From Mesostigma viride (taxonomy: Eukaryota; Streptophyta; Mesostigmatophyceae; Mesostigmatales; Mesostigmataceae): DNA of 64,000 nucleotides. Below the pieces are notes generated by a model. It did not search any database. It was not told the DNA's origin and worked only from the letters and a program-made list of their open reading frames with translations. Each line of letters begins with the position of its first letter. The stretch's first letter is position 1. Position numbers and translations under genes: made by a program. The stretch lies in NCBI GenBank assembly GCA_009746045.1, contig RPFO01000078.1:1645107-1709106 (forward strand). Direction: 5' to 3'. Below are positions 1 to 64,000 of this stretch, one piece after another.

Positions 1-860
1 AGCAGGCCTCGGGTGACGCCACACTGCTCCGCTTGGCTTACGGCTGGCAGTGTCCTTTAGCGCCCCCTATCCTGTCTACCTATCCCGCTCACCCCAGCTA
101 TGGCTCACTGGCCAACGACGACCGGGTTCCTTCCCGAGTCTCGCCCACAATACGCACATCATCTTGACGAAACCAAACAGTTATCACTTCCGTCAACCAA
201 TCTCATGACAATTACTCATTGCAACCACTCTCGGGGCTGCTCCGGATTGTTCCACTATTAAACCCCTTGACGACAACACCAAGTTGTGAGGGAGAGTAAC
301 GAGCGAACACGACCACCATGGCCGCTGCTGTGCTCCTAAATACCTCCAAAAATCCCGGCATCCATGCGCTGTCGCATTTGCCAGCAAGCCGCCTGACGTG
401 CAGTTAGACTGCCAGCAAAATGCAGAGCAAATCTGTTCGACAGCCACGTGCGAGCCAACACACCGCACACTACGATCTGCGTATCTAGCTTTGTCAGATG
501 GACTGAACATCATTCCGTCTGGACAATACAAAGATTCATAACTGCCAAATGTCACGCACCGGAATATTGCGCAAGCCACCAAGGCTTTGCGCCCCAAAGT
601 CTTGCGCCCGAACCTAAGTCAGGTCACCTAAGACTGTCACTCTAGAAATTCAGGTCTTTCCGGCGCGGCGCTCCACACCGGCCCAAGGAACAAAGCCTGC
701 GGCCTACTGAATCGGAACCAACCAAACGTCGGACGTAACGATTCCGATTACGGCAATCGCGTAACTTCTTGAGTGCACGGACGTAAATGATCACGGACGT
801 GACACTCTTCCTGCGCTCCGCCTCCTCCATCTCCGCAGCTTAACTTTCTGCTGCTTCGCC
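1..860. repeat. Second copy of 2442-3300, ending at the sequence gap
   Basis: This block is nearly identical to 2442-3300. Differences are mostly one-base changes in homopolymers (four versus five G near 235, AACACG versus AACAACG near 306, AAA versus AAAA near 530), and the match degrades just before the N run. The matched 2442-3300 block continues into the C-terminus of the Ser/Pro/Glu-rich gene at 3085. An unmerged allele or contig end is the simplest reading; a true tandem duplication is possible. Confidence 0.85.
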
Positions 861-973
861 NNNNNNNNNNNNNNNNNNNNNNNNNNNNNNNNNNNNNNNN
901 NNNNNNNNNNNNNNNNNNNNNNNNNNNNNNNNNNNNNNNNNNNNNNNNNNNNNNNNNNNNNNNNNNNNNNNNN
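861..973. other. Assembly gap (113 N)
   Basis: The bases are undetermined. The gap lies between the duplicated block 1-860 and the 3' part of the Lys/Glu-rich gene at 1010-1754, so the end of that gene may be inside it. Confidence 1.
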
Positions 974-1009
974 ATGCACTATGAAGCGGCGAAAAAATTA
1001 TTAGCTCAC

Positions 1010-1754
1010 CCGCAATTTCTCCTCCCCACTCCCAACCTCGGCGTTCCCCTGAGACTCTGTCTCATCTCCCCCTTTCTTCCTCTGGATGCAGCAAGACAGA
1101 GGAAAGCATACTCGTTCAAAAAGTTTAGGGTCACTCTGCGAAATGACCCTCCATAAATTAATCACACATGCGAAGGAAACGGCAACTCAGAAATGAAGGA
1201 CAAATGAACAAAGAACAAAGGCGAAAAACACAGGATTACTTATCGCTCACCTCCGTTGTTGTCCCGCTCTTCTTGGGATCCTCTGACTTCTTTTCGTCTG
1301 CCCCCCGCTTCCTCTGAAATCAAAACAACAGGGAAAAGCATACTTGTTGGTTCAGGTTAGGGTCACTCTGCGAAATGACCCATTCATGGTCAGACGAGCT
1401 TAGCAGAGATAAGGAATAACGAATCCGTTAAAAAAAACACGCACACTAATAATGGGGGTAAAAACTGTTTCTCACCTGAGACGGCTCCGTACCCTCCTTC
1501 TCCGAGACCCCCGCGGTCTTCCCATCCACCTCCGTCGACTTTTCTGCAGCCTGCGCCTTCCTGCGCTCCTCCTCAAGTTTGGCTTGGTATTTCAGGCGTG
1601 CCGCCACACCCGCCTCCATCATCCTCTTCCCCTCCTCCTGCACCTTCCTCTTCGCCTTTGCCTCCTCGTCCTTCTTTTTCCTTTCCTCATTCGCCTTTCT
1701 CTCCTTTTCGTCCCGCTCCCACGACGCCCTCCTCTTGTCGCGTTTGCGTGCCAT
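1010..1754 (-). CDS. Lys/Glu-rich predicted coiled-coil protein, 5' exons
   Basis: I do not recognise a family. The start ATG is at 1754 and exon 1 (1754-1476, 93 codons) encodes MARKRDKRRASWERDEKERK and then almost continuous Lys/Glu/Arg/Ala helix. Exon 2 (1313-1251, 21 codons) and exon 3 (1081-1010, 24 codons) both open with R-K-(R/K)-G and continue polar and acidic. All three donors read GTGAG, the acceptors end in CAG, and every junction is phase 0. Both introns carry the palindrome GGGTCACTCTGCGAAATGACCC-like motif described elsewhere. The gene runs toward the gap at 861-973, so the end is missing. The composition suggests a nuclear or cytoskeletal scaffold, but that is a guess. Exon calling is by eye. 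Confidence 0.6.
1127..1150. repeat. Dispersed short palindrome, intron copy
   Basis: AGGGTCA and TGACCCT arms surround CTCTGCGAAA. It lies in the intron between exons 2 and 3 of the Lys/Glu-rich gene; the next intron holds the same motif at 1359-1382. Confidence 0.75.
1359..1382. repeat. Dispersed short palindrome, intron copy
   Basis: The core is the same 22-base sequence as at 1127-1150 and it lies in the intron between exons 1 and 2 of the same gene. Flanking bases differ, so only the motif is shared. Confidence 0.75.
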
Positions 1755-2441
1755 TATATCCTGGACTGATCATTACCGCTACTTGAATGCATCCACTATC
1801 AGCAGTAATCATTTTTGTGATATGCCACCTCACTATCAGCAGTAATCATTTTTGTGATATGCCACCTCCCCCCCCACTATTTAGCTCACAACAACGTGAG
1901 AGCAAAAAGTGAAAGAAAGGCATCTCACACTAAAGAAGGAAGCCCAAAGAGGGCGTCATTCCAGGCAGCAGCAAAAAAAAAATCCAGCTGCTCAAAGATG
2001 CTTTTCCAGGATCAGCAACAACCTTAACATGCATGCTTTTAAAGGCTTAGCAATAACCCCTTCGATGGCTTTTTACCGGGAAAAGCCTAACCTCTTCAGA
2101 TGCTTTTGAAGGCTAAGCAATAACCTTTTCCTTGTGCTTCCCTGGGTGAAGCAGGAGGAACATCCAGGCTGGCCGGACTGAACCCATCATGGGTTGTTCG
2201 CTCGTTAAAATCCTGTGAGATGCAGGTCACGGACATACTTGGCCGCCGACCTCATGACAGGCAATTCCGTAGCCAGCCAAGTGTAGAATAAAACCATGAT
2301 GCTTTATATATTTGGAAAGCAACCAAACCATTCACATTTAATTTCAAAAGACATCGACAAGAATACAAGTGTTGTCTAGTCGTATAATGTCGTACTTGTG
2401 CGTCACTGTCCAAATAAGGCTAAGCGGTTCTTGATAACCTA
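1755..2441. other. Region without a supported gene
   Basis: It holds a direct tandem duplication of about 40 bp (around 1790-1870, containing CAGTAATCATTTTTGTGATA twice) and A-rich sequence. It is presumably the upstream region of the gene starting at 1754. No other coding potential is convincing. Confidence 0.5.
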
Positions 2442-4529
2442 GCAGGCCTCGGGTGACGCCACACTGCTCCGCTTGGCTTACGGCTGGCAGTGTCCTTTAG
2501 CGCCCCCTATCCTGTCTACCTATCCCGCTCACCCCAGCTATGGCTCACTGGCCAACGACGACCGGGTTCCTTCCCGAGTCTCGCCCACAATACGCACATC
2601 ATCTTGACGAAACCAAACAGTTATCACTTCCGTCAACCAATCTCATGACAATTACTCATTGCAACCACTCTCGGGGGCTGCTCCGGATTGTTCCACTATT
2701 AAACCCCTTGACGACAACACCAAGTTGTGAGGGAGAGTAACGAGCGAACAACGACCACCATGGCCGCTGCTGTGCTCCTAAATACCTCCAAAAATCCCGG
2801 CATCCATGCGCTGTCGCATTTGCCAGCAAGCCGCCTGACGTGCAGTTAGACTGCCAGCAAAATGCAGAGCAAATCTGTTCGACAGCCACGTGCGAGCCAA
2901 CACACCGCACACTACGATCTGCGTATCTAGCTTTGTCAGATGGACTGAACATCATTCCGTCTGGACAATACAAAAGATTCATAACTGCCAAATGTCACGC
3001 ACCGGAATATTGCGCAAGCCACCAAGGCTTTGCGCCCCAAAGTCTTGCGCCCGAACCTAAGTCAGGTCACCTAAGACTGTCACTCTAGAAATTCAGGTCT
3101 TTCCGGCGCGGCGCTCCACACCGGCCCAAGGAACAAAGCCTGCGGCCTACTGAATCGGAACCAACCAAACGTCGGACGTAACGATTCCGATTACGGCAAT
3201 CGCGTAACTTCTTGAGTGCACGGACGTAAATGATCACGGACGTGACACTCTTCCTGCGCTCCGCCTCCTCCATCTCCGCAGCTTCAATTTCTGCCTGCTT
3301 CGCCTCTCGCTCTGCCCTTTCCTTCTTCACCCATTCCCTCTGCTCCCTTTCCAGGAGCTCCTGGGCGGCCTTCCGTTCCTTGTCCTTTTTCTCCAGATTC
3401 ACCAGATCTTCGGCGTGCTGCGTTGCCTGATCCAGATAAGAAGTCAGAAGTGCCATGCGGTCATTCCTTCTCTTTCTTTCCTCCTCCGGAAGATCCTCCA
3501 GTGGCCTTGGGTCTGCCTTGTCCCTGTCCTCCATGCTGATCAGGAGGTCAATGTTCTTCTGCAGATCACGCAGGAACCGCTCATGGTCATCCTCCTTCTC
3601 CTCCCATTCCGCTCTTGCTTTCTTTCTTGCCTGTGGGGAGCGGCTCCTCGGAGGTGAGTTTGACGACCGGCGCTTGGGTGGCGACCGGCGCTTGGGCGGA
3701 GACTTCCGACCTGGAGATTTTGCAGGCGACTTTTGCGGTGATCGGGACTTGGAGGTCGCCCCCTTCTTTGGAGGGGAGCTTTGGGGAGACGCGGGCTGCG
3801 AGCTGGGCTGTGAGGTCGACGCCTCGGGTAGGGACCTTGAAGGAGACCTGGGCGACGTGCTGACCTTCGAGGTCGAAGCCTCGTGGTGGGACCTTAGAGG
3901 TGACTTGGGCGGCGGGCTGCCCTGCTCAGACGCCTCGTGGTGGGCCCTTGGAGAAGACTTGGGCGGCGAGCTGGGCTTCGAGGTAACCACCTCGACGGGG
4001 GCGGACCTCGGCGAGTTTGAGGTCGACTTCCCGCGGACGGGGGACTCCTTGTTGATGGCGGGCCGCTGGGGAGACTGTGGAGACACAACGGAGCTGGACC
4101 CAGCCCCGGCAGCCTGTGCCTCAGGTGCGGGCCGCTGAGGAGACTGTGGAGACACAACGGAGCTGGACCCAGCCCCGGCAGCCTGTGCCTCAGGTGCGGG
4201 CCGCTTGGGAGATTTTGAGGCCGACGCCTCCACGGAGCTTGGCCCAGCCCCGGCAGCAAGCATTGTTGACAGAGGAGGAAACTCCTCTACGCCCTTGGGC
4301 GGAGAGGCGGGTGGCGTACTATAAGTTAGGTTAATATTGTGCGGAAACCTTTTTGCCACTTGGGCTTCTCAGGTTCCGCACAATATTACCGGCGATAACC
4401 ACTCGCCGGACACTCAAGTTCACACCGGTGTGAACTTGAGTGTCCGGCGAGTGGTTATCGCCGGTAATATTGTGCGGAACCTGAGAAGCCCAAGTGGCAA
4501 AAAGGTTTCCGCACAATATTAACCTAACT

Positions 4530-4764
4530 AAAACCTAGCCTCTTGGGGCGAGGACGAATCACTAGGCTCGGAACACCCGTATGCATGAATATGATCGAAT
4601 ATAAGCATCTCGTTGGTGCAAATATCGATATGAATATGATCGAATATGAGCATCTCCTTGGTGCGCATATGATTAGAGCCGGGTGCCAAATCGGAACGAA
4701 TTATTCCCCAAATAATCCGCTTCCGAGTGGATTCGAACCTGCGCCCCGCAAGGATCCAGGTCTT
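4530..4764 (-). repeat. Foldback spacer, copy 1, with a Pol III B-box-like site
   Basis: This 235-bp spacer is the same as 4969-5203. On the minus strand it contains GGTTCGAATCC near 4730, a perfect match to the tRNA/SINE B-box consensus, but the flanks do not form a T-arm and no A box or tRNA fold is seen. It also holds two ~45-bp direct repeats around ATGAATATGATCGAATAT. Confidence 0.7.
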
Positions 4765-4968
4765 AGTTAGGTTAATATTGTGCGGAAACCTTTTGCCACT
4801 TGGGCTTCTCAGGTTCCGCACAATATTACCGGCGATAACCACTCGCCGGACACTCAAGTTCACACCGGTGTGAACTTGAGTGTCCGGCGAGTGGTTATCG
4901 CCGGTAATATTGTGCGGAACCTGAGAAGCCCAAGTGGCAAAAGGTTTCCGCACAATATTAACCTAACT

Positions 4969-5203
4969 AAAACCTAGCCTCTTGGGGCGAGGACGAATCA
5001 CTAGGCTCGGAACACCCGTATGCATGAATATGATCGAATATAAGCATCTCGTTGGTGCAAATATCGATATGAATATGATCGAATATGAGCATCTCCTTGG
5101 TGCGCATATGATTAGAGCCGGGTGCCAAATCGGAACGAATTATTCCCCAAATAATCCGCTTCCGAGTGGATTCGAACCTGCGCCCCGCAAGGATCCAGGT
5201 CTT
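4969..5203 (-). repeat. Foldback spacer, copy 2
   Basis: I see no base difference from 4530-4764. Identity of spacers and palindromes implies recent amplification or ongoing homogenisation. Confidence 0.7.
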
Positions 5204-5625
5204 AGTTAGGTTAATATTGTGCGGAAACCTTTTTGCCACTTGGGCTTCTCAGGTTCCGCACAATATTACCGGCGATAACCACTCGCCGGACACTCAAGTT
5301 CACACCGGTGTGAACTTGAGTGTCCGGCGAGTGGTTATCGCCGGTAATATTGTGCGGAACCTGAGAAGCCCAAGTGGCAAAAAGGTTTCCGCACAATATT
5401 AACCTAACTCTATACTTAGGAGACTCGCTCGTCGACTTGACCTTGTCGACATAGGTGGCCCTCTCCACCTCTTTTCCCTTCTGAAGCAAGGAGGCCCTCT
5501 CCTGCTCCTCCTTTTCCTTCTGAAGCTGAACTTCCCTCTCCTTCTCTTGTTCCTTCTGCCGCAAATAAGGAAAAACAAATAGACCAATGTCGGATGAAGA
5601 AAGTGTAAATTCGCATCAGCGTGAG

Positions 5626-5647
5626 GGGTGGCGCTGCAGCGCTACCC
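5626..5647. repeat. Dispersed short palindrome
   Basis: The core is GGTGGCGCTGCAGCGCTACC, symmetric except for one G/T pair that would be a wobble in RNA. It lies between the Ser/Pro-rich gene and the satellite at 5809; a decayed copy follows at 5722-5745. Confidence 0.7.
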
Positions 5648-5808
5648 TAAGAAGAAACAAGGATGAAATCCCATTCAGGTTTGGGGAAAAAAAAATCGAA
5701 GATGTAACTGATGTCAGGGAAGGGGTTATTCTGTAGCGAGACCCTTCCGCAAAATAAGATATAAGAACCATGTTAAGGAACCAACAAAATATAGCATAAA
5801 ATATTTCA

Positions 5809-6355
5809 TGGAAGGGTGACTCGGCAGCGCGACCTTCAAACAAATTGTGATTGATAAACGTATCTGGAATAGGTGACTCGGCAGCGCGACCTTACAACAA
5901 AATGTGATTGAATAACGTATCTTGGAAAGGTGACTCTGCAGCGCTACCCTACAAACAAAATGTTATTGAATAACGTATCTGGAAAGGGTGACTCTGCATC
6001 GCGACCCTACAACCAAAATGTGATTGAATAACGTATCTTGGAAAGGTGACTCTGCAGCGCGACCCTACAAACAAAATGTTATTGAATAACGTGTCTTGGA
6101 AAGGTGACTCTGCAGCGCGACCCTACAAACAAAATGTTATTGAATAACGTATCTTGGAAAGGTGACTCTGTAGCGCGACCCTACAAACAAAATGTTATTG
6201 AATAACGCATCTTGGAAAGGTGACTCTGCAGCGCGACCCTACAAACACTGAATGGAAGTTTGCATTGTGAGGGGGTCACTCTGCAGCGCGACCCTACAAA
6301 CAAAGACTGCGACATTGCGCAAGGGTAGGGGTCACTCTGCAGAGCGACCCTACCC
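5809..6355. repeat. Tandem array of ~58-60-bp units built around the short palindrome
   Basis: About eight regular units and two divergent ones are present. Each contains AGGTGACTCTGCAGCGCGAC followed by CCTACAAACAAAATGTTATT and GAATAACGTATCTTGG. ATGTTATTGAATAACGTAT is a second small palindrome within the unit. The last copies (around 6271 and 6328) match the palindrome consensus best and lose the spacer. No coding potential is seen. Confidence 0.85.
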
Positions 6356-6390
6356 AAAAACAATACTGACCACTCCCCAAAAAAATCACG

Positions 6391-8985
6391 CATGGATGGT
6401 GGTGGTGGGTGGCTGGCATGCATGGATGGTGGTGGTGGGTGGCTGGCATGCATGGATGGTGGTGGTGGGGTGCTGGCATGCATGGATGGTGGTGGTGGGT
6501 GGCTGGCACGCATGGATGGTGGTGGTGGGTGGCTGGCACGCATGGATGGTGGTGGTGGGTGGCTGGCATGCATGGATGATGGTGGTGGGTGGCTGGCATG
6601 CATGGATGGTGGTGGTGGGGTGCTGGCACGCATGGATGGTGGTGGTGGGGGGCTGGCACGCATGGATGATGGTGGTGGGTGGCTGGCATGCATGGATGGT
6701 GGTGGTGGGGTGCTGGCACGCATGGATGGTGGTGGTGGGGTGCTGGCACGCATGGATGATGGTGGTGGGTGGCTGGCATGCATGGATGGTGGTGGTGGGG
6801 TGCTGGCACGCATGGATGGTGGTGGTGGGGTGCTGGCATGCATGGATGGTGGTGGTGGGGTGCTGGCATGCATGGATGGTGGTGGTGGGGTGCTGGCATG
6901 CATGGATGGTGGTGGTGGGTGGCTGGCACGCATGGATGGTGGTGGTGGGTGGCTGGCATGCATGGATGATGGTGGTGGGTGGCTGGCATGCATGGATGGT
7001 GGTGGTGGGGTGCTGGCACGCATGGATGGTGGTGGTGGGGGGCTGGCACGCATGGATGATGGTGGTGGGTGGCTGGCATGCATGGATGGTGGTGGTGGGG
7101 TGCTGGCACGCATGGATGGTGGTGGTGGGGGCTGGCACGCATGGATGATGGTGGTGGGTGGCTGGCATGCATGGATGTTGGTGGTGGGGTGCTGGCACGC
7201 ATGGATGGTGGTGGTGGGGTGCTGGCATGCATGGATGGTGGTGGTGGGGTGCTGGCATGCATGGATGGTGGTGGTGGGGTGCTGGCATGCATGGATGGTG
7301 GTGGTGGGGTGCTGGCATGCATGGATGGTGGTGGTGGGGTGCTGGCACGCATGGATGATGGTGGTGGGGTGCTGGCATGCATGGATGGTGGTGGTGGGTG
7401 GCTGGCATGCATGGATGGTGGTGGTGGGTGGCTGGCACGCATGGATGGTGGTGGTGGGTGGCTGGCATGCATGGATGGTGGTGGTGGGGTGCTGGCATGC
7501 ATGGATGGTGGTGGTGGGGTGCTGGCACGCATGGATGATGGTGGTGGGTGGCTGGCATGCATGGATGGTGGTGGTGGGTGGCTGGCACGCATGGATGGTG
7601 GTGGTGGGGTGGTGGCACGCATGGATGGTGGTGGTGGGGTGCTGGCATGCATGGATGGTGGTGGTGGGTGGCTGGCATGCATGGATGGTGGTGGTGGGGT
7701 GCTGGCACGCATGGATGGTGGTGGTGGGGTGCTGGCACGCATGGATGGTGGTGGTGGGGTGCTGGCATGCATGGATGGTGGTGGTGGGTGGCTGGCACGC
7801 ATGGATGATGGTGGTGGGGTGCTGGCATGCATGGATGATGGTGGTGGGGTGCTGGCACGCATGGATGGTGGTGGTGGGGTGCTGGCATGCATGGATGGTG
7901 GTGGTGGGTGGCTGGCACGCATGGATGATGGTGGTGGGGTGCTGGCATGCATGGATGGTGGTGGTGGGGTGCTGGCACGCATGGATGGTGGTGGTGGGGT
8001 GCTGGCACGCATGGATGATGGTGGTGGGTGGCTGGCATGCATGGATGGTGGTGGTGGGGTGCTGGCACGCATGGATGGTGGTGGTGGGTGGCTGGCACGC
8101 ATGGATGATGGTGGTGGGGTGCTGGCATGCATGGATGGTGGTGGTGGGGTGCTGGCACGCATGGATGGTGGTGGTGGGTGGCTGGCATGCATGGATGGTG
8201 GTGGTGGGGTGCTGGCACGCATGGATGGTGGTGGTGGGTGGCTGGCACGCATGGATGATGGTGGTGGGGTGCTGGCATGCATGGATGATGGTGGTGGGGT
8301 GCTGGCATGCATGGATGGTGGTGGTGGGGTGCTGGCACGCATGGATGGTGGTGGTGGGTGGCTGGCACGCATGGATGATGGTGGTGGGTGGCTGGCATGC
8401 ATGGATGATGGTGGTGGGGTGCTGGCACGCATGGATGGTGGTGGTGGGTGGCTGGCACGCATGGATGATGGTGGTGGGGTGCTGGCATGCATGGATGGTG
8501 GTGGTGGGGTGCTGGCACGCATGGATGGTGGTGGTGGGGTGCTGGCATGCATGGATGGTGGTGGTGGGGGCTGGCACGCATGGATGATGGTGGTGGGGTG
8601 CTGGCACGCATGGATGGTGGTGGTGGGGTGCTGGCATGCATGGATGATGGTGGTGGGGTGCTGGCACGCATGGATGATGGTGGTGGGTGGCTGGCATGCA
8701 TGGATGGTGGTGGTGGGTGGCTGGCACGCATGGATGATGGTGGTGGGTGCTGGCATGCATGGATGGTGGTGGTGGGGTGCTGGCACGCATGGATGATGGT
8801 GGTGGGTGGCTGGCATGCATGGATGGTGGTGGTGGGGTGCTGGCACGCATGGATGGTGGTGGTGGGTGGCTGGCACGCATGGATGATGGTGGTGGGGTGC
8901 TGGCATGCATGGATGGTGGTGGTGGGTGGCTGGCACGCATGGATGATGGTGGTGGGGTGCTGGCATGCATGGATGGTGGTGGTGG
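6391..8985. repeat. 30-bp G-rich minisatellite, about 86 copies
   Basis: The unit is CATGGATGGTGGTGGTGGGK followed by KGCTGGCAYG. Copies differ mainly at three sites: GATGGTGG or GATGATGG, GGGTGGC or GGGGTGC, and GCATG or GCACG. Near 7126, 8570 and 8745 there are 29-bp units. Because 30 is divisible by three and the unit lacks stops, several frames on both strands are open for up to ~1,000 codons. These are a by-product of the repeat. The G-rich strand could form G-quadruplexes. Confidence 0.95.
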
Positions 8986-8986
8986 A

Positions 8987-9268
8987 CATATCGCTGGCTG
9001 AGGACCAACACGAAAAAAGAAGCCATATCGCTGGCTGAGGACCAACACGAAAAAAGAAAACATATCGCTGGCTGACGACCAACACGAAAAAAGAAAACAT
9101 ATCGCTGGCTGACGACCAACACGAAAAAAGAAAACATATCGCTGGCTGAGGACCAACACGAAAAAAGAAAACATTTAGCTGGCTTAGGACCAACACGAAA
9201 AAAGAAAACATTTAGCTGGCAGAGGACCAATACGAAAAAATACTCTGGTCGCTCGCTGAGGACCAACT
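8987..9268. repeat. ~37-bp satellite array A
   Basis: About eight copies of CATATCGCTGGCTGAGGACC followed by AACACGAAAAAAGAAAA are seen. The last copies change CATATCGC to CATTTAGC. It abuts the 30-bp minisatellite and ends about 40 bp before the Harbinger element. The same unit forms a second array at 15,969-16,217. Confidence 0.9.
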
Positions 9269-9638
9269 CTTAAACCGTTCTCGCGCCGTTTTCGTGGTAC
9301 CAGTTAGGCCCGGTCTATACGGACTTTTGATAAAACTGGCGGGAGAGAACGGACGGTGAGATCGATGGGGGTTTTGCATCAACGGTCCCCAAGCCTCGTC
9401 GTTTTTAACTAAAACGGGCCACTTTTAGTTAAATGCCATGCACCTCCAGAAGGGCCTGTTAAAATTTTATTCTCGCCAGGATCGCAAGATTAGAACAAAA
9501 AGGGCGGGAAAGTCAGAGGCCTGCCAGCAACGCCTGCCAGCGACGTGAGCGGAGCTCAACGCCCAAGGCAGCCATCGCCGCAACTTTCTCCGATTGCACA
9601 CCGATTTCGCCATATCACTCACGAACTAAGAAAAAAAA

Positions 9639-11052
9639 ATGTCTCTCCAGTCGCACCTGTTGCGAAAGTCAGTTGAGGACAAGATTGACAAGGAGGACAT
9701 AGAAGATTGGCAAGATTTGGCCATGATGTCTACACGTCCAGGAAAGCAGGCAAGGTACACTTCTCCGGGTGTGGTACATGTGTTCAGTCCCTACGTGAGT
9801 CGAGCCGGCTTGCCACGAGTGAAAAACGAAAAACGCAAGCGACTTAACCTTGCTATGCAGCTAGATGACATGACCGAAAGCGAGTTCAGGATGCGCTACA
9901 AGATTACCAAAGACAGGTTTCGGGCGGTTGCTGAGAGAATGCGGGAATGCGGCTTGGAACCAAACCATGTGAAGGCGGCAAACAGCAGTGGAACACCGGT
10001 TACCTGCGAAATGAAGCTCGGAGCGTTTCTGCGATGGGCTGCAGGTGGCAGGTAAATTTATTGCGTTCATCAATTAAGCACGCTACGGTCCATTCAGTAG
10101 GCATTTGGAAAGGACAGGTCAGGCGCATTGATACCCTGTTTATGCTGGTTGTAACGTGTGCAGGCACATCGACATCATGGACGTACATGGCCTCCACAAG
10201 GCGACTTTCTACAAAGCTGTCTGGGAAGTCGTGGATTTTATCAACGAGAACTATCACCTGGACTTCCCGACCACGGATGACGGAGGCGACTTGTCAAGTT
10301 TGGCAAACGGCTTCAACAGAACGACCAGAGGAGTTGTTGAAGGATGTGTTGGTGCCATCGATGGCATTGCCATCGAAATAGATAAGCCAGCACAGAGGGA
10401 TGTAGTCAATCCAATGCATTATTACAATCGCAAAGGGTTTTTTGCACTCGTTTTGGAAGCCGTCTGTGATTCCAATTGCAAGTTTTTGTATGGGTCGATG
10501 AAGTGCACAGGCAGTACCCATGATAGCACCGCCTTCCAATGTTCTTCTTTGTACAAGGCGTTAATAGAAAGGGGCTTGCCTGACGGTTTTTTTTTAGTTG
10601 GAGATGAAGCATACGTCATCAAGCCCTGGTTGATCACCCCTTATCCTGGAAGGGGTTTGCCTGTGCAAGAAGATGCCTGTAATTACTACATTTCCCTTTG
10701 CAGGCAGACCATAGAACGTGCGTTTGGGATTTTTGTCGCACGCTTTGGCATCCTTCATCGTGCATTAACGTGCCAGTTGAGGCATGCTTCACGGCTAATA
10801 GGTGCACTTATGCGTGTGCATAATTGGTGCATTGATGATAGGTTTATCCGAGCGGAGGTAGATCCCATCCTTGATCAAAGGAAGGGGGATTGGCCTTTGC
10901 CACATTTTCAAGATAGTTGTGCATTAGGCGGTGTGGGCGCTACTCAAAGGCGTGGCTATAAGGAGGATCGCATCACACGTGATGCCCTCCGTGATTCAAT
11001 AGCAGAAATGGGCTGGGTGCGTCCATCCCACTCTAAGTGGGGACGTACTTAG
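9639..11052 (+). CDS. PIF/Harbinger DDE transposase (433 aa, one intron)
   Basis: The enzyme catalyses cut-and-paste transposition of the surrounding element in the nucleus. The start is the first in-frame ATG, at 9639. Exon 1 is 9639-10051 and exon 2 10164-11052; the 112-bp intron has donor CAG|GTAAAT and acceptor TGTGCAG, and splicing rebuilds an Arg codon. The N-terminal half holds a helical region (RWAAGG-HIDIMDVHGLHK) typical of the helix-turn-helix before the catalytic domain. The DDE_Tnp_4-type triad is visible as D204 (GAIDGIAIE), D285 (VGDEAYVIKPW) and E322 (CRQTIERAFG), with GSTHDSTAF between. The length is normal for the family. No stop or frameshift is seen, so it looks functional. 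Confidence 0.92.
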
Positions 11053-11134
11053 CATAGCTAAGGATGTTTAATGTAATAAATACAATTATTCATCCAAGTT
11101 CAAGCAAGGTGGTGCATGAAAATGTTGAAAATGC

Positions 11135-12416
11135 ATTTGCTTTGCTTTGCTTTGCTTTGCTTTGCTTTGCTTTGCTTTGCTTTGCTTTGCTGTGCTTTGC
11201 TTTGCTTTGCTTTGCTTTGCTTTGCTTTGCTTTGCTTTGCTTTGCTTTGCTTTGCTTTGCTTTGCTTTGCTTTGCTTTGCTTTGCTTTGCTTTGCTTTGC
11301 TTTGCTTTGCTTTGCTTTGCTTTGCTTTGCTTTGCTTTGCTTTGCTTTGCTTTGCTTTGCTTTGCTTTGCTTTGCTTTGCTTTGCTTTGCTTTGCTTTGC
11401 TTTGCTTTGCTTTGCTTTGCTTTGCTTTGCTTTGCTTTGCTTTGCTTTGCTTTGCTTTGCTTTGCTTTGCTTTGCTTTGCTTTGCTTTGCTTTGCTTTGC
11501 TTTGCTTTGCTTTGCTTTGCTTTGCTTTGCTTTGCTTTGCTTTGCTTTGCTTTGCTTTGCTTTGCTTTGCTTTGCTTTGCTTTGCTTTGCTTTGCTTTGC
11601 TTTGCTTTGCTTTGCTTTGCTTTGCTTTGCTTTGCTTTGCTTTGCTTTGCTTTGCTTTGCTTTGCTTTGCTTTGCTTTGCTTTGCTTTGCTTTGCTTTGC
11701 TTTGCTTTGCTTTGCTTTGCTTTGCTTTGCTTTGCTTTGCTTTGCTTTGCTTTGCTTTGCTTTGCTTTGCTTTGCTTTGCTTTGCTTTGCTTTGCTTTGC
11801 TTTGCTTTGCTTTGCTTTGCTTTGCTTTGCTTTGCTTTGCTTTGCTTTGCTTTGCTTTGCTTTGCTTTGCTTTGCTTTGCTTTGCTTTGCTTTGCTTTGC
11901 TTTGCTTTGCTTTGCTTTGCTTTGCTTTGCTTTGCTTTGCTTTGCTTTGCTTTGCTTTGCTTTGCTTTGCTTTGCTTTGCTTTGCTTTGCTTTGCTTTGC
12001 TTTGCTTTGCTTTGCTTTGCTTTGCTTTGCTTTGCTTTGCTTTGCTTTGCTTTGCTTTGCTTTGCTTTGCTTTGCTTTGCTTTGCTTTGCTTTGCTTTGC
12101 TTTGCTTTGCTTTGCTTTGCTTTGCTTTGCTTTGCTTTGCTTTGCTTTGCTTTGCTTTGCTTTGCTTTGCTTTGCTTTGCTTTGCTTTGCTTTGCTTTGC
12201 TTTGCTTTGCTTTGCTTTGCTTTGCTTTGCTTTGCTTTGCTTTGCTTTGCTTGCTTTGCTTTGCTTTGCTTTGCTTTGCTTTGCTTTGCTTTGCTTTGCT
12301 TTGCTTTGCTTTGCTTTGCTTTGCTTTGCTTTGCTTTGCTTTGCCTTGCCTTGCCTTGCCTGGCCTGGCCTGGCCTGGCCTTGCATTGCTTTGCCTCCCC
12401 TCCCCTCCCCTCCCCT
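11135..12416. repeat. (TTTGC)n array inside the Harbinger element
   Basis: About 240 nearly perfect TTTGC units run to about 12,345, with one T-to-G change near 11,191 and one short unit near 12,251. They grade into TTGCC, CTGGC and CCCCT variants to 12,416. Open frames of FALLC or KQSKA repeats on both strands are artefacts. The array separates the 3' ends of the two convergent transposon genes. Confidence 0.97.
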
Positions 12417-12425
12417 CCTATCATA

Positions 12426-12487
12426 TTAAGTGAGACAACTAGGCCTGGACGCATGGCGTACCAACGTCATATATATGTCTCACTTAA
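12426..12487. mobile_element. 62-bp miniature TIR element, TA target duplication
   Basis: TTAAGTGAGACA at the left and its exact complement TGTCTCACTTAA at the right are flanked by TA on both sides. It sits inside the Harbinger element just after the pentanucleotide array. Its end resembles those of the elements at 36,478, 43,491 and 44,206. Confidence 0.65.
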
Positions 12488-12784
12488 TATATCTATTTCA
12501 ATGCTTCCCATCGGCGACGCCACATCAGTAATGGGCTAAGTTGCCCCCAAAATCAATTATATAGTATAGGATTCTTCATTGTGCATCAAAGGGTCTATTG
12601 AGAATCTATTGAGGGTCTACTGCTACATGTCTCCCATTCGGGACCGCGTGTAATACCAAAATCAATTAGTTGAAATTGCACAGCATTGAAATGCAAACCC
12701 TAAACTGCAAACCCATGTGATGGTGGCCTAGCCATGACCAATTTGCTATGACAAACATCATGTGCGTCATGCCACATGAGTGCA

Positions 12785-14060
12785 TTAGAGAGACTCAAGC
12801 GTCTCCAAAAGCTTCTTGCGTGCCATGGCAGCAATGTCAGGCTCACATGACCATTTCTCTAATGTGTCGTTCAGGATCTCAATTTTGATTTTCTTAGCCT
12901 CCGCTGCGGACTTCGCTGCGGTCTCAACATCTGCCGCAGCTAGCTTTGCTTGCTCCCGGGCAAGCATCTTCTCCTTTGCTGCAAAGTATGACCCTGCAGC
13001 ATCTTGTCCACCATCCGTAGCAGGTGTGTCCTCAACCTTCACCGGGTTGTTTGAGGTTCCAGATGCGCTCCCCGGGTTGATATATCTCTTCAACCCCCTA
13101 ATGGCCTTCTTGGCTGCTTGATGAGTTCATTACGCACACGCACACGCACACGCACACGCACACGCACACGCACACGCACACACACACGCACACGCACACG
13201 CACACGCACACGCACACACACACACACACGCACACGCACACGCACACGCACACGCCCACACACACGCACACGCACACGCACACGCACACGCCCACACACA
13301 CGCCCACGCACACGCACACACATGCAGAATATTAGCACAACCCGGGCAAGCCCAATCACACGCAAATAGCACAAGATAGGACACGCCAGTAGTCTAGCTG
13401 GAAAAAACTCACTGTTGGTGCAAAGTTACACTTTGAATGCAGGGAAATGCAGGGAAATATTGTCAGAGGGCACTTACAAGCTGGCTTGGTCGACCCGCTG
13501 ACGCCTCCGACGGCATCCTCAAACGCCACCTCCCCGTCGACGGTCCGCAGGACGGCTTCCATCATGCCATACTTGACCAGGTAGAGCCAGAAATACAGCA
13601 CTCCATTGTTGTTCACGTAGTCGGCCCTGTTCGGGTTGTTCTGCCCGCTCCTCTCGTAGTTAGAAGCAGCGACACTGACCTCGGAACGGATTTCGTTGTA
13701 CTTATCCTTTATGTACTTGGCTGTTCTGCCTGCCGTGTGCTGTGGCTTAGAAGGGTCAATTGGCAGCTTCATGCCGCATTCACCAAACTGCTCGGCTTTT
13801 GGTTGATAGGAGGTGTCGCAGAAGAGGTTAGCAAGCGCATCAAAAAACTGGGGCCTTTCGTCCTTGTCATCTAGAGTTTCCCGGTCGCTACCCGCAGCAT
13901 AATGGGACCACTCTGGCCTGATGCTTTCGTCGCAAATGCAATGTGCTAGGCGCGCTGTCTGATCCATGGTCCACCTCGGCCCTTTGGCATGATTCTGGCC
14001 GCAACTGCAAACTGTAGATTCAGCCAAAAGTGGCCCATCTGCCCCTTCGGGTTCCGCCAT
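12785..14060 (-). CDS. PIF/Harbinger helper protein, Myb/SANT-like (303 aa, one intron)
   Basis: The start ATG is at 14,060. Exon 1 is 14060-13478 (donor AGCTT|GTAAGT) and exon 2 13113-12785 (acceptor AAGCAG); the junction restores TCC, giving STKPAS-KKAIRG in one frame. Residues ~27-110 (GPRWTMDQTARLAHCICDE through YIKDKYNEI) look like the Myb/SANT or MADF-type DNA-binding domain that accompanies Harbinger transposases and is thought to aid their DNA binding and nuclear entry. The C-terminal part is Ala/Lys-rich helix (AREQAKLAAADVETAAKSAA). The intron (13114-13477) contains a CACACG microsatellite. Assignment rests on position and fold-like pattern, not a diagnostic motif. Confidence 0.75.
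13131..13322. repeat. CACACG/CACA microsatellite
   Basis: Mixed CACACG and CACA units occupy much of the intron of the minus-strand Harbinger helper gene. The apparent RVRV/THTR reading frames are artefacts. Confidence 0.95.
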
Positions 14061-14286
14061 GACCGCTACTTTCCAGTTCCGCCGCAGTTGGGTTCTTTGA
14101 TCACGTAGTCAGGCTGGATGGGCGCCCCTCTACCGAACTGACACGTGTATGTTTCTTGGCGGGAGTACTGGTCTTTGGCTTTTAGTCCGTTTTTCGTATA
14201 GACTGGCCCGGAACCTTCGGAACAGGTATCTTTCTAAAAAATGACCGGCTCAGGTTTTATCAAAAGTCCGTATAGACCGGGCCTTA

Positions 14287-15968
14287 AAGTCCTACCACTC
14301 TAACGGACTGAGTTTGTGCGCCTACCAGGCGCCGCGCCAATCATAATTTAACGGTCAAACCTGGGGGGATCGAAAGATCTAGACGTCAGCTTTCCGTAGA
14401 GCACTTCAGACCGTACTTTGGACACCTGGCCAGGGAGATATGCTTGAGCAAAGTTAGGGGGGTACCATGGTCCAACGGGACCGACGTGCAGGAAAAATAT
14501 TGACGCGCACGGCTATGGCGGTGCAAAGAACTGACTGGTACGAGAGAATGGCTTGACGTATTGGACTCAAATTTTGTAGGCATGATTCTTAGATCCTAAA
14601 AATTGAATATCCCTAGCCATGGAAGGTTTGGAGGTACGTAGATGGGTCTCGGGGTGCTGGTCGGCGCAGCAAATGACGTTAGCGGCCAGGCAGTGATGGT
14701 GCGAGTGCTGCATGTTGCTAGGCCGAATTTTCCCAGACATCTGCGCATCGATCAATTTAGTACGTTGTTCCCAACAAGATTTATTAGCATTGGCAGCCAG
14801 TAAAGGCTCGAGGCTACGTCCATTACTCTGGCGTGCTGGCTCGCGCAAGAAAGGTAATCTGCTGTACCGACCTGGTACGTTCTAGCCTCCAAGCGTGTTC
14901 TATTAGCCGTATATAGTTGTATTATCGTTTAAAGATAATATCAGAGTTATTACCGAGGGGTTGTGATTGTCTTTTTGTTGTTTTGCTGCCTCTACGCATC
15001 GGCTTGTCATGGTTGGGGAATACCATCAGGTCAAGCAGATTTTGGACCATGTTTGGTCACCGTTAGCTGATGCTGCAACGGAAATAGCGAGGTAACGATT
15101 GTTATCGGTCACTAATATGGTAACGTTGATTACCCAATGCTTTTCCTTGGTCAAGCACCCCGAGACAAGTTCTTTTCTGACCAGTGTTAGGCGTGGCTTC
15201 TTGTTTTGCTGGCCAACGCCCACCTTCTTGTTTTGCATCCATTGCATGTGAAAATCGTGGAGATACCCATAACCTGTTTGCATGGGAGCATTATACCAAC
15301 TTATTCCTATTGTTTTATTCATGGTTTCCAAGAACATAGAGGTGTTTTGTCGTTCATTGGGTGTGTTAGTGATGTAGCTCCTTGCCACCCTTTGTACGCG
15401 CGCTTTAGGCCTTGATATGAGCCTTACACCTATTGTATAGCATGAGCTTGTGTCTTATATGCTGGACATGGTGTTGGCATTGCTTTTGTGGCCATCTAGT
15501 TGTTGTTTTGTGCCACTTTGGGATAGGAAACCTATACGGCAGTTCTAGCAACCGTCCCCAAATAGCTTGCACCGTTATAACGGTCTGAGCTATTTTGGGC
15601 TGTTTGCTAGCTAGCATGTGCAGTTCTGTGACATTTCATGCTGTGAATGCATTGATGGCATGCCTGTGATTCTAATAAACTGCCTTTAAAAGGCCAGGGC
15701 CACCTGATTTGTGTAAATGGTCTATAATGCATTATATATGTCTCCAACCCCATGTGCACCGTACCCCCCTGGGGGGGTGCTATTTATAGCATGCATGGGG
15801 CATAGATATGTGACCAACCAATTTTCCCAAACATTATTTGATATAAAAGCATGCTTGGTTCCAAGGGTGGGCCAGAAAATGTTATTTGGCTAGTTACTCT
15901 CAGGCGCACAAAGATACCCAAACTCAGTCCGTTTCGGTGGTTCCAGTCCAGACGGTTGAAGAGTTAAA
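14287..15968. other. Region without a supported gene
   Basis: No open frame has domain-like composition or splice-consistent continuation. I see only unremarkable single-copy-looking DNA with a run of C/G near 15,765 and TA-rich stretches. Confidence 0.5.
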
Positions 15969-16217
15969 AAGAAGCCGTGTCGCTGGCTGAGGACCAACAC
16001 GAAAAAAGAAAACATATTGCTGGCTGAGGACCAACCCTAAAAAAGAAGGCATATCGCTGGCTGAGGACCAACACGAAAAAAGAAGCCATGTCGCTGGCTG
16101 AGGACCAACCCTTAAAAAGAAGGCATATCGCTGGCCGAGAACCAACCAGAAAAAAGAAGTCATGTCGCTGGCTGAGGACCAACACGAAAAAACAAGCCAT
16201 ATCGCTGGCTGAGGACT
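15969..16217. repeat. ~37-bp satellite array B
   Basis: About seven copies of CGCTGGCTGAGGACCAACNC followed by GAAAAAAGAAG are seen, the same unit as at 8987-9268 but more diverged. With array A it brackets the Harbinger insertion, suggesting satellite seeds on both sides before the element landed. Confidence 0.88.
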
Positions 16218-17063
16218 ACAAAAGGGCATCATAGACGCCACCCTGCTCGCGCGAGTAAGTAGGGGTTCGTTGCACATTTACCTGCACGCATAAATCAGGA
16301 AGGGGGAAAAACGGCATTGAACAGGACCACGATTAGAATTGGGCTAGCTATAAACTAACCGGACCATTTGAAGGCATAGCAACAAACATCACGCTCGACA
16401 TCAAAAAAGACTGCGCTGTTGATGCACCTTTTTCATTATGGCGGCGAGTTGAGGCGGCAGATTCCTCACCATCTTCAGCGATGATTATTACTAGGCAGCG
16501 ATGATTATTACAGAAAACAGCTATGGCGGCAGCAGTGGTGGTGCGGTTTTCGAAACCCAACAGCTGTTGTGACCGATCGTCCGTGGAGCGACCCCTGTCA
16601 ACGGCCCAGCGTAACCGGCGTTCAGGACGGAAAACGTGGCATGCTCGCCATTCGGCCAACGAGGCGAAACGCGGGTCTAGATTATTCTTATTGACAAACC
16701 GCGCATGCGGATTGGACGATTCACAATGTGACGTAATCCAAGCGTCGGTCTTCACGGTCCCGCAGGTATAAAAAGGAACAACACGCACGCAATTTGACGC
16801 GGCAATCGGAATGTTTGGAATCGGGCGTCACCATGCTGCTGTGGATAACGACGTCCGCGGTTCGATTCTAGCGTGAGCCCGGTGCTTTTTTGCACGTCGT
16901 CTGAGAGATCATCTGTCATATTTCCACCAGTCGTCACTCTGCAAAGCGACGTGCCTACTGCCACGTGGTATGGCAAAAATTTCGAATGCAGAACTTTTGG
17001 GGTATACAAATAAATATATTAATGAATCGGGTATAGTAAATGTATGGGCATATATACTAACAT
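16218..17063. other. Region without a supported gene
   Basis: It contains a degenerate short palindrome near 16,934 (GTCACTCTGCAAAGCGAC) and the left target duplication of the next LINE (17054-17063). A B-box-like GGTTCGATTC near 16,858 has no tRNA fold around it. Confidence 0.45.
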
Positions 17064-19376
17064 TAAAAAATTAAATTAAATTAAATTATAACATGCCTCC
17101 GTGGGGAGGTCATGTAGCACATATTCCATGATGGATGGGGTGGAGGAAGCCGCGTGATCGAACTATACTAACGCTAGGCTATCTAGAAAATCCTAACTAC
17201 ACTACTCATCAAAACGCCTCCTCCGCTTGGGGGGAGGTGGCTTGCCCACAGGGTCGGGCGTGTGCGCCTTGACAATCTTCTTCCACCGCGTCTTGTCCTG
17301 CATGACAGTCCAAAGACGGGAGAGAGAGTGTATGCGGTGCTCAAACTGGGCTGGGACCACTAGGTCGTCCAGCAACATCTGAACGTAGTTGGTGACAGGT
17401 TTCCCTACCCTTTTGGGAATGTCCGCGGGGCCAGGCCAGGTCAGAATATGCCGCCCTGGCTGGCCAAGCCGCTGGGGGCCGGCCAGACCAAGGGTGGTGT
17501 CGACCTGGCTAGTGCGGGCAAGGTGTCCTACAAATGCTATCCTACGCTGCCTAATCTCGTCCGAAACACGAGGCATGCCATGATACAAAGACTCTGATGA
17601 CGGACGCTCGGAAAAACCTACGTTAAGGACCTGCCGGAGCATCCTGTAAACTGTGCCGTCGAGCCGAGCTGCCAGTTTGGGTGGGAGGGTCCACGCCTCG
17701 GCGCCATACGTGAGCACCGTGAGGACGAGGACCTTGAAGAGCATGCGTTTGCGGTGCCCGTCCAGGCCCTTCGAGCGCCAGTAAGGTGTGAGCGAACGGA
17801 GCTTGGCCCAGGCGAGGGCGATGCGGGTGTCCACATCGTCGTCGGTGTCGGGAAGCCAGCTCCCCAACAGCTTGAAGCGGTCGCGGAACGGGACCTCCGT
17901 CCCGTCGAGCAGGCGCGGCAGCGGTGGTTTACTGGAGGCCCCTATCACCATCGCCTCAGTCTTGACACTAATCTCCAACCCCACCGCCCGCGCCTCCAGG
18001 CCCAGGCAGTCCAGCCAGGTCTGAATGTGCTCGGGGCTCTCGATGAGGGTGGTGTCATCCGCATAAATCAGGTCGGCAAGGCGGTAACCAGGTCTAACCC
18101 CGCCGTGCTCTTTCACGTTAAGGATGTCCAAGCCTGGCTCGAACCCCTTAAGAGCAGTAAAGCGCGCACGTGCCCGGCGCATGACGTGATCCACGACAAT
18201 AATGAACAGGTATGGGGACAGGACACAACCTTGCCACACCCCGTGGTGAAGGGGGAATGGTGGAGTGGTGCCCTCCGCAGTCCGCACTACTGCCTGTGAG
18301 CCCTCATACAGTCGGCGAATGGCAGCAATAAACGCAGGTGGTACCTGATCCAGAGCTAGGATGGCCCAAAGAGCCTCCCAGAGAACCGTGTCAAAGGCCT
18401 TGATATAGTCAACAAAAATGAAGACCAGCGGCAAACTGTCAGGGGGAAGTCGACGCACCTCCTCCATCAACCGGCGCGCGACAAACACAGCCATGACAGT
18501 GTTACGACCACTACGGAAACCCATCTGAGACTCACCCAGGTGTGGGTCCAGCGCGGCGCGGAGCCTGTGCAGCATCATGCGCATGAAGACCTTCAGCGCG
18601 GCGCTCTGGAGGCAGACACCCCGGTAGTTGCCGGGGTCAGCAGCAGAGCCCTTCTTGTACAGCATGACGCGGATGGCCGTCTGCCACTCAGCAGGCGGAG
18701 GCTCGTCAGAGAGCAGGACACGGTTGCAGAACGCCAGCAGAAGATCCCTAACCGCCAGATCAGGGGTCTTCAGCAGCTCAGCAGAAAGGTGGTCGGCACC
18801 GACCGCTGCATCGTACCGCAGACGAGCAAGGGCGCCGTCCAATTCCTCCAAAGTGAAGGGGTGGACGACGTCGTCAGTGGCAAGGCAGCCCTCCTTCAAG
18901 GCGGGGACTTGGTAGTCCGCGGCCGAGGAGGGGGGCGCCGGTGGCGGCGGGGGTCCGGCGACCCCGAGGCGGGCGGCCGTCTCGGGGTGCAGCGGCGGGG
19001 GGGGGGCGCGAGCCCCACCGGTCAAGGAAACATTGTGGGCCAACCAGCGGTCAAGGCTTACCGGCGCCGTGCCGTCCCCCGTATGCTCCACCGGGGTGCG
19101 CTGCCGCCGGCCGCCGAGCCGGTCGAGGTGGTACCACATGTCCTTGCCCTGGTTGCGGGCCTGGCAGGCCTTGGCATCCGCGATGCACTGGGCCGCCTCC
19201 GCGTCCTGAGCGTGCTCGTAGGCCTCCACAAGGGCGGCCTTGAGCGATGGTTTCTGCAGCGGGTCCCGGTTACGCTTGAGGCGGTGCCGGGCGGCCAAGA
19301 CCTTGGGGTCCTGGCGGTAGAGCGGGCCGGGGCGGCGGCGAGGCATGACCGGCAGGTGCCGGGCCGCCAGCAGCGG
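17064..19376 (-). mobile_element. 5'-truncated LINE-type retrotransposon
   Basis: It is flanked by a 10-bp target duplication ATACTAACAT (17054-17063 and 19377-19386). On the minus strand it ends in a (TTTAA)n tail preceded by a hairpin (CCTCC-CCAC-GGAGG, 17096-17109). It carries the reverse transcriptase part but neither ORF1 nor the endonuclease, as expected from incomplete target-primed reverse transcription. Its close relative is at 38,013-39,340. Confidence 0.92.
17202..19346 (-). CDS. LINE reverse transcriptase, N-terminally truncated (714 aa)
   Basis: This is the reverse transcriptase of a non-LTR element, which copies element RNA into a nicked chromosomal target. The frame is open from the element's 5' junction to the stop at 17,202. 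Visible RT motifs in order are DPGNYRGVCLQS (~238-249), QMGFRSGRNTV (~274-284), FVDYIKAFD (311-319, first catalytic Asp), GVWQGCVLSPYLF (369-381) and YADD (428-431, catalytic pair). GHLARTSQVD and a Lys/Arg/Pro-rich end follow. The catalytic residues are intact but the endonuclease is absent, so it is unlikely to move on its own. The true start is lost. Confidence 0.9.
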   Translation of the reverse strand: MPRRRPGPLYRQDPKVLAARHRLKRNRDPLQKPSLKAALVEAYEHAQDAEAAQCIADAKACQARNQGKDMWYHLDRLGGRRQRTPVEHTGDGTAPVSLDRWLAHNVSLTGGARAPPPPLHPETAARLGVAGPPPPPAPPSSAADYQVPALKEGCLATDDVVHPFTLEELDGALARLRYDAAVGADHLSAELLKTPDLAVRDLLLAFCNRVLLSDEPPPAEWQTAIRVMLYKKGSAADPGNYRGVCLQSAALKVFMRMMLHRLRAALDPHLGESQMGFRSGRNTVMAVFVARRLMEEVRRLPPDSLPLVFIFVDYIKAFDTVLWEALWAILALDQVPPAFIAAIRRLYEGSQAVVRTAEGTTPPFPLHHGVWQGCVLSPYLFIIVVDHVMRRARARFTALKGFEPGLDILNVKEHGGVRPGYRLADLIYADDTTLIESPEHIQTWLDCLGLEARAVGLEISVKTEAMVIGASSKPPLPRLLDGTEVPFRDRFKLLGSWLPDTDDDVDTRIALAWAKLRSLTPYWRSKGLDGHRKRMLFKVLVLTVLTYGAEAWTLPPKLAARLDGTVYRMLRQVLNVGFSERPSSESLYHGMPRVSDEIRQRRIAFVGHLARTSQVDTTLGLAGPQRLGQPGRHILTWPGPADIPKRVGKPVTNYVQMLLDDLVVPAQFEHRIHSLSRLWTVMQDKTRWKKIVKAHTPDPVGKPPPPKRRRRFDE

Positions 19377-19386
19377 ATACTAACAT

Positions 19387-19983
19387 GCTAGCCAATATAT
19401 GTAAACTTTCTGCTGTCAATATGCTTATTATTATGATTATTGTTATGAATATGATATATGTTCTTTCTAATATTTGTAAAATATATTTTCCTATTTACTG
19501 CTAACTTACTGTACTAGTTTTTTATATATATGCCTAGTGCTAGATAGATTAATGCCATGAATACAAATTTAAAATATTGATAAATTTATGACAATATTAC
19601 ATATATTTATGGACATCACTCTTTTTTTCATACAATAAGTAGAAAATATTTAGTATTAGAGATAGCTAGTCTGTCCAGTTCATATTTCTTCTATCTAAAC
19701 AATAATGATTGAATAGAAATAGTACTAAATACTAATTAAAACTATATAAATACCAATAAATACTTTCCATATTTCTGCTACATAATTAAACAATAATGAT
19801 TAAAAAATTATGTAATATTAATTTCAATATTCAATTTCATTAGTAGAATCTTAAATAATTCCATGAATTAATTCACTTCATTCGTGTTTTCCTGTCTTGG
19901 TGTGATCATCCAGGTACCTCGGCAACGACACGACACGCCTGAAAAATGAGCCGGGAAGGTGTGTTTCCAATGATGCAAATCTT
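19387..19983. other. AT-rich stretch without genes
   Basis: Very AT-rich DNA to about 19,870 shows no coding signal. The sequence becomes balanced just before the first perfect short palindrome at 19,984. Confidence 0.6.
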
Positions 19984-20003
19984 GGTCGCGCTGCAGCGCG
20001 ACC
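19984..20003. repeat. Dispersed short palindrome, GC form
   Basis: GGTCGCGCTGCAGCGCGACC is a perfect 20-bp palindrome. Imperfect relatives lie at 20,054-20,075 and 20,150-20,171, all upstream of the first supported exon at 20,216. Confidence 0.85.
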
Positions 20004-20215
20004 TCTTCTCAGTTCCATACGAAAAGGCCTTAAAACTTGTGTGTAACTTCGCAAGGGTCGCGCTGCAGAGCTACCAAAAATTTCATGAAGTTTGACTTTC
20101 TCTATATTTGCTTCGCAATTGAGATTCTTTTGTATCTGCGAAGAAGGTGGGGTCATTTCGCGGAGTGACCCTGCTAATATGTTAATTGTCCGTGAATTTC
20201 TTTTTGTTTCTGCAG

Positions 20216-23200
20216 CACGGGAACGGGTGTTTCTTTCGCCAACCTCCTCCTCCTTGCGTGGCGGCTTTGCTAATCGACTCAATGCCCACAACTTGAGCAT
20301 CGGGACACCGACGCCCCTTGCAGCGGATCTGAAAAACAGCTCGAAACGAAATTTCGGGAATGAGAACCGCAGCACCTCGCCCGCCGTCAGGAAGCCAGCG
20401 AAAAGGCCTGGCCAGTACGCCGAGAAGAAGTCTGTTGTGGGGACTCATCTTGCTGATGAGGCGTACAACGTAGTTCATCACATGAGGAATGAATCTACCA
20501 AGCGGGCCTCTTTTGAGGAGATTGTTGATGGCTTCAATAAGAGGGCTGACGAGCTCAAGGCGGAGCATTTTGACATTCCGGTGGCCAAGCTTTTGATGAG
20601 CAGCGGCTTGCACAACTGTCGAGGTCTTGGGTGGCTCGGCTGATCGCCCTTTTTGACGACCTGTCGAAATCCGACCATGACAGAGACGTCAAGATCATTT
20701 TGGTGTCAACTCTTTTTTGTGGGGACGACATCGAGAAGGAGTTTTCGGCGGCAGAGTTGGAGAGAATGACGGGTGTCCCCGCGAAGACCATTCTCAAAGT
20801 TCGGGCGATCAGAAAGCAACAGAAGATGGAGTTCCTGACGCGTGCGCTGGCGCGAAAGAAGAGGAAGTTGCCCCAATTTGTAATCGAGTCGATCGCGCAG
20901 GCTTGGACTGATGAGGAGAACTCGCGCGCTTCGCCCCAAGAGAGGGATACCATAAAGACGCACGAACGAGTTGGCAATCGTGCGATTTTGGTTGGTGTCC
21001 AAGGGGCCTACTTCTACCTCACCTCGAAGGAGGACATATATCTCAAGTTTTTAGCGGAGCACACGTACTGGGACAAGAAAAGTCCGCAGTATGAGAAGGA
21101 TGTCGGCATCCATGTCGGATATACGACTTTCTGCAAGTACGCCCCCAAAACCGTCAAGGGGAAGTGGAAGGAGAGAAACGTGTGCGCCTGTGAGACGCAT
21201 ACGGTCATGCAGTCGAAGGTAGCGGCATGGACTAGGTACTGCAAGGCGAAGCACGGCAAGAACTGCAAGTGCGGCGACGAGTGTGAGGGATGTTTAAGGG
21301 CGAGATTGCCTGACGGCACGTGCGGGATGTTCGAAAGCCTGCACACGACCGAATGGGTGAAGCACTTCCATTGCCGTGTGGCGGAGGCGGATGGGGGTAG
21401 TGAGCTGGGGGGTGGGGCAAACTCGGCGAGAAACGAAGAGGAGGAGGGGACAATAATGTGACGGAAGATGAATGGCAGGGGCAAGACCTTGACGATCTTG
21501 AAATAAATGAGAGGATCGTGGAGGATGAGGAAGGGGTGCCAAGGGTAGGGGACCCATCCATGGAGGAGGGGTCTGTCTTTCGCATTCTGAAGAGGGCATG
21601 TATGGAGAACTCGTGTCCCGAGTCCCGGTGTGGCATCAAAGACTGGGTGTTGTGTGACCGGGACAAGAATTCAACAGAACTACTAAATTGGTTCAGATAC
21701 GTGAAGAAGGAGGTAGTGGTTTCCCGACCGGCAGGGGAGGTAAGCGTGTTTGGATTTTGTGACGCAATTATTTCGCAGCGTCATTCTGCAGCGCGATGTT
21801 AATTTAAAGGCTTTTCTGATACTTTATGAATATGTTACTTGCAAATTTACTTCATCCCTTGGTTAAAACAGGACGCGACCGATCGGCGGGTCCCGGAGAA
21901 GGTCAAGCGGCCCGTACAGGAAACGATGAGGTCAACGCCCGCGCAGCTGAGGCTGGCGATTATCGAGAGTTGGGAGGACTTTACCAACCACTGCTTTACG
22001 TCATGGTGGCAGTCGGCAACGATCAAGGACCGGGAGAGGAACATGACTGAGGGGGATGTGCTCGTGCATGGAGATTGGGCCGAGAATTACGAGAACAACA
22101 ACTACGTCCAACTGCAGTCGCAGTACTTTCACAAGACGAGCTTTGTCCTCATGCCCATGATCGTGCGATATTTGCACAATGGTGCGATGGCAAAGCGAAC
22201 GTTCTTTTTTCTCGGGGAAGCCAAGATGAAGCGGGGAGAGCGGGCGCTCGTCTACGCGCTGAGGACAATCATGGAAACCCTGCGCGGACTTGGTGTGGGG
22301 GTGAAGAGGATGTTCATGTGCTCTGACAACTGCTCATCCCAGTTCAAGTCCAAGTACGTGGTTAACGCCGTCTTCCGCCTCCTCATGCAGGATCCCGACT
22401 TGGAATCCTTCGAGTACCACTACTTGGGTGAGCAGCACGGGAAGGGGGAGGTGGATGGTCAGGGAGCGAAGTTCAAGTGCATTGTGAGGAACATGCAATG
22501 CATTCCTGAGAACCAGGGCATCGTTACAGGGCGCCAGATCGTCAAGTACATGCGGGACAGCTGGGAAGGAGGCAAAACCACGAGCAGGGAGTCGGCCCGC
22601 GCTCGGGCAGAGGGCGTCCACCGTCATTTCTTTCATTTTCCTGAGGTGCGAAACTCAATTTTTCTTGAACTTGATTGAGGTATCTCTGCAGAGTGACCTT
22701 TTGCCCATTTGCATTTTATTATTTGATAATGCTAAAAGAACTGGTATGAATTAGCGTCTTATATAGTGAAAAATGCATGCAAAGCACTTTCAAAGGGGTA
22801 TCTCTGCAGAGTGACCCTTCATGTGTACTTGATCTATTGACACATACCAACTTTCCGTTTCTGACATTCTCCCTCATTGCAGGACCTCGACTCCGGCGCC
22901 CGTATGATACCGACGCGTGTCGAGGCCATCAAGCAAGCGCACTGGTGGCGCCTGGACAAGTCTGACCCGGGGCTCCTGATGATGAGGCGTTTTTCGTGCT
23001 ACTGCCCAGCCTGCCTAGCTAACAGGTGGGAGGAGTGCCGGACCGAGTGGACACATATCGAGGAATTTAACGATGAGGGCCAAACGATGAAAACTTTCCG
23101 CCTGATGCCGCCAACGCAGCCCATACCTCCGGTTCGCCAGCTGACGCGGGCGGAACTGCTGAAGGATCAAAGGGATGCCATTGGCAGGCAGATGCGCATG

Positions 23201-23626
23201 TATGATTACATCGCAGTTCCGTCAGACAGAGAGGACGTGAACCACAATTCCGCCCACCCTTTTTGGGTGATGCAGGTGGTGAGGGAGGCCTCAGTGCTGG
23301 AGAAGGAGGAGGTTAGGTGGGTTGAGGGACAAAACGGACGGCAGAAGGAGATTTTCTTGCCCGGCCACGCCGTTCTGGCGGTTCGGCTGTGGAAGCGAGA
23401 TATGCATGACCCCCTGCATTTTACTCTGGATTTGGCTGATTGGCCGGAGTCCCGCCCAGCCGACCTGGTCGATTGCTATCTGTGCATCTCCGCTGCTCTT
23501 CCGCTCCAGTGCATGGTCCTTGGCAACCAAAGGCAAGCCTACGTTGATATGAGCAAGGAGCTTGACGCGTGGCTAACCGCTCTTGTACGCAACCAGCAAG
23601 CCCCGGAGGGGCTGCCACCGGCTTAA
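20216..23626 (+). CDS. DDE-like transposase of a family common in animal genomes
   Basis: Exons are 20216-21739, 21872-22645 and 22883-23626; both introns (132 and 237 bp) are GT-AG and phase 0. The acceptor TTTCTGCAG at 20,215 implies a 5' exon I could not place. Motifs in order: SRASPQERDT; HVGYTTFCKYAPK with NVCACETH; a Cys cluster (CKCGDECEGC); HGDWAENY (candidate first Asp); CSDNCSSQFKSKY (second Asp); EQHGKGEVDGQGAKFK; and a late CYCPACLANRWEEC finger. I recognise this order from uncharacterised transposase-like proteins in fish, arthropods and cnidarians; catalysis is inferred. Two one-base deletions break the frame, near 20,594 and near 21,445 in a G-rich run; restoring one base at each joins consistent protein, so they may be sequencing errors. 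Intron 2 holds two short palindromes. Confidence 0.75.
22678..22700. repeat. Dispersed short palindrome, intron copy
   Basis: AGGTATCTCTGCAGAGTGACC lies in intron 2 of the DDE-like gene, about 30 bp past the donor. A second copy is at 22,794-22,818 in the same intron. Confidence 0.75.
22794..22818. repeat. Dispersed short palindrome, intron copy
   Basis: GGGTATCTCTGCAGAGTGAC plus CC lies about 65 bp before the acceptor at 22,882 and shares the core of the upstream copy. Confidence 0.75.
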
Positions 23627-23631
23627 ACTTT

Positions 23632-23658
23632 CGGGGACGCTCCGCAGCGCCACCCCTA
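23632..23658. repeat. Palindrome variant directly after the DDE-like gene
   Basis: GGGGACGCTCCGCAGCGCCA begins within 10 bp of the stop codon. Nearly the same sequence recurs at 24,115-24,140, about 70 bp before the next open frame, so the pair frames the intergenic stretch. Confidence 0.6.
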
Positions 23659-24212
23659 CGGATCTTTAAGCCTGGGCTTTATTCGCCTACGGTTGGGACA
23701 GTGTTTATTCGTGTTTATATATTTTTGGAGAACTGTTTTTTCATATGTTACATAGATGACAAGTGGCTGGGAACATTGTTAGCCTCGGTAGTGACAAATT
23801 TTAGTATATTTCCGTGTCGAAATGGCGAGTATTTTATTTAACTTGTACAATAATTTTTCGAATTACAAATTTATAATTTGGTTTGACCTAAAAATCATGT
23901 CGTCACTCAAATATGTAGTTGCTGTGTAGGACTTTCCGTCTGCAAATTGGTTCGTACTAATTTCGAATGTCACAACAATGTTACTGTACTAAGGCCTCTT
24001 TGGTAGATGTCTTAAAACACAAATTCGCTCCGGAAGTGCCAAAGTACCTTGCTTGTAACCGGACTAGTTACGAATTGTGATTGGAAGGTTGTCCCCTACA
24101 ACCACAAGGAATAGAGGGGACGCTCCGCAGCGCCACCCATACGACAGTCCGGACCGGGCTTTGCTGAAATAATTTTCTCACTCGCAACTTAGCCATCAAA
24201 CTCACTTTTACG

Positions 24213-24685
24213 ATGGAGCGCGCCGATGTTTTTGGTTCGCAGCATACATATGTGCATGTCGATAAAAAGGAGCATGCGGCCAACATGTATGTTGAAATCG
24301 ACTCCCCCCCCACGACTTCCCACGCTCCCTGCGGGGACCGTTTGGAGGTTGGGGTTCAGGTGTCATTGCGTTCGGAAACGGGATGATCGACCTGATGCCC
24401 CCAGATTCAGATTTGGCGCCTGCCCCCCGTGTTCCGGGTAAGGCCAGGGTGGTGCAATGCCTCCAGAAGGAGGGCACGGAAATTTCGCCCAATGTCTCGG
24501 CTGTGCGCCTCCGGGCTGAGGCCCAGCATGAGTTCTTGAATGCGGCGGAAATAGGTGGGGCCGTATGGGCCCCCAAACAATTTTCCAACGAGCCTCCAAA
24601 TTTCGTGGGGGACTTGTACAAGGGAGCGTACAAGTTTCGTGACATTGAGATCGATGGATGGGGGTCATTTCTCCAGGAAAAGTGA
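24213..24685 (+). pseudogene. Small unknown ORF with an internal frameshift
   Basis: An ATG at 24,213 opens MERADVFGSQHTYVHVDKKE and runs to a stop at 24,384. A second frame, open across that point, gives GNGMIDLMPPDSDLAPAPRV and continues to 24,685. One slip near 24,300-24,350 (a CCCCCCC run lies at 24,304) would join them into one protein of about 157 residues. No family is recognised. It follows the DDE-like gene on the same strand and may be that element's second gene, but that is inference. Confidence 0.35.
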
Positions 24686-24689
24686 ATGC

Positions 24690-25027
24690 CGGTCCCATTT
24701 GGCAAATATAATCGATGATTAATTCCATGCAACATTTTGCGTTGGTCAAATGTGTAAATTTGCATTATTAATCGATTCAATAAAATTATGGGGGTGGGTA
24801 TACCCACCATTTGATGGTTGAAAGTACTACTAGCTTCGTCGATTAACTCTTCTCAACATGGTCCTCTAGTCGACTAGGAATGTACCAATCCATCAGGGTA
24901 TCGAGAAACTTGTTATGCCGAAACACTCCGGTCGAAAATTTCGTGCCACCTGCAGGCAATCAAAAAGCGCACGCGGACCGACGGAAAAGAGTAGTTAGTT
25001 ACGAAATTAAAAAAACGACAAAAAGTG
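24690..25027. other. Intergenic DNA with a perfect palindrome and a direct repeat
   Basis: GGTGGGTATACCCACC (24793-24808) is a perfect 16-bp palindrome. A direct repeat of ~50 bp (around 24,984 and 25,046; GAAAAGAGTAGTTNGTTACG) leads into the LINE remnant. No gene is seen. Confidence 0.5.
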
Positions 25028-26017
25028 TCACACGCGGCCCGGCGGGAAAGAGTAGTTTGTTACGAAGTTAAAAAAACGACGAAAAGTGTCACACTTTTCG
25101 GAACATTCGAAGTGGGCCCGGCCCCATATCCATGCCATCTGGTTGGCTGTGAGGCTCGCGTCCCGTAATCCCGTGATGCCGAAAATAACCGTAGATAGTG
25201 TGACGGTGGTGGGGGGAGCTGTAATAGCCATCCACTTGGCCCATATACCCAGCAGCCATTGCCAAACCCCTGCGAGTTGGCAGTCCAGAAATCTGTGCTC
25301 AATTGTTTCATCTGGAAAGTTGCATAAGCACGCCGCCGCGTGGGAGTACCGGTGGTGCAATTGGGAATTGACCCCGATGGCCCGATGCATAAGCAGGTGC
25401 TGGACGTCGGTGGCCCGTTTGTCAACCAATGGGTGATCAACTGCCAAGGTAATGTTCTTGATCCAGGTGTAGCCCGGCCACTCGGGGTGCCAGCGCAGGC
25501 GACCCGGGTGCATCCTATGATTTTTATGTAGAAGTAGCCGGTATCCCCAGTCTGCCGTGTACTCGAAAAGGCACTTCGTCATGGGGGTGCCGCCAGATGT
25601 GAGGACCCACCCAAATTCTAGCGGGTCTAGAGCAAGCGTGTCCAGTCGCCCCTTGCCAACATGTAGCCATGTGGTGTCGCGTATCACTGTGGTGGGGTCC
25701 AAGGGTAACATGCACGCCTGTGACAGTGACCACGGGACCACTCGAATGCGGTGACATTGAAATGCTGGAATGTAGGCGTACGATGTAATCAATTTGCCGA
25801 GAAGTCCTTGACCGTCGGGTGTCTCCTGGAGCAATTGTATGGTAACGCCCGTCGACGCGACCGCAACGATGCAGCCCTTATGTATGGACGTGTCGCGATC
25901 CGGGTAATAGCTCACCCATTCCCCGACTTGTAGGGGTTTGCGTGGGGTTGTCATGAGGGTATGCCATCCTGCGGGAATTGCTTGTAGAAGGTTGTCCCAA
26001 GCTGGTCGGCTGGGCAT
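25028..26017 (-). pseudogene. LINE remnant: C-terminal zinc-binding part of a reverse transcriptase polyprotein
   Basis: A 329-codon frame without recognisable RT motifs ends with ACLCNFPDETIEHRFLDCQL followed by AGVWQWLLGIWAKW. The spacing C-x-C, ET-x-x-H, C-x-x-A-x-x-W is that of the zf-RVT domain found at the C-terminus of many plant and algal non-LTR elements. The N-terminal part (GEWVSYYPD, then YRLLLHKNHRMHPGRLRWHP) is unassigned. It is of a different family from the other LINEs here. No tail or target duplication was found; an old fragment is likely. Confidence 0.6.
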
Positions 26018-27072
26018 GTTTGCGATCCACGCACGTCTAGGTTGGTCTCATCTGCGCGGCTGCGCCACACAACAGGATCCAGGCCTATCCAGGCGTGCAA
26101 CTGACGTGTCGTAGAGCAGAATAGTAGTAGAAAGTTCAGTTCAGTGGGTAGTAGGGATAGTTACCGCAAATAGGAGTCCGAGGGGGGAACCATGGTACCG
26201 GCTCTCGGGCTTGCCGGCGGCGGCCCGCGGGTACCACGGTATTGGACGCTACCACGGTACCAGCAGCGTTGGGTGCCGGTTGCGGTCCACGCGTCGTGGT
26301 TGGACCGCGGGCCCAGCCTTTTTTGTCAGGCGGTGGCGGTTTTGGGGACCGCGGACCCTTGGCTGGATGCCACCCCTCCTCTGTCATCTCGGTGGCTGGC
26401 TGGTCAGTGGTCACTGTAATTCTGCGGTGCAAATAGCGTCGTATTTGGGAACCACGCGGCGCCAGCACACATTTCCGATCCAGGGGCGTCCTGACTAGTT
26501 TGAACAACCTGGGAGTACTTTGAGTCAAAGTCCTCTCGATACAGTACGGCTCTCGTACAGGTTTGTATTCTACTTGCGTGGTGCGCTGCTGGCGAGACCG
26601 GCTCCGCATGTCCCTGAGATCCTGCGAACGGCGATCCGACCCCGACGTGGGGTCCAGTGACTCCCGAGTCCCGAGTCCAGACTCCAGAGCGGTCACAGCC
26701 TAGCCTTCTCGTTTTCTGCTCATGGGCACTGCACTCCAGCTGCGACCGCACTCCAGGACGCTCAATTCATGCCAATGCTCGGCGAGCCTTTCCAAAAACT
26801 TTTTCTCCTCGGGAGTTTTCTGACAAGACGGTGTTATTTCACTACTGGTTTTCGATGAAAGGATAATGTTGTGGCCTATCCGCCGGAGTGCTGCCGGTTA
26901 AATGGCTATGGTGGTTGGAATTCGCTTGCAAGGACCTTGGAAGGTTATGCTGATTTAGTCTAGGTTATCATTCTTCTTATCGGCCGTGCCAGCGCTGGCC
27001 ACAGCCGCCGGGCACATGTTGTGTTCACCCTCGTGTAAGGAAACTTACTCGAGCAATAACAGTCTACCGCGA
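26018..27072. other. Upstream region of the GT29 gene; no supported gene
   Basis: It contains repeated GGTACC/CCACGG words around 26,190-26,290. A minus-strand frame over 26,136-26,696 is rich in Pro/Arg/Thr, low-complexity and has no homologous-looking region, so I do not call it. Confidence 0.45.
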
Positions 27073-30000
27073 ATGAAGCATCTTTGGGTAGCTGTGGGGA
27101 TTTCGCTACTGCTGGTCCATATGCAGATTTCCGTCACGTCTGGCATGCCGGAAGTCAAGTCGCCCGAGGAATGCGAGGCGGACCATCTGGATAGGCTGGA
27201 AGATTTCAAACGCTGGCTTGGCTCACACCATGTGTCTGTACAGGAAAAGCATAAACGATTGGAGCAGTTGCTTGAGGAAATGTTGCTTTGTTACCAGCAC
27301 GAGGCGGAGAAGTCTAACAAGAAAATAGAATGCGAACTGGGCGAGAATGGCCGCCTTTTGAACATTAATGAGAACATCCTGCTGGTCGGCAACGGTGCTA
27401 GCGTTACGCAACATCACAATGGCCATCTCATCGACCAGTTTGACGAGGTGATGCGGTTCAACAACATCCGCGTTCGGGGGTTTGAGAATATCGTTGGCCG
27501 CAAGACAACCATCGCCTTCATTGGCTCTGTTTACGAGATTTGTCCTTGCTCCGAGCAGCACAAACGGCTTGGCATCAAGTCCGTAGAATGCTGCGACGAT
27601 GACATGGCAGAGAAGTTCTGGTCCAATTTCGACAATACACAGGATCTCAAGGTCATCTCGGCTAGTTCTCGCATTCCCGCGTTCCTGTTCACAGCACCGT
27701 CTGCGCCTTTAGGCGTGCGGACGATGCGCAACGTGTACCGGTTTCAGCCCTGGCCACTGGGGAAGCTTGCAAACAAGGTAATGTCTTGCCATCGCCCTTC
27801 TCCAGTTTTGTAGGTTTGTATGAGCCCATATTGCAGCTCTCTATCTTTACAGTTTGTGTGGCTTTGTGTCTGGCTAGTAGTAGATTTTTCTGGAATCGCC
27901 GTCTGAGCGTCACAGCGCCATTTTGTGGATCTCAGTCGTTGTGGATTACGCCCGTCGCTGCTTGCTGGTGCACATTTGGTTGCTTGAGGATGTGTCCACG
28001 CTGGCTGCGTGCTGGCAGCCGGTTTCCCTGCACATCCGTGTCAAAGTGGCCTGGCCACGCATGGGACCCATGCCGTAACCGTTGTTGTTGTTGCCTTGGT
28101 TGCTTGCTAGCACGGACGCCAGCTGGCATGCGCATCGCTACCCTCCTGATTGGGACATCGCTCTCCCCCCCCCCCCCTCCCACACGCACACAGACACACA
28201 CATACTCGTTTGTGTGTTGCCATTGATCAAACCCTTTGCTGTTCCCCCGCTCCTTGCCCCTCCCTTGCGCGTTGTTGTTTTCCGGACCTTGTTGCCCTCA
28301 CTGAGCAAGGCATTGATTAACCTCCCCTTCCTCCTCACGGACTTTTTCTTTTCCTCTCTGGCATCTTTGCACTTCACTTTCTGCCCCTCCCTGCTGACCT
28401 TTTCTCCCCCCCTTGCAGGCCTCCTCACCCCCTCGTTGCCAGCCTGTTTGCCCCCCCTCTGTCCCCCTTCCCCCCCCCCCCCCCCCGCCTCCCCCCTCAT
28501 CCAGGTGCTTGACAAGCTGCAGAAGTACGAGAAGGGGATCAAAGCGCGCTTCAACTCCAAGACTGTTCTGCGCAACGGCATGTACTGCATCATCCTGCTC
28601 ATCGAGTGCGGCATCCGCCCGACGCTCGCGGGCTTTGACATCAACTACGACCCTAACCAGGGCTACGTCCACCACTACTACCCACTGGACAACGAGCCTG
28701 TGCAGAAGTTCACGGTGCGTGTACACGTTGTTTGGTACAAGGCAGACAAGTGTCGGGGATTGCAATGGACGCAAGGGGGGGGGGGGGGGGGAATGGTTGT
28801 GTTTGGGATTGCAGTTAGTGGATTGTTGATTGTTGATTCTCATGCATGGGAACAGCTTCCATCCTTGTGGCGAGAGGTCGAAAGCACAGCAACATCGGCG
28901 GGGCCCGTGCAGGTTTATTTCTCCGCGCACACTTGTCTGTCTTGAACAAGATGTTGAGGTAGTCAGCTTTGCGCAGGATGGGGGCAATGTAGTATCGTTT
29001 TTCGCAGCCCATGTGGTCCTTGTTGACCCCATCTATGATTTGTTTCCCTTTCAGTCCGGAGCACCTGATAGACGAAACATTCTTTTTCAAGAAAGTGACA
29101 GGGGGTGGAAGCCAGTATTTGTGGCTGCCACCGGGTGACAGCAACTGCTCAAACTAAGTTGACGTGAAGCAACAAGCAGCGGCTGGGGCGGCCGGAGACG
29201 CAAGTTCTGAGGTCCGGTTGATGCATGTTACGCAACTTTTCACCCTTGCCAGGTTCCATCTAATATCTGATTCCCTGACCGAGTTCAAGATCTTCATAGC
29301 TGAGCGAGTTGATACGCAGTGTGGCTGGTGCAGAGGGAGACGAGTGCATTTGGTCGTCTCGCCCCACGCAATTGTCTAGCATCCCTTGCCACCCCTCACC
29401 GCGTGCCTAAATCGTTACTCCCTGACAAGAGCCCTTGTGCAATTTTTTGTTGTACTCTTTGTAGTTGATTAATTTTTTGCTGTATTTTTCACTTGCAGCA
29501 CCTGCTCTACGTTTTTGTTTGCCCCTCGCCTCGTGCTGTGATCCCTGCACTGTAACCACAGCCCTTGCTCGGTTGAAGAGTAACGTCATCCTTGCGCAGT
29601 GAAGATTTAGCAACCCTTCTGTGTGCTGCTATTGCACGCTGGCCTCGCCCGCAGGGCCAGGGCGCAGCAGCGGTTGCCATGCGCCTAGTATTGGTCATTC
29701 CACCTCATGTTCATGTTCTTGTTCTTGTACAACCTATTTGTGCCGTGCCGCGTACCCTAATCACTCTACATCCTTACCAGGGTCGAGGCGCGATCGCGGC
29801 GGCCAAGGAGCATGAGAAGGGCTACCACGACTTCGACGTCGAGGGCCAGGTGCTGCGGGAGCTGCTGGCGGCAAATGTTATCATGCAGATGGACGCCTCC
29901 AAAGGGAATGACGAGGAGGAGCAGCAGCAGGAGGAGGAGGAGGAGCCGGATATCCCCACGGAGGACAACGAGGAGGACGTGCTGGGGGAAGAGGAGAGCA

Positions 30001-30092
30001 GGGATAGCGTGGTGGAGGAAACGAGCGACGGCGACTCCTTTGGGTTCGGCGCCAGGAGGCACATGATAGATAACTACAATAACTTCCGGTGA
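27073..30092 (+). CDS. GT29 sialyltransferase-like glycosyltransferase (408 aa, three exons)
   Basis: Family members transfer sialic acid or a related sugar from a CMP-sugar to glycans in the Golgi lumen; the algal substrate is unknown. ATG 27,073 is chosen because it opens a hydrophobic N-terminal segment (residues ~4-20, VAVGISLLLVHMQISV), a signal anchor. Exons are 27073-27777, 28505-28714 and 29781-30092, all phase 0, GT-AG. Motif L is at ~101-145 (NILLVGNGASVTQHHNGHLI, then DQFDEVMRFNN). Motif S is at ~258-281 (RNGMYCIILLIECGIRPTLA, then GFD), followed by HHYYPLDN. Motif VS is H321-x4-E326 (YHDFDVEGQVL). Odd: ~65 residues past motif VS form an acidic Glu/Gln/Asp tail before the stop. All motifs are intact, so activity is plausible. 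Confidence 0.9.
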
Positions 30093-31124
30093 GCCTGACG
30101 GGGGTGGGGAGGGGCATCCTGCCCAACGCAAGCGGTATCCAGTATGCCGCCGGGGTGAAGGGGCTCTGTGGGGCCAACAGGGCGTCGGAAATGCTGGCAT
30201 GGTCTTGGCGTCTTTCTGGCACAGGCGCTTGGGTTGGGGACCTCTTGTAGGTGGCGACGTGGCAGCTGGGGGCGGCGGGTAGATCTGCCCCCAAACCTTC
30301 AACGGTCTTGGAGCTGTTCAACGTGGGCCGTGCGATGCCAAGAGAGGCGTGCCGCTCATGCCCCAGGGCACGTGGTGGCTCATTCGGCCACAGCGGCACG
30401 GCGGTCCCTTTGATGGGCTTGAAAGAAAAGAAAATTGTCTGCAGGCTGGTGGCAGCTGTGCGCATGGTCGGTTGCCTCTTCTTTTCGGTATGACCCTGGT
30501 CTTGTGTTTGGCAAGCCAGTTCCACGGGCATTTCTTTTCACAGGGTGCCTGTGGCTTGTAGTCCAATAATCTAGCTTGACTATGGAATTTATTATTAAGT
30601 GATAAAATTTTAGTGAGACAACCGCCGGCCTGCCGACCCAACCGACGCGCCAACTGGCTGGGCAGGCCCACACGAGAAATTGCCACGTGTCAGCATGCCG
30701 CTACGCCAACAAGCCAGCAGTGTGCACTGTTGACGACTGCTGGCCGCGATTTTTGCAGTTGATTATCACGTCCGGTCGGTCCGGACAGGCTTTATATGTG
30801 CCATCGAAGTGCGTACCTTGATAGCTAGATTTCTTTTGCAATGGCAGGCGCTCAATGGATATTTGATGCTTAAGAGTAACACAGTATCAGCGCTTTTGCG
30901 AGGCCGGGCTTGGCTACAATACTGACCATGTGCCTATCGGCATTGGATTCATTCGTAGTGCCAGACAGGCTTATCTGCCAGCGAAGTGCGTAACTACTAG
31001 CTAGATTTCTCATGCAATGGCAGGCGCTCGATAGATGGTTGATTAACTCGCGTTAGCACATTTATAACGCAATTTTTTGCGTTATAACACTTTATTTCAA
31101 TTAAACACATCTAATGAAGCAAGC
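30093..31124. other. Region downstream of GT29, with a direct repeat
   Basis: Two ~80-bp direct repeats lie at about 30,787-30,866 and 30,963-31,041 (both contain GCAATGGCAGGCGCTC and GCTAGATTTCT). Part of this sequence recurs at 39,342-39,420. A palindrome ATAACGCAATTTTTTGCGTTAT follows at 31,063. No gene is seen. Confidence 0.6.
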
Positions 31125-31233
31125 ATGATATGGACTAACACGATGATATAATTTTCAGCCGCCATCGCCCAAGATTTAGCGCAATATCATAAAACGCAGC
31201 GCAGGCAGGGATCGTATTTTCCGGAAAGTAGCC

Positions 31234-32583
31234 ATGGCGGAATCACCTTCAGCCGCCTCCCACTCCCCCGCCGATGGGGGGGATTCAGCGCCTCATACCA
31301 TCACGCAACTAGTCGACGCTGTGGACACCATTGCGACCCAGCCATCGTCTGCTGATGCCGCCATTAACGTTTCGTCTAAGCGGCATTGCCCCGGCCCCGT
31401 CGACGAGATGGACAGCCAGATCCCTCCGCCTGCGGCTCCTTCTTCCAGCGAGGTTTCCCGTGAGACCGACCCCCTTGACGAGGACGACGACGACGCCATC
31501 GCCGACGCTGAGTTTGACCCAGCGGACTTCCTGCCTGACAAGGTTGTTACCGAGCACCGGTTCTTTTCGCTTACCGCCGTGGAGGCGCGGGCTATCCTGC
31601 ACCTCATGAACGACAACAAAACTCCGATCTATTTTCCTAGCACGCTTGGCGAGACCATTTCCGTGGACGAGCTTGCCGTCATGGACGAGCCAGAGCTTCG
31701 ACTTTCTGTTTTCCTGAGCCACGCGCAGGCCCCCTGCCTCCGGGCACTCTTTGCCGCTTTCGAGGACGCCGACCATGGCACCGCCAACACCCCCGATGCT
31801 TCCCCGGAAGCAGCAGACCTGCACAAGCTCAATAAGAAAGTCGCAGACATGGCTGCCCAACTCGGCACCTTGTCCACCGCTATTCGTCACGACACTGCTG
31901 CGCTCCAATCCAGCATTGCCGAGGTCAAGGCCGCCCTGGCCACACCTCCCCAGCAAGCCGCCCCCGCACCCACCAGCTATGCTAACGTGGTAAAACAGAC
32001 GGACATTGCCAACCTGATGGAAGATGCAGCACGCAGGGGGGCTGCAGCCCACAAGACTGCTGTCGAGGAGGACCTGCGCTCACGCAGTATAGTGGTCCGG
32101 TATTTTCAGGTCGCGCAGGAGCCTGAAACGGACCTGATGCTAGCGCAACGCCTGTACCACAGCCTCATCGTGGGCCGGCTGCAACTGGGCAACGAACGCA
32201 TCCGCATTGAGTCGGCAGCCTGGATGGCGGGCCAGCCTGGCCCCATCCGGGTGACCTTTGCGAATGTGGCCAGCAAGGTGAAGGTACTCCAGGCCCGCAA
32301 GCTCCTAGGCGGGAGAAACGCGCCGAGCCTCGACGACCTCCTCTCACCGGCCCAGCTCGTCATCAAGAATGGTCTGCTGGGCAGCGACGTGGCGATCAAG
32401 GCCAGGCACGACCGCCAGAAGGTCTACGTCCGCCTCGTCCACGACACCCCTGTGCTATTCATCAACGGCCAGCGCACGGAGGCGCAGGCTCCTAACAAGC
32501 GGCACAAGTCGGGCCGTACCAGGCCCGCCCCAGCTGCGTCATCATCGTCTACGCACGTCCCGGGTATGGATGCCGCCCGGTAA
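31234..32583 (+). CDS. LINE ORF1 protein, predicted nucleic-acid binding (449 aa)
   Basis: ORF1 proteins coat the element RNA as a chaperone. The ATG at 31,234 follows a 100-bp leader. Residues ~1-100 are polar and acidic (DPLDEDDDDAIADAE). Residues ~195-235 (LHKLNKKVADMAAQLGTLST) form a likely coiled coil, which would oligomerise it. Residues ~280-400 (SIVVRYFQ, then IRVTFANVASKVKVLQARK) look like the RRM-type domain of LINE ORF1 proteins, with a basic Ser-rich end. There is no CCHC knuckle. The frame is intact. A 5'-truncated relative lies at 53,851-54,560. Confidence 0.75.
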   Translation: MAESPSAASHSPADGGDSAPHTITQLVDAVDTIATQPSSADAAINVSSKRHCPGPVDEMDSQIPPPAAPSSSEVSRETDPLDEDDDDAIADAEFDPADFLPDKVVTEHRFFSLTAVEARAILHLMNDNKTPIYFPSTLGETISVDELAVMDEPELRLSVFLSHAQAPCLRALFAAFEDADHGTANTPDASPEAADLHKLNKKVADMAAQLGTLSTAIRHDTAALQSSIAEVKAALATPPQQAAPAPTSYANVVKQTDIANLMEDAARRGAAAHKTAVEEDLRSRSIVVRYFQVAQEPETDLMLAQRLYHSLIVGRLQLGNERIRIESAAWMAGQPGPIRVTFANVASKVKVLQARKLLGGRNAPSLDDLLSPAQLVIKNGLLGSDVAIKARHDRQKVYVRLVHDTPVLFINGQRTEAQAPNKRHKSGRTRPAPAASSSSTHVPGMDAAR

Positions 32584-32637
32584 GGGCACACCCTCGCGGC
32601 CTCGCGGTACAATAGGCTTTGGGCACAGCCTTTATAA

Positions 32638-35600
32638 ACAAGCCCCTTTCCATCCTCATGTCGCACCGTGCGAGCATGATCAGGATGCAAGGTCGCCAGG
32701 CACGCCACGGTCAACCTTCCCGCCAATTTACCAGCCTCACACGCCTCCTAGCCCGCCTTGAGCGGGATGAGGCCCAGTCGACACGCCGGCGACCCCAGCC
32801 AGGACGGAGACGACGCATATCCGTCCTGAAAGAAAGCCTCCATGCGTTGACAAGCATTAACCCCAATCGCCACCCTCCCCCTCCCCCCCCCACCCCCACC
32901 CCCACCTCCAGCACTACCCTTCTCCACCCCCACCCCCACCCCCACCCCCCCGCTAATAGGGCAACGGCCCATTCTTGGCATTGCAAGTTTTAACGTGCGC
33001 ACCCTCCCTGCAGATCCTTCTACGAGCGGCGGCACCCCAGCACGCCAACGCGTCGACGAGCTGATCGCCCTGTGCGCCGACAACAAGATCGCTGTTCTTG
33101 GAGTCCAGGAGCACCGACGCACCGTTGACCCTCAGCACGCGGTCAACGGTCTGCTGGTCGACGACCTGCGGGCAGGCTGGCGGTTCCACTATGGTGGCGG
33201 CGACGCGCCGGGCCAAGGTGGTGTGGGCCTCTTGTGCTCGCCGGCAGCATCAGAGCAGCTCCAGTCCATCGTGCTGCGGTCCCCGCGTGTGCTAGTGGCC
33301 ACTTTTTCGGCCACTGAGGGCCATTCACACCACACGCTAACCGTTATCGTGGGATATGCACCACATGCGGGTCGAGCTCAGGCGGAACGTGAGGCCTTCT
33401 TCGACGCCCTCAAGGAGGAGGAGGCCAACATCCAGCTCGGCACTTCCTGGTTATGCTGCTCGACGCCAACGCCACGCTGCCAGTTGGCACTGGGGGCGCT
33501 CAGTATTCCCCAACCAACACGACAGCCAACGGTAACACGCCTTTATTTGCGAATCTGCTGGCAGAATCTGCGCTGGTTGCATGCAATGCTTCTTTCGCAC
33601 GCCCCGCTGAGCAGCTGGCCACCTTTTTTGGGCCGTCGGATCGGGTGGTGTGCCTTGATTATGTCTGCGTACGTCGGGCTCAGCGCCCCTCAGTTGTCGA
33701 TGCTCGCGTCCTGCAAGATTCTGTCAGCACGGTGGAATCTGATCATCGTCTCGTGCTCGCTCGCATCAGATTGCGGTTTCCTGGGGTGAAACCGTCGCGA
33801 CAGCTGGCACCTCAGCCAGATCTGAAAGTGCTCCGGATTGTGCTGAAGGATGCCGACAAGATGTCAGCAGCAGAGCAGGCCGCTATGTCGCACAGGGATG
33901 ATTTCCTGGCCGTATTCGACGCCGGGGGCAGCCGACAGCAGTTACACGCCATTCCGCCGCCGGGGGATATTTCAGTGATCCTCCGTGGTGTCGCCGCCAA
34001 GTATCGCCTGGCTGCCCGCACCCTCCCCACCTTGCCTCCGCGTCGGCAGCTTGCTGTCCACCGTCACGCACCGACAGTGGTCGCCGCCAGGCAGATGCTC
34101 CGCCGCAACAGAGATCCGATCGCCAAACCTGGGCTGCAAGCAGCTCTGAGGGCCGCCTACGAGCAGGCTGAGAAGGCAGATGCTCAGCAGATGGTCAAGG
34201 ACCTGCGCAGCTGCCAGCAGAAGCACGACGGCAAGGGGGCCTGGTTCTGGTACAAGCGCCTCGGGCACCCGGACGGCCTCGGCCGGCCCCACCGCCACGA
34301 CGTCCCCGGCGCCCCAGCCAAGCGGCTTCGTACCTGGGCCACGGCCACGGCCGAGGTCGTGGGGACAGCTGCGCCGCCCCCACCCCTGCTCCCAGCCGCC
34401 GCCGCCCGCCCGGCCGCCCTGGCCGGCCCCGCAGGGCCCCCGGCCCCGCCTAGGTCAGCGGCGGACTACCTAGTCCCCCCGCTGGTCGGCCCACTTGGCG
34501 ACCCGTCTGACATGCCTCCTTTCACCTCTCGCGAGGTCACGGAGGCGGTCCAGCGCCTGCGTTATGACGCAGCCACCGGCTCTGACGAGATTCCGGCCGC
34601 AGTTGTAAAACTTGCAGCCGAATTCGAGGACACAGGTGTTATGCTGCTCTTCCGGGACATCTGCAACCGCCTTCTGCTGTCGTCGCAACCACCTCCAGCG
34701 GCCTGGCAACACAGTTTTCGCACGATGCTGTACAAGAACAAGGGGTCGCCTGCCGACCCCGGCAACTACAGAGGGGTGTGCATTCAAAGTGCCCCCCTCA
34801 AGCTTCTTATGCGGCTCATCCTGAACCGCCTGCGCACGGCCCTGGACGGTCACCTCAGCGAGACTCAGCACGGCTTCCGTTCAGGTCGCAACACAGTACA
34901 GGCGCTCTTCGCTACTCGCCGACTGGTGGAGGAACTGCAACGCCTTCAGCCTGGTGAGTCCCCTTTGCACCTTGTGCTGGTGGACTTCATCAAAGCCTTC
35001 GATTCGGTTTTCTGGCCTGCGCTTTGGGACATCCTCGAGTTGTTCCGGATCCCCCGCCCCCTGATTGCTGTCATCCGCAACCTGTATGAAGGGTCCACCA
35101 CTTCGGTGCGCACTTCTTACGGGACCACGCCCCCATGCCCTTTACAGAAGGGTGTGTGGCAGGGCTGCGTGCTGTCGCCCTACCTGTTCATTATTGTTGT
35201 CGAATACGTAATGATTCAGGCGCGCAAGCGATTTGCCCGCATCGTGGGCAGGGAACCAGGAGTGCAGGTTGCTAACAAATTCTGGCATGGCGGTGCGGAC
35301 ACGGAGATTCGGCTAGCAGACATCATTTACGCAGACGACACCACCCTCTTCGAGGACACTGAGCACGTGCAGACATGGCTTGACTGCCTGGCTCTCGAGG
35401 CCCGTGCAGTGGGGCTTGAGGTCAGCAAGAAGACAGAGGCCCTGGCGGTTGGGCTCACCAACTCAGCGCCGCCCCTCTATCTCCTAGACGGCTCTCGAGT
35501 CCTGTATCGGGACCGCGTTAAGCTGCTGGGCAGCCTGCTCCCTAGCTGCGAGGTTGATGTGGACCACCGCATCTCCCTCGCCTGGCACGCTTTACGCCAG

Positions 35601-36155
35601 TACCGGGCCCTGTGGCGCAAGCCCCTGGGCAAGATCGAGAAACAGGACCTGTTCAAGGTCCTCGTCCTTCCTGTTCTCACGTATGGCGCCGAGACGTGGA
35701 CCCTCACCGCCGACCTGGCCCGCAAGCTGGACGGCGCGGTCACCAGCATGCTGCGTTCCATTTTCAGAGTAGGATATGCTGCTCATGTCCGCAATGAGGA
35801 CCTGTACCAGGGCATGCCCTATATCACCAGCACAATTAAGCAACGCCGCCTGCAGCTAGTAGGGCACCTAGCTCGCACCAACCAGGTAGACACCTCACGT
35901 GGCCCCCCCGCAGGACTGCGACCAGCCCAGCCTGGCCGGCACCTCCTGACGTGGGCTGGGCCCAGTGATGTTAGACGCCGCAAGGCCCGCACCTTCAAGG
36001 AACAGCTAGTAGAGGACATGGGGGGCCTAGGCCTCTCCGTGATTTGGAAGAAGATGATGGACAAGGCCAAGTGGGCCCAGGTCATAGAGGACAACGAGCC
36101 CCCCCCAGTGGGGAAGCGCCCGCGTGTGCAATCCCGCGGGAGGCACGCTAGATAG
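32638..36155 (+). pseudogene. LINE ORF2: AP endonuclease plus reverse transcriptase, frameshifted
   Basis: The protein nicks the target and reverse-transcribes. As sequenced it needs two frame corrections. An ATG at 32,638 opens one frame to 32,993. Endonuclease motifs (ILGIASFNVRTL, then GVQEHRR) are in a second frame with no ATG, probably after a slip in the C-rich run at 32,873-32,952. The endonuclease continues in the next frame from ~33,450 (MLLDANATLPVG with D-x-N, then ESDHRLVLARIRL), and this frame stays open to 36,155. RT motifs are complete: NYRGVCIQS, HGFRSGRNTV, LVDFIKAFDS, GVWQGCVLSPYLF and YADDTTLF. The catalytic residues are intact. Both breaks may be homopolymer errors, in which case the element could be active. 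Confidence 0.85.
32873..32952 (+). repeat. CCCCCAC-rich simple repeat within LINE ORF2
   Basis: C-runs of up to 9 alternate with CCCCCACC units just before the endonuclease. It is a likely place for the frame slip noted for ORF2. Confidence 0.85.
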
Positions 36156-36352
36156 CTCCCCCTAGGGCAGCGTGCGGCTGCCTAGATAGATGTTGTAGTT
36201 AGAATGTTGTTAGATAGATGTAGTATGTAGCCAATGTAGATAGATTAGACCGGTAGGAATGTGTGCACCCATCCATCCATCCATCGGGGTTAATGCTCCG
36301 TGACTCCCCAACGGGAGCACGAGTCTAATTAATTAATTAATTAATGATATGG

Positions 36353-38012
36353 GCTATCTGAGGCCAGTTATGAATTCTCTGAGATATATAAAAAAATGTA
36401 GTATATGGTCTTGGCATGTAATTCCCAGCCTGGCTATGTGAAATTCAAAGTTGAAGACACATGGGTCTCGTAAACTATCAAAGAGACAACCTCACTATGA
36501 CCCCCTCACACTACAAGGGGCCGGTATGCCACATGGGTCAAGTATTGCAGGCACTGAATTTTTTGGAGTAAAAGCAATATATGGTTGTCTCTTTGATATG
36601 TAGACCCTCGTGGCTGCATATGGGCTTGAAATAAGCAGCCCTCCTATTTTCCCCACACCCATGAAATTATAACACTATAACACTGGGTAGACAAGTGGGT
36701 GCACACAAAAGGCACCGTGGGCCCCTTGGGGGGCATAAACCCATGGAGATGCACAAACTAAGCCCAGATATGTCAAAATAAGACAGGGCAACCACCTGCA
36801 GCCAATAATACAAGCTGGCCACATGCCACGCTTAACGAGAAGAGCGGGCACTGCGGCCACCTTGTCCATGCACGTAGGTAACGTGGTACGGACACCCTAC
36901 GCAAGGCATGCATTCTAGGAGGCAGCCACCAACAAACTAGTGGTGTTGAGCCTATTTCAGCCTGCCCTAGCAAGGATAAACTAGGCCTAAGCTGCTATAG
37001 CTTGCCAGGTGATGGCCAGCACACCTGGTGGCACATGCTGTCAATGGGAAGCTTTTACTCACCAGTTACGTGCTTGATGATGCCACAGAGACCAGCCAAC
37101 TGCCTCACACTCATGCAATATGTGTATGGGAAATGTATAACAAACATATATGGAGGTATTCAAACCCATACAGCCTCTAAAACTTATCACCATCACCCTG
37201 TGGCAGGTCAACTGACTGAGGGAAGCATCTAAGAATGGTGTTTTAGAAAGGGGCCAGGCCAGGGTCAAGAAAGAGCATGAATAGTGCAAAAAGAATGTGC
37301 TACACAAGCTAGAACGTATATATAAATGTCAAACATCGATAGGAAAACGATGCTTAAGCTTTACCAGGCATGGATGGCGTTACCTTGGCCCAGGCGGTGG
37401 CCGCAAAATGGCGCATTTCGGCACACCAAAGCTGTGCAGCATGGTCGCTGGATTCGGCGATTTCTGGCCACCCTTGCACGTTTACGACTACTATGTATCA
37501 TAAAAAGTAAAAAGAAACCGATATATCCTTTAAAATACGCCGGAAAGGTATTGCTGTCAACGTTTCTATCGTCCGGCCTGATCGCAGTTTATTCCAGCAA
37601 GAACGCTGCCGACACCTATCAAATGGCCCATTTCTCACCCCAGTATGTTGCTGGGACGCTAACATGTCTTCCTATTAGGTTACGATCGCGTTTCCTGGGG
37701 TCAAACAGCTGCGCCATGTCGCTAGACTACAGCAGGACTGCAGTGGGTACGCGCGATTTCGTTCGGCCATCACCTTCGTCTTCCCTAAAAAGTCCTGATT
37801 TACAGCTGGCATTGCATGATGCCACGTGGCAACCGTTGGGTACTTGGGTACGGGGATTTTTTTATGAGATCCTAGGGTTATAAACTAAGCCTGACTGCAG
37901 TTGTTTGGCCTCTAAACTATTGGGAAATAGTTGTTTGAACTCCATGTTAACAACGCAATTTTTTGCGTTATAACCTCACAACGCAAAAAATTGCGTTATG
38001 TAATAACGCGAG
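36353..38012. other. Intergenic region, no supported gene
   Basis: It contains the 119-bp TIR element at 36,478 and, at its right edge, tandem palindromes (AACGCAATTTTTTGCGTT at ~37,949 and its mirror at ~37,979). No convincing coding signal is seen. Confidence 0.5.
36478..36596. mobile_element. 119-bp miniature TIR element, TA target duplication
   Basis: TCAAAGAGACAACC and its exact complement GGTTGTCTCTTTGA form the ends, with TA on each side (36476-36477 and 36597-36598). No coding capacity. It is the best-formed member of the T-Y-A-A-R-N-GAGACAAC family. Confidence 0.75.
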
Positions 38013-39340
38013 TTAAATTAAATTAAATTAAATTATAACATGCCTCCGTGGGGAGATCATGTACAGCACATATTCCATGATGGATGGGGTGGGGGAAGCC
38101 GCGTAATCGAACTATCCTAACTCTAAGCTATCTAGTCTAGAAATCCTCACTACACTACTCATCAAAACGCCTCCTCCGCTTGGGGGGAGGGGGCTTGCCC
38201 ACAGGGTCGGGCGTGTGCGCCTTGACAATCTTCTTCCACCGCGTCTTGTCCTGCATGGCAGTCCAAAGACGGGAGAGAGAGTGGATGCGGTACTCAAACT
38301 GGGCCGGGACCACTAGGTCGTCCAGCAACATCTGGGTGTAGTTCGTGACAGGTTTCCCTACCCTTTTGGGAATGCCCTCTGGGCCAGGCCAGGTCAGAAT
38401 GTGTCGCCCTGGCTGGCCAAGCCGCTGGGGGCCGGCCAGACCAAGGGCGGTGTCGACCTGGCTGGTGCGAGCAAGGTGTCCTACAAATGCTATCCTACGC
38501 TGCCTAATCTCGTCCGAAATACGAGGCATGCCATGATACAAAGACTCTGATGACGGACGCTCTGAAAAACCTACGTTAAGGACCTGTCGGAGCATCCTGT
38601 AAACCGTGCCGTCTAGCCTAGCTGCCAGTTTGGGTGTGAGTGTCCACGCCTCGGCGCCATACGAGAGCACCGTGAGGACGAGGACCTTGAAGAGCATGCG
38701 CTTGCGGTGCTCGCCCAGGCCCTTCGAGCGCCAGTAGGTGTTGAGCGAACGGAGCTTGGCCCAGGAAAGGCCCATGCGGGTGTCCACATCGTCGGCAGTG
38801 TCACCTGGGAGCCAACTCCCCAACAGCTTGAAGCGGTCGCGGAACGGGACCGTCGTCCCGTCGAGCAGGCGCGGCAGCGGTGGTGCACTAGAGGCCCCAA
38901 TCACCATCGCCTCAGTTTTGACACTAATCTCCAGCCCCACCGCCCGTGCCTCCAGGCCCAGACAGTCCAGCCAGGTCTGAATGTGCTCGGGGCTCTCGAT
39001 GAGGGTGGTGTCATCCGCATAAATCAGGTCGGCATTGCGGTAACCAGGTCTAACCCCGCCGTGCTCTTTCACGTTAAGGATGTCCAGGCCAGGCTCGAAC
39101 CCCTTAAGAGCAGTAAAGCGCGCACGTGCCCGGCGCATGACGTGATCCACGACAATAATGAACAGGTATGGGGACAGGACACAACCTTGCCACACCCCGT
39201 GGTGAAGGGGGAATGGTGGAGTGGTGCCTTCCACAGTCCGCACTACTGCCTGTGAGCCCTCATACAGTCGGCGAATGGCAATAAACGCAGGTGGTACCCG
39301 ATCCAGAGCTAGGATGGCCCAAAGAGCCTCCCAGAGGATA
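38013..39340 (-). mobile_element. 5'-truncated LINE, sister of 17,064-19,376
   Basis: The 3' UTR, hairpin (38043-38056; CTCC-CCAC-GGAG with a T/G closing pair) and (TTTAA)n tail match the 17-kb copy. The element stops at about 39,340, inside the reverse transcriptase just after the FVDYIKAFD position. I did not find an unambiguous target duplication. Confidence 0.85.
38155..39340 (-). pseudogene. LINE reverse transcriptase fragment
   Basis: The frame starts at the truncation (ILWEALWAILALDRVPPAFI) and lacks the first catalytic Asp motif. It keeps WQGCVLSPYLF, LIYADDTTLIES and the C-terminal GHLARTSQVD region to the stop at 38,155. It is very close in sequence to the 17-kb copy, with one in-frame codon loss (FIAIRRL versus FIAAIRRL). 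By chance the frame stays open upstream into unrelated DNA to 39,438. It cannot be active. Confidence 0.88.
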
Positions 39341-39463
39341 GTTGATGCTTCAGAGTAACACAGTATCAGGATTAAGAACCGCTTTTGCCAGGCCGCGGCT
39401 TGGCTACAAAAAAAACTGCCGACGGAACGGCACTGCATGGATCCAATCGGTGAACAGTAATAT

Positions 39464-39949
39464 TGATTAATTAATTAATTAAAATCATACTACTAGCTCC
39501 GTGGGGAGCATATGTAACACATAGCCCTGAGAAAGGGGCATCTATGGGTTTGTAATACAATCAGGGCGACAACCTGCAGGTGTAGGATGTACAACTATCA
39601 CCTGCTCTGGGTGCACTAGGTGCACCTGCACCTCCATGATGGTTCATGCCTCCTAAACAAGCACAGGCACCCAGGGGGGGCTTCAGGAGAGGGCCTAGAA
39701 GGCCTGCATGACATATGGGGTGGAAGGTATGTGGCTAGGCTATAGCTAGGGTACACATGGCCTCTCAGCAGGGAGTAACTCCCTGCATGGGCAAAGCATG
39801 ACTCGAAATTGCTACGGCTATTGCAAGGGCGGGTGTGGGCCCATCACGTAGGCATACATGGCCACGTCACTAAGCTTTCTAGGCTACACTACTGCTATAT
39901 ATTCCCTAGGCTGGGGTGGCTGGGGTGGCTGGGGCGGCAGGGGTCGCCT
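39464..39949 (-). mobile_element. 486-bp LINE 3' UTR insertion
   Basis: An 11-bp target duplication AACAGTAATAT flanks it (39453-39463 and 39950-39960). On the minus strand it ends in a hairpin GCTCC-CCAC-GGAGC (39496-39509) and a (TTAA)n tail. It is pure 3' UTR. The same UTR is found inverted at 40.4-40.6/48.9-49.1 kb and, diverged, at 53.4-53.9 kb. Confidence 0.9.
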
Positions 39950-40057
39950 AACAGTAATATGGTATAGCTGTTCCTTTCACTCATACAGAGTGTTTTCTTA
40001 TTGGGTTGTGTTTTTCTGGGCGTTCATATATTCTTGTAGCGGTCTCTCTCTGTCGCC

Positions 40058-40325
40058 ATGGAAAAGAAGAGGGCCAGAAGTATAGCATGCAGGTGTAAGG
40101 CCGCTGCGAGGCCGGCCCAGAATGTATTGCCGGAGAGCTCGTCCAGCTCGGATGAGGACGTGCGTGCTGCGCCTCACAGCAAGGAGGATCCGGCCTGGTG
40201 CCACGTTCAGAAGCTGGGCAGAATGCCAGGCAGGCTAACCTGCATGACTTTGAGTGCAATTGCTGCAACGGAAAGTTAACGGGTTCGGTCTCGAAGGTGA
40301 AAAACCACATCGCCGGCACAGATTA
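40058..40325 (+). pseudogene. Possible hAT-type BED zinc-finger fragment
   Basis: A well-placed ATG (GCCATGG) opens MEKKRARSIACRCKAAARPA and reaches DPAWCHVQKLG. The matching continuation ANLHDFECNCCNGKLTGSVS, then KVKNHIAG, lies in another frame after a one-base loss in the GGGC run near 40,219. Together W-x-H ... C-x-C-C ... H-I-A-G follows the BED zinc-finger pattern of plant-type hAT transposases. No catalytic domain, inverted repeats or 8-bp duplication were found. Confidence 0.45.
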
Positions 40326-40399
40326 GACTTTGTCGTTACCTGGAAGTTGAAGTGGTCCCAAACACTTGATGTATGGCTGGCCAATACCTTACCATCACT

Positions 40400-40595
40400 C
40401 AGCCCACAATGGGACCTCCCATGGATGATGCATTAAGAATTTAGCCATGCGATGCCTATGCAGGGAGTTACTCTCTGCTGAGATGCCATGTGTACACCAG
40501 CTATAGCCTAGTAGCCACATACCCTCCACCCCATATGTCATGCAGGCCTTCTAGGCCCTCTCCTCAAGCCCCCCCTGGGTGCCTGTGCTTGTTAA
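40400..40595 (+). mobile_element. LINE 3' UTR, left part, split by the 8.3-kb insertion
   Basis: It is homologous, in opposite orientation, to 39,655-39,850 and to part of 53.6-53.75 kb. It is cut after TGTGCTTGTTAA. The remainder continues at 48,900-49,130. The left boundary is approximate. Confidence 0.8.
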
Positions 40596-40604
40596 CCCGT
40601 GTTT

Positions 40605-40657
40605 TTTTACAACGCGATACATCGCGTTGTAGGGTTAGAACGCGATGTATCGCGTTG
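40605..40657. repeat. Two adjacent AACGCGAT palindromes
   Basis: ACAACGCGATACATCGCGTTGT and GAACGCGATGTATCGCGTT lie 6-8 bp apart near the left end of the 8.3-kb element. A third, AACGCGATATATCGCGTT, is near its right end (48,863). Confidence 0.8.
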
Positions 40658-43334
40658 TAATCTGACACGTGGCAAACCTATTAACCCATGGTCCGCCAAG
40701 CCATTTTAGGCACTTTCAGACCCCTGAAAATAAAAAAAAAAAATCATAACTCATAGGCCACAACTCCAAATACCCCCAACCAAGATGCTACGAGTATCTA
40801 CACTTCAAGGGCTTTCAGAATATGCACTAATATCATGAGTCTAATGAGTATTTTGGATGATAAATTAAGTCAAAGTGAGCCAAAAGACGATCATTTTGTG
40901 CCACAGAAAAAGTATATCCCCCCATTTTTTTCAGGGGAGGGTCAGAAACCTCAAACCCAACATTGGACAATTTAGTTGGATAGTCCAATGGTGCTTTCCT
41001 TTGGTCAAACCACCCGGATAGCCCATTTGACCCATACAATGCCCGCGTTTACGTGTGTGGCTTACGCGCACACAAACAGCCTACTATGCCATATCATACA
41101 ATGAGGCAATATAATTGACCACAATTGACTGCCAAATATGCTGGAATACAAATGTGACGCCACCTTGCACTCACTGAACGGTATCCCGCCAAGACATGCC
41201 CCAAAATGTGCAATATAATGGCTGAAACACCTCCTTGAGCAGGCATGGAAAGCTGCTGCAATTACCACTAATGTATCCACCATGAGACATGTATAAAGGT
41301 ACGAGTTTCCATTCAAACAACACGAAAACGAATTGCCGTACCTGCCTCGATCATGACCTGGCCGGGTTCCGCTGGCCGATATGCTCATACGTCACGGATT
41401 CTAATGCTAGTGGCAGAGACGGCCATAGCTGCTGTATCCATGCATCCATCATCATTACCATGTTGATCATCTATGCAAAGATGACGTCTAACGCGTCGAC
41501 GTTCCCAGCAGATCCTGCAGCGGACTTCCGTAAAACAATGGAAGGCCCAGGCAGACGCAAGCTACCAAGAAACCAAAAAGAAACCGGCGATACCAACTGG
41601 GACTTCTTGTCTGATGGTGACGACCAATACAGAGGCAATAACCACTGCGCATTTCCCCAGTTCCGTGAATCTGATCATTCTTGACGTACCAAAATAATGC
41701 ATCATCGTTCAGGGGTCATCATCTGACCCATTTCAAGCTTCGGAACCCAAATTTTTCACCAAAATGGCTCGTTGACAGCCATATGTCGTATACGCGCGCT
41801 CAACGGTAAAAAATGTTAGCAAAAGTCACGTGACAGCTCAATGATGCACATGGTATTTACTGGGCTATGGCGCAGTTACCTGCCCGACCTTGACATTTTC
41901 ATTCATGTTGGGTCTGACCTGGACCGTCGGACCAATTTACGTTACGTCACTTACGGCGGAGATCACGGATTTACGCGGTATAGTTACGTGACGCGGGTTG
42001 CTATGCAAATGCATAGCATCGGCGGACCATGCGATTTTTGGTCTGAAACTTTCAACATTGGTCAGAAACATCTCATAGAATTCAAGAAAAAATCCTGGTA
42101 TTTTTGGTATTTTTTTTGTGACAGCTGCAAACAAATAGGGTTTTTGGAAATCGCACCCGGTGCTGGGCGCACCCGATGACAGATGACAATGACGAGAGGC
42201 TACGGTACGCGTCGATAAATACGGGTAACGCTTGCGAAAGGAACGGTGTGGGCCGATAAATACGGGTAACGCTTGCAGACGCGGCGGCATGAGCCGGAAA
42301 CATTGTGATCAGGGACGAAACGAACGGAAAGCGCAGCCTACTGGCTCATACTACGGAGGGCGCCGACGCACATGCCTGTGCGAACTGCTAAGTCTACTGT
42401 ATCGATCGCACGCGCCCCGGCGCGTAAACTTATGGTGCGTAAGTACAAATGACAGAAGAAAATGCTGGCGCGTCAACTGCCAAGCGGAGCCTCGCCGCAG
42501 GATGGAAGGCAGAAAACTTCTTAGTCCATCACCAATTTCACCATGGCCAGGGCGCGAGCCGCGGGGGGACTTTGGCCTAGTAGAATAAATTCAACTCCAC
42601 ACCAAAAGAATTGACGGACCGAAAGAATTTAGCGGCATCTGTTCCAGTCAAGTACGCTGGGGAAATGTCGATCAACGGCCGAATTAGTATTGCGTTGCGG
42701 TGCTAGCTGGTAGGACAAACTAGTCAAGAAAACAGGGCTGTTAGATTGGTTCCTTCGGCTGTGCTGTGGAGGGAATCCGGCGGGTTGTACGCAACAATTT
42801 TCATTCCTCATTGATTATATTCGCATGTTAATAAGTAATTTCAACCTCCATGGACGTGCGGGCACAAGACGACGATATTTAGGCAAATATTTTATTGCAG
42901 GACGCAGGTCCCATGGTGGCATGGTCGGTGTTATGTGTCGTAAGGGCGGGGTTGCCACTTCAGGATCAGCTGCTCCGCAGATAAAGGCATGCTTGGGATG
43001 TTGTGGTTTGGGGCAGGTAAAGGCCACTAGGTGTCCTTGGCGCTTGTGACCACTGACCACATGCCGTTCACATCATGAGTTTCTACACGGCATTGGCGCC
43101 CTTCTCGGCTGCAGGCCAATTCTAGGAAGCAGGTTTTTGCTGTGCAGTGGGGTGGGGTGAGGGGTGCCGGGTGACAACCGCAGTGGCCCGGCGTCGGCAA
43201 GATGACGACCGGGAGCGCCAGAACTGTCTGCGTTGTAGCACACAAAGCTCTATGATTCATGCGTATGTGTTGTAAATTGTAATTGGATAAGGAGCAATTG
43301 AAAAAGCATGCAAATTGAGGACTTGGTATAAATT

Positions 43335-43369
43335 ATCTGGCCTGCGCTGGTTGTTGCATTGTCTCCTTG
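43335..43369 (-). repeat. Copy of the GAGACAACCAGCGCAGGCCA motif, with an 8-bp internal insert
   Basis: On the minus strand it reads TCAAGGAGACAA, then TGCAACAA, then CCAGCGCAGGCCAGA. ATAAAT occurs directly on both sides (43328-43333 and 43370-43375), which may be a target duplication. Confidence 0.55.
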
Positions 43370-43599
43370 ATAAATGGTTGCTTCTTGCCTCGACGATATA
43401 TATAAGCCCTCAATGGGGCACGTGAACAGGTACTCCCGGCCACTAGTTGGTCATTATTGTGAAACTACGTGCATTCACACATATTAATTATTAAGTGAGA
43501 CAATGATGTGAGACAACTAGAGCATATCTACTAGTGAGTATATATCTAGGCAAGACTCCTAGGGTCTGGCACACTCTAGCTAGATAAGATAGACTAGTA

Positions 43600-44065
43600 G
43601 GATTGTTTGTTACTAGATAGAATAGACGGGTTGGATTGTGTGCACCCATCCATCCATCCATCCATCCATCCATCCATCCATCCATCCATCCACCACCCAC
43701 CCACCCACCCACCCACCCACCCACCCACCCACCCACCCACCCACCCACCCACCCACCCACCCACCCACCCACCCACCCACCCACCCACCCACCCACCCAC
43801 CCACCCACCCACCCACCCACCCACCCACCCACCCACCCACCCACCCACCCACCCACCCACCCACCCACCCATCCATCCATCCATCCATCCATCCATCCAT
43901 CCATCCATCCATCCATCCATCCATCCATCCATCCATCCATCCATCCATCCATCCATCCATCCATCCATCCATCCATCCATCCATCCGTCGCGATTAATGC
44001 TCCATGACTAGCTCCCAAACGGGAGCTAGCACGATTTTAATTAGTAAATTAATTAATCCATCTCA
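43600..44065 (+). mobile_element. LINE 3' end with an expanded CATC/CACC array
   Basis: GTGTGCACCCATCC before the array, and ATTAATGCTCC, a hairpin (CTAGCTCCC-AAAC-GGGAGCTAG, 44008-44029) and a TTAA-rich tail after it, match the 3' UTR of the full-length LINE (36,240-36,343), which has only (CATC)5 at that place. No coding part remains. Confidence 0.8.
43647..43987. repeat. (CATC)n-(CACC)n-(CATC)n sandwich microsatellite
   Basis: About 46 bp of CATC, 177 bp of CACC and 118 bp of CATC follow without interruption. HPPT and GWVG reading frames on both strands are artefacts. Confidence 0.97.
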
Positions 44066-44089
44066 GGCATGCATAGTTGTCTCACTTAA

Positions 44090-46100
44090 TCTAGTCAATC
44101 GAATCCATCGGGGTTGACGAATTAAACTCGTGCACACAATCATACCGCGGCTTAAGAAACAATTGATCACACCACATTGGACCGCAATGCGTTGATCAAG
44201 AAATATCAAGGAGACAACCAGCGCAGGCCAGAAATCGAGAGATGCGTTGATCAAGAAATATAATTGTCTCCTTGATAATTGTGTCTAGTTATCTCAGTAA
44301 GTTAGACAAGTAATATCCTTGACTACTTCTGTGGAACTGAAAGTGGTCAACGAGCAAGAGGCTTTGAGGATGGATGAATTATGCGAACTAACATTATACC
44401 ATGTTAGATTAGATCACAACAAACGTTCCAGCAATGGCAACCCATACGTCCTAATCTCAACGTGCATGTCGAGCATGCTCCACCGTTAGCCTGAAATGGA
44501 CCAATCAGGTTACAGCATCACAAGGTAAGATTCTTTCGTCCCTCTAACTAGACACGTAACACAAGAGCACACAAACCAGCCTGGCATAATCCAGACGTGG
44601 AATCACCGAATCTTGATAAGCATTGGAGTCCTAAAATATCTAGGCAAGACTTGGCAGAACCGACCAACTAATAACCCCACGTGGATCAGGCCACGACCAA
44701 TGAGGGTCTAAACAAGTCAGTTGACAAAGTCCAGGTCTCGAAATATCTCTGCACGTGGGAAACCTCATAACTAGCTCAATACTCATCCAAAAGGCCTCAA
44801 ATAAAATCCCAAACTATTACAAAACTCAGGATGTAACAACAAGTCAGATTTGGTTGTTACATATTGACATGTCAAGCAAATGTGGGTCAGCAAGTATTGA
44901 CTGTCCTCCCTAATGGTGGCGGTTGCTAGGGAACATCCAGTAATGTTATCCTGAGGGGGGGCACTCAGGGTTTAAGGGAACTCCCACAGCAACCTTGGGT
45001 TGGTACCACAATGCATGGCACTACCCAACGCCAGCGGCGGCGGCGGCCCGGCTAAGGCGGTGGCGGCCCAAAGGAGGCGGCGGCGGCAGCGGCGGCCCGG
45101 AGGAGGGGGCAGCGGCGGCCCGAAGGAGGAGGCGGCGGCGGCGGCCCGGAGGCGGCGGCGGCAGCGGCGGCCCGGAGGCGGCAGCGGCCCGGAGGAGGCG
45201 GCGGCGGCCATTGAAACCACCACTCAGTTGGACAGCCTACACGAGCTTTCACCAACAAAGCCGGACATGTCAAACTACCAGTGAAGATTCGCTTTTTGCA
45301 CCCGAGTGGGTTGAGAGCCCACTACTCGTCTAGCCACTAAATCGGCACATGCCAAACCAGCCACTTCAGGCTAGCTTCAACCATGGTTGAACCACCGTCA
45401 ATATGAGCGGCTCAACACATGTAGTGAACGTTGGAACTGATGGGAAGCACAGATGTCCACCGGGGGAAGTGATGGCACCACGGCTCCATCGCAAGCAAGG
45501 GCCACTAGACCTACTGTCCACACCATGATGGCTGATTGAGCTTCAAACGTTGCCAAGAATTATGATGATGGCACCACTGATATGCCACATCCTTGATGAT
45601 AAGTGTAGCAATAGTAGCCGGGCCGCAGCAGCAAGAAGATATGTCGCATGCAGCGCCACGTAGGTCCGTCCACCATGCGCCGCACCTGCAAGTGTGGAGA
45701 CTAGGGCATGGTTGCATGTCTGGGGGTGGCCTTGTACATTTGGGAGGAGTTGGCGCCACATGTATAAGTAACGCAAAGAAACCAAGAACTCAAGTCCATC
45801 GTTGAAAGAAAATACACACATGAGATTCAAGGCCACATCTCACGATCATGGAGGCAGCCAACAAGCACTACAATGGACACCACAACTCCAACATTCCATT
45901 ATAGTGCTTAAAGCCAAACACCGCAAAATGTTCGGGAGCAAGACAATGGCCCGGCACATATGTTTGAGATACTCACATTACACTACGGCAAGAAGATGTT
46001 CAATGTTGATACGAAGTTTTATGGCCGAGGAAACGCACCAACTTACAACAAACACAGATGAAATGTAGCCAGGATACACATGTTGTCCCGCTTAGGATTG
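44090..46100. other. MULE interior without a supported gene
   Basis: It includes the 70-bp TIR element at 44,206 and a GGC/GGA-rich block at ~45,025-45,215. No transposase catalytic domain was found on either strand. Confidence 0.55.
44206..44275. mobile_element. 70-bp miniature TIR element containing the GAGACAACCAGCGCAGGCCA motif
   Basis: TCAAGGAGACAA and TTGTCTCCTTGA form the ends, with TA outside both. Alternatively only 44,206-44,241 is the insertion, because the 19-bp sequence ATGCGTTGATCAAGAAATA occurs directly before it (44187-44205) and after it (44242-44260). Both readings make it a mobile sequence. Confidence 0.6.
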
Positions 46101-46984
46101 TTAACGTGAAGATGGATGTGCCGCAAAGGATGTAGGCAGCCTGTGGTGCATAGAAGTTGCACCTTCCCTAATGCACATAGCAAGCGCTGCCATGCTAGCA
46201 ACATTGCCAGCAAATACCTCCAAATGATCCATGAGGGCATTGACCTCGTGAAGGTGCATTGAGGTTGCAGTTTCATATTCGCTCATGGGAGTTGGGGTTG
46301 CGAAGAAGCACTGCCAACACTTGGAGCAGACGCGGCATTGCTAGGGCAGTTGCCGTGACCAAGAGAAGCAACGAACCCGCCCCGGGCCCGGGCCCGCTTC
46401 GGAGTACCCGTAGCCTCACCGACAACGCTTCCACCAAGAGTTGCAGAGACCTTGCGTTTTGACGTGGGTGGCTCGTTGGGATGGTGTGCTCTTTGTTTAC
46501 GTGGTTGTTTTCCCCGACCACGGGGTGGAGGACCTAAAGGGTTTTCTACCAAGCGAGCAGCACTTCCATCCCCTCCCGGCTGACTCACCTGACTTGATGG
46601 CAGTCTCTTCTGCTGCCAGTATGACTTACAATGCCTGAGAAAATCCGAGCCACAACGACCCTCATGCGCCAAAGAAGCCCATGCCTTCATGTGAGCGAGA
46701 ATGTCAGTATACGTAGGCTCCGTGCCTTGAGCGACATCCACGTTGACATCATCATCACGGCTGTTCTCAGGGTGTACAGTTACCATCTGTTGGAATTGTA
46801 GCTGGCTCTCAATAGTGTCCGGCTTGGGTTGCTTCCACCTATCGCACACCAATTGCATCGGCACCTGCTTGCACTGATGAAGATGCACCTCAACGGCTAA
46901 ACAATGGCGGCATGGGAGGCCTACAAAGGTTGGAAATTGGCATGTGCACTCCAAAACATGGCCGTCCTCCCCGGTCGTAACCAA
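46101..46984 (-). pseudogene. MULE transposase C-terminal fragment with SWIM zinc finger
   Basis: On the minus strand the frame reads GEDGHVLECTCQFPTFVGLP followed by CRHCLAVEVH, which is the SWIM pattern C-x-C-x(n)-C-x-H found at the end of Mutator-type transposases. Further on come basic and Pro-rich sequence (GKQPRKQRAHHPNEPP). An in-frame TAA lies a few codons upstream (near 46,998), and only about 360 bp remain before the TIR edge, so the catalytic DDE domain is gone. A second frame from 46,286 to 46,101 (MSEYETATSMHLHEVNALMD) is a likely continuation after one more slip. Confidence 0.75.
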
Positions 46985-47352
46985 ACGTTCCTTTGATTAT
47001 TTTCCCGCCTTGTACAACGGCGTGGTGGCCAGGTTCTTTCTTACGCCACGTTCAAAATCACCGTTCATAAACACTTTACGCGGCCGCCTTGGCATGGTAT
47101 GGCCCATAGGCCGCCATCTTGACCCACGAGTATGAGCCAGTAGGCTGCGCTTTCCGTTCGTTTCGTCCCTGATCACAAAGTTTCCGGCTCATGCCGCCGC
47201 GTCTGCAAGCGTTACCCGTATTTATCAGCCCACACCGTTCCTTTCACAAGCGTTACCCGTATTTATCGACGCGTACCGTAGCCTCTCGTCATTGTCATCT
47301 GTCATCGGGTGCGCCCAGCACCGGGTGCGATTTCCAAAAACCCAAACAAATA

Positions 47353-48835
47353 TGTACCACTGAAATCAGGCATTTTCGCGGGACGAAGGTGAAGACGACG
47401 GCGATGGCGGCAGGTAGATCTCGCCAGTTTTCGCGCGAATTTCAGTGGCTGTTGGGTAGCACGACCATGATGATGCGTTCAAAGGATGATAATTAGGTTT
47501 CTACGAGTTTGTTGAGGTACTCGGGGGCAAAGGAAACGTAGTTTTTTCCAGTTTCTCACCCAACTTTCATGCGGAAACCCTGGAAACCGGCATACATATT
47601 ATTACGGCAGGACTCGGGTCTGCTGCGGCACCATGCTTGGTATTTCCATGGTGTTTCGACTTCTTAACACATGTTTATTCATTCCGAACGCCCGGACTCT
47701 CGGCTAAACCGAGATTTGTGCAGACTTTTATTGGGTAGCTCCGGGCATGATGGTGCCTGCAAATAGCGTAAGGCGTGACCGTGGCTATTGCTACGGTATG
47801 CTGTATTTTCCTGGAAATGGCCTCTGCCACCGGCTCAATAGTGCTTGCAGGCGTAAGTATATCGTGTTTCTACCTAGTTTCTGCCAGTTTTCCACTTATT
47901 TCTACCAACCTCTGCCCAGCCTCTCTAAGACCGCCATCCTACTCGACGTTGCTTGCATGTCAGCCATAGCAGGTTACAGTTGTGCAGTATTTAGTTAGGT
48001 GCTGTATACGTCGTCAAGCCGTGCATATATCGTGAGGATTGGATGTTGATGGTTTATACTGCGTTGATTGTGCAAGAAGATCAGCTAGGTGCCCATAATC
48101 ATGGTGTATAATCATGTGTTGTTAGCATCTTGCCACCATTTGCTAGCATGCATTCCAGCGTCATCTTTGCCTGCATGTAAGCTCATGGATCACTCAACCT
48201 ATCCAAGCCTTGCATTACACTTGCCTCTTTCTTTCAGTACTGCACGCGTTATGGAATGAAAACCCAGCACCTCCGTTCGGGACCACGAGGCATGTGCTCA
48301 ACACGTTGTGAGAGTGGATGATGCTTTGGCTATGGCTGCCTGATTCAGTCATATTAGGTCATCCAGTCATGATGTTTGATGCATGTTTGATGCTGTATAA
48401 CTTATACAACACCTAGTTTCAACGTTTTGACCCTCCAAGCTCACAATGGCCCCGTTTATGGGGCTCGTGTCGTTGCGTAATGTTGTGAAGGGCTCTCATG
48501 TTTCCCACTGCGTTGTACTGCGTTGTAATTGTGATGCTAATAAAAAATAGCTCCAGTGGCCCAATGGGCCTGAGTTTTGTTTCATAGAGCCTGCATATGT
48601 TGCCCATAGCTCGTGCAAGAAGCCAGATTTTTTTCATGAACCATTTGCCCATAAGCACATGACTTGTGACCTAGGGTCAAGAAATCGCGGTCATGGTCAG
48701 ACCCCCCTGTATTCAAACCAGTGTATCTCTCTAATGAATAAGCATTTTGTAGGTCTGAGTAGCTCAAAAAATCCTTTGATTTATGGGCTTTCAGGAAAGT
48801 ATATACATGACCATGAAAAAAAAAATTCCTTAGGT
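47353..48835. other. Right part of the 8.3-kb element, no supported gene
   Basis: Short frames only, none with recognisable composition. The right terminal palindrome and inverted repeat follow at 48,860-48,899. Confidence 0.5.
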
Positions 48836-48899
48836 GCTATACGCGTTCTTAAAAAAGCTTACAACGCGATATATCGCGTTCTAATTAAAAAAACACGGG

Positions 48900-49130
48900 T
48901 TAAGGAGGCATGAACCATCATGGCGGTGCAGGTGCACCTTGTGCACCCAGAGCAGGTGATAGTTGTACATCCTCCACCTGCAGGTTGTAGCCCTGATTGT
49001 ATTACAAACCCATAGATCAAAGAGACAACCAGCGCAGGCCAGAAATAGATGCCCCTTTCTCAGGGCTATGTGTTACATATGCTCCCAACGGAGCTATGAT
49101 TTTAATTAATTAATTAATTGATTAATCACT
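48900..49130 (+). mobile_element. LINE 3' UTR, right part, with hairpin and tail
   Basis: It continues the UTR interrupted at 40,595 and is inversely homologous to 39,482-39,650. It ends in hairpin GCTCC-CAAC-GGAGC (49081-49094) and (TTAA)n. It carries a 27-bp insertion absent from the homologous copy. Confidence 0.85.
49018..49044 (+). mobile_element. 27-bp micro-insertion with ATAGAT duplication
   Basis: The sequence contains GAGACAACCAGCGCAGGCCA. It is flanked by ATAGAT (49012-49017 and 49045-49050). The homologous UTR at 39,538-39,547 reads straight through with a single ATAGAT (as its complement), giving a clean empty site. Confidence 0.75.
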
Positions 49131-49139
49131 CGGTGTGGG

Positions 49140-49260
49140 TGACAAGCGCTATGGCTTCATTGGTGCATGGAAACAATGCCAGTTGGTAGCCAAAGGCATG
49201 GAAATGATGTGGGTTCGATCCCAGCACCATCATGAACATTATATAACCCTTCCAGGCCCT
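49140..49260 (+). repeat. Possible tRNA-derived SINE fragment
   Basis: TATGGCTTCATTGGT resembles an A box and GGGTTCGATCCC near 49,211 is a perfect B box about 55 bp later. The T-arm stem has one mismatch and no acceptor stem pairs, so it is not a tRNA gene. It follows the LINE tail directly. Confidence 0.4.
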
Positions 49261-49337
49261 TGATTAAAAGGCACAGAAACAGGGGTACCGAATAATATCG
49301 AATATTTACCGGATATTTACCGAATTATTTGATAGGC

Positions 49338-51229
49338 GCGTACCCAGCCCTGACGGAACCCCTGGCCGACCCCAACCAGCTCCCGCCGTTTACCGAGCTC
49401 GATCGAGCTGAGCACCGCCGCCAAGCAACTCCGCTTCTATGCCGCCGTTGGACCTGACCAGCTCCCAGCCCGGGTGATGAAGCTGACGGCGCTCACAGGG
49501 TTCCTGCTTGACGTCTGCAACCGGATCCTGCTTGCCGACGCGCCGCCGATTCCTGCGTGGCAGCACAGCTACCGTATTATGCTGTACAAAAACAAAGGTT
49601 CCCCTGACGACCCCGCCAACTACAGAGGAGTCTGCATCCAGAGCGCCGCACTCAAGTTGTTCATGCGCATGATCCTCAACCGCCTTCGTTCTGCTCTCGA
49701 CTGTCACCTTGGGGAAAGTCAAATGGGCTTCCGTCCTGGGCGCAACACCGTCATGGCCATCTTCATCGCGCGTCGCCTCTTCGAGGAAATCGCTCTCCTG
49801 CAACCTGGCGAGTTTCCCGCCATCCTGATCTTCGTCGACTTCATCAAGGCTTTTGATTCTGTCCTCTGGGACGCTCTATGGGCTGTACTTGCTCGCGCTC
49901 GCGTCCCCACTCCCCTGATTACCGTCATCCGCACGCTGTATGAGGGGTTGACCACTTCGGTGCGCACTCATGCAACACGGCATTACCCCGCCATGCCCAC
50001 TGCAGACCGGCGTCTGGCAGGGTTGCGTCCTGTCGCCGTACCTGTTTTTTATTGTAGTAGTGGATTATGTTATGCGCCAGGCACGTGCTCGCTTTGCTAG
50101 CATTGCAGGCCGTGCCCCTGGCCTAGCGATCACGAACGAGCTTGGGGAAGGGGGGCCGACTAACAAGCAGAATTTACTAGCTGACCTCATTTATGCCGAC
50201 AACATCACGCTCATCGAGAAGCCGGAGTCTGCCCAACTTTGGCTGGACTGCCTGGCGCTCGAGGCTCGGGCGGTTGTTGGTCTAGAAATCAGCCCCAAAA
50301 CGGAGGCCCTGGCCCTCGGCATGGCAGGGCCCCCACCCACACTCCGCCTCTTAGACGATGCCGAGGTCAACTACCCTCCTTCAGGCCGCTTCAAGCTGCT
50401 CGGCAGTTGGCTTCCCGACTGCGAGGACGACATGACGACACGGATCGGCATGGCGTGGGCGCACCTCCATGACCACCGCCGCTGGTGGAGCAACCCCGCC
50501 CTACCCCGGATCGTCAAGCGTGACCTCTTCAAGGTCGTCATTCTGACGATCCTGACCTACGGCGCCGAGACGTGGGCACTGACGCAGGAGCTGGAGCAAC
50601 GACTCGACGGCGCCGTCACCAAGATGCTGCGCAAGGCCCTTAACATCCCCTTTGGTTTGCACATTAGTAATGAGGATTTGTACGCTGATTTGCCCTATGT
50701 TTCCCACATTATTAGGCACAGGCGCCTGGGCCTAGCCGGGCACCTGGCCCGCACAGATCAGGTAGATACCTCAGATAGACTAGCAGGCACCAAGCCCGCC
50801 CAGCCTGGGCGATATGTCCTATCCTGGCGTGCCCCCGGCCGCGCGCGGCACTGAGGGCCGCCACCCGTGGACATTTCGTGATAGACTTGGCATAGACATG
50901 TGCTACACTAGACGTGACGGGCTCACCCCCGGGCAGCCTCCTGGTTTGTCTGTAATATGGAGGCAGATGGTGCGCAAGGATAGATGGCAAGTAGTGATGA
51001 AGGAGACCACCCCCAAGCCTGTGGGGGCTCCGCGGCGTGTGACCGCGTATGGCATTCATAGCGATTCGGGCCGCGGTGCCCACACCCCTGTAACTAGGAC
51101 CTAGATAGCTTATACCATCCATTCCATCCCATGTTCCCCTCCCACTGAGGACTTATGCTCACGTGACGCAGTCACGTGTCTATTAATTAATTAATTAAAT
51201 AATTAATTTACAACTTAATTAATTAATTA
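49338..51229 (+). mobile_element. 5'-truncated LINE
   Basis: An 11-bp target duplication ATTTGATAGGC flanks it (49327-49337 and 51230-51240). The 3' end has hairpin CACGTGAC-GCA-GTCACGTG (51160-51178) and (TTAA)n tail. The surrounding DNA is rich in CCGAATA words on both sides, consistent with one interrupted sequence. Confidence 0.92.
49474..51104 (+). pseudogene. LINE reverse transcriptase with YADN and frameshifts
   Basis: Motifs run in order: ANYRGVCIQS, QMGFRPGRNTV, FVDFIKAFDS, then in a second frame GVWQGCVLSPYLFFIVVVDY and, at the catalytic box, LIYADNITLIE. The second Asp of YADD is Asn (GAC AAC near 50,200), which should abolish polymerisation. Frames change near 49,970-50,000 and near 50,815. 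FFIVVVDY and ARAVVGLEIS look like one-codon duplications compared with the sister copies. No endonuclease is present. It is a dead copy. Confidence 0.88.
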
Positions 51230-51240
51230 ATTTGATAGGC

Positions 51241-52058
51241 CCTGAAAACCCCACCGAATACCGGATACCGAATAACGAATAGCCGTATACTGCCCACGGG
51301 AAAGGTCGGCAGATGAGTGGTCACGGCGATTCCGCCGTTTTTCTGGCTACGTGGCCCGTGGATATGCATGAGACTTTACGAAACGGTACTTTCAGCACCC
51401 GCGGCTTTTCACGTGCTTGCGAAACGCCACCGTAAAAATCCCGTGGATTCTTTTTTGCGGAGGGGAACTACTAAGGGAACTCGTACGGAATAACCCCCGT
51501 ACACGTGCATGAGATTTTTTCAGTTACGTCCGCCCATTTCAAACCGGTACTTTGCGCCCCCGCGGCTTTTCACGTGCTTGCGAAACGCCACCGTAAAAAT
51601 CCCGTGGATTCTTTTGTGCCAGGGTTCCTGGTACGGCAGGAATCCCGTGGATTCGCAGGAGATTTTCCCGCTGATTGCGAAACGGTACTGTCATATGCCG
51701 CATTCCTCTGAAAATCCTGTGGATCTTTGCATGCGGTCCGGAACTAGATTTGTACAAGATTCTGAACCCCGTGGAGGTACATGCAAATTTCCGTTACGGA
51801 CAATGTCAGCGGATTTTATCCTGTGCACGTTCCTAAATAGGCCACGTAGAGGAATCTCGTGGTCATCCAGCAGGTCTAACGATTCAGCGATCCCGTGGAC
51901 AGAAATCGCGTGATGGCAAACTCGAGTGACCCGTGTGGCCGGGTACAAAACGCTACCACCAAAGTCAGCAAGTCGCCGTCTCAGGTGCAGTCAGCACACC
52001 AACTGGTGCTCACACCGAAACTCTGTCGCTGCGTACAACTTTTTTTTTATATTCAGCC
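51241..52058. other. Region with an imperfect ~161-bp direct duplication, no supported gene
   Basis: About 51,383-51,454 and 51,544-51,615 share CGGCTTTTCACGTGCTTGCG and AAACGCCACCGTAAAAATCC. CCCGTGGATT-like words recur about seven times between 51,350 and 51,900. It is upstream of the RING/TRAF-like gene. Confidence 0.55.
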
Positions 52059-53434
52059 ATGGCCAGGTCTAGGATTCCAAACAGTGTCAGGATTTCTCGT
52101 GTGGATGCACAGGGACAGACACAGGCTGGGCCTGTCAGGACGCAATGGCAGGAAAGAAATGGACAGTCCTCGGCAGCGACCACGCCGTATCAGGCCCCCG
52201 TGCGCCAGGAGGCGAACAAGTCTCAAGGAGACAACCAGCGCAGGCCAGATTTAATCGGGAGAAGTATGTACAGATGGGCGGTGAGTGAGCCCCAAATTCC
52301 CTCGATCCTTCTTGCACATACCCAGGTCTTTTCATGTTCCTTTCCCATGCACAACCCTCCTTGCCAGCTGTCTCACGTCACCTTTTCCCCCACTTCCCTT
52401 GTTTTTTTCTTGTAGCTTGTACAAGGCGGTGATGTCCAGATCCAACCATCCTCTCCACATCGCAGGCAAGCAAGTGCTGGCCAGTGGTCCAGATGGCAAA
52501 CGCCTGTTCCCAGACCTCATCAAACTGCACGACTTCGTCAAGATGCAGTTGGAGACGATGAAGTACGAGTGCGGGATCTGCATCACACGGAACGCACCAA
52601 GTTCGTCACTCTCTTGTTGGCGAACGGAGAGTACCCGACTCCTGTGGCAATCTCTGCTGTGACGGGTGCGCCCTTGAGCTGGCAGCCAACGATGCCAACG
52701 CCTGCCCCTTCTGTCGCAAGCCCCTAAGCCAGAACGGGACTTTGTTCGTCCCCAACCCCCAGATCAACAGGATGGCTGCTCCCTCCTCCTCCAAGGCCTG
52801 CAAGCACCCCAACTGCCTCGCCATCGTGAAGCTGGACGAGCTGGAGCAGCACGAGGAGACCTGCGTCTTCAACAATTTACAGGTGTGGCAACTCCATGTG
52901 GGAACTCCATTGTCCACCCCATGAAGGATGACACCCTCTCTCTCCCCCTTGGGTGCTGCTGGCTGCATGGAGGGCACGGAGAGCCAGGTTAGTAGGGAGC
53001 ACATGCAGCAGGGGTGCATGTACGAGGCCTCTGTGAAGATGCTGGACGCTGCCTTGTACACGAGTCGCAGGGTGGAGCAGTTGAAGTTTTCTCTCGCCGA
53101 GGAGCGGTCGGATGCCATCTCTCAGATCTCCATGGTGACGGCCGGGGATGAAACAGGGCAGGATCACACAGCAGTTGAGCAGGCACCTCCCCCACACCGC
53201 TGCTCCTTCGTCTCCTGGACCCAGTGCTTCCTCAGCAGCACCGAGTCAGAGGAGATGATCCCTCAGAAGGAGGACAATGTGACAATGATCCGACCCCGAC
53301 TGGAGGCCAAGACAGACAGGGTCCAATGCGTGACAGACGCCAGCATAATGGCATGTTATAGTTGTCACCCCCAGGACTTAGTCTGTCAGTGCTCGAGATT
53401 GACAGAATCAGGGGTTGATGTTTTGAAAGATTGA
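52059..53434 (+). CDS. RING plus TRAF-type zinc-finger protein, with disruptions
   Basis: RING/TRAF proteins are mostly E3 ubiquitin ligases or signalling adaptors. A strong start (GCCATGG) at 52,059 opens MARSRIPNSVRISRVD; exon 1 ends at 52,280 (GTGAGT). Exon 2 probably begins at 52,426 and ends at 52,882 (CAG|GTGTGG). It gives KYECGICI, then, after at least one frame shift near 52,590, DSCGNLCCDGCALELAANDA and ACPFCRKPL, a RING skeleton. The expected C-x-H-x-x-C reads C-G-N-L-C, so the His ligand is missing. A TRAF-like finger follows (CKHPNCLAIVKLDELEQHEE, then TC). Exon 3 starts at 52,988 (intron 105 bp) and encodes a helical tail. A LINE inserted at 53,432 supplies the present stop. Decayed gene or sequencing errors are both possible. 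Confidence 0.55.
52223..52249 (+). repeat. GAGACAACCAGCGCAGGCCA motif inside an exon
   Basis: The 27-bp motif found at 44,206 and 49,018 occurs here within exon 1 of the RING/TRAF-like gene and is read in frame as QGDNQRRPD. No flanking duplication is obvious. Confidence 0.6.
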
Positions 53435-54560
53435 ATTGAATTGAATTGAATTGTAACATAACTCCGTTGGGAGTATATGTAGCACATAGCCCAGAGAAGG
53501 GGCATATGGCCTATCATACATTCTAAGCTACTTCCTGCAAGGGTGGGAATGTAAACAACACTTGCTCTAGGTGCACTAGGGCACCTGCACCACCCAGAGT
53601 TTCAGGCAGCACCCAGCGAAGGGGAGCCTGTCATAGGTGGGGAAGATCATCATGGCTATACAAGAGCTAGGACATGGCTTCTCTACAGAGAGCATCTCTC
53701 TGCATGGCATAGCATGGCGAAATTCTTAATGCAACATCCATGGGGGTCCCTTTATAGGCAGGGCTTGGCTAAATTCTGTAGACAACATCCATGGGGGCCG
53801 TTATGGGCGCACATGCGCGTGGGCCACATGCTAGGCTAAGCCTGACTAATCTACACTACTGGTATGAATGCCCTAGTCTGGGGTGGCAGGAGGGGGCTGC
53901 CAGGGCTTGTGGTCAACGTGGATGACCGCCCCCCTCCAGTATACCGGCTTCCCCCTGCGCTGTGCCGGAGCTGAAGGTAGGTCGGCCATAGCTCGCGTCG
54001 CCGCTGTTGCTGGGCCAGGGTCAAGTCGTCGTCCAGCGTGAAGCGAGTCCTTGAGAGCTTCTTGCGGCATTTAAGGAACGACAGCTTGTCCGCCATGTAC
54101 TTAAAGGTGAGGAGCACGGGTGCCGGGCCAGCCTTCCCCGCGCGCGGGGGAGGCGGACAGCCGACATGTCCAGCTCACCAGTGAGTAGCATGGGGGCAAG
54201 AATGTCGCGCTTAAATGCCTCAAGAAGGCTCGTGGAGGTCTCACCTGCCGGCTGGTCGAAGTGCTTGACGATGACATTGTGGCTGCGCCGGGCGATGTCG
54301 GTGTCCTCGCGAAGGTCGAGGGCTTGTTGCTTGAGTTGTGCCGAGATGGTGGAGGTGGTGGAGGTGGTGTGCTGCTTAAGCAAGTCCGCCCAGGTGGAGG
54401 GAGCATCGCCGGCCGGGCCAGCAGGCGTCGGCTGGGCGGCGATGTCCTTCACCGCTTGGGCGGTGAGGCCGGCGGTGTCATGCAAGCTCTCAAGGGCGTT
54501 GGCGGTGGCTTGAAGGCGTTGGTCGAGGTCGAGGAGCTGGGCTTTGATGTCGGCAGTGGA
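53432..54560 (-). mobile_element. LINE insertion carrying only ORF1 and 3' UTR
   Basis: A 12-bp target duplication GTTTTGAAAGAT flanks it (53420-53431 and 54561-54572). The minus strand reads partial ORF1, then 3' UTR, hairpin ACTCC-CAAC-GGAGT (53461-53474) and (TTGAA)n-type tail. There is no ORF2 between ORF1 and the UTR, so the source was an internally deleted or ORF1-only element. Confidence 0.9.
53851..54560 (-). pseudogene. LINE ORF1 fragment
   Basis: The fragment starts at the truncation with STADIKAQLLDLDQRLQATA, a coiled-coil region like that of the ORF1 at 31,234. It continues with ADLLKQHTTSTTSTISAQLK, a central SHNVIVKHFDQP segment equivalent to SIVVRYFQ, and, after a frame change near 54,115, FKYMADKLSFLKCRKKL to the end at 53,851. 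The frame change falls in a short GC-rich run. It cannot make a full ORF1. Confidence 0.7.
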
Positions 54561-54572
54561 GTTTTGAAAGAT

Positions 54573-55390
54573 GTGGATCTTTAATAAATGATGTCGATAC
54601 TTGTGAACCAAAGTTTGATAAATTATCTACAGTGCACATTAGTATAAGTAGTTGGTAGTTATATTCAGGCCACGTGGCAGCCAAAAAGCCCGAGCGCGGT
54701 AGGTTAGCACGGGACTTAGCCTGCAGACGCGATCGGCGCGGTTCAGAATCCTCCACGGGGAAACAGGTCAGAGATCCGAGCTACGGGCGGGATATTTCCA
54801 AAATATCCACGGGATACTTCCAGATATTTTTTGATGTTTTCGAACTATCTCGGGGGGTCCAGGGAGGGATCCCGTGGACCCCCCCAGGAATACCGGACTC
54901 GACCGGCGGAACACCGGGGGTCCACGGGGAAACCCGAAAAAAAGGCCGGTGAAACCCAAAGGCCCCTCCCCCCCCCCCTACTCCCATGCACCCCCACCCC
55001 CTCCCCTGCCCCCGGCCGCTACCGCCACCACCACCACCACAACCAGCACAGGCCGGACACCTGTGGCTGGGGCATCCAATCAGGCGAGAGGGCAGCATTT
55101 CGATGCCTTAGCAGCCTTCCATGCAAGGCGCAACCTGTCTCACACAGATAATCGTGAACCAGCCACTAATGTAGGGGGCAGCTCCCCAGTGCAGGATTCA
55201 CCTGCAGCAACCAGAAACCGTGTGTCCTGCAGCGATCGACCTGCCAGTTGCACGGCCTTGAATTAGCCTGCATGCCCCATGCGGCATGCTTTAAAGCGTG
55301 CACCCCCTCCACAGTAATACCTATAGCCATGTGTACAGTACCATACATATATGCGCCATACCGCTTGACAGCTACCAGGTATTGCAATGT
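54573..55390. other. Former 3' flank of the RING/TRAF-like gene and intergenic DNA
   Basis: It begins GTGGATCTTTAA, the original last codons and stop of the interrupted gene. CCGTGGACCCCC/GGGATCCCGTGG words and a C-run near 54,970 follow. No gene is seen. Confidence 0.55.
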
Positions 55391-58300
55391 TTACCAAACC
55401 AAGAGCTGAATCGCAGCAGCGACAACCAGGCAGGCCAGCAAAGATGTGTAAACTGCACCCTGGGCACCCATAGCCGAGCCACTGATCTGTCTGCCCTTGA
55501 ACATCGTGGGCCTGGTGGGGAACTCAGCCGGTAGAGTGACCATGACGCCCGCCACGTTGTTCTCATAAGAGACCTCTTGGAACTTCTGGTCGGGATTCAG
55601 CACCAGCTCCAGGTAGTAGTCCCCGGGGGGGATGTCGGTCACATCTATCCACGAGCATTCGAGGTCCCAAGAGTAGCTGTCTGCCCAACCAAAGGAGAGC
55701 CTGGGTGTGGCAAACAGGAGGGGTGCACATCCAAAACAGGAATCCCGTTGTAATGATCCCAAGTTAGGGTCATAAAACTGAACCTAGTTCTGGTGAGTGA
55801 GTGGTCAAGATGACCCTGGTTAGGGTGACTGAAGGCGGGTGATCAAGACCTCCCTCAGTAGGGTTGGTTGCACGATCAGGGTAATCCTAGTTAGGCTGGT
55901 TGCATGTGGGTTGATAGCTAGGGTTGGTTGCACGCGCAAGGTGGTGCTAGTTAGGGCTGGTTGCTAGGGTGGTCATGGTATTTGGGGTGGGGTGACCAAA
56001 TGGCTCAAATAAAATGTACACGGTGTGATTGCTTGACTGGCTGAGGAGAGCATACCGCACAATTAAGTGCACAATATATGATGAACCTAAACAATTAAAG
56101 ACAAAATCTGTGCGCACGGTAGAGTAAGGTAGAGTAACCCCTTCACGCCCTTAGAGTAACTTCTTCCCCAACCACTGCAACCTCTTCCCCAACCATAGTG
56201 ACAACAAAAGGCATGCCCCTGTCAGAAGGTCACAGAGTGCTTGGGCACTTAAACCATGCACCCGTGTTGTCAACACGGTCCTCAGGTGCTCACACACACG
56301 TCCCCTCCCCCTTTCCTGGCCCCGGCCCCGGCCCGCCCCCCACCCACCCACATGCACACCCATGCACACCCATGCACACCCATGCACACCCATGCACACC
56401 CATGCACACCCATGCACACCCATGCACACCCATGCACACCCATGCACACACGTATACATGGTTGTTGCAGTGACTACAAACCTACGCAAACATGGTTGTT
56501 GCAGTGACTATACACCTACGCAAACACATATGCACAAACAAACTCCACGCAGCACATACCCTTTTTCTGCCCCACAAACAGATTGATCTGAAACAGTTGA
56601 AAACAAGGCCTCACCCTAGTACCTGACCCTGGTTGCCGTGCACCCACTAGATAGCCAGCTATTCAGCATCGAGTATGACCTGATTGGTTTGAAAAAAAAC
56701 GCTGGCACCTACCCCTGGTTGCCGCACTCATAGGTAGACTCGCATGGCACCGTGGACCCGTCCAGGTGGCGCTGTGAGTCCTCGAGGCAGTAGGCGGCCT
56801 TATTGCCCGACACCACGAGCGTAGACCGGCTGGGACTGAGCAGGTTGTACTGCGCAAAGCCCGTGTAATGGTAGTGGCCGTGACAGGCGCCCCACATATA
56901 GATGTCGGGCCGGTCCTTGGGCAGTAGGCCGCCTGTGGGGTCAAAAGTGGCACCCTGGTTGAGCGACCTGGACGTGAACCTGGTGTGTTGGAAGGAACGA
57001 AGGGGATTGTGTACACAAGTTACACACGAGTAAGTAAATTACACATGAGTACTAGAGTAGGGGGAAGAGATAAGCTTGCTGGAGGTGAGCCTGGTGTGTT
57101 GGGTAGGGGGGTGAGGAGGAAATGAAAAGTGCGGGAAACGGGGAAATAGATGAGGGCAGTGCAGGCGAGGTGGTGTTTTGGGCAAGGTGGGGCAGATGAA
57201 CAAGAACACAGGTGACAGGGACCGTCAATGAGGGCTGTGAAGATATGAACCGGGTTTGTGAAGTAGATGCATGGGTGAGGGATTAGAAAAGGGAATTCAG
57301 GTGGACCGCCATGGCCGTGAATCGGGTAGTTGGAGACGTGAGCTAAGCCCTCAGGGGCGAGAGGTGAAACAAGGGCTGAGCACGGTAGAAGTAAACCGGT
57401 TGCTTGGCTCAGGGGGGACAGAAGGCATACTACTATATTATTACTGTGTGTATACATGGGTTTGCTTTTCTTAATGAGTGTACATACAAGGTATATTAGT
57501 CTAGAATGATACTATGCATAACATAGTACGTTGCTGTGTGTGTATGGTGGGAATACAATATTACTGTATGTATATACCGGGACACAAATTCTCTACCTCT
57601 GGTAGATGACTGACATCAGGACGGTACTTCTAGTGTTGCCTCTATCAGTCCCTATCATGCGGAAAGCAAGAAAAGGCTGCAGCACAAACACAAGACCAGG
57701 CGCATGCTGTTCTAATCCACCTAGGAGCTATTACCGGAGAAGCTTTCGAATGCCAGTGCCTCGCACGCATCCCTCTAGGACCGCACATGAGGAGTTCACA
57801 AACGTGGTCGCCTCCAAGTACACCTCCAGCAGATCCTCCTCAATCGCCACAAAATCGGGCAATCGCTCATCCACCGAGTGGCAGGCACAATCGTGGCCAC
57901 AAAACTGGGTGTTGCTGCAGCCGCCCTGGCACACAGGCGCCGTGCTTCTGCAGACGGGGAACACGAAGCAGTAGCTGCTGGCGATGCTGCCGTCGTCAAG
58001 AACCTCGTAGCCGTCACCGATGCACCTGATGAGATGAGATTCGATGAACACGCACGAGAAAGGAGATGACTAGAGTTCAGCCCTGGGAGAAAGACTAACA
58101 AGACGAAAAGGGGACTAAGGGGATAAGCGACCATAAGGGTGAATAGTAATGTCAGGGAGAAAAGGTGAGATGAAAGTAGCTACCAAGAAGTCTTCCCACT
58201 CAATATATTCGTGGGTTCTAGGGTATAGCAGAGGAAACTGGAAGAAGGGAAGGAAGGGGGAGGTGCAAAGTGGAAGGTATAAAAGAGAAACTGGACGAAG

Positions 58301-61300
58301 GGGAACGGAGAAAAGAAGAAAGGCAGGGACGGGGCACAGGCAGAACACGGCATGGGTAATTAGTCGATGTGGTTCCACCGAACCAGCAGCCCAACGGTCT
58401 CTCCACCTGTCTGCTTGTCTGCTCACATGCAATCAGCAAAGCAATAAAAAAAGCAGTCACGCACCCACCCACCCACCCACCCACCCACCCACCCACCCAC
58501 CCACCCACCCACCCACCCACCCACCCACCCACCCACCCACCCACCCACCCACCCACCCACCCACCCACCCACCCACCCACCCACCCACCCACCCAGCCAC
58601 CCACCCACCCACCCACCCACCCACCCACCCGCCCGCCCGCCCGCCCGCCCGCCCGCCCGCCCGCCGCCCGCCCGCCCGCCCGCCCGCCCGCCCGCCCGCC
58701 CGCCCGCCCACCCACCCACCCACCCACCCACCCACCCACCCGCCTATTGTCTGTGCGCGAGAGCCTCCCTCCCTCCCTCCCTCCCTCCCTCCCTCCCTCC
58801 CTCAACTAACGAATCAAGCAGCTAGTCTACCAAGTATCTTTACTGACACCCGCCACAGCAGGGGCCCAGCGAACTAGGATGCAGGTGACATGGCTAACGG
58901 GGTCAACCTTGCTAGTGGTTTGACTTGACAAGCAAACAATCACCCACCGTGAGCGCGCGTCACAGCTCCCGCAGCTACCACCGCAGCCGTCATCGCCACA
59001 GGTCCGGTTTGCTGACGCGCACTGGGGTATGCACGGGTTCGGTATGCACTTGTTATCCAAGCACTGCTCCCCCGCCCCGCAAGTCCCGCACACAAAGCCA
59101 CACTCGTCCGGGCCGCAAAAGTTGCCATCGCACAACGGCATGCACGCGTCCACTACATGGACCTCTGCTGTGAAGATGCCGAATTCAGTCGCCGTGTAGC
59201 CGTCCACCATCACGTAGTAGGTGCCGGCCGTCAGCATCGCCTTGACCATGGAGCCTAAGTGGCTGGGAGGCGTGAAATCATCGCTGCGAGGAGGGAGGGT
59301 GATATGCGTGAGGGCCCAAGAGGCCAGGGTAAGCAAAGGCTTCCCACAGATGTTCTTCTTATACTTGAGTTCTTCATGGTATTGCGAGCATAGCTACAAA
59401 ATTACATGTCCTCGCTAGAAACGAAAATAACTACACACCGTGGCCTCCGTTGACGCGGCACGAAGTGCATTATTTACATGCACTCGCAACACAGTGGGCC
59501 CGAAATCCCCGGAACTCCTTTTGCGTGCTTGTGCCCAACACAGCAGGCTTACACATGCAGGTGCGGCGTACGTTTGGCAACCCCTGCTCAGCGTTAAATT
59601 ATTGGGCGGAGCCCATTTTCGGAAGAACCGAAGGTTCCGAGAAAAAAAGGGCGTAGCCAATTTATGTCAAGAGGCGTGAAGGGGGTCGAGGATAAAGGAA
59701 CGCGATTGGAGGAAACTCAAGAAATAATCCGAGTTCTCTGCATCTGCGGCTGACACGGTACGGAGGAAAAAAGGTTTGAGCTAACTGTGGGCCAAAATGT
59801 AACCCATCCATCCATCCATCCATCCATCCATCCACCCACCCACCCACCCACCCACCCACCCACCCACCCACCCACCCACCCACCCACCCACCCACCCACC
59901 CACCCACCCACCCACCCACCCACCCACCCACCCACCCACCCACCCACCCACCCACCCACCCACCCACCCACCCACCCACCCACCCATCCATCCATCCATC
60001 CATCCATCCATCCATCCATCCATCCATCCATCCATCCATCCATCCATCCATCCATCCATCCATCCATCCATCCATCCATCCATCCATCCACTGAATTTGT
60101 CCTGTACGCCCGCATAAGTCCAGCCTGCCAGGAGAAGCGCCGCGTGCGCCTGGGGCTGCTTCGCCTAGAATGGGCTCCGCCGACGCAAGTTTTAACGTGA
60201 GAGTTACAACTGCACGTTACTTGATACTATGGCACATATATTTAATAAGATAATAATTTCATATCTTAATATTCAGGCAATGCAGCAGTGACGACCACGC
60301 GTGTGCATGACCACCCAATCGGCATGGACGTATCAGCTGCAACACTCAAACACGTAGGAATGCCCGAATGCGTTTTTTGGGAGACTCGCAGAGCATGTCC
60401 CTAAAACTGTTTTGTGGGAATTTCCTATTACTCTTTCCTCAGTCCTTTCTTTACAAATTCTTCTTGACATTACCCCGAAAAGAACAGGTCCTACAGTTCA
60501 TACAACAGTGCACAACTCCGTAGACAGACCCAATGCAGATCCAATAGCATGCTCTTTAAACAGTTCCACAAAATTCTTCAAAACATTTTTGCTAACGAAG
60601 TCCTTATAATGGCGCACAGTTTGTAGACAGACCCACTCACACACTATGGTACCTCTCTCGGTTTTCCATGGTACAAGTCTACTAACGACTGCTTTATATC
60701 ATCCCGCACACAGGTTGTAGAGACAGTCGCTTGCCAAATATCACGCCCTCTTTCAGCTCTCGTAATCTTTCTTCCCAAACCACTATTAATTCTCATCATC
60801 TCAAGTCTCTACTTACAATACTTCTAGTAACCGTCCTTCAAACTGGCACACAACTTGCACAACTCAACAATAGCGGGTGATGACGTACCACCAGCAGTGA
60901 TTGCTGGCATCCCCAGCCCATGGTTTGGCCAGTTCACTCTAGATCTTGATTATACCGCTAGTTCTCTCTAACGTCTGATTTAAGCGCTACCTCATTCCAA
61001 GTTCCGGCGGTATCGCTAGTTCTCTCTGAATCCGGGCAGCTCTACTTACCACATTGGCTACAATAACGCACACTGTAGGAATACTCACGTGCAAGCGATC
61101 AGGAACTAGGTCTAGGTTCTTATGACATGTGTCCAAAAAACGAAGACGTGTTATAAAAACCGAGAAACAAGGCCCAATCACATGCACGTGAGCATAAGGT
61201 AGGCACTTGCACGTAGAGTAGTAAAACCGCTCTATATTTGGACCATACACAAACTCACTTGCACGTGATGAAGTCCGCCCGGGAGCAACCCTTGGATAGC

Positions 61301-63397
61301 TGCAGCACTGTGTCGTACCCACTGGTGCGGATGGTCAGCCCGTAGCTCCTGTCAGCCGGCACTGTGAATGTGAAATACAACTCGGGCGCCGATGACATTG
61401 CGTTGCACACAGGGGACGCCCCGTGCACGCCTTCACCTGTGTCCGCCTGAAAGGACCAGGAAAGCTGGCCCTCACGGGGGAGATTCAGCGTGGTGGTGCC
61501 ATTCGGGCCAAAGGGGAACGGCGCTCGGCAGGTGCCGTCGAGGGTGGAGATGACGCACGTGGCGGTGAAGCTGCCATCGTCACTCACGTTGGATGTGCGG
61601 CACCCCTTTCCAGAGGGGCAGTAACCGCAAAAGGCGCCGCAGCCGTCATTGCTGGGAATGGTTGGTTGCAAGGGAGGCCAGGGCAGGGCAGGGGTGAAAA
61701 TCATAAACAGGTTATTGTATGTGGTGGTGAGGGGGTGGATTTCTATGGGTTCAATTGAGGTCTCTCACGCTGAAGTGCGTGGTGGGAAAGGGGTAAATCA
61801 TTAAGATGCGTGTGGTGGTGACGGGGTTTAGCTGTTGCTTAGAGTGCAAGCAAGATGGTGAGGGGAATAGATCGTTTTCAAAGTTTACATGTACATTACT
61901 TGGTAGGAGGCCACCCAGGTGCATGCTCACATTGCCCCCCCCCCAAATGCTATGCTCTTACTCTCCCAGAAGCCTGCACTGCCCCTTAGCACAGGACTGG
62001 CATGCAACCAGCACTAGAAGATGGGTGTATCTTTACATGCCCACGGTTGGCAGATACAATTATTCTTGTAGCATCCTTATTATCATTGATCATAACTATG
62101 GTCAGGTCATGATAGCAGAGGCATTAGGCACCAGGTTTACATATTTCTGCCTTACTTTGCCTTGGTCGACATCATGACTCGTGGGTCGGACATTCAAAGA
62201 GTGAGGCATGACCTCAAGAGGAGGCAGCTTTCAAAGGAAGCTTCAATCTGCGTCGATCTCGGTCTTTCAAAAAACACAAGCCAATCTGTGGCGGCAGGGC
62301 AAGAACAAGTCTCGATCTTGCTTAAGGAAATCAGGCTGTCAAGGATCTTGATGTGCTGAACAAGATGAAATGTGAAAACACACATAGGTTAAGAGGCGAC
62401 TGTGTCGGGCATCCCCTGCCCTCCAGTCATCCCGATAAGGACACAAAACAGGTTCATGATCCGGGGAGAATCGCATTCGCCCCATCATCTCATCGGACAA
62501 GTCGCATGCTGGGGAAGACAATGCTTGACTATAATGCATCGCTAGCCATGCTTTACGATGTGCGTCTAAAGTTCATATTGTCAAGTGATCAGTGTAATTG
62601 CAACAACTTTGGTAATCACTTGTAAATTATTTATGCCTGCCACGTTTTCATAGACCAGAAACCTGTTTACATTCATACACTGTTGATCATGACAGTTCTC
62701 TCTCCATGTGTTGTAAAAGCTTGTAGAGGCCAGATTTTTTACCATGGCCAATTTTCTCTGATGTTGTAATTTACATCTCAACCTGTGTATACACCTGTCC
62801 TGCCCCTTCACCTTGATCCCCGAAGTTTGCGGTCGATCGTCCCTGTCCCAAATAGTCCCACCTTGCCCTCAAGTTGACTGCCCCTGATCCCCCATCCCCC
62901 AGTAATCCCCACTTTAGGGCTCCCTGGCGTCTCTAGGGGGGCGCTAGGACCCCACACATTAATTGTACAATACAATGCCCCGCCAAGGCTAGTGCATGGC
63001 CCTTCCGCCGCGCCACCAATGGTGGCGCATTGCCGACTGACGTGTGCTAAACCCCTTTCAGAAAACTGGCATTAATGCAGGTGCAACTGCTGCAAAGTCA
63101 TGTTACCCTTCAAATACTTACGCCCGTTACGGTGCTGGCCTCAGTAGTAAAACATCACACGCGGGAAGCGAGATACATAGCGGCGAGACCTACCCGCACT
63201 CCTTGCCCTGGCAATCTGGCTCGCAAGGATCCTGGCAAATGGGCGTGCCACGCTTCCGCTTGTAGACGCACCTCTGCGTGGCCTCGTAACACATGTCTAC
63301 GGTGTCCTCATTGCGATCATCGCATGCAGAATACGGGCTTGGCACGCATGTCCCGTTTCCAACCTCGCGCTCTATGCCATTACAGAATATGCCATCG
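55391..63397 (-). CDS. Secreted lysyl-oxidase-like protein with Cys-rich and PPC-like modules (3' six exons)
   Basis: Lysyl oxidases are copper enzymes that oxidise lysine side chains and cross-link extracellular protein. Exons: 63397-63194, 61651-61259, 59283-58948, 58025-57735, 56979-56713, 55700-55391; five GT-AG introns, all phase 2, total 600 codons. Order: Cys module ([16 protein letters not shown], later [16 protein letters not shown]), a PPC-like beta domain ([20 protein letters not shown] into [11 protein letters not shown]), two more Cys modules ([31 protein letters not shown]), then the catalytic domain. There, [20 protein letters not shown] starts the fold, [10 protein letters not shown] is the copper-binding His cluster, NKAAYCLED holds the candidate LTQ lysine and [14 protein letters not shown] the tyrosine. 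The last ~22 residues are hydrophobic, a membrane or GPI-type anchor. The signal peptide exon lies upstream, probably outside the window. Confidence 0.88.
56336..56452. repeat. 12-bp repeat (CATGCACACCCA)n in a lysyl-oxidase intron
   Basis: About nine copies lie within the intron between the last two exons. [10 protein letters not shown] frames are artefacts. Confidence 0.95.
58458..58805. repeat. (CACC)n-(CGCC)n-(CACC)n then (CCTC)n microsatellite
   Basis: About 165 bp of CACC, 80 bp of CGCC with one short unit and 35 bp of CACC are followed by ~40 bp of CCTC. It lies in the intron between exons 58948 and 58025 of the lysyl-oxidase-like gene. Confidence 0.97.
59801..60090. repeat. (CATC)n-(CACC)n-(CATC)n sandwich microsatellite
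   Basis: About 35, 150 and 105 bp of the three blocks lie in the intron between exons 61259 and 59283 of the lysyl-oxidase-like gene. The layout equals that at 43,647, but no LINE hairpin or tail flanks this one. Confidence 0.97.
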
Positions 63398-64000
63398 CTG
63401 CAAAAATCCAGAGGAATGAAAGTATGGGACGCCACGAGATCAGCTAGAAAGCTGTGCACGCACGTCAAGACTAGGAATGAACAAATAACAGATTGCATTT
63501 CTGTAATTACCAGCCGCTGCGCTAGCATTTTGGGGACGGGCGCTACGAGCAATCGCTGCTTGTCACGGGGCTTTAACGGGTATTGTAACGTTCCCTAAAG
63601 TCGACAGCCGACCATGACTGCCGAAGCGGACCCTTTCTTCAAAATAGGCACCCACAAAGTCTAAATTTGGCCAAGTCTGTTTGCAGGCGGCGAGTCTGTT
63701 TTGCCGCGGAGACAATTACATAGGTACTGACATCTTTGGCGGCACTCACGCTTAATGGTGACCAATATTGTGATGATCTGATCGGATAATGTGATTATCT
63801 GAACGGATACGTGAGGACGGGCCACGTGTACAATGACACGCCACGTGTCGCGAGGACGCCTAGTCGGGCCGCGGGCAGAAAGGGAGGGCCTTGTTGCTGC
63901 TTGCCAGTTCGTGCTCAATAGGTTTCCGTCGCTGCAAGAGCTTGGAGAGTTGGTTTCGACTGCTGGGGTAAGCAACGTGTTCGTGTGTATGTCCAGTCGC
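63398..64000. other. Upstream intron or promoter of the lysyl-oxidase-like gene
   Basis: The acceptor TTTTTGCAG at 63,398-63,406 shows that at least one more 5' exon, ending in phase 2, must exist. I could not identify it here. Confidence 0.5.

Follow-up and report, generated by a model that had tools for sequence, protein, structure and literature searches.

A probable dimeric foldback/MITE-like element with perfectly palindromic terminal repeats interrupts a reading frame in Mesostigma viride

Results and Discussion

Architecture of the block

The 1086-bp block at 4324-5409 of the 64-kb window (the whole stretch of Mesostigma viride DNA analysed here) is probably a dimeric, non-autonomous foldback/MITE-like DNA element, of the basic form P-S-P (palindrome, spacer, palindrome), whose palindromes would be kept perfect by copying from arm to arm and which was inserted with a 5-bp duplication. 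The block is laid out as P1-S1-P2-S2-P3 (Table 1). Each of P1, P2 and P3 equals its own reverse complement with no mismatch and no loop, as a sequence-only reading of this DNA had described, and the two 235-bp spacers that it called identical are so from end to end. That reading was right on the structure and slightly off on the measures: the palindromes are 206, 204 and 206 bp long rather than about 205, and their starts lie 441 and then 439 apart by coordinates rather than 440, with the repeat families in ungapped register giving 440 and 440.

P1 and P3 have the same sequence, in direct and inverted orientation alike, because P is self-complementary. P2 differs from both in having T4/A4 for T5/A5, which makes each of its arms one base shorter. 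That the same one-base change is found in both arms of P2 hints at copying from arm to arm, with the caution that the difference sits in a homopolymer (T/A) run. Errors of long-read consensus sequences concentrate in such runs.

P1, P2 and P3 (arms 103-104) are the sole exact palindromes of the 64-kb window when arms of 12 or more and loops of 8 or less are considered, and the largest loopless arm in five mononucleotide shuffles of the window did not exceed 10; the three palindromes are therefore not due to chance. No significant match to the arm or the spacer was found elsewhere in the 64-kb window. The G+C content is 48.5% in the arm and 47.7% in the spacer, against 62.9% and 54.1% in the adjoining exon pieces.

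The element ends read AGTTAGG...CCTAACT, and a copy of CTATA flanks the block at either end, in agreement with the earlier description. As the ends of the element are fixed by the internal P/S boundaries, the 5-bp match amounts to a single test, with a probability by chance of about 1 in 1000 (an arithmetic estimate).

Table 1. Positions of the block, of the host reading frame and of a second transposon in the window
Feature	Positions	Strand	Description
Left TSD copy, CTATA	4319-4323	.	5-bp flanking duplication
P1	4324-4529	.	Exact loopless palindrome, 206 bp; centre 4426/4427
Spacer S1	4530-4764	+	235 bp
P2	4765-4968	.	Exact loopless palindrome, 204 bp; exact symmetry reaches 4763-4970
Spacer S2	4969-5203	+	235 bp; equal to S1, same orientation
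P3	5204-5409	.	Exact loopless palindrome, 206 bp; equal to P1
Right TSD copy, CTATA	5410-5414	.	5-bp flanking duplication
Interrupted host reading frame	3085-5555	-	Lys/Pro/Ser-rich; 3' splice-site-like TTTGCGGCAG ends at 5556 (by eye)
Mutator-like transposon	42138-47343		215-bp terminal inverted repeats, 212/215 identical; 9-10 bp duplication (C)AAACAAATA

The interrupted reading frame

Removal of the block restores a reading frame, as had been claimed: the joined flanks form one open frame on the minus strand (...VDKVKSTSESPKYSTPPASPPKGVEEF...), which passes into ...SPKYSTPPASPPKGVEEF... and then into ...KDLNF and a stop. With the insert in place, the frame continues into P3, where it ends with ...SPSGKKVSAQY and a stop (ORF 5214-5615, minus strand). 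The insert together with one duplication measures 1091 bp, which is not a multiple of three. Judged from this frame, the insertion shifts and stops the host sequence, so that this copy of the gene is probably inactivated. No Pfam match was obtained for the host protein in the two pieces searched. The surroundings look eukaryotic, since the 64-kb window carries reverse-transcriptase ORFs, a DDE_Tnp_4 ORF and a GT29 exon.

Folding of the arms and anatomy of the spacer

The further inverted repeat that had been noticed in each arm was recovered by folding with DNA parameters, under which each 103-base arm forms two hairpins. One has 18 pairs and one bulged base, with TAATATTGTGCGGAAaCCT paired to its complement and a 3-pair stem within the loop; the other is CCGGCGA-TAACCAC-TCGCCGG. 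A potential third hairpin could form at the palindrome centre, near CACACCGGTGTG. The whole palindrome folds as one straight hairpin under RNA and DNA parameters alike, and the branched cruciform is a possible form in these models, though not the minimum-energy fold.

The two ends of the spacer form a diverged inverted repeat of ~42 bp that adjoins the perfect arms. Among 2000 end pairs shuffled by mononucleotide, one scored as high. When the whole spacer is compared with itself by BLAST, the inverted repeat between its ends receives a weak score (30/42, E 0.40), and it stands out only when the comparison is restricted to both ends. Around P2, the inverted pair 4721-4866/4867-5012 has 146 nt per arm and is 88% complementary, with a perfect inner part and a worn outer one. 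The spacer ends resemble an inverted repeat of greater age that has since diverged, which would favour an inverted-repeat DNA element over one with direct LTRs. The spacer also contains a tandem duplication of ~45 bp. A box-B pattern (GGTTCGANNCC) is found once per spacer copy on the minus strand, at 4739 and 5178, and at one other place in the window (49212, plus strand). About 60 nt upstream of box B on the minus strand, within P, lies a match to a box-A pattern, a loose one with an estimated chance rate of about one per 2 kb per strand (by arithmetic), and nothing is drawn from this match.

A probable dimeric foldback/MITE-like element

The earlier proposal of a mobile foldback-type insertion in a coding stretch is borne out by the perfect terminal repeats, the 5-bp duplication and the restored frame. 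The statement of the sequence-only reading that the block matches no transposon class is overstated, as P-S-P-S-P is the known tandem form, with a shared middle repeat, of elements that have two terminal repeats (PMC11899658, PMC4528315, PMC7215508), and by this comparison the period-440 array need not call for a new class; taken as a whole, its interpretation is partly supported. Two features of foldback/MITE elements are present, namely long terminal inverted repeats (206 bp, P1 against P3) and a target-site duplication (CTATA on both sides). As for a transposase, the element is overlapped by three ORFs of 110 aa or more, which all lie on the minus strand and one of which shares just 45 bases with it, and none has a Pfam match; at that ORF length the element is one without a recognisable gene. 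The 5-bp duplication does not single out any superfamily of DNA transposons, and duplications of this length are typical of LTR elements. The unusual part is the perfect, loopless palindromic terminal repeat, by which the ends are direct and inverted at once. A narrow literature search found no paper on “palindromic terminal” in combination with three other terms, and no occurrence of “palindromic LTR” among 8 listed papers of 513; we do not claim on that basis that such repeats are absent from print.

We propose P-S-P as the basic unit, in which two perfect-palindrome terminal repeats of ~206 bp flank a 235-bp middle and which would be mobilised as a DNA element by a transposase or integrase encoded elsewhere. 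Insertion into the coding stretch with a 5-bp target duplication is seen in the anatomy of the locus. The layout and the identical spacers suggest that the present copy, P-S-P-S-P, is a dimer whose two units have the middle palindrome in common. Unequal recombination between terminal repeats, or slippage from one to another during replication, could have produced it, either ahead of insertion or once the element was in place. Since a palindrome is both a direct and an inverted repeat, recombination of the kind proposed for tandem LTR elements could act on P. The self-complementary terminal repeat can fold as a hairpin or cruciform, and repair or replication through the fold would copy arm from arm, keeping the palindromes perfect. 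The evidence comes from one locus in one assembly, and the 64-kb window holds no P-S-P monomer or autonomous partner.

A bolder form of this proposal, which we regard as conceivable but doubtful, is a family of elements that depends on its palindromic ends. Each end would extrude as a branched cruciform, in which every strand bears a central hairpin and two more per arm; ends would be recognised in this form and copied from arm to arm in each cycle; the palindromes would stay perfect while the spacer drifts, and the units would multiply into P-S-P-S-P arrays.

Alternative explanations

The block could instead be a tandem TRIM/LTR retrotransposon, a reading that we consider unlikely. In its P-S-P-S-P layout and 5-bp duplication the block agrees with published tandem LTR elements and TRIMs, in which three terminal repeats around two middles are known (PMC11899658, PMC4528315, PMC7215508). 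In the published descriptions, rice TLI2 combines three LTRs with two internal regions and has a duplication of 5 nt, and three LTRs are reported in 8 of 89 intact Wukong TRIMs, with 5-bp duplications in most Wukong copies; for Cassandra, intrachromosomal recombination of neighbouring LTRs and template switching are among the mechanisms proposed. Terminal direct repeats and a duplication in the 4-6 bp range, both LTR features, are present here (P1 = P3, CTATA). Behind the 5' repeat, where a primer-binding site would lie, TGG occurs at offset 6 on the minus strand, after the first 6 nt of the spacer, and at offset 14 on the plus strand; the minus-strand spacer also has a box-B-like GGTTCGAATCC, and tRNA-like sequence is described in Helenus TRIMs, though within the LTR. 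Membership in the LTR/TRIM group nevertheless fails because P ends in AGTTAG...CTAACT and not TG...CA, and because the last 30 nt of S, read on either strand, lack a polypurine tract (purine runs there reach 5 on the plus and 6 on the minus strand). The transcript of a palindromic LTR would moreover form a hairpin of ~100 bp, a likely obstacle to reverse transcription, and an LTR element would not be expected to have the diverged inverted repeat found at the spacer ends. Wukong, Cassandra and TLI2 have the same order of repeat, middle, repeat, middle and repeat as the block, but with what are described as ordinary direct-repeat LTRs (with PBS and PPT in Wukong) in place of a perfect palindrome without TG...CA or PPT.

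An artefact of assembly or amplification is distinctly unlikely. Assembly trouble may exist nearby, where positions 1-860 repeat 2441-3304 at 99.3% identity beside a 113-N gap (861-973), as a tandem gene copy or a scaffolding overlap; an artefact, however, would not be expected to end at the internal boundaries with a 5-bp duplication and an open joined frame. Palindromes with internal hairpins, such as P, resemble hairpin telomere junctions, and replication from hairpin ends yields head-to-head dimers. The block could in this light be what is left of a linear replicon or virus whose ends are hairpins, or a satellite of one, such as a non-autonomous Polinton-like element, that a retroviral-type integrase inserted as a concatemer. 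The terminal inverted repeats of Polinton-like viruses are described as long, and their short duplications as 5-6 or ~4-6 bp. We hold this origin to be very unlikely: S1 and S2 have the same orientation, against the head-to-head arrangement expected, and the overlapping ORFs of at least 110 aa gave no Pfam match. Among viral contigs, two patterns gave 0 matches and a 15-mer matched 22 stretches, each with a single match rather than the several that the element would give, which we judge to be chance by an estimate from the size of the collection and not by a computed expectation. There was likewise no match of 4324-4760 to phages, of 4427-4866 to plasmids or of a 22-mer to prokaryote genome contigs (0 matches); the phage, plasmid, viral and prokaryote collections are all ill suited to a eukaryotic transposon, and these misses say little.

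We give least credence to an introner-like element, in which the insertion would be spliced out as an intron. Read by eye, the minus-strand junctions CCTAA/GTATAG...CCTAACTTATAG/TACGCC could delimit a GT-AG intron whose removal drops 6 nt in frame. Introners with duplications of 3-9 bp and inverted repeats are known, some of which take their splice sites from the duplication or change codons (PMC9860276), and in Amoebophrya they are described as having hairpins and direct repeats of 3-5 nt. Like the block, introners with TSD and TIR are non-coding, have a short duplication and inverted repeats, and lie inside coding sequence. The apparent introns of the neighbouring gene, however, start with GTGAG (three read) and end with CAG (two read, the third running into the gap), again by eye, and GTATAG and TATAG are poor matches to GTGAG...CAG; a pyrimidine tract was not seen at these weak candidate sites. 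The insert is, besides, 1.1 kb of strong hairpins, whereas introners are mostly shorter, with family median lengths of 30-654 nt in the published account (PMC9860276).

Comparison with foldback and Mutator-like elements

The dimeric foldback/MITE-like element that we favour has its closest counterparts for comparison in Tetris and Galileo, foldback or foldback-like elements of Drosophila, which are described with long foldback ends. Three complete copies of Tetris are reported to have no conserved ORFs, and the element here has no recognisable gene. The terminal repeats of Tetris and Galileo contain tandem units of ~210-220 bp, whose number has been proposed to vary by unequal exchange; as described, these units are repeated directly within long terminal inverted repeats, and are not palindromes common to two units. 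The duplications also differ in length, at 8-10 bp for Tetris, 7 bp for Galileo and 5 bp here.

The Mutator-like transposon of Table 1 is, like the block, an inverted-repeat DNA transposon of the same genome, but it has a 9-10 bp duplication and GGGTTTTTGG ends. A Mutator origin of the block was rejected: the left end of this transposon and P1+S1 are unrelated, the best match being 11 bases (E 1.6). Within the Mutator-like element, a SWIM zinc-finger match at 46286-46996 on the minus strand scores 18.1 bits, just under the Pfam cut-off of 19.6. The Mutator-like element is enclosed, in a stretch of ~9.6 kb, by the inverted pair 39483-39658/48899-49107, with TTAATTAATTAATTAAAATCATA near both ends.

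Foldbacks that appear as arrays can be dimers of ordinary elements, and annotation tools may split or miss them. A self-complementary terminal repeat, if it is present in other copies, erases the distinction between direct and inverted repeats that underlies transposon classification, and would allow one to test in nature for how long a eukaryotic chromosome retains perfect palindromes; if the copy stands alone, it is no more than a curiosity.

Other searches and contents of the window

A ribozyme or retrozyme-like origin was rejected, as a scan of the window against Rfam at gathering thresholds found 0 matches and the hammerhead core patterns CTGANGA and CTGATGAG had no match in S+P+S. A tRNA-derived element was likewise set aside, ARAGORN having found no tRNA in the window.

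Several other features were observed. Short motifs recur in the apparent introns of the neighbouring genes: GGGTCATTTCGCAGAGTGACCC in two introns of the first (1120-1420, minus strand), and a tandem unit with GGGTCGCGCTGCAGAGTCACC in the second (5780-6260, minus strand). Long minisatellites at ~6240-9200 and 11000-12430, with 30-bp and 10-bp units, are open in several frames. Three consecutive long ORFs at 20574-23623 (plus strand) appear transposase-like by eye (SDNCSSQFKS..., GKGEVDGQGAKFK), the first two being without a Pfam match. LINE-like reverse-transcriptase frames, both with an RVT_1 match, are found at 17205-19379 (minus strand) and 33393-36152 (plus strand), and two further LINE-like frames, at 38155-39474 (minus strand) and 49354-50851 (plus strand), look related to this pair by eye.
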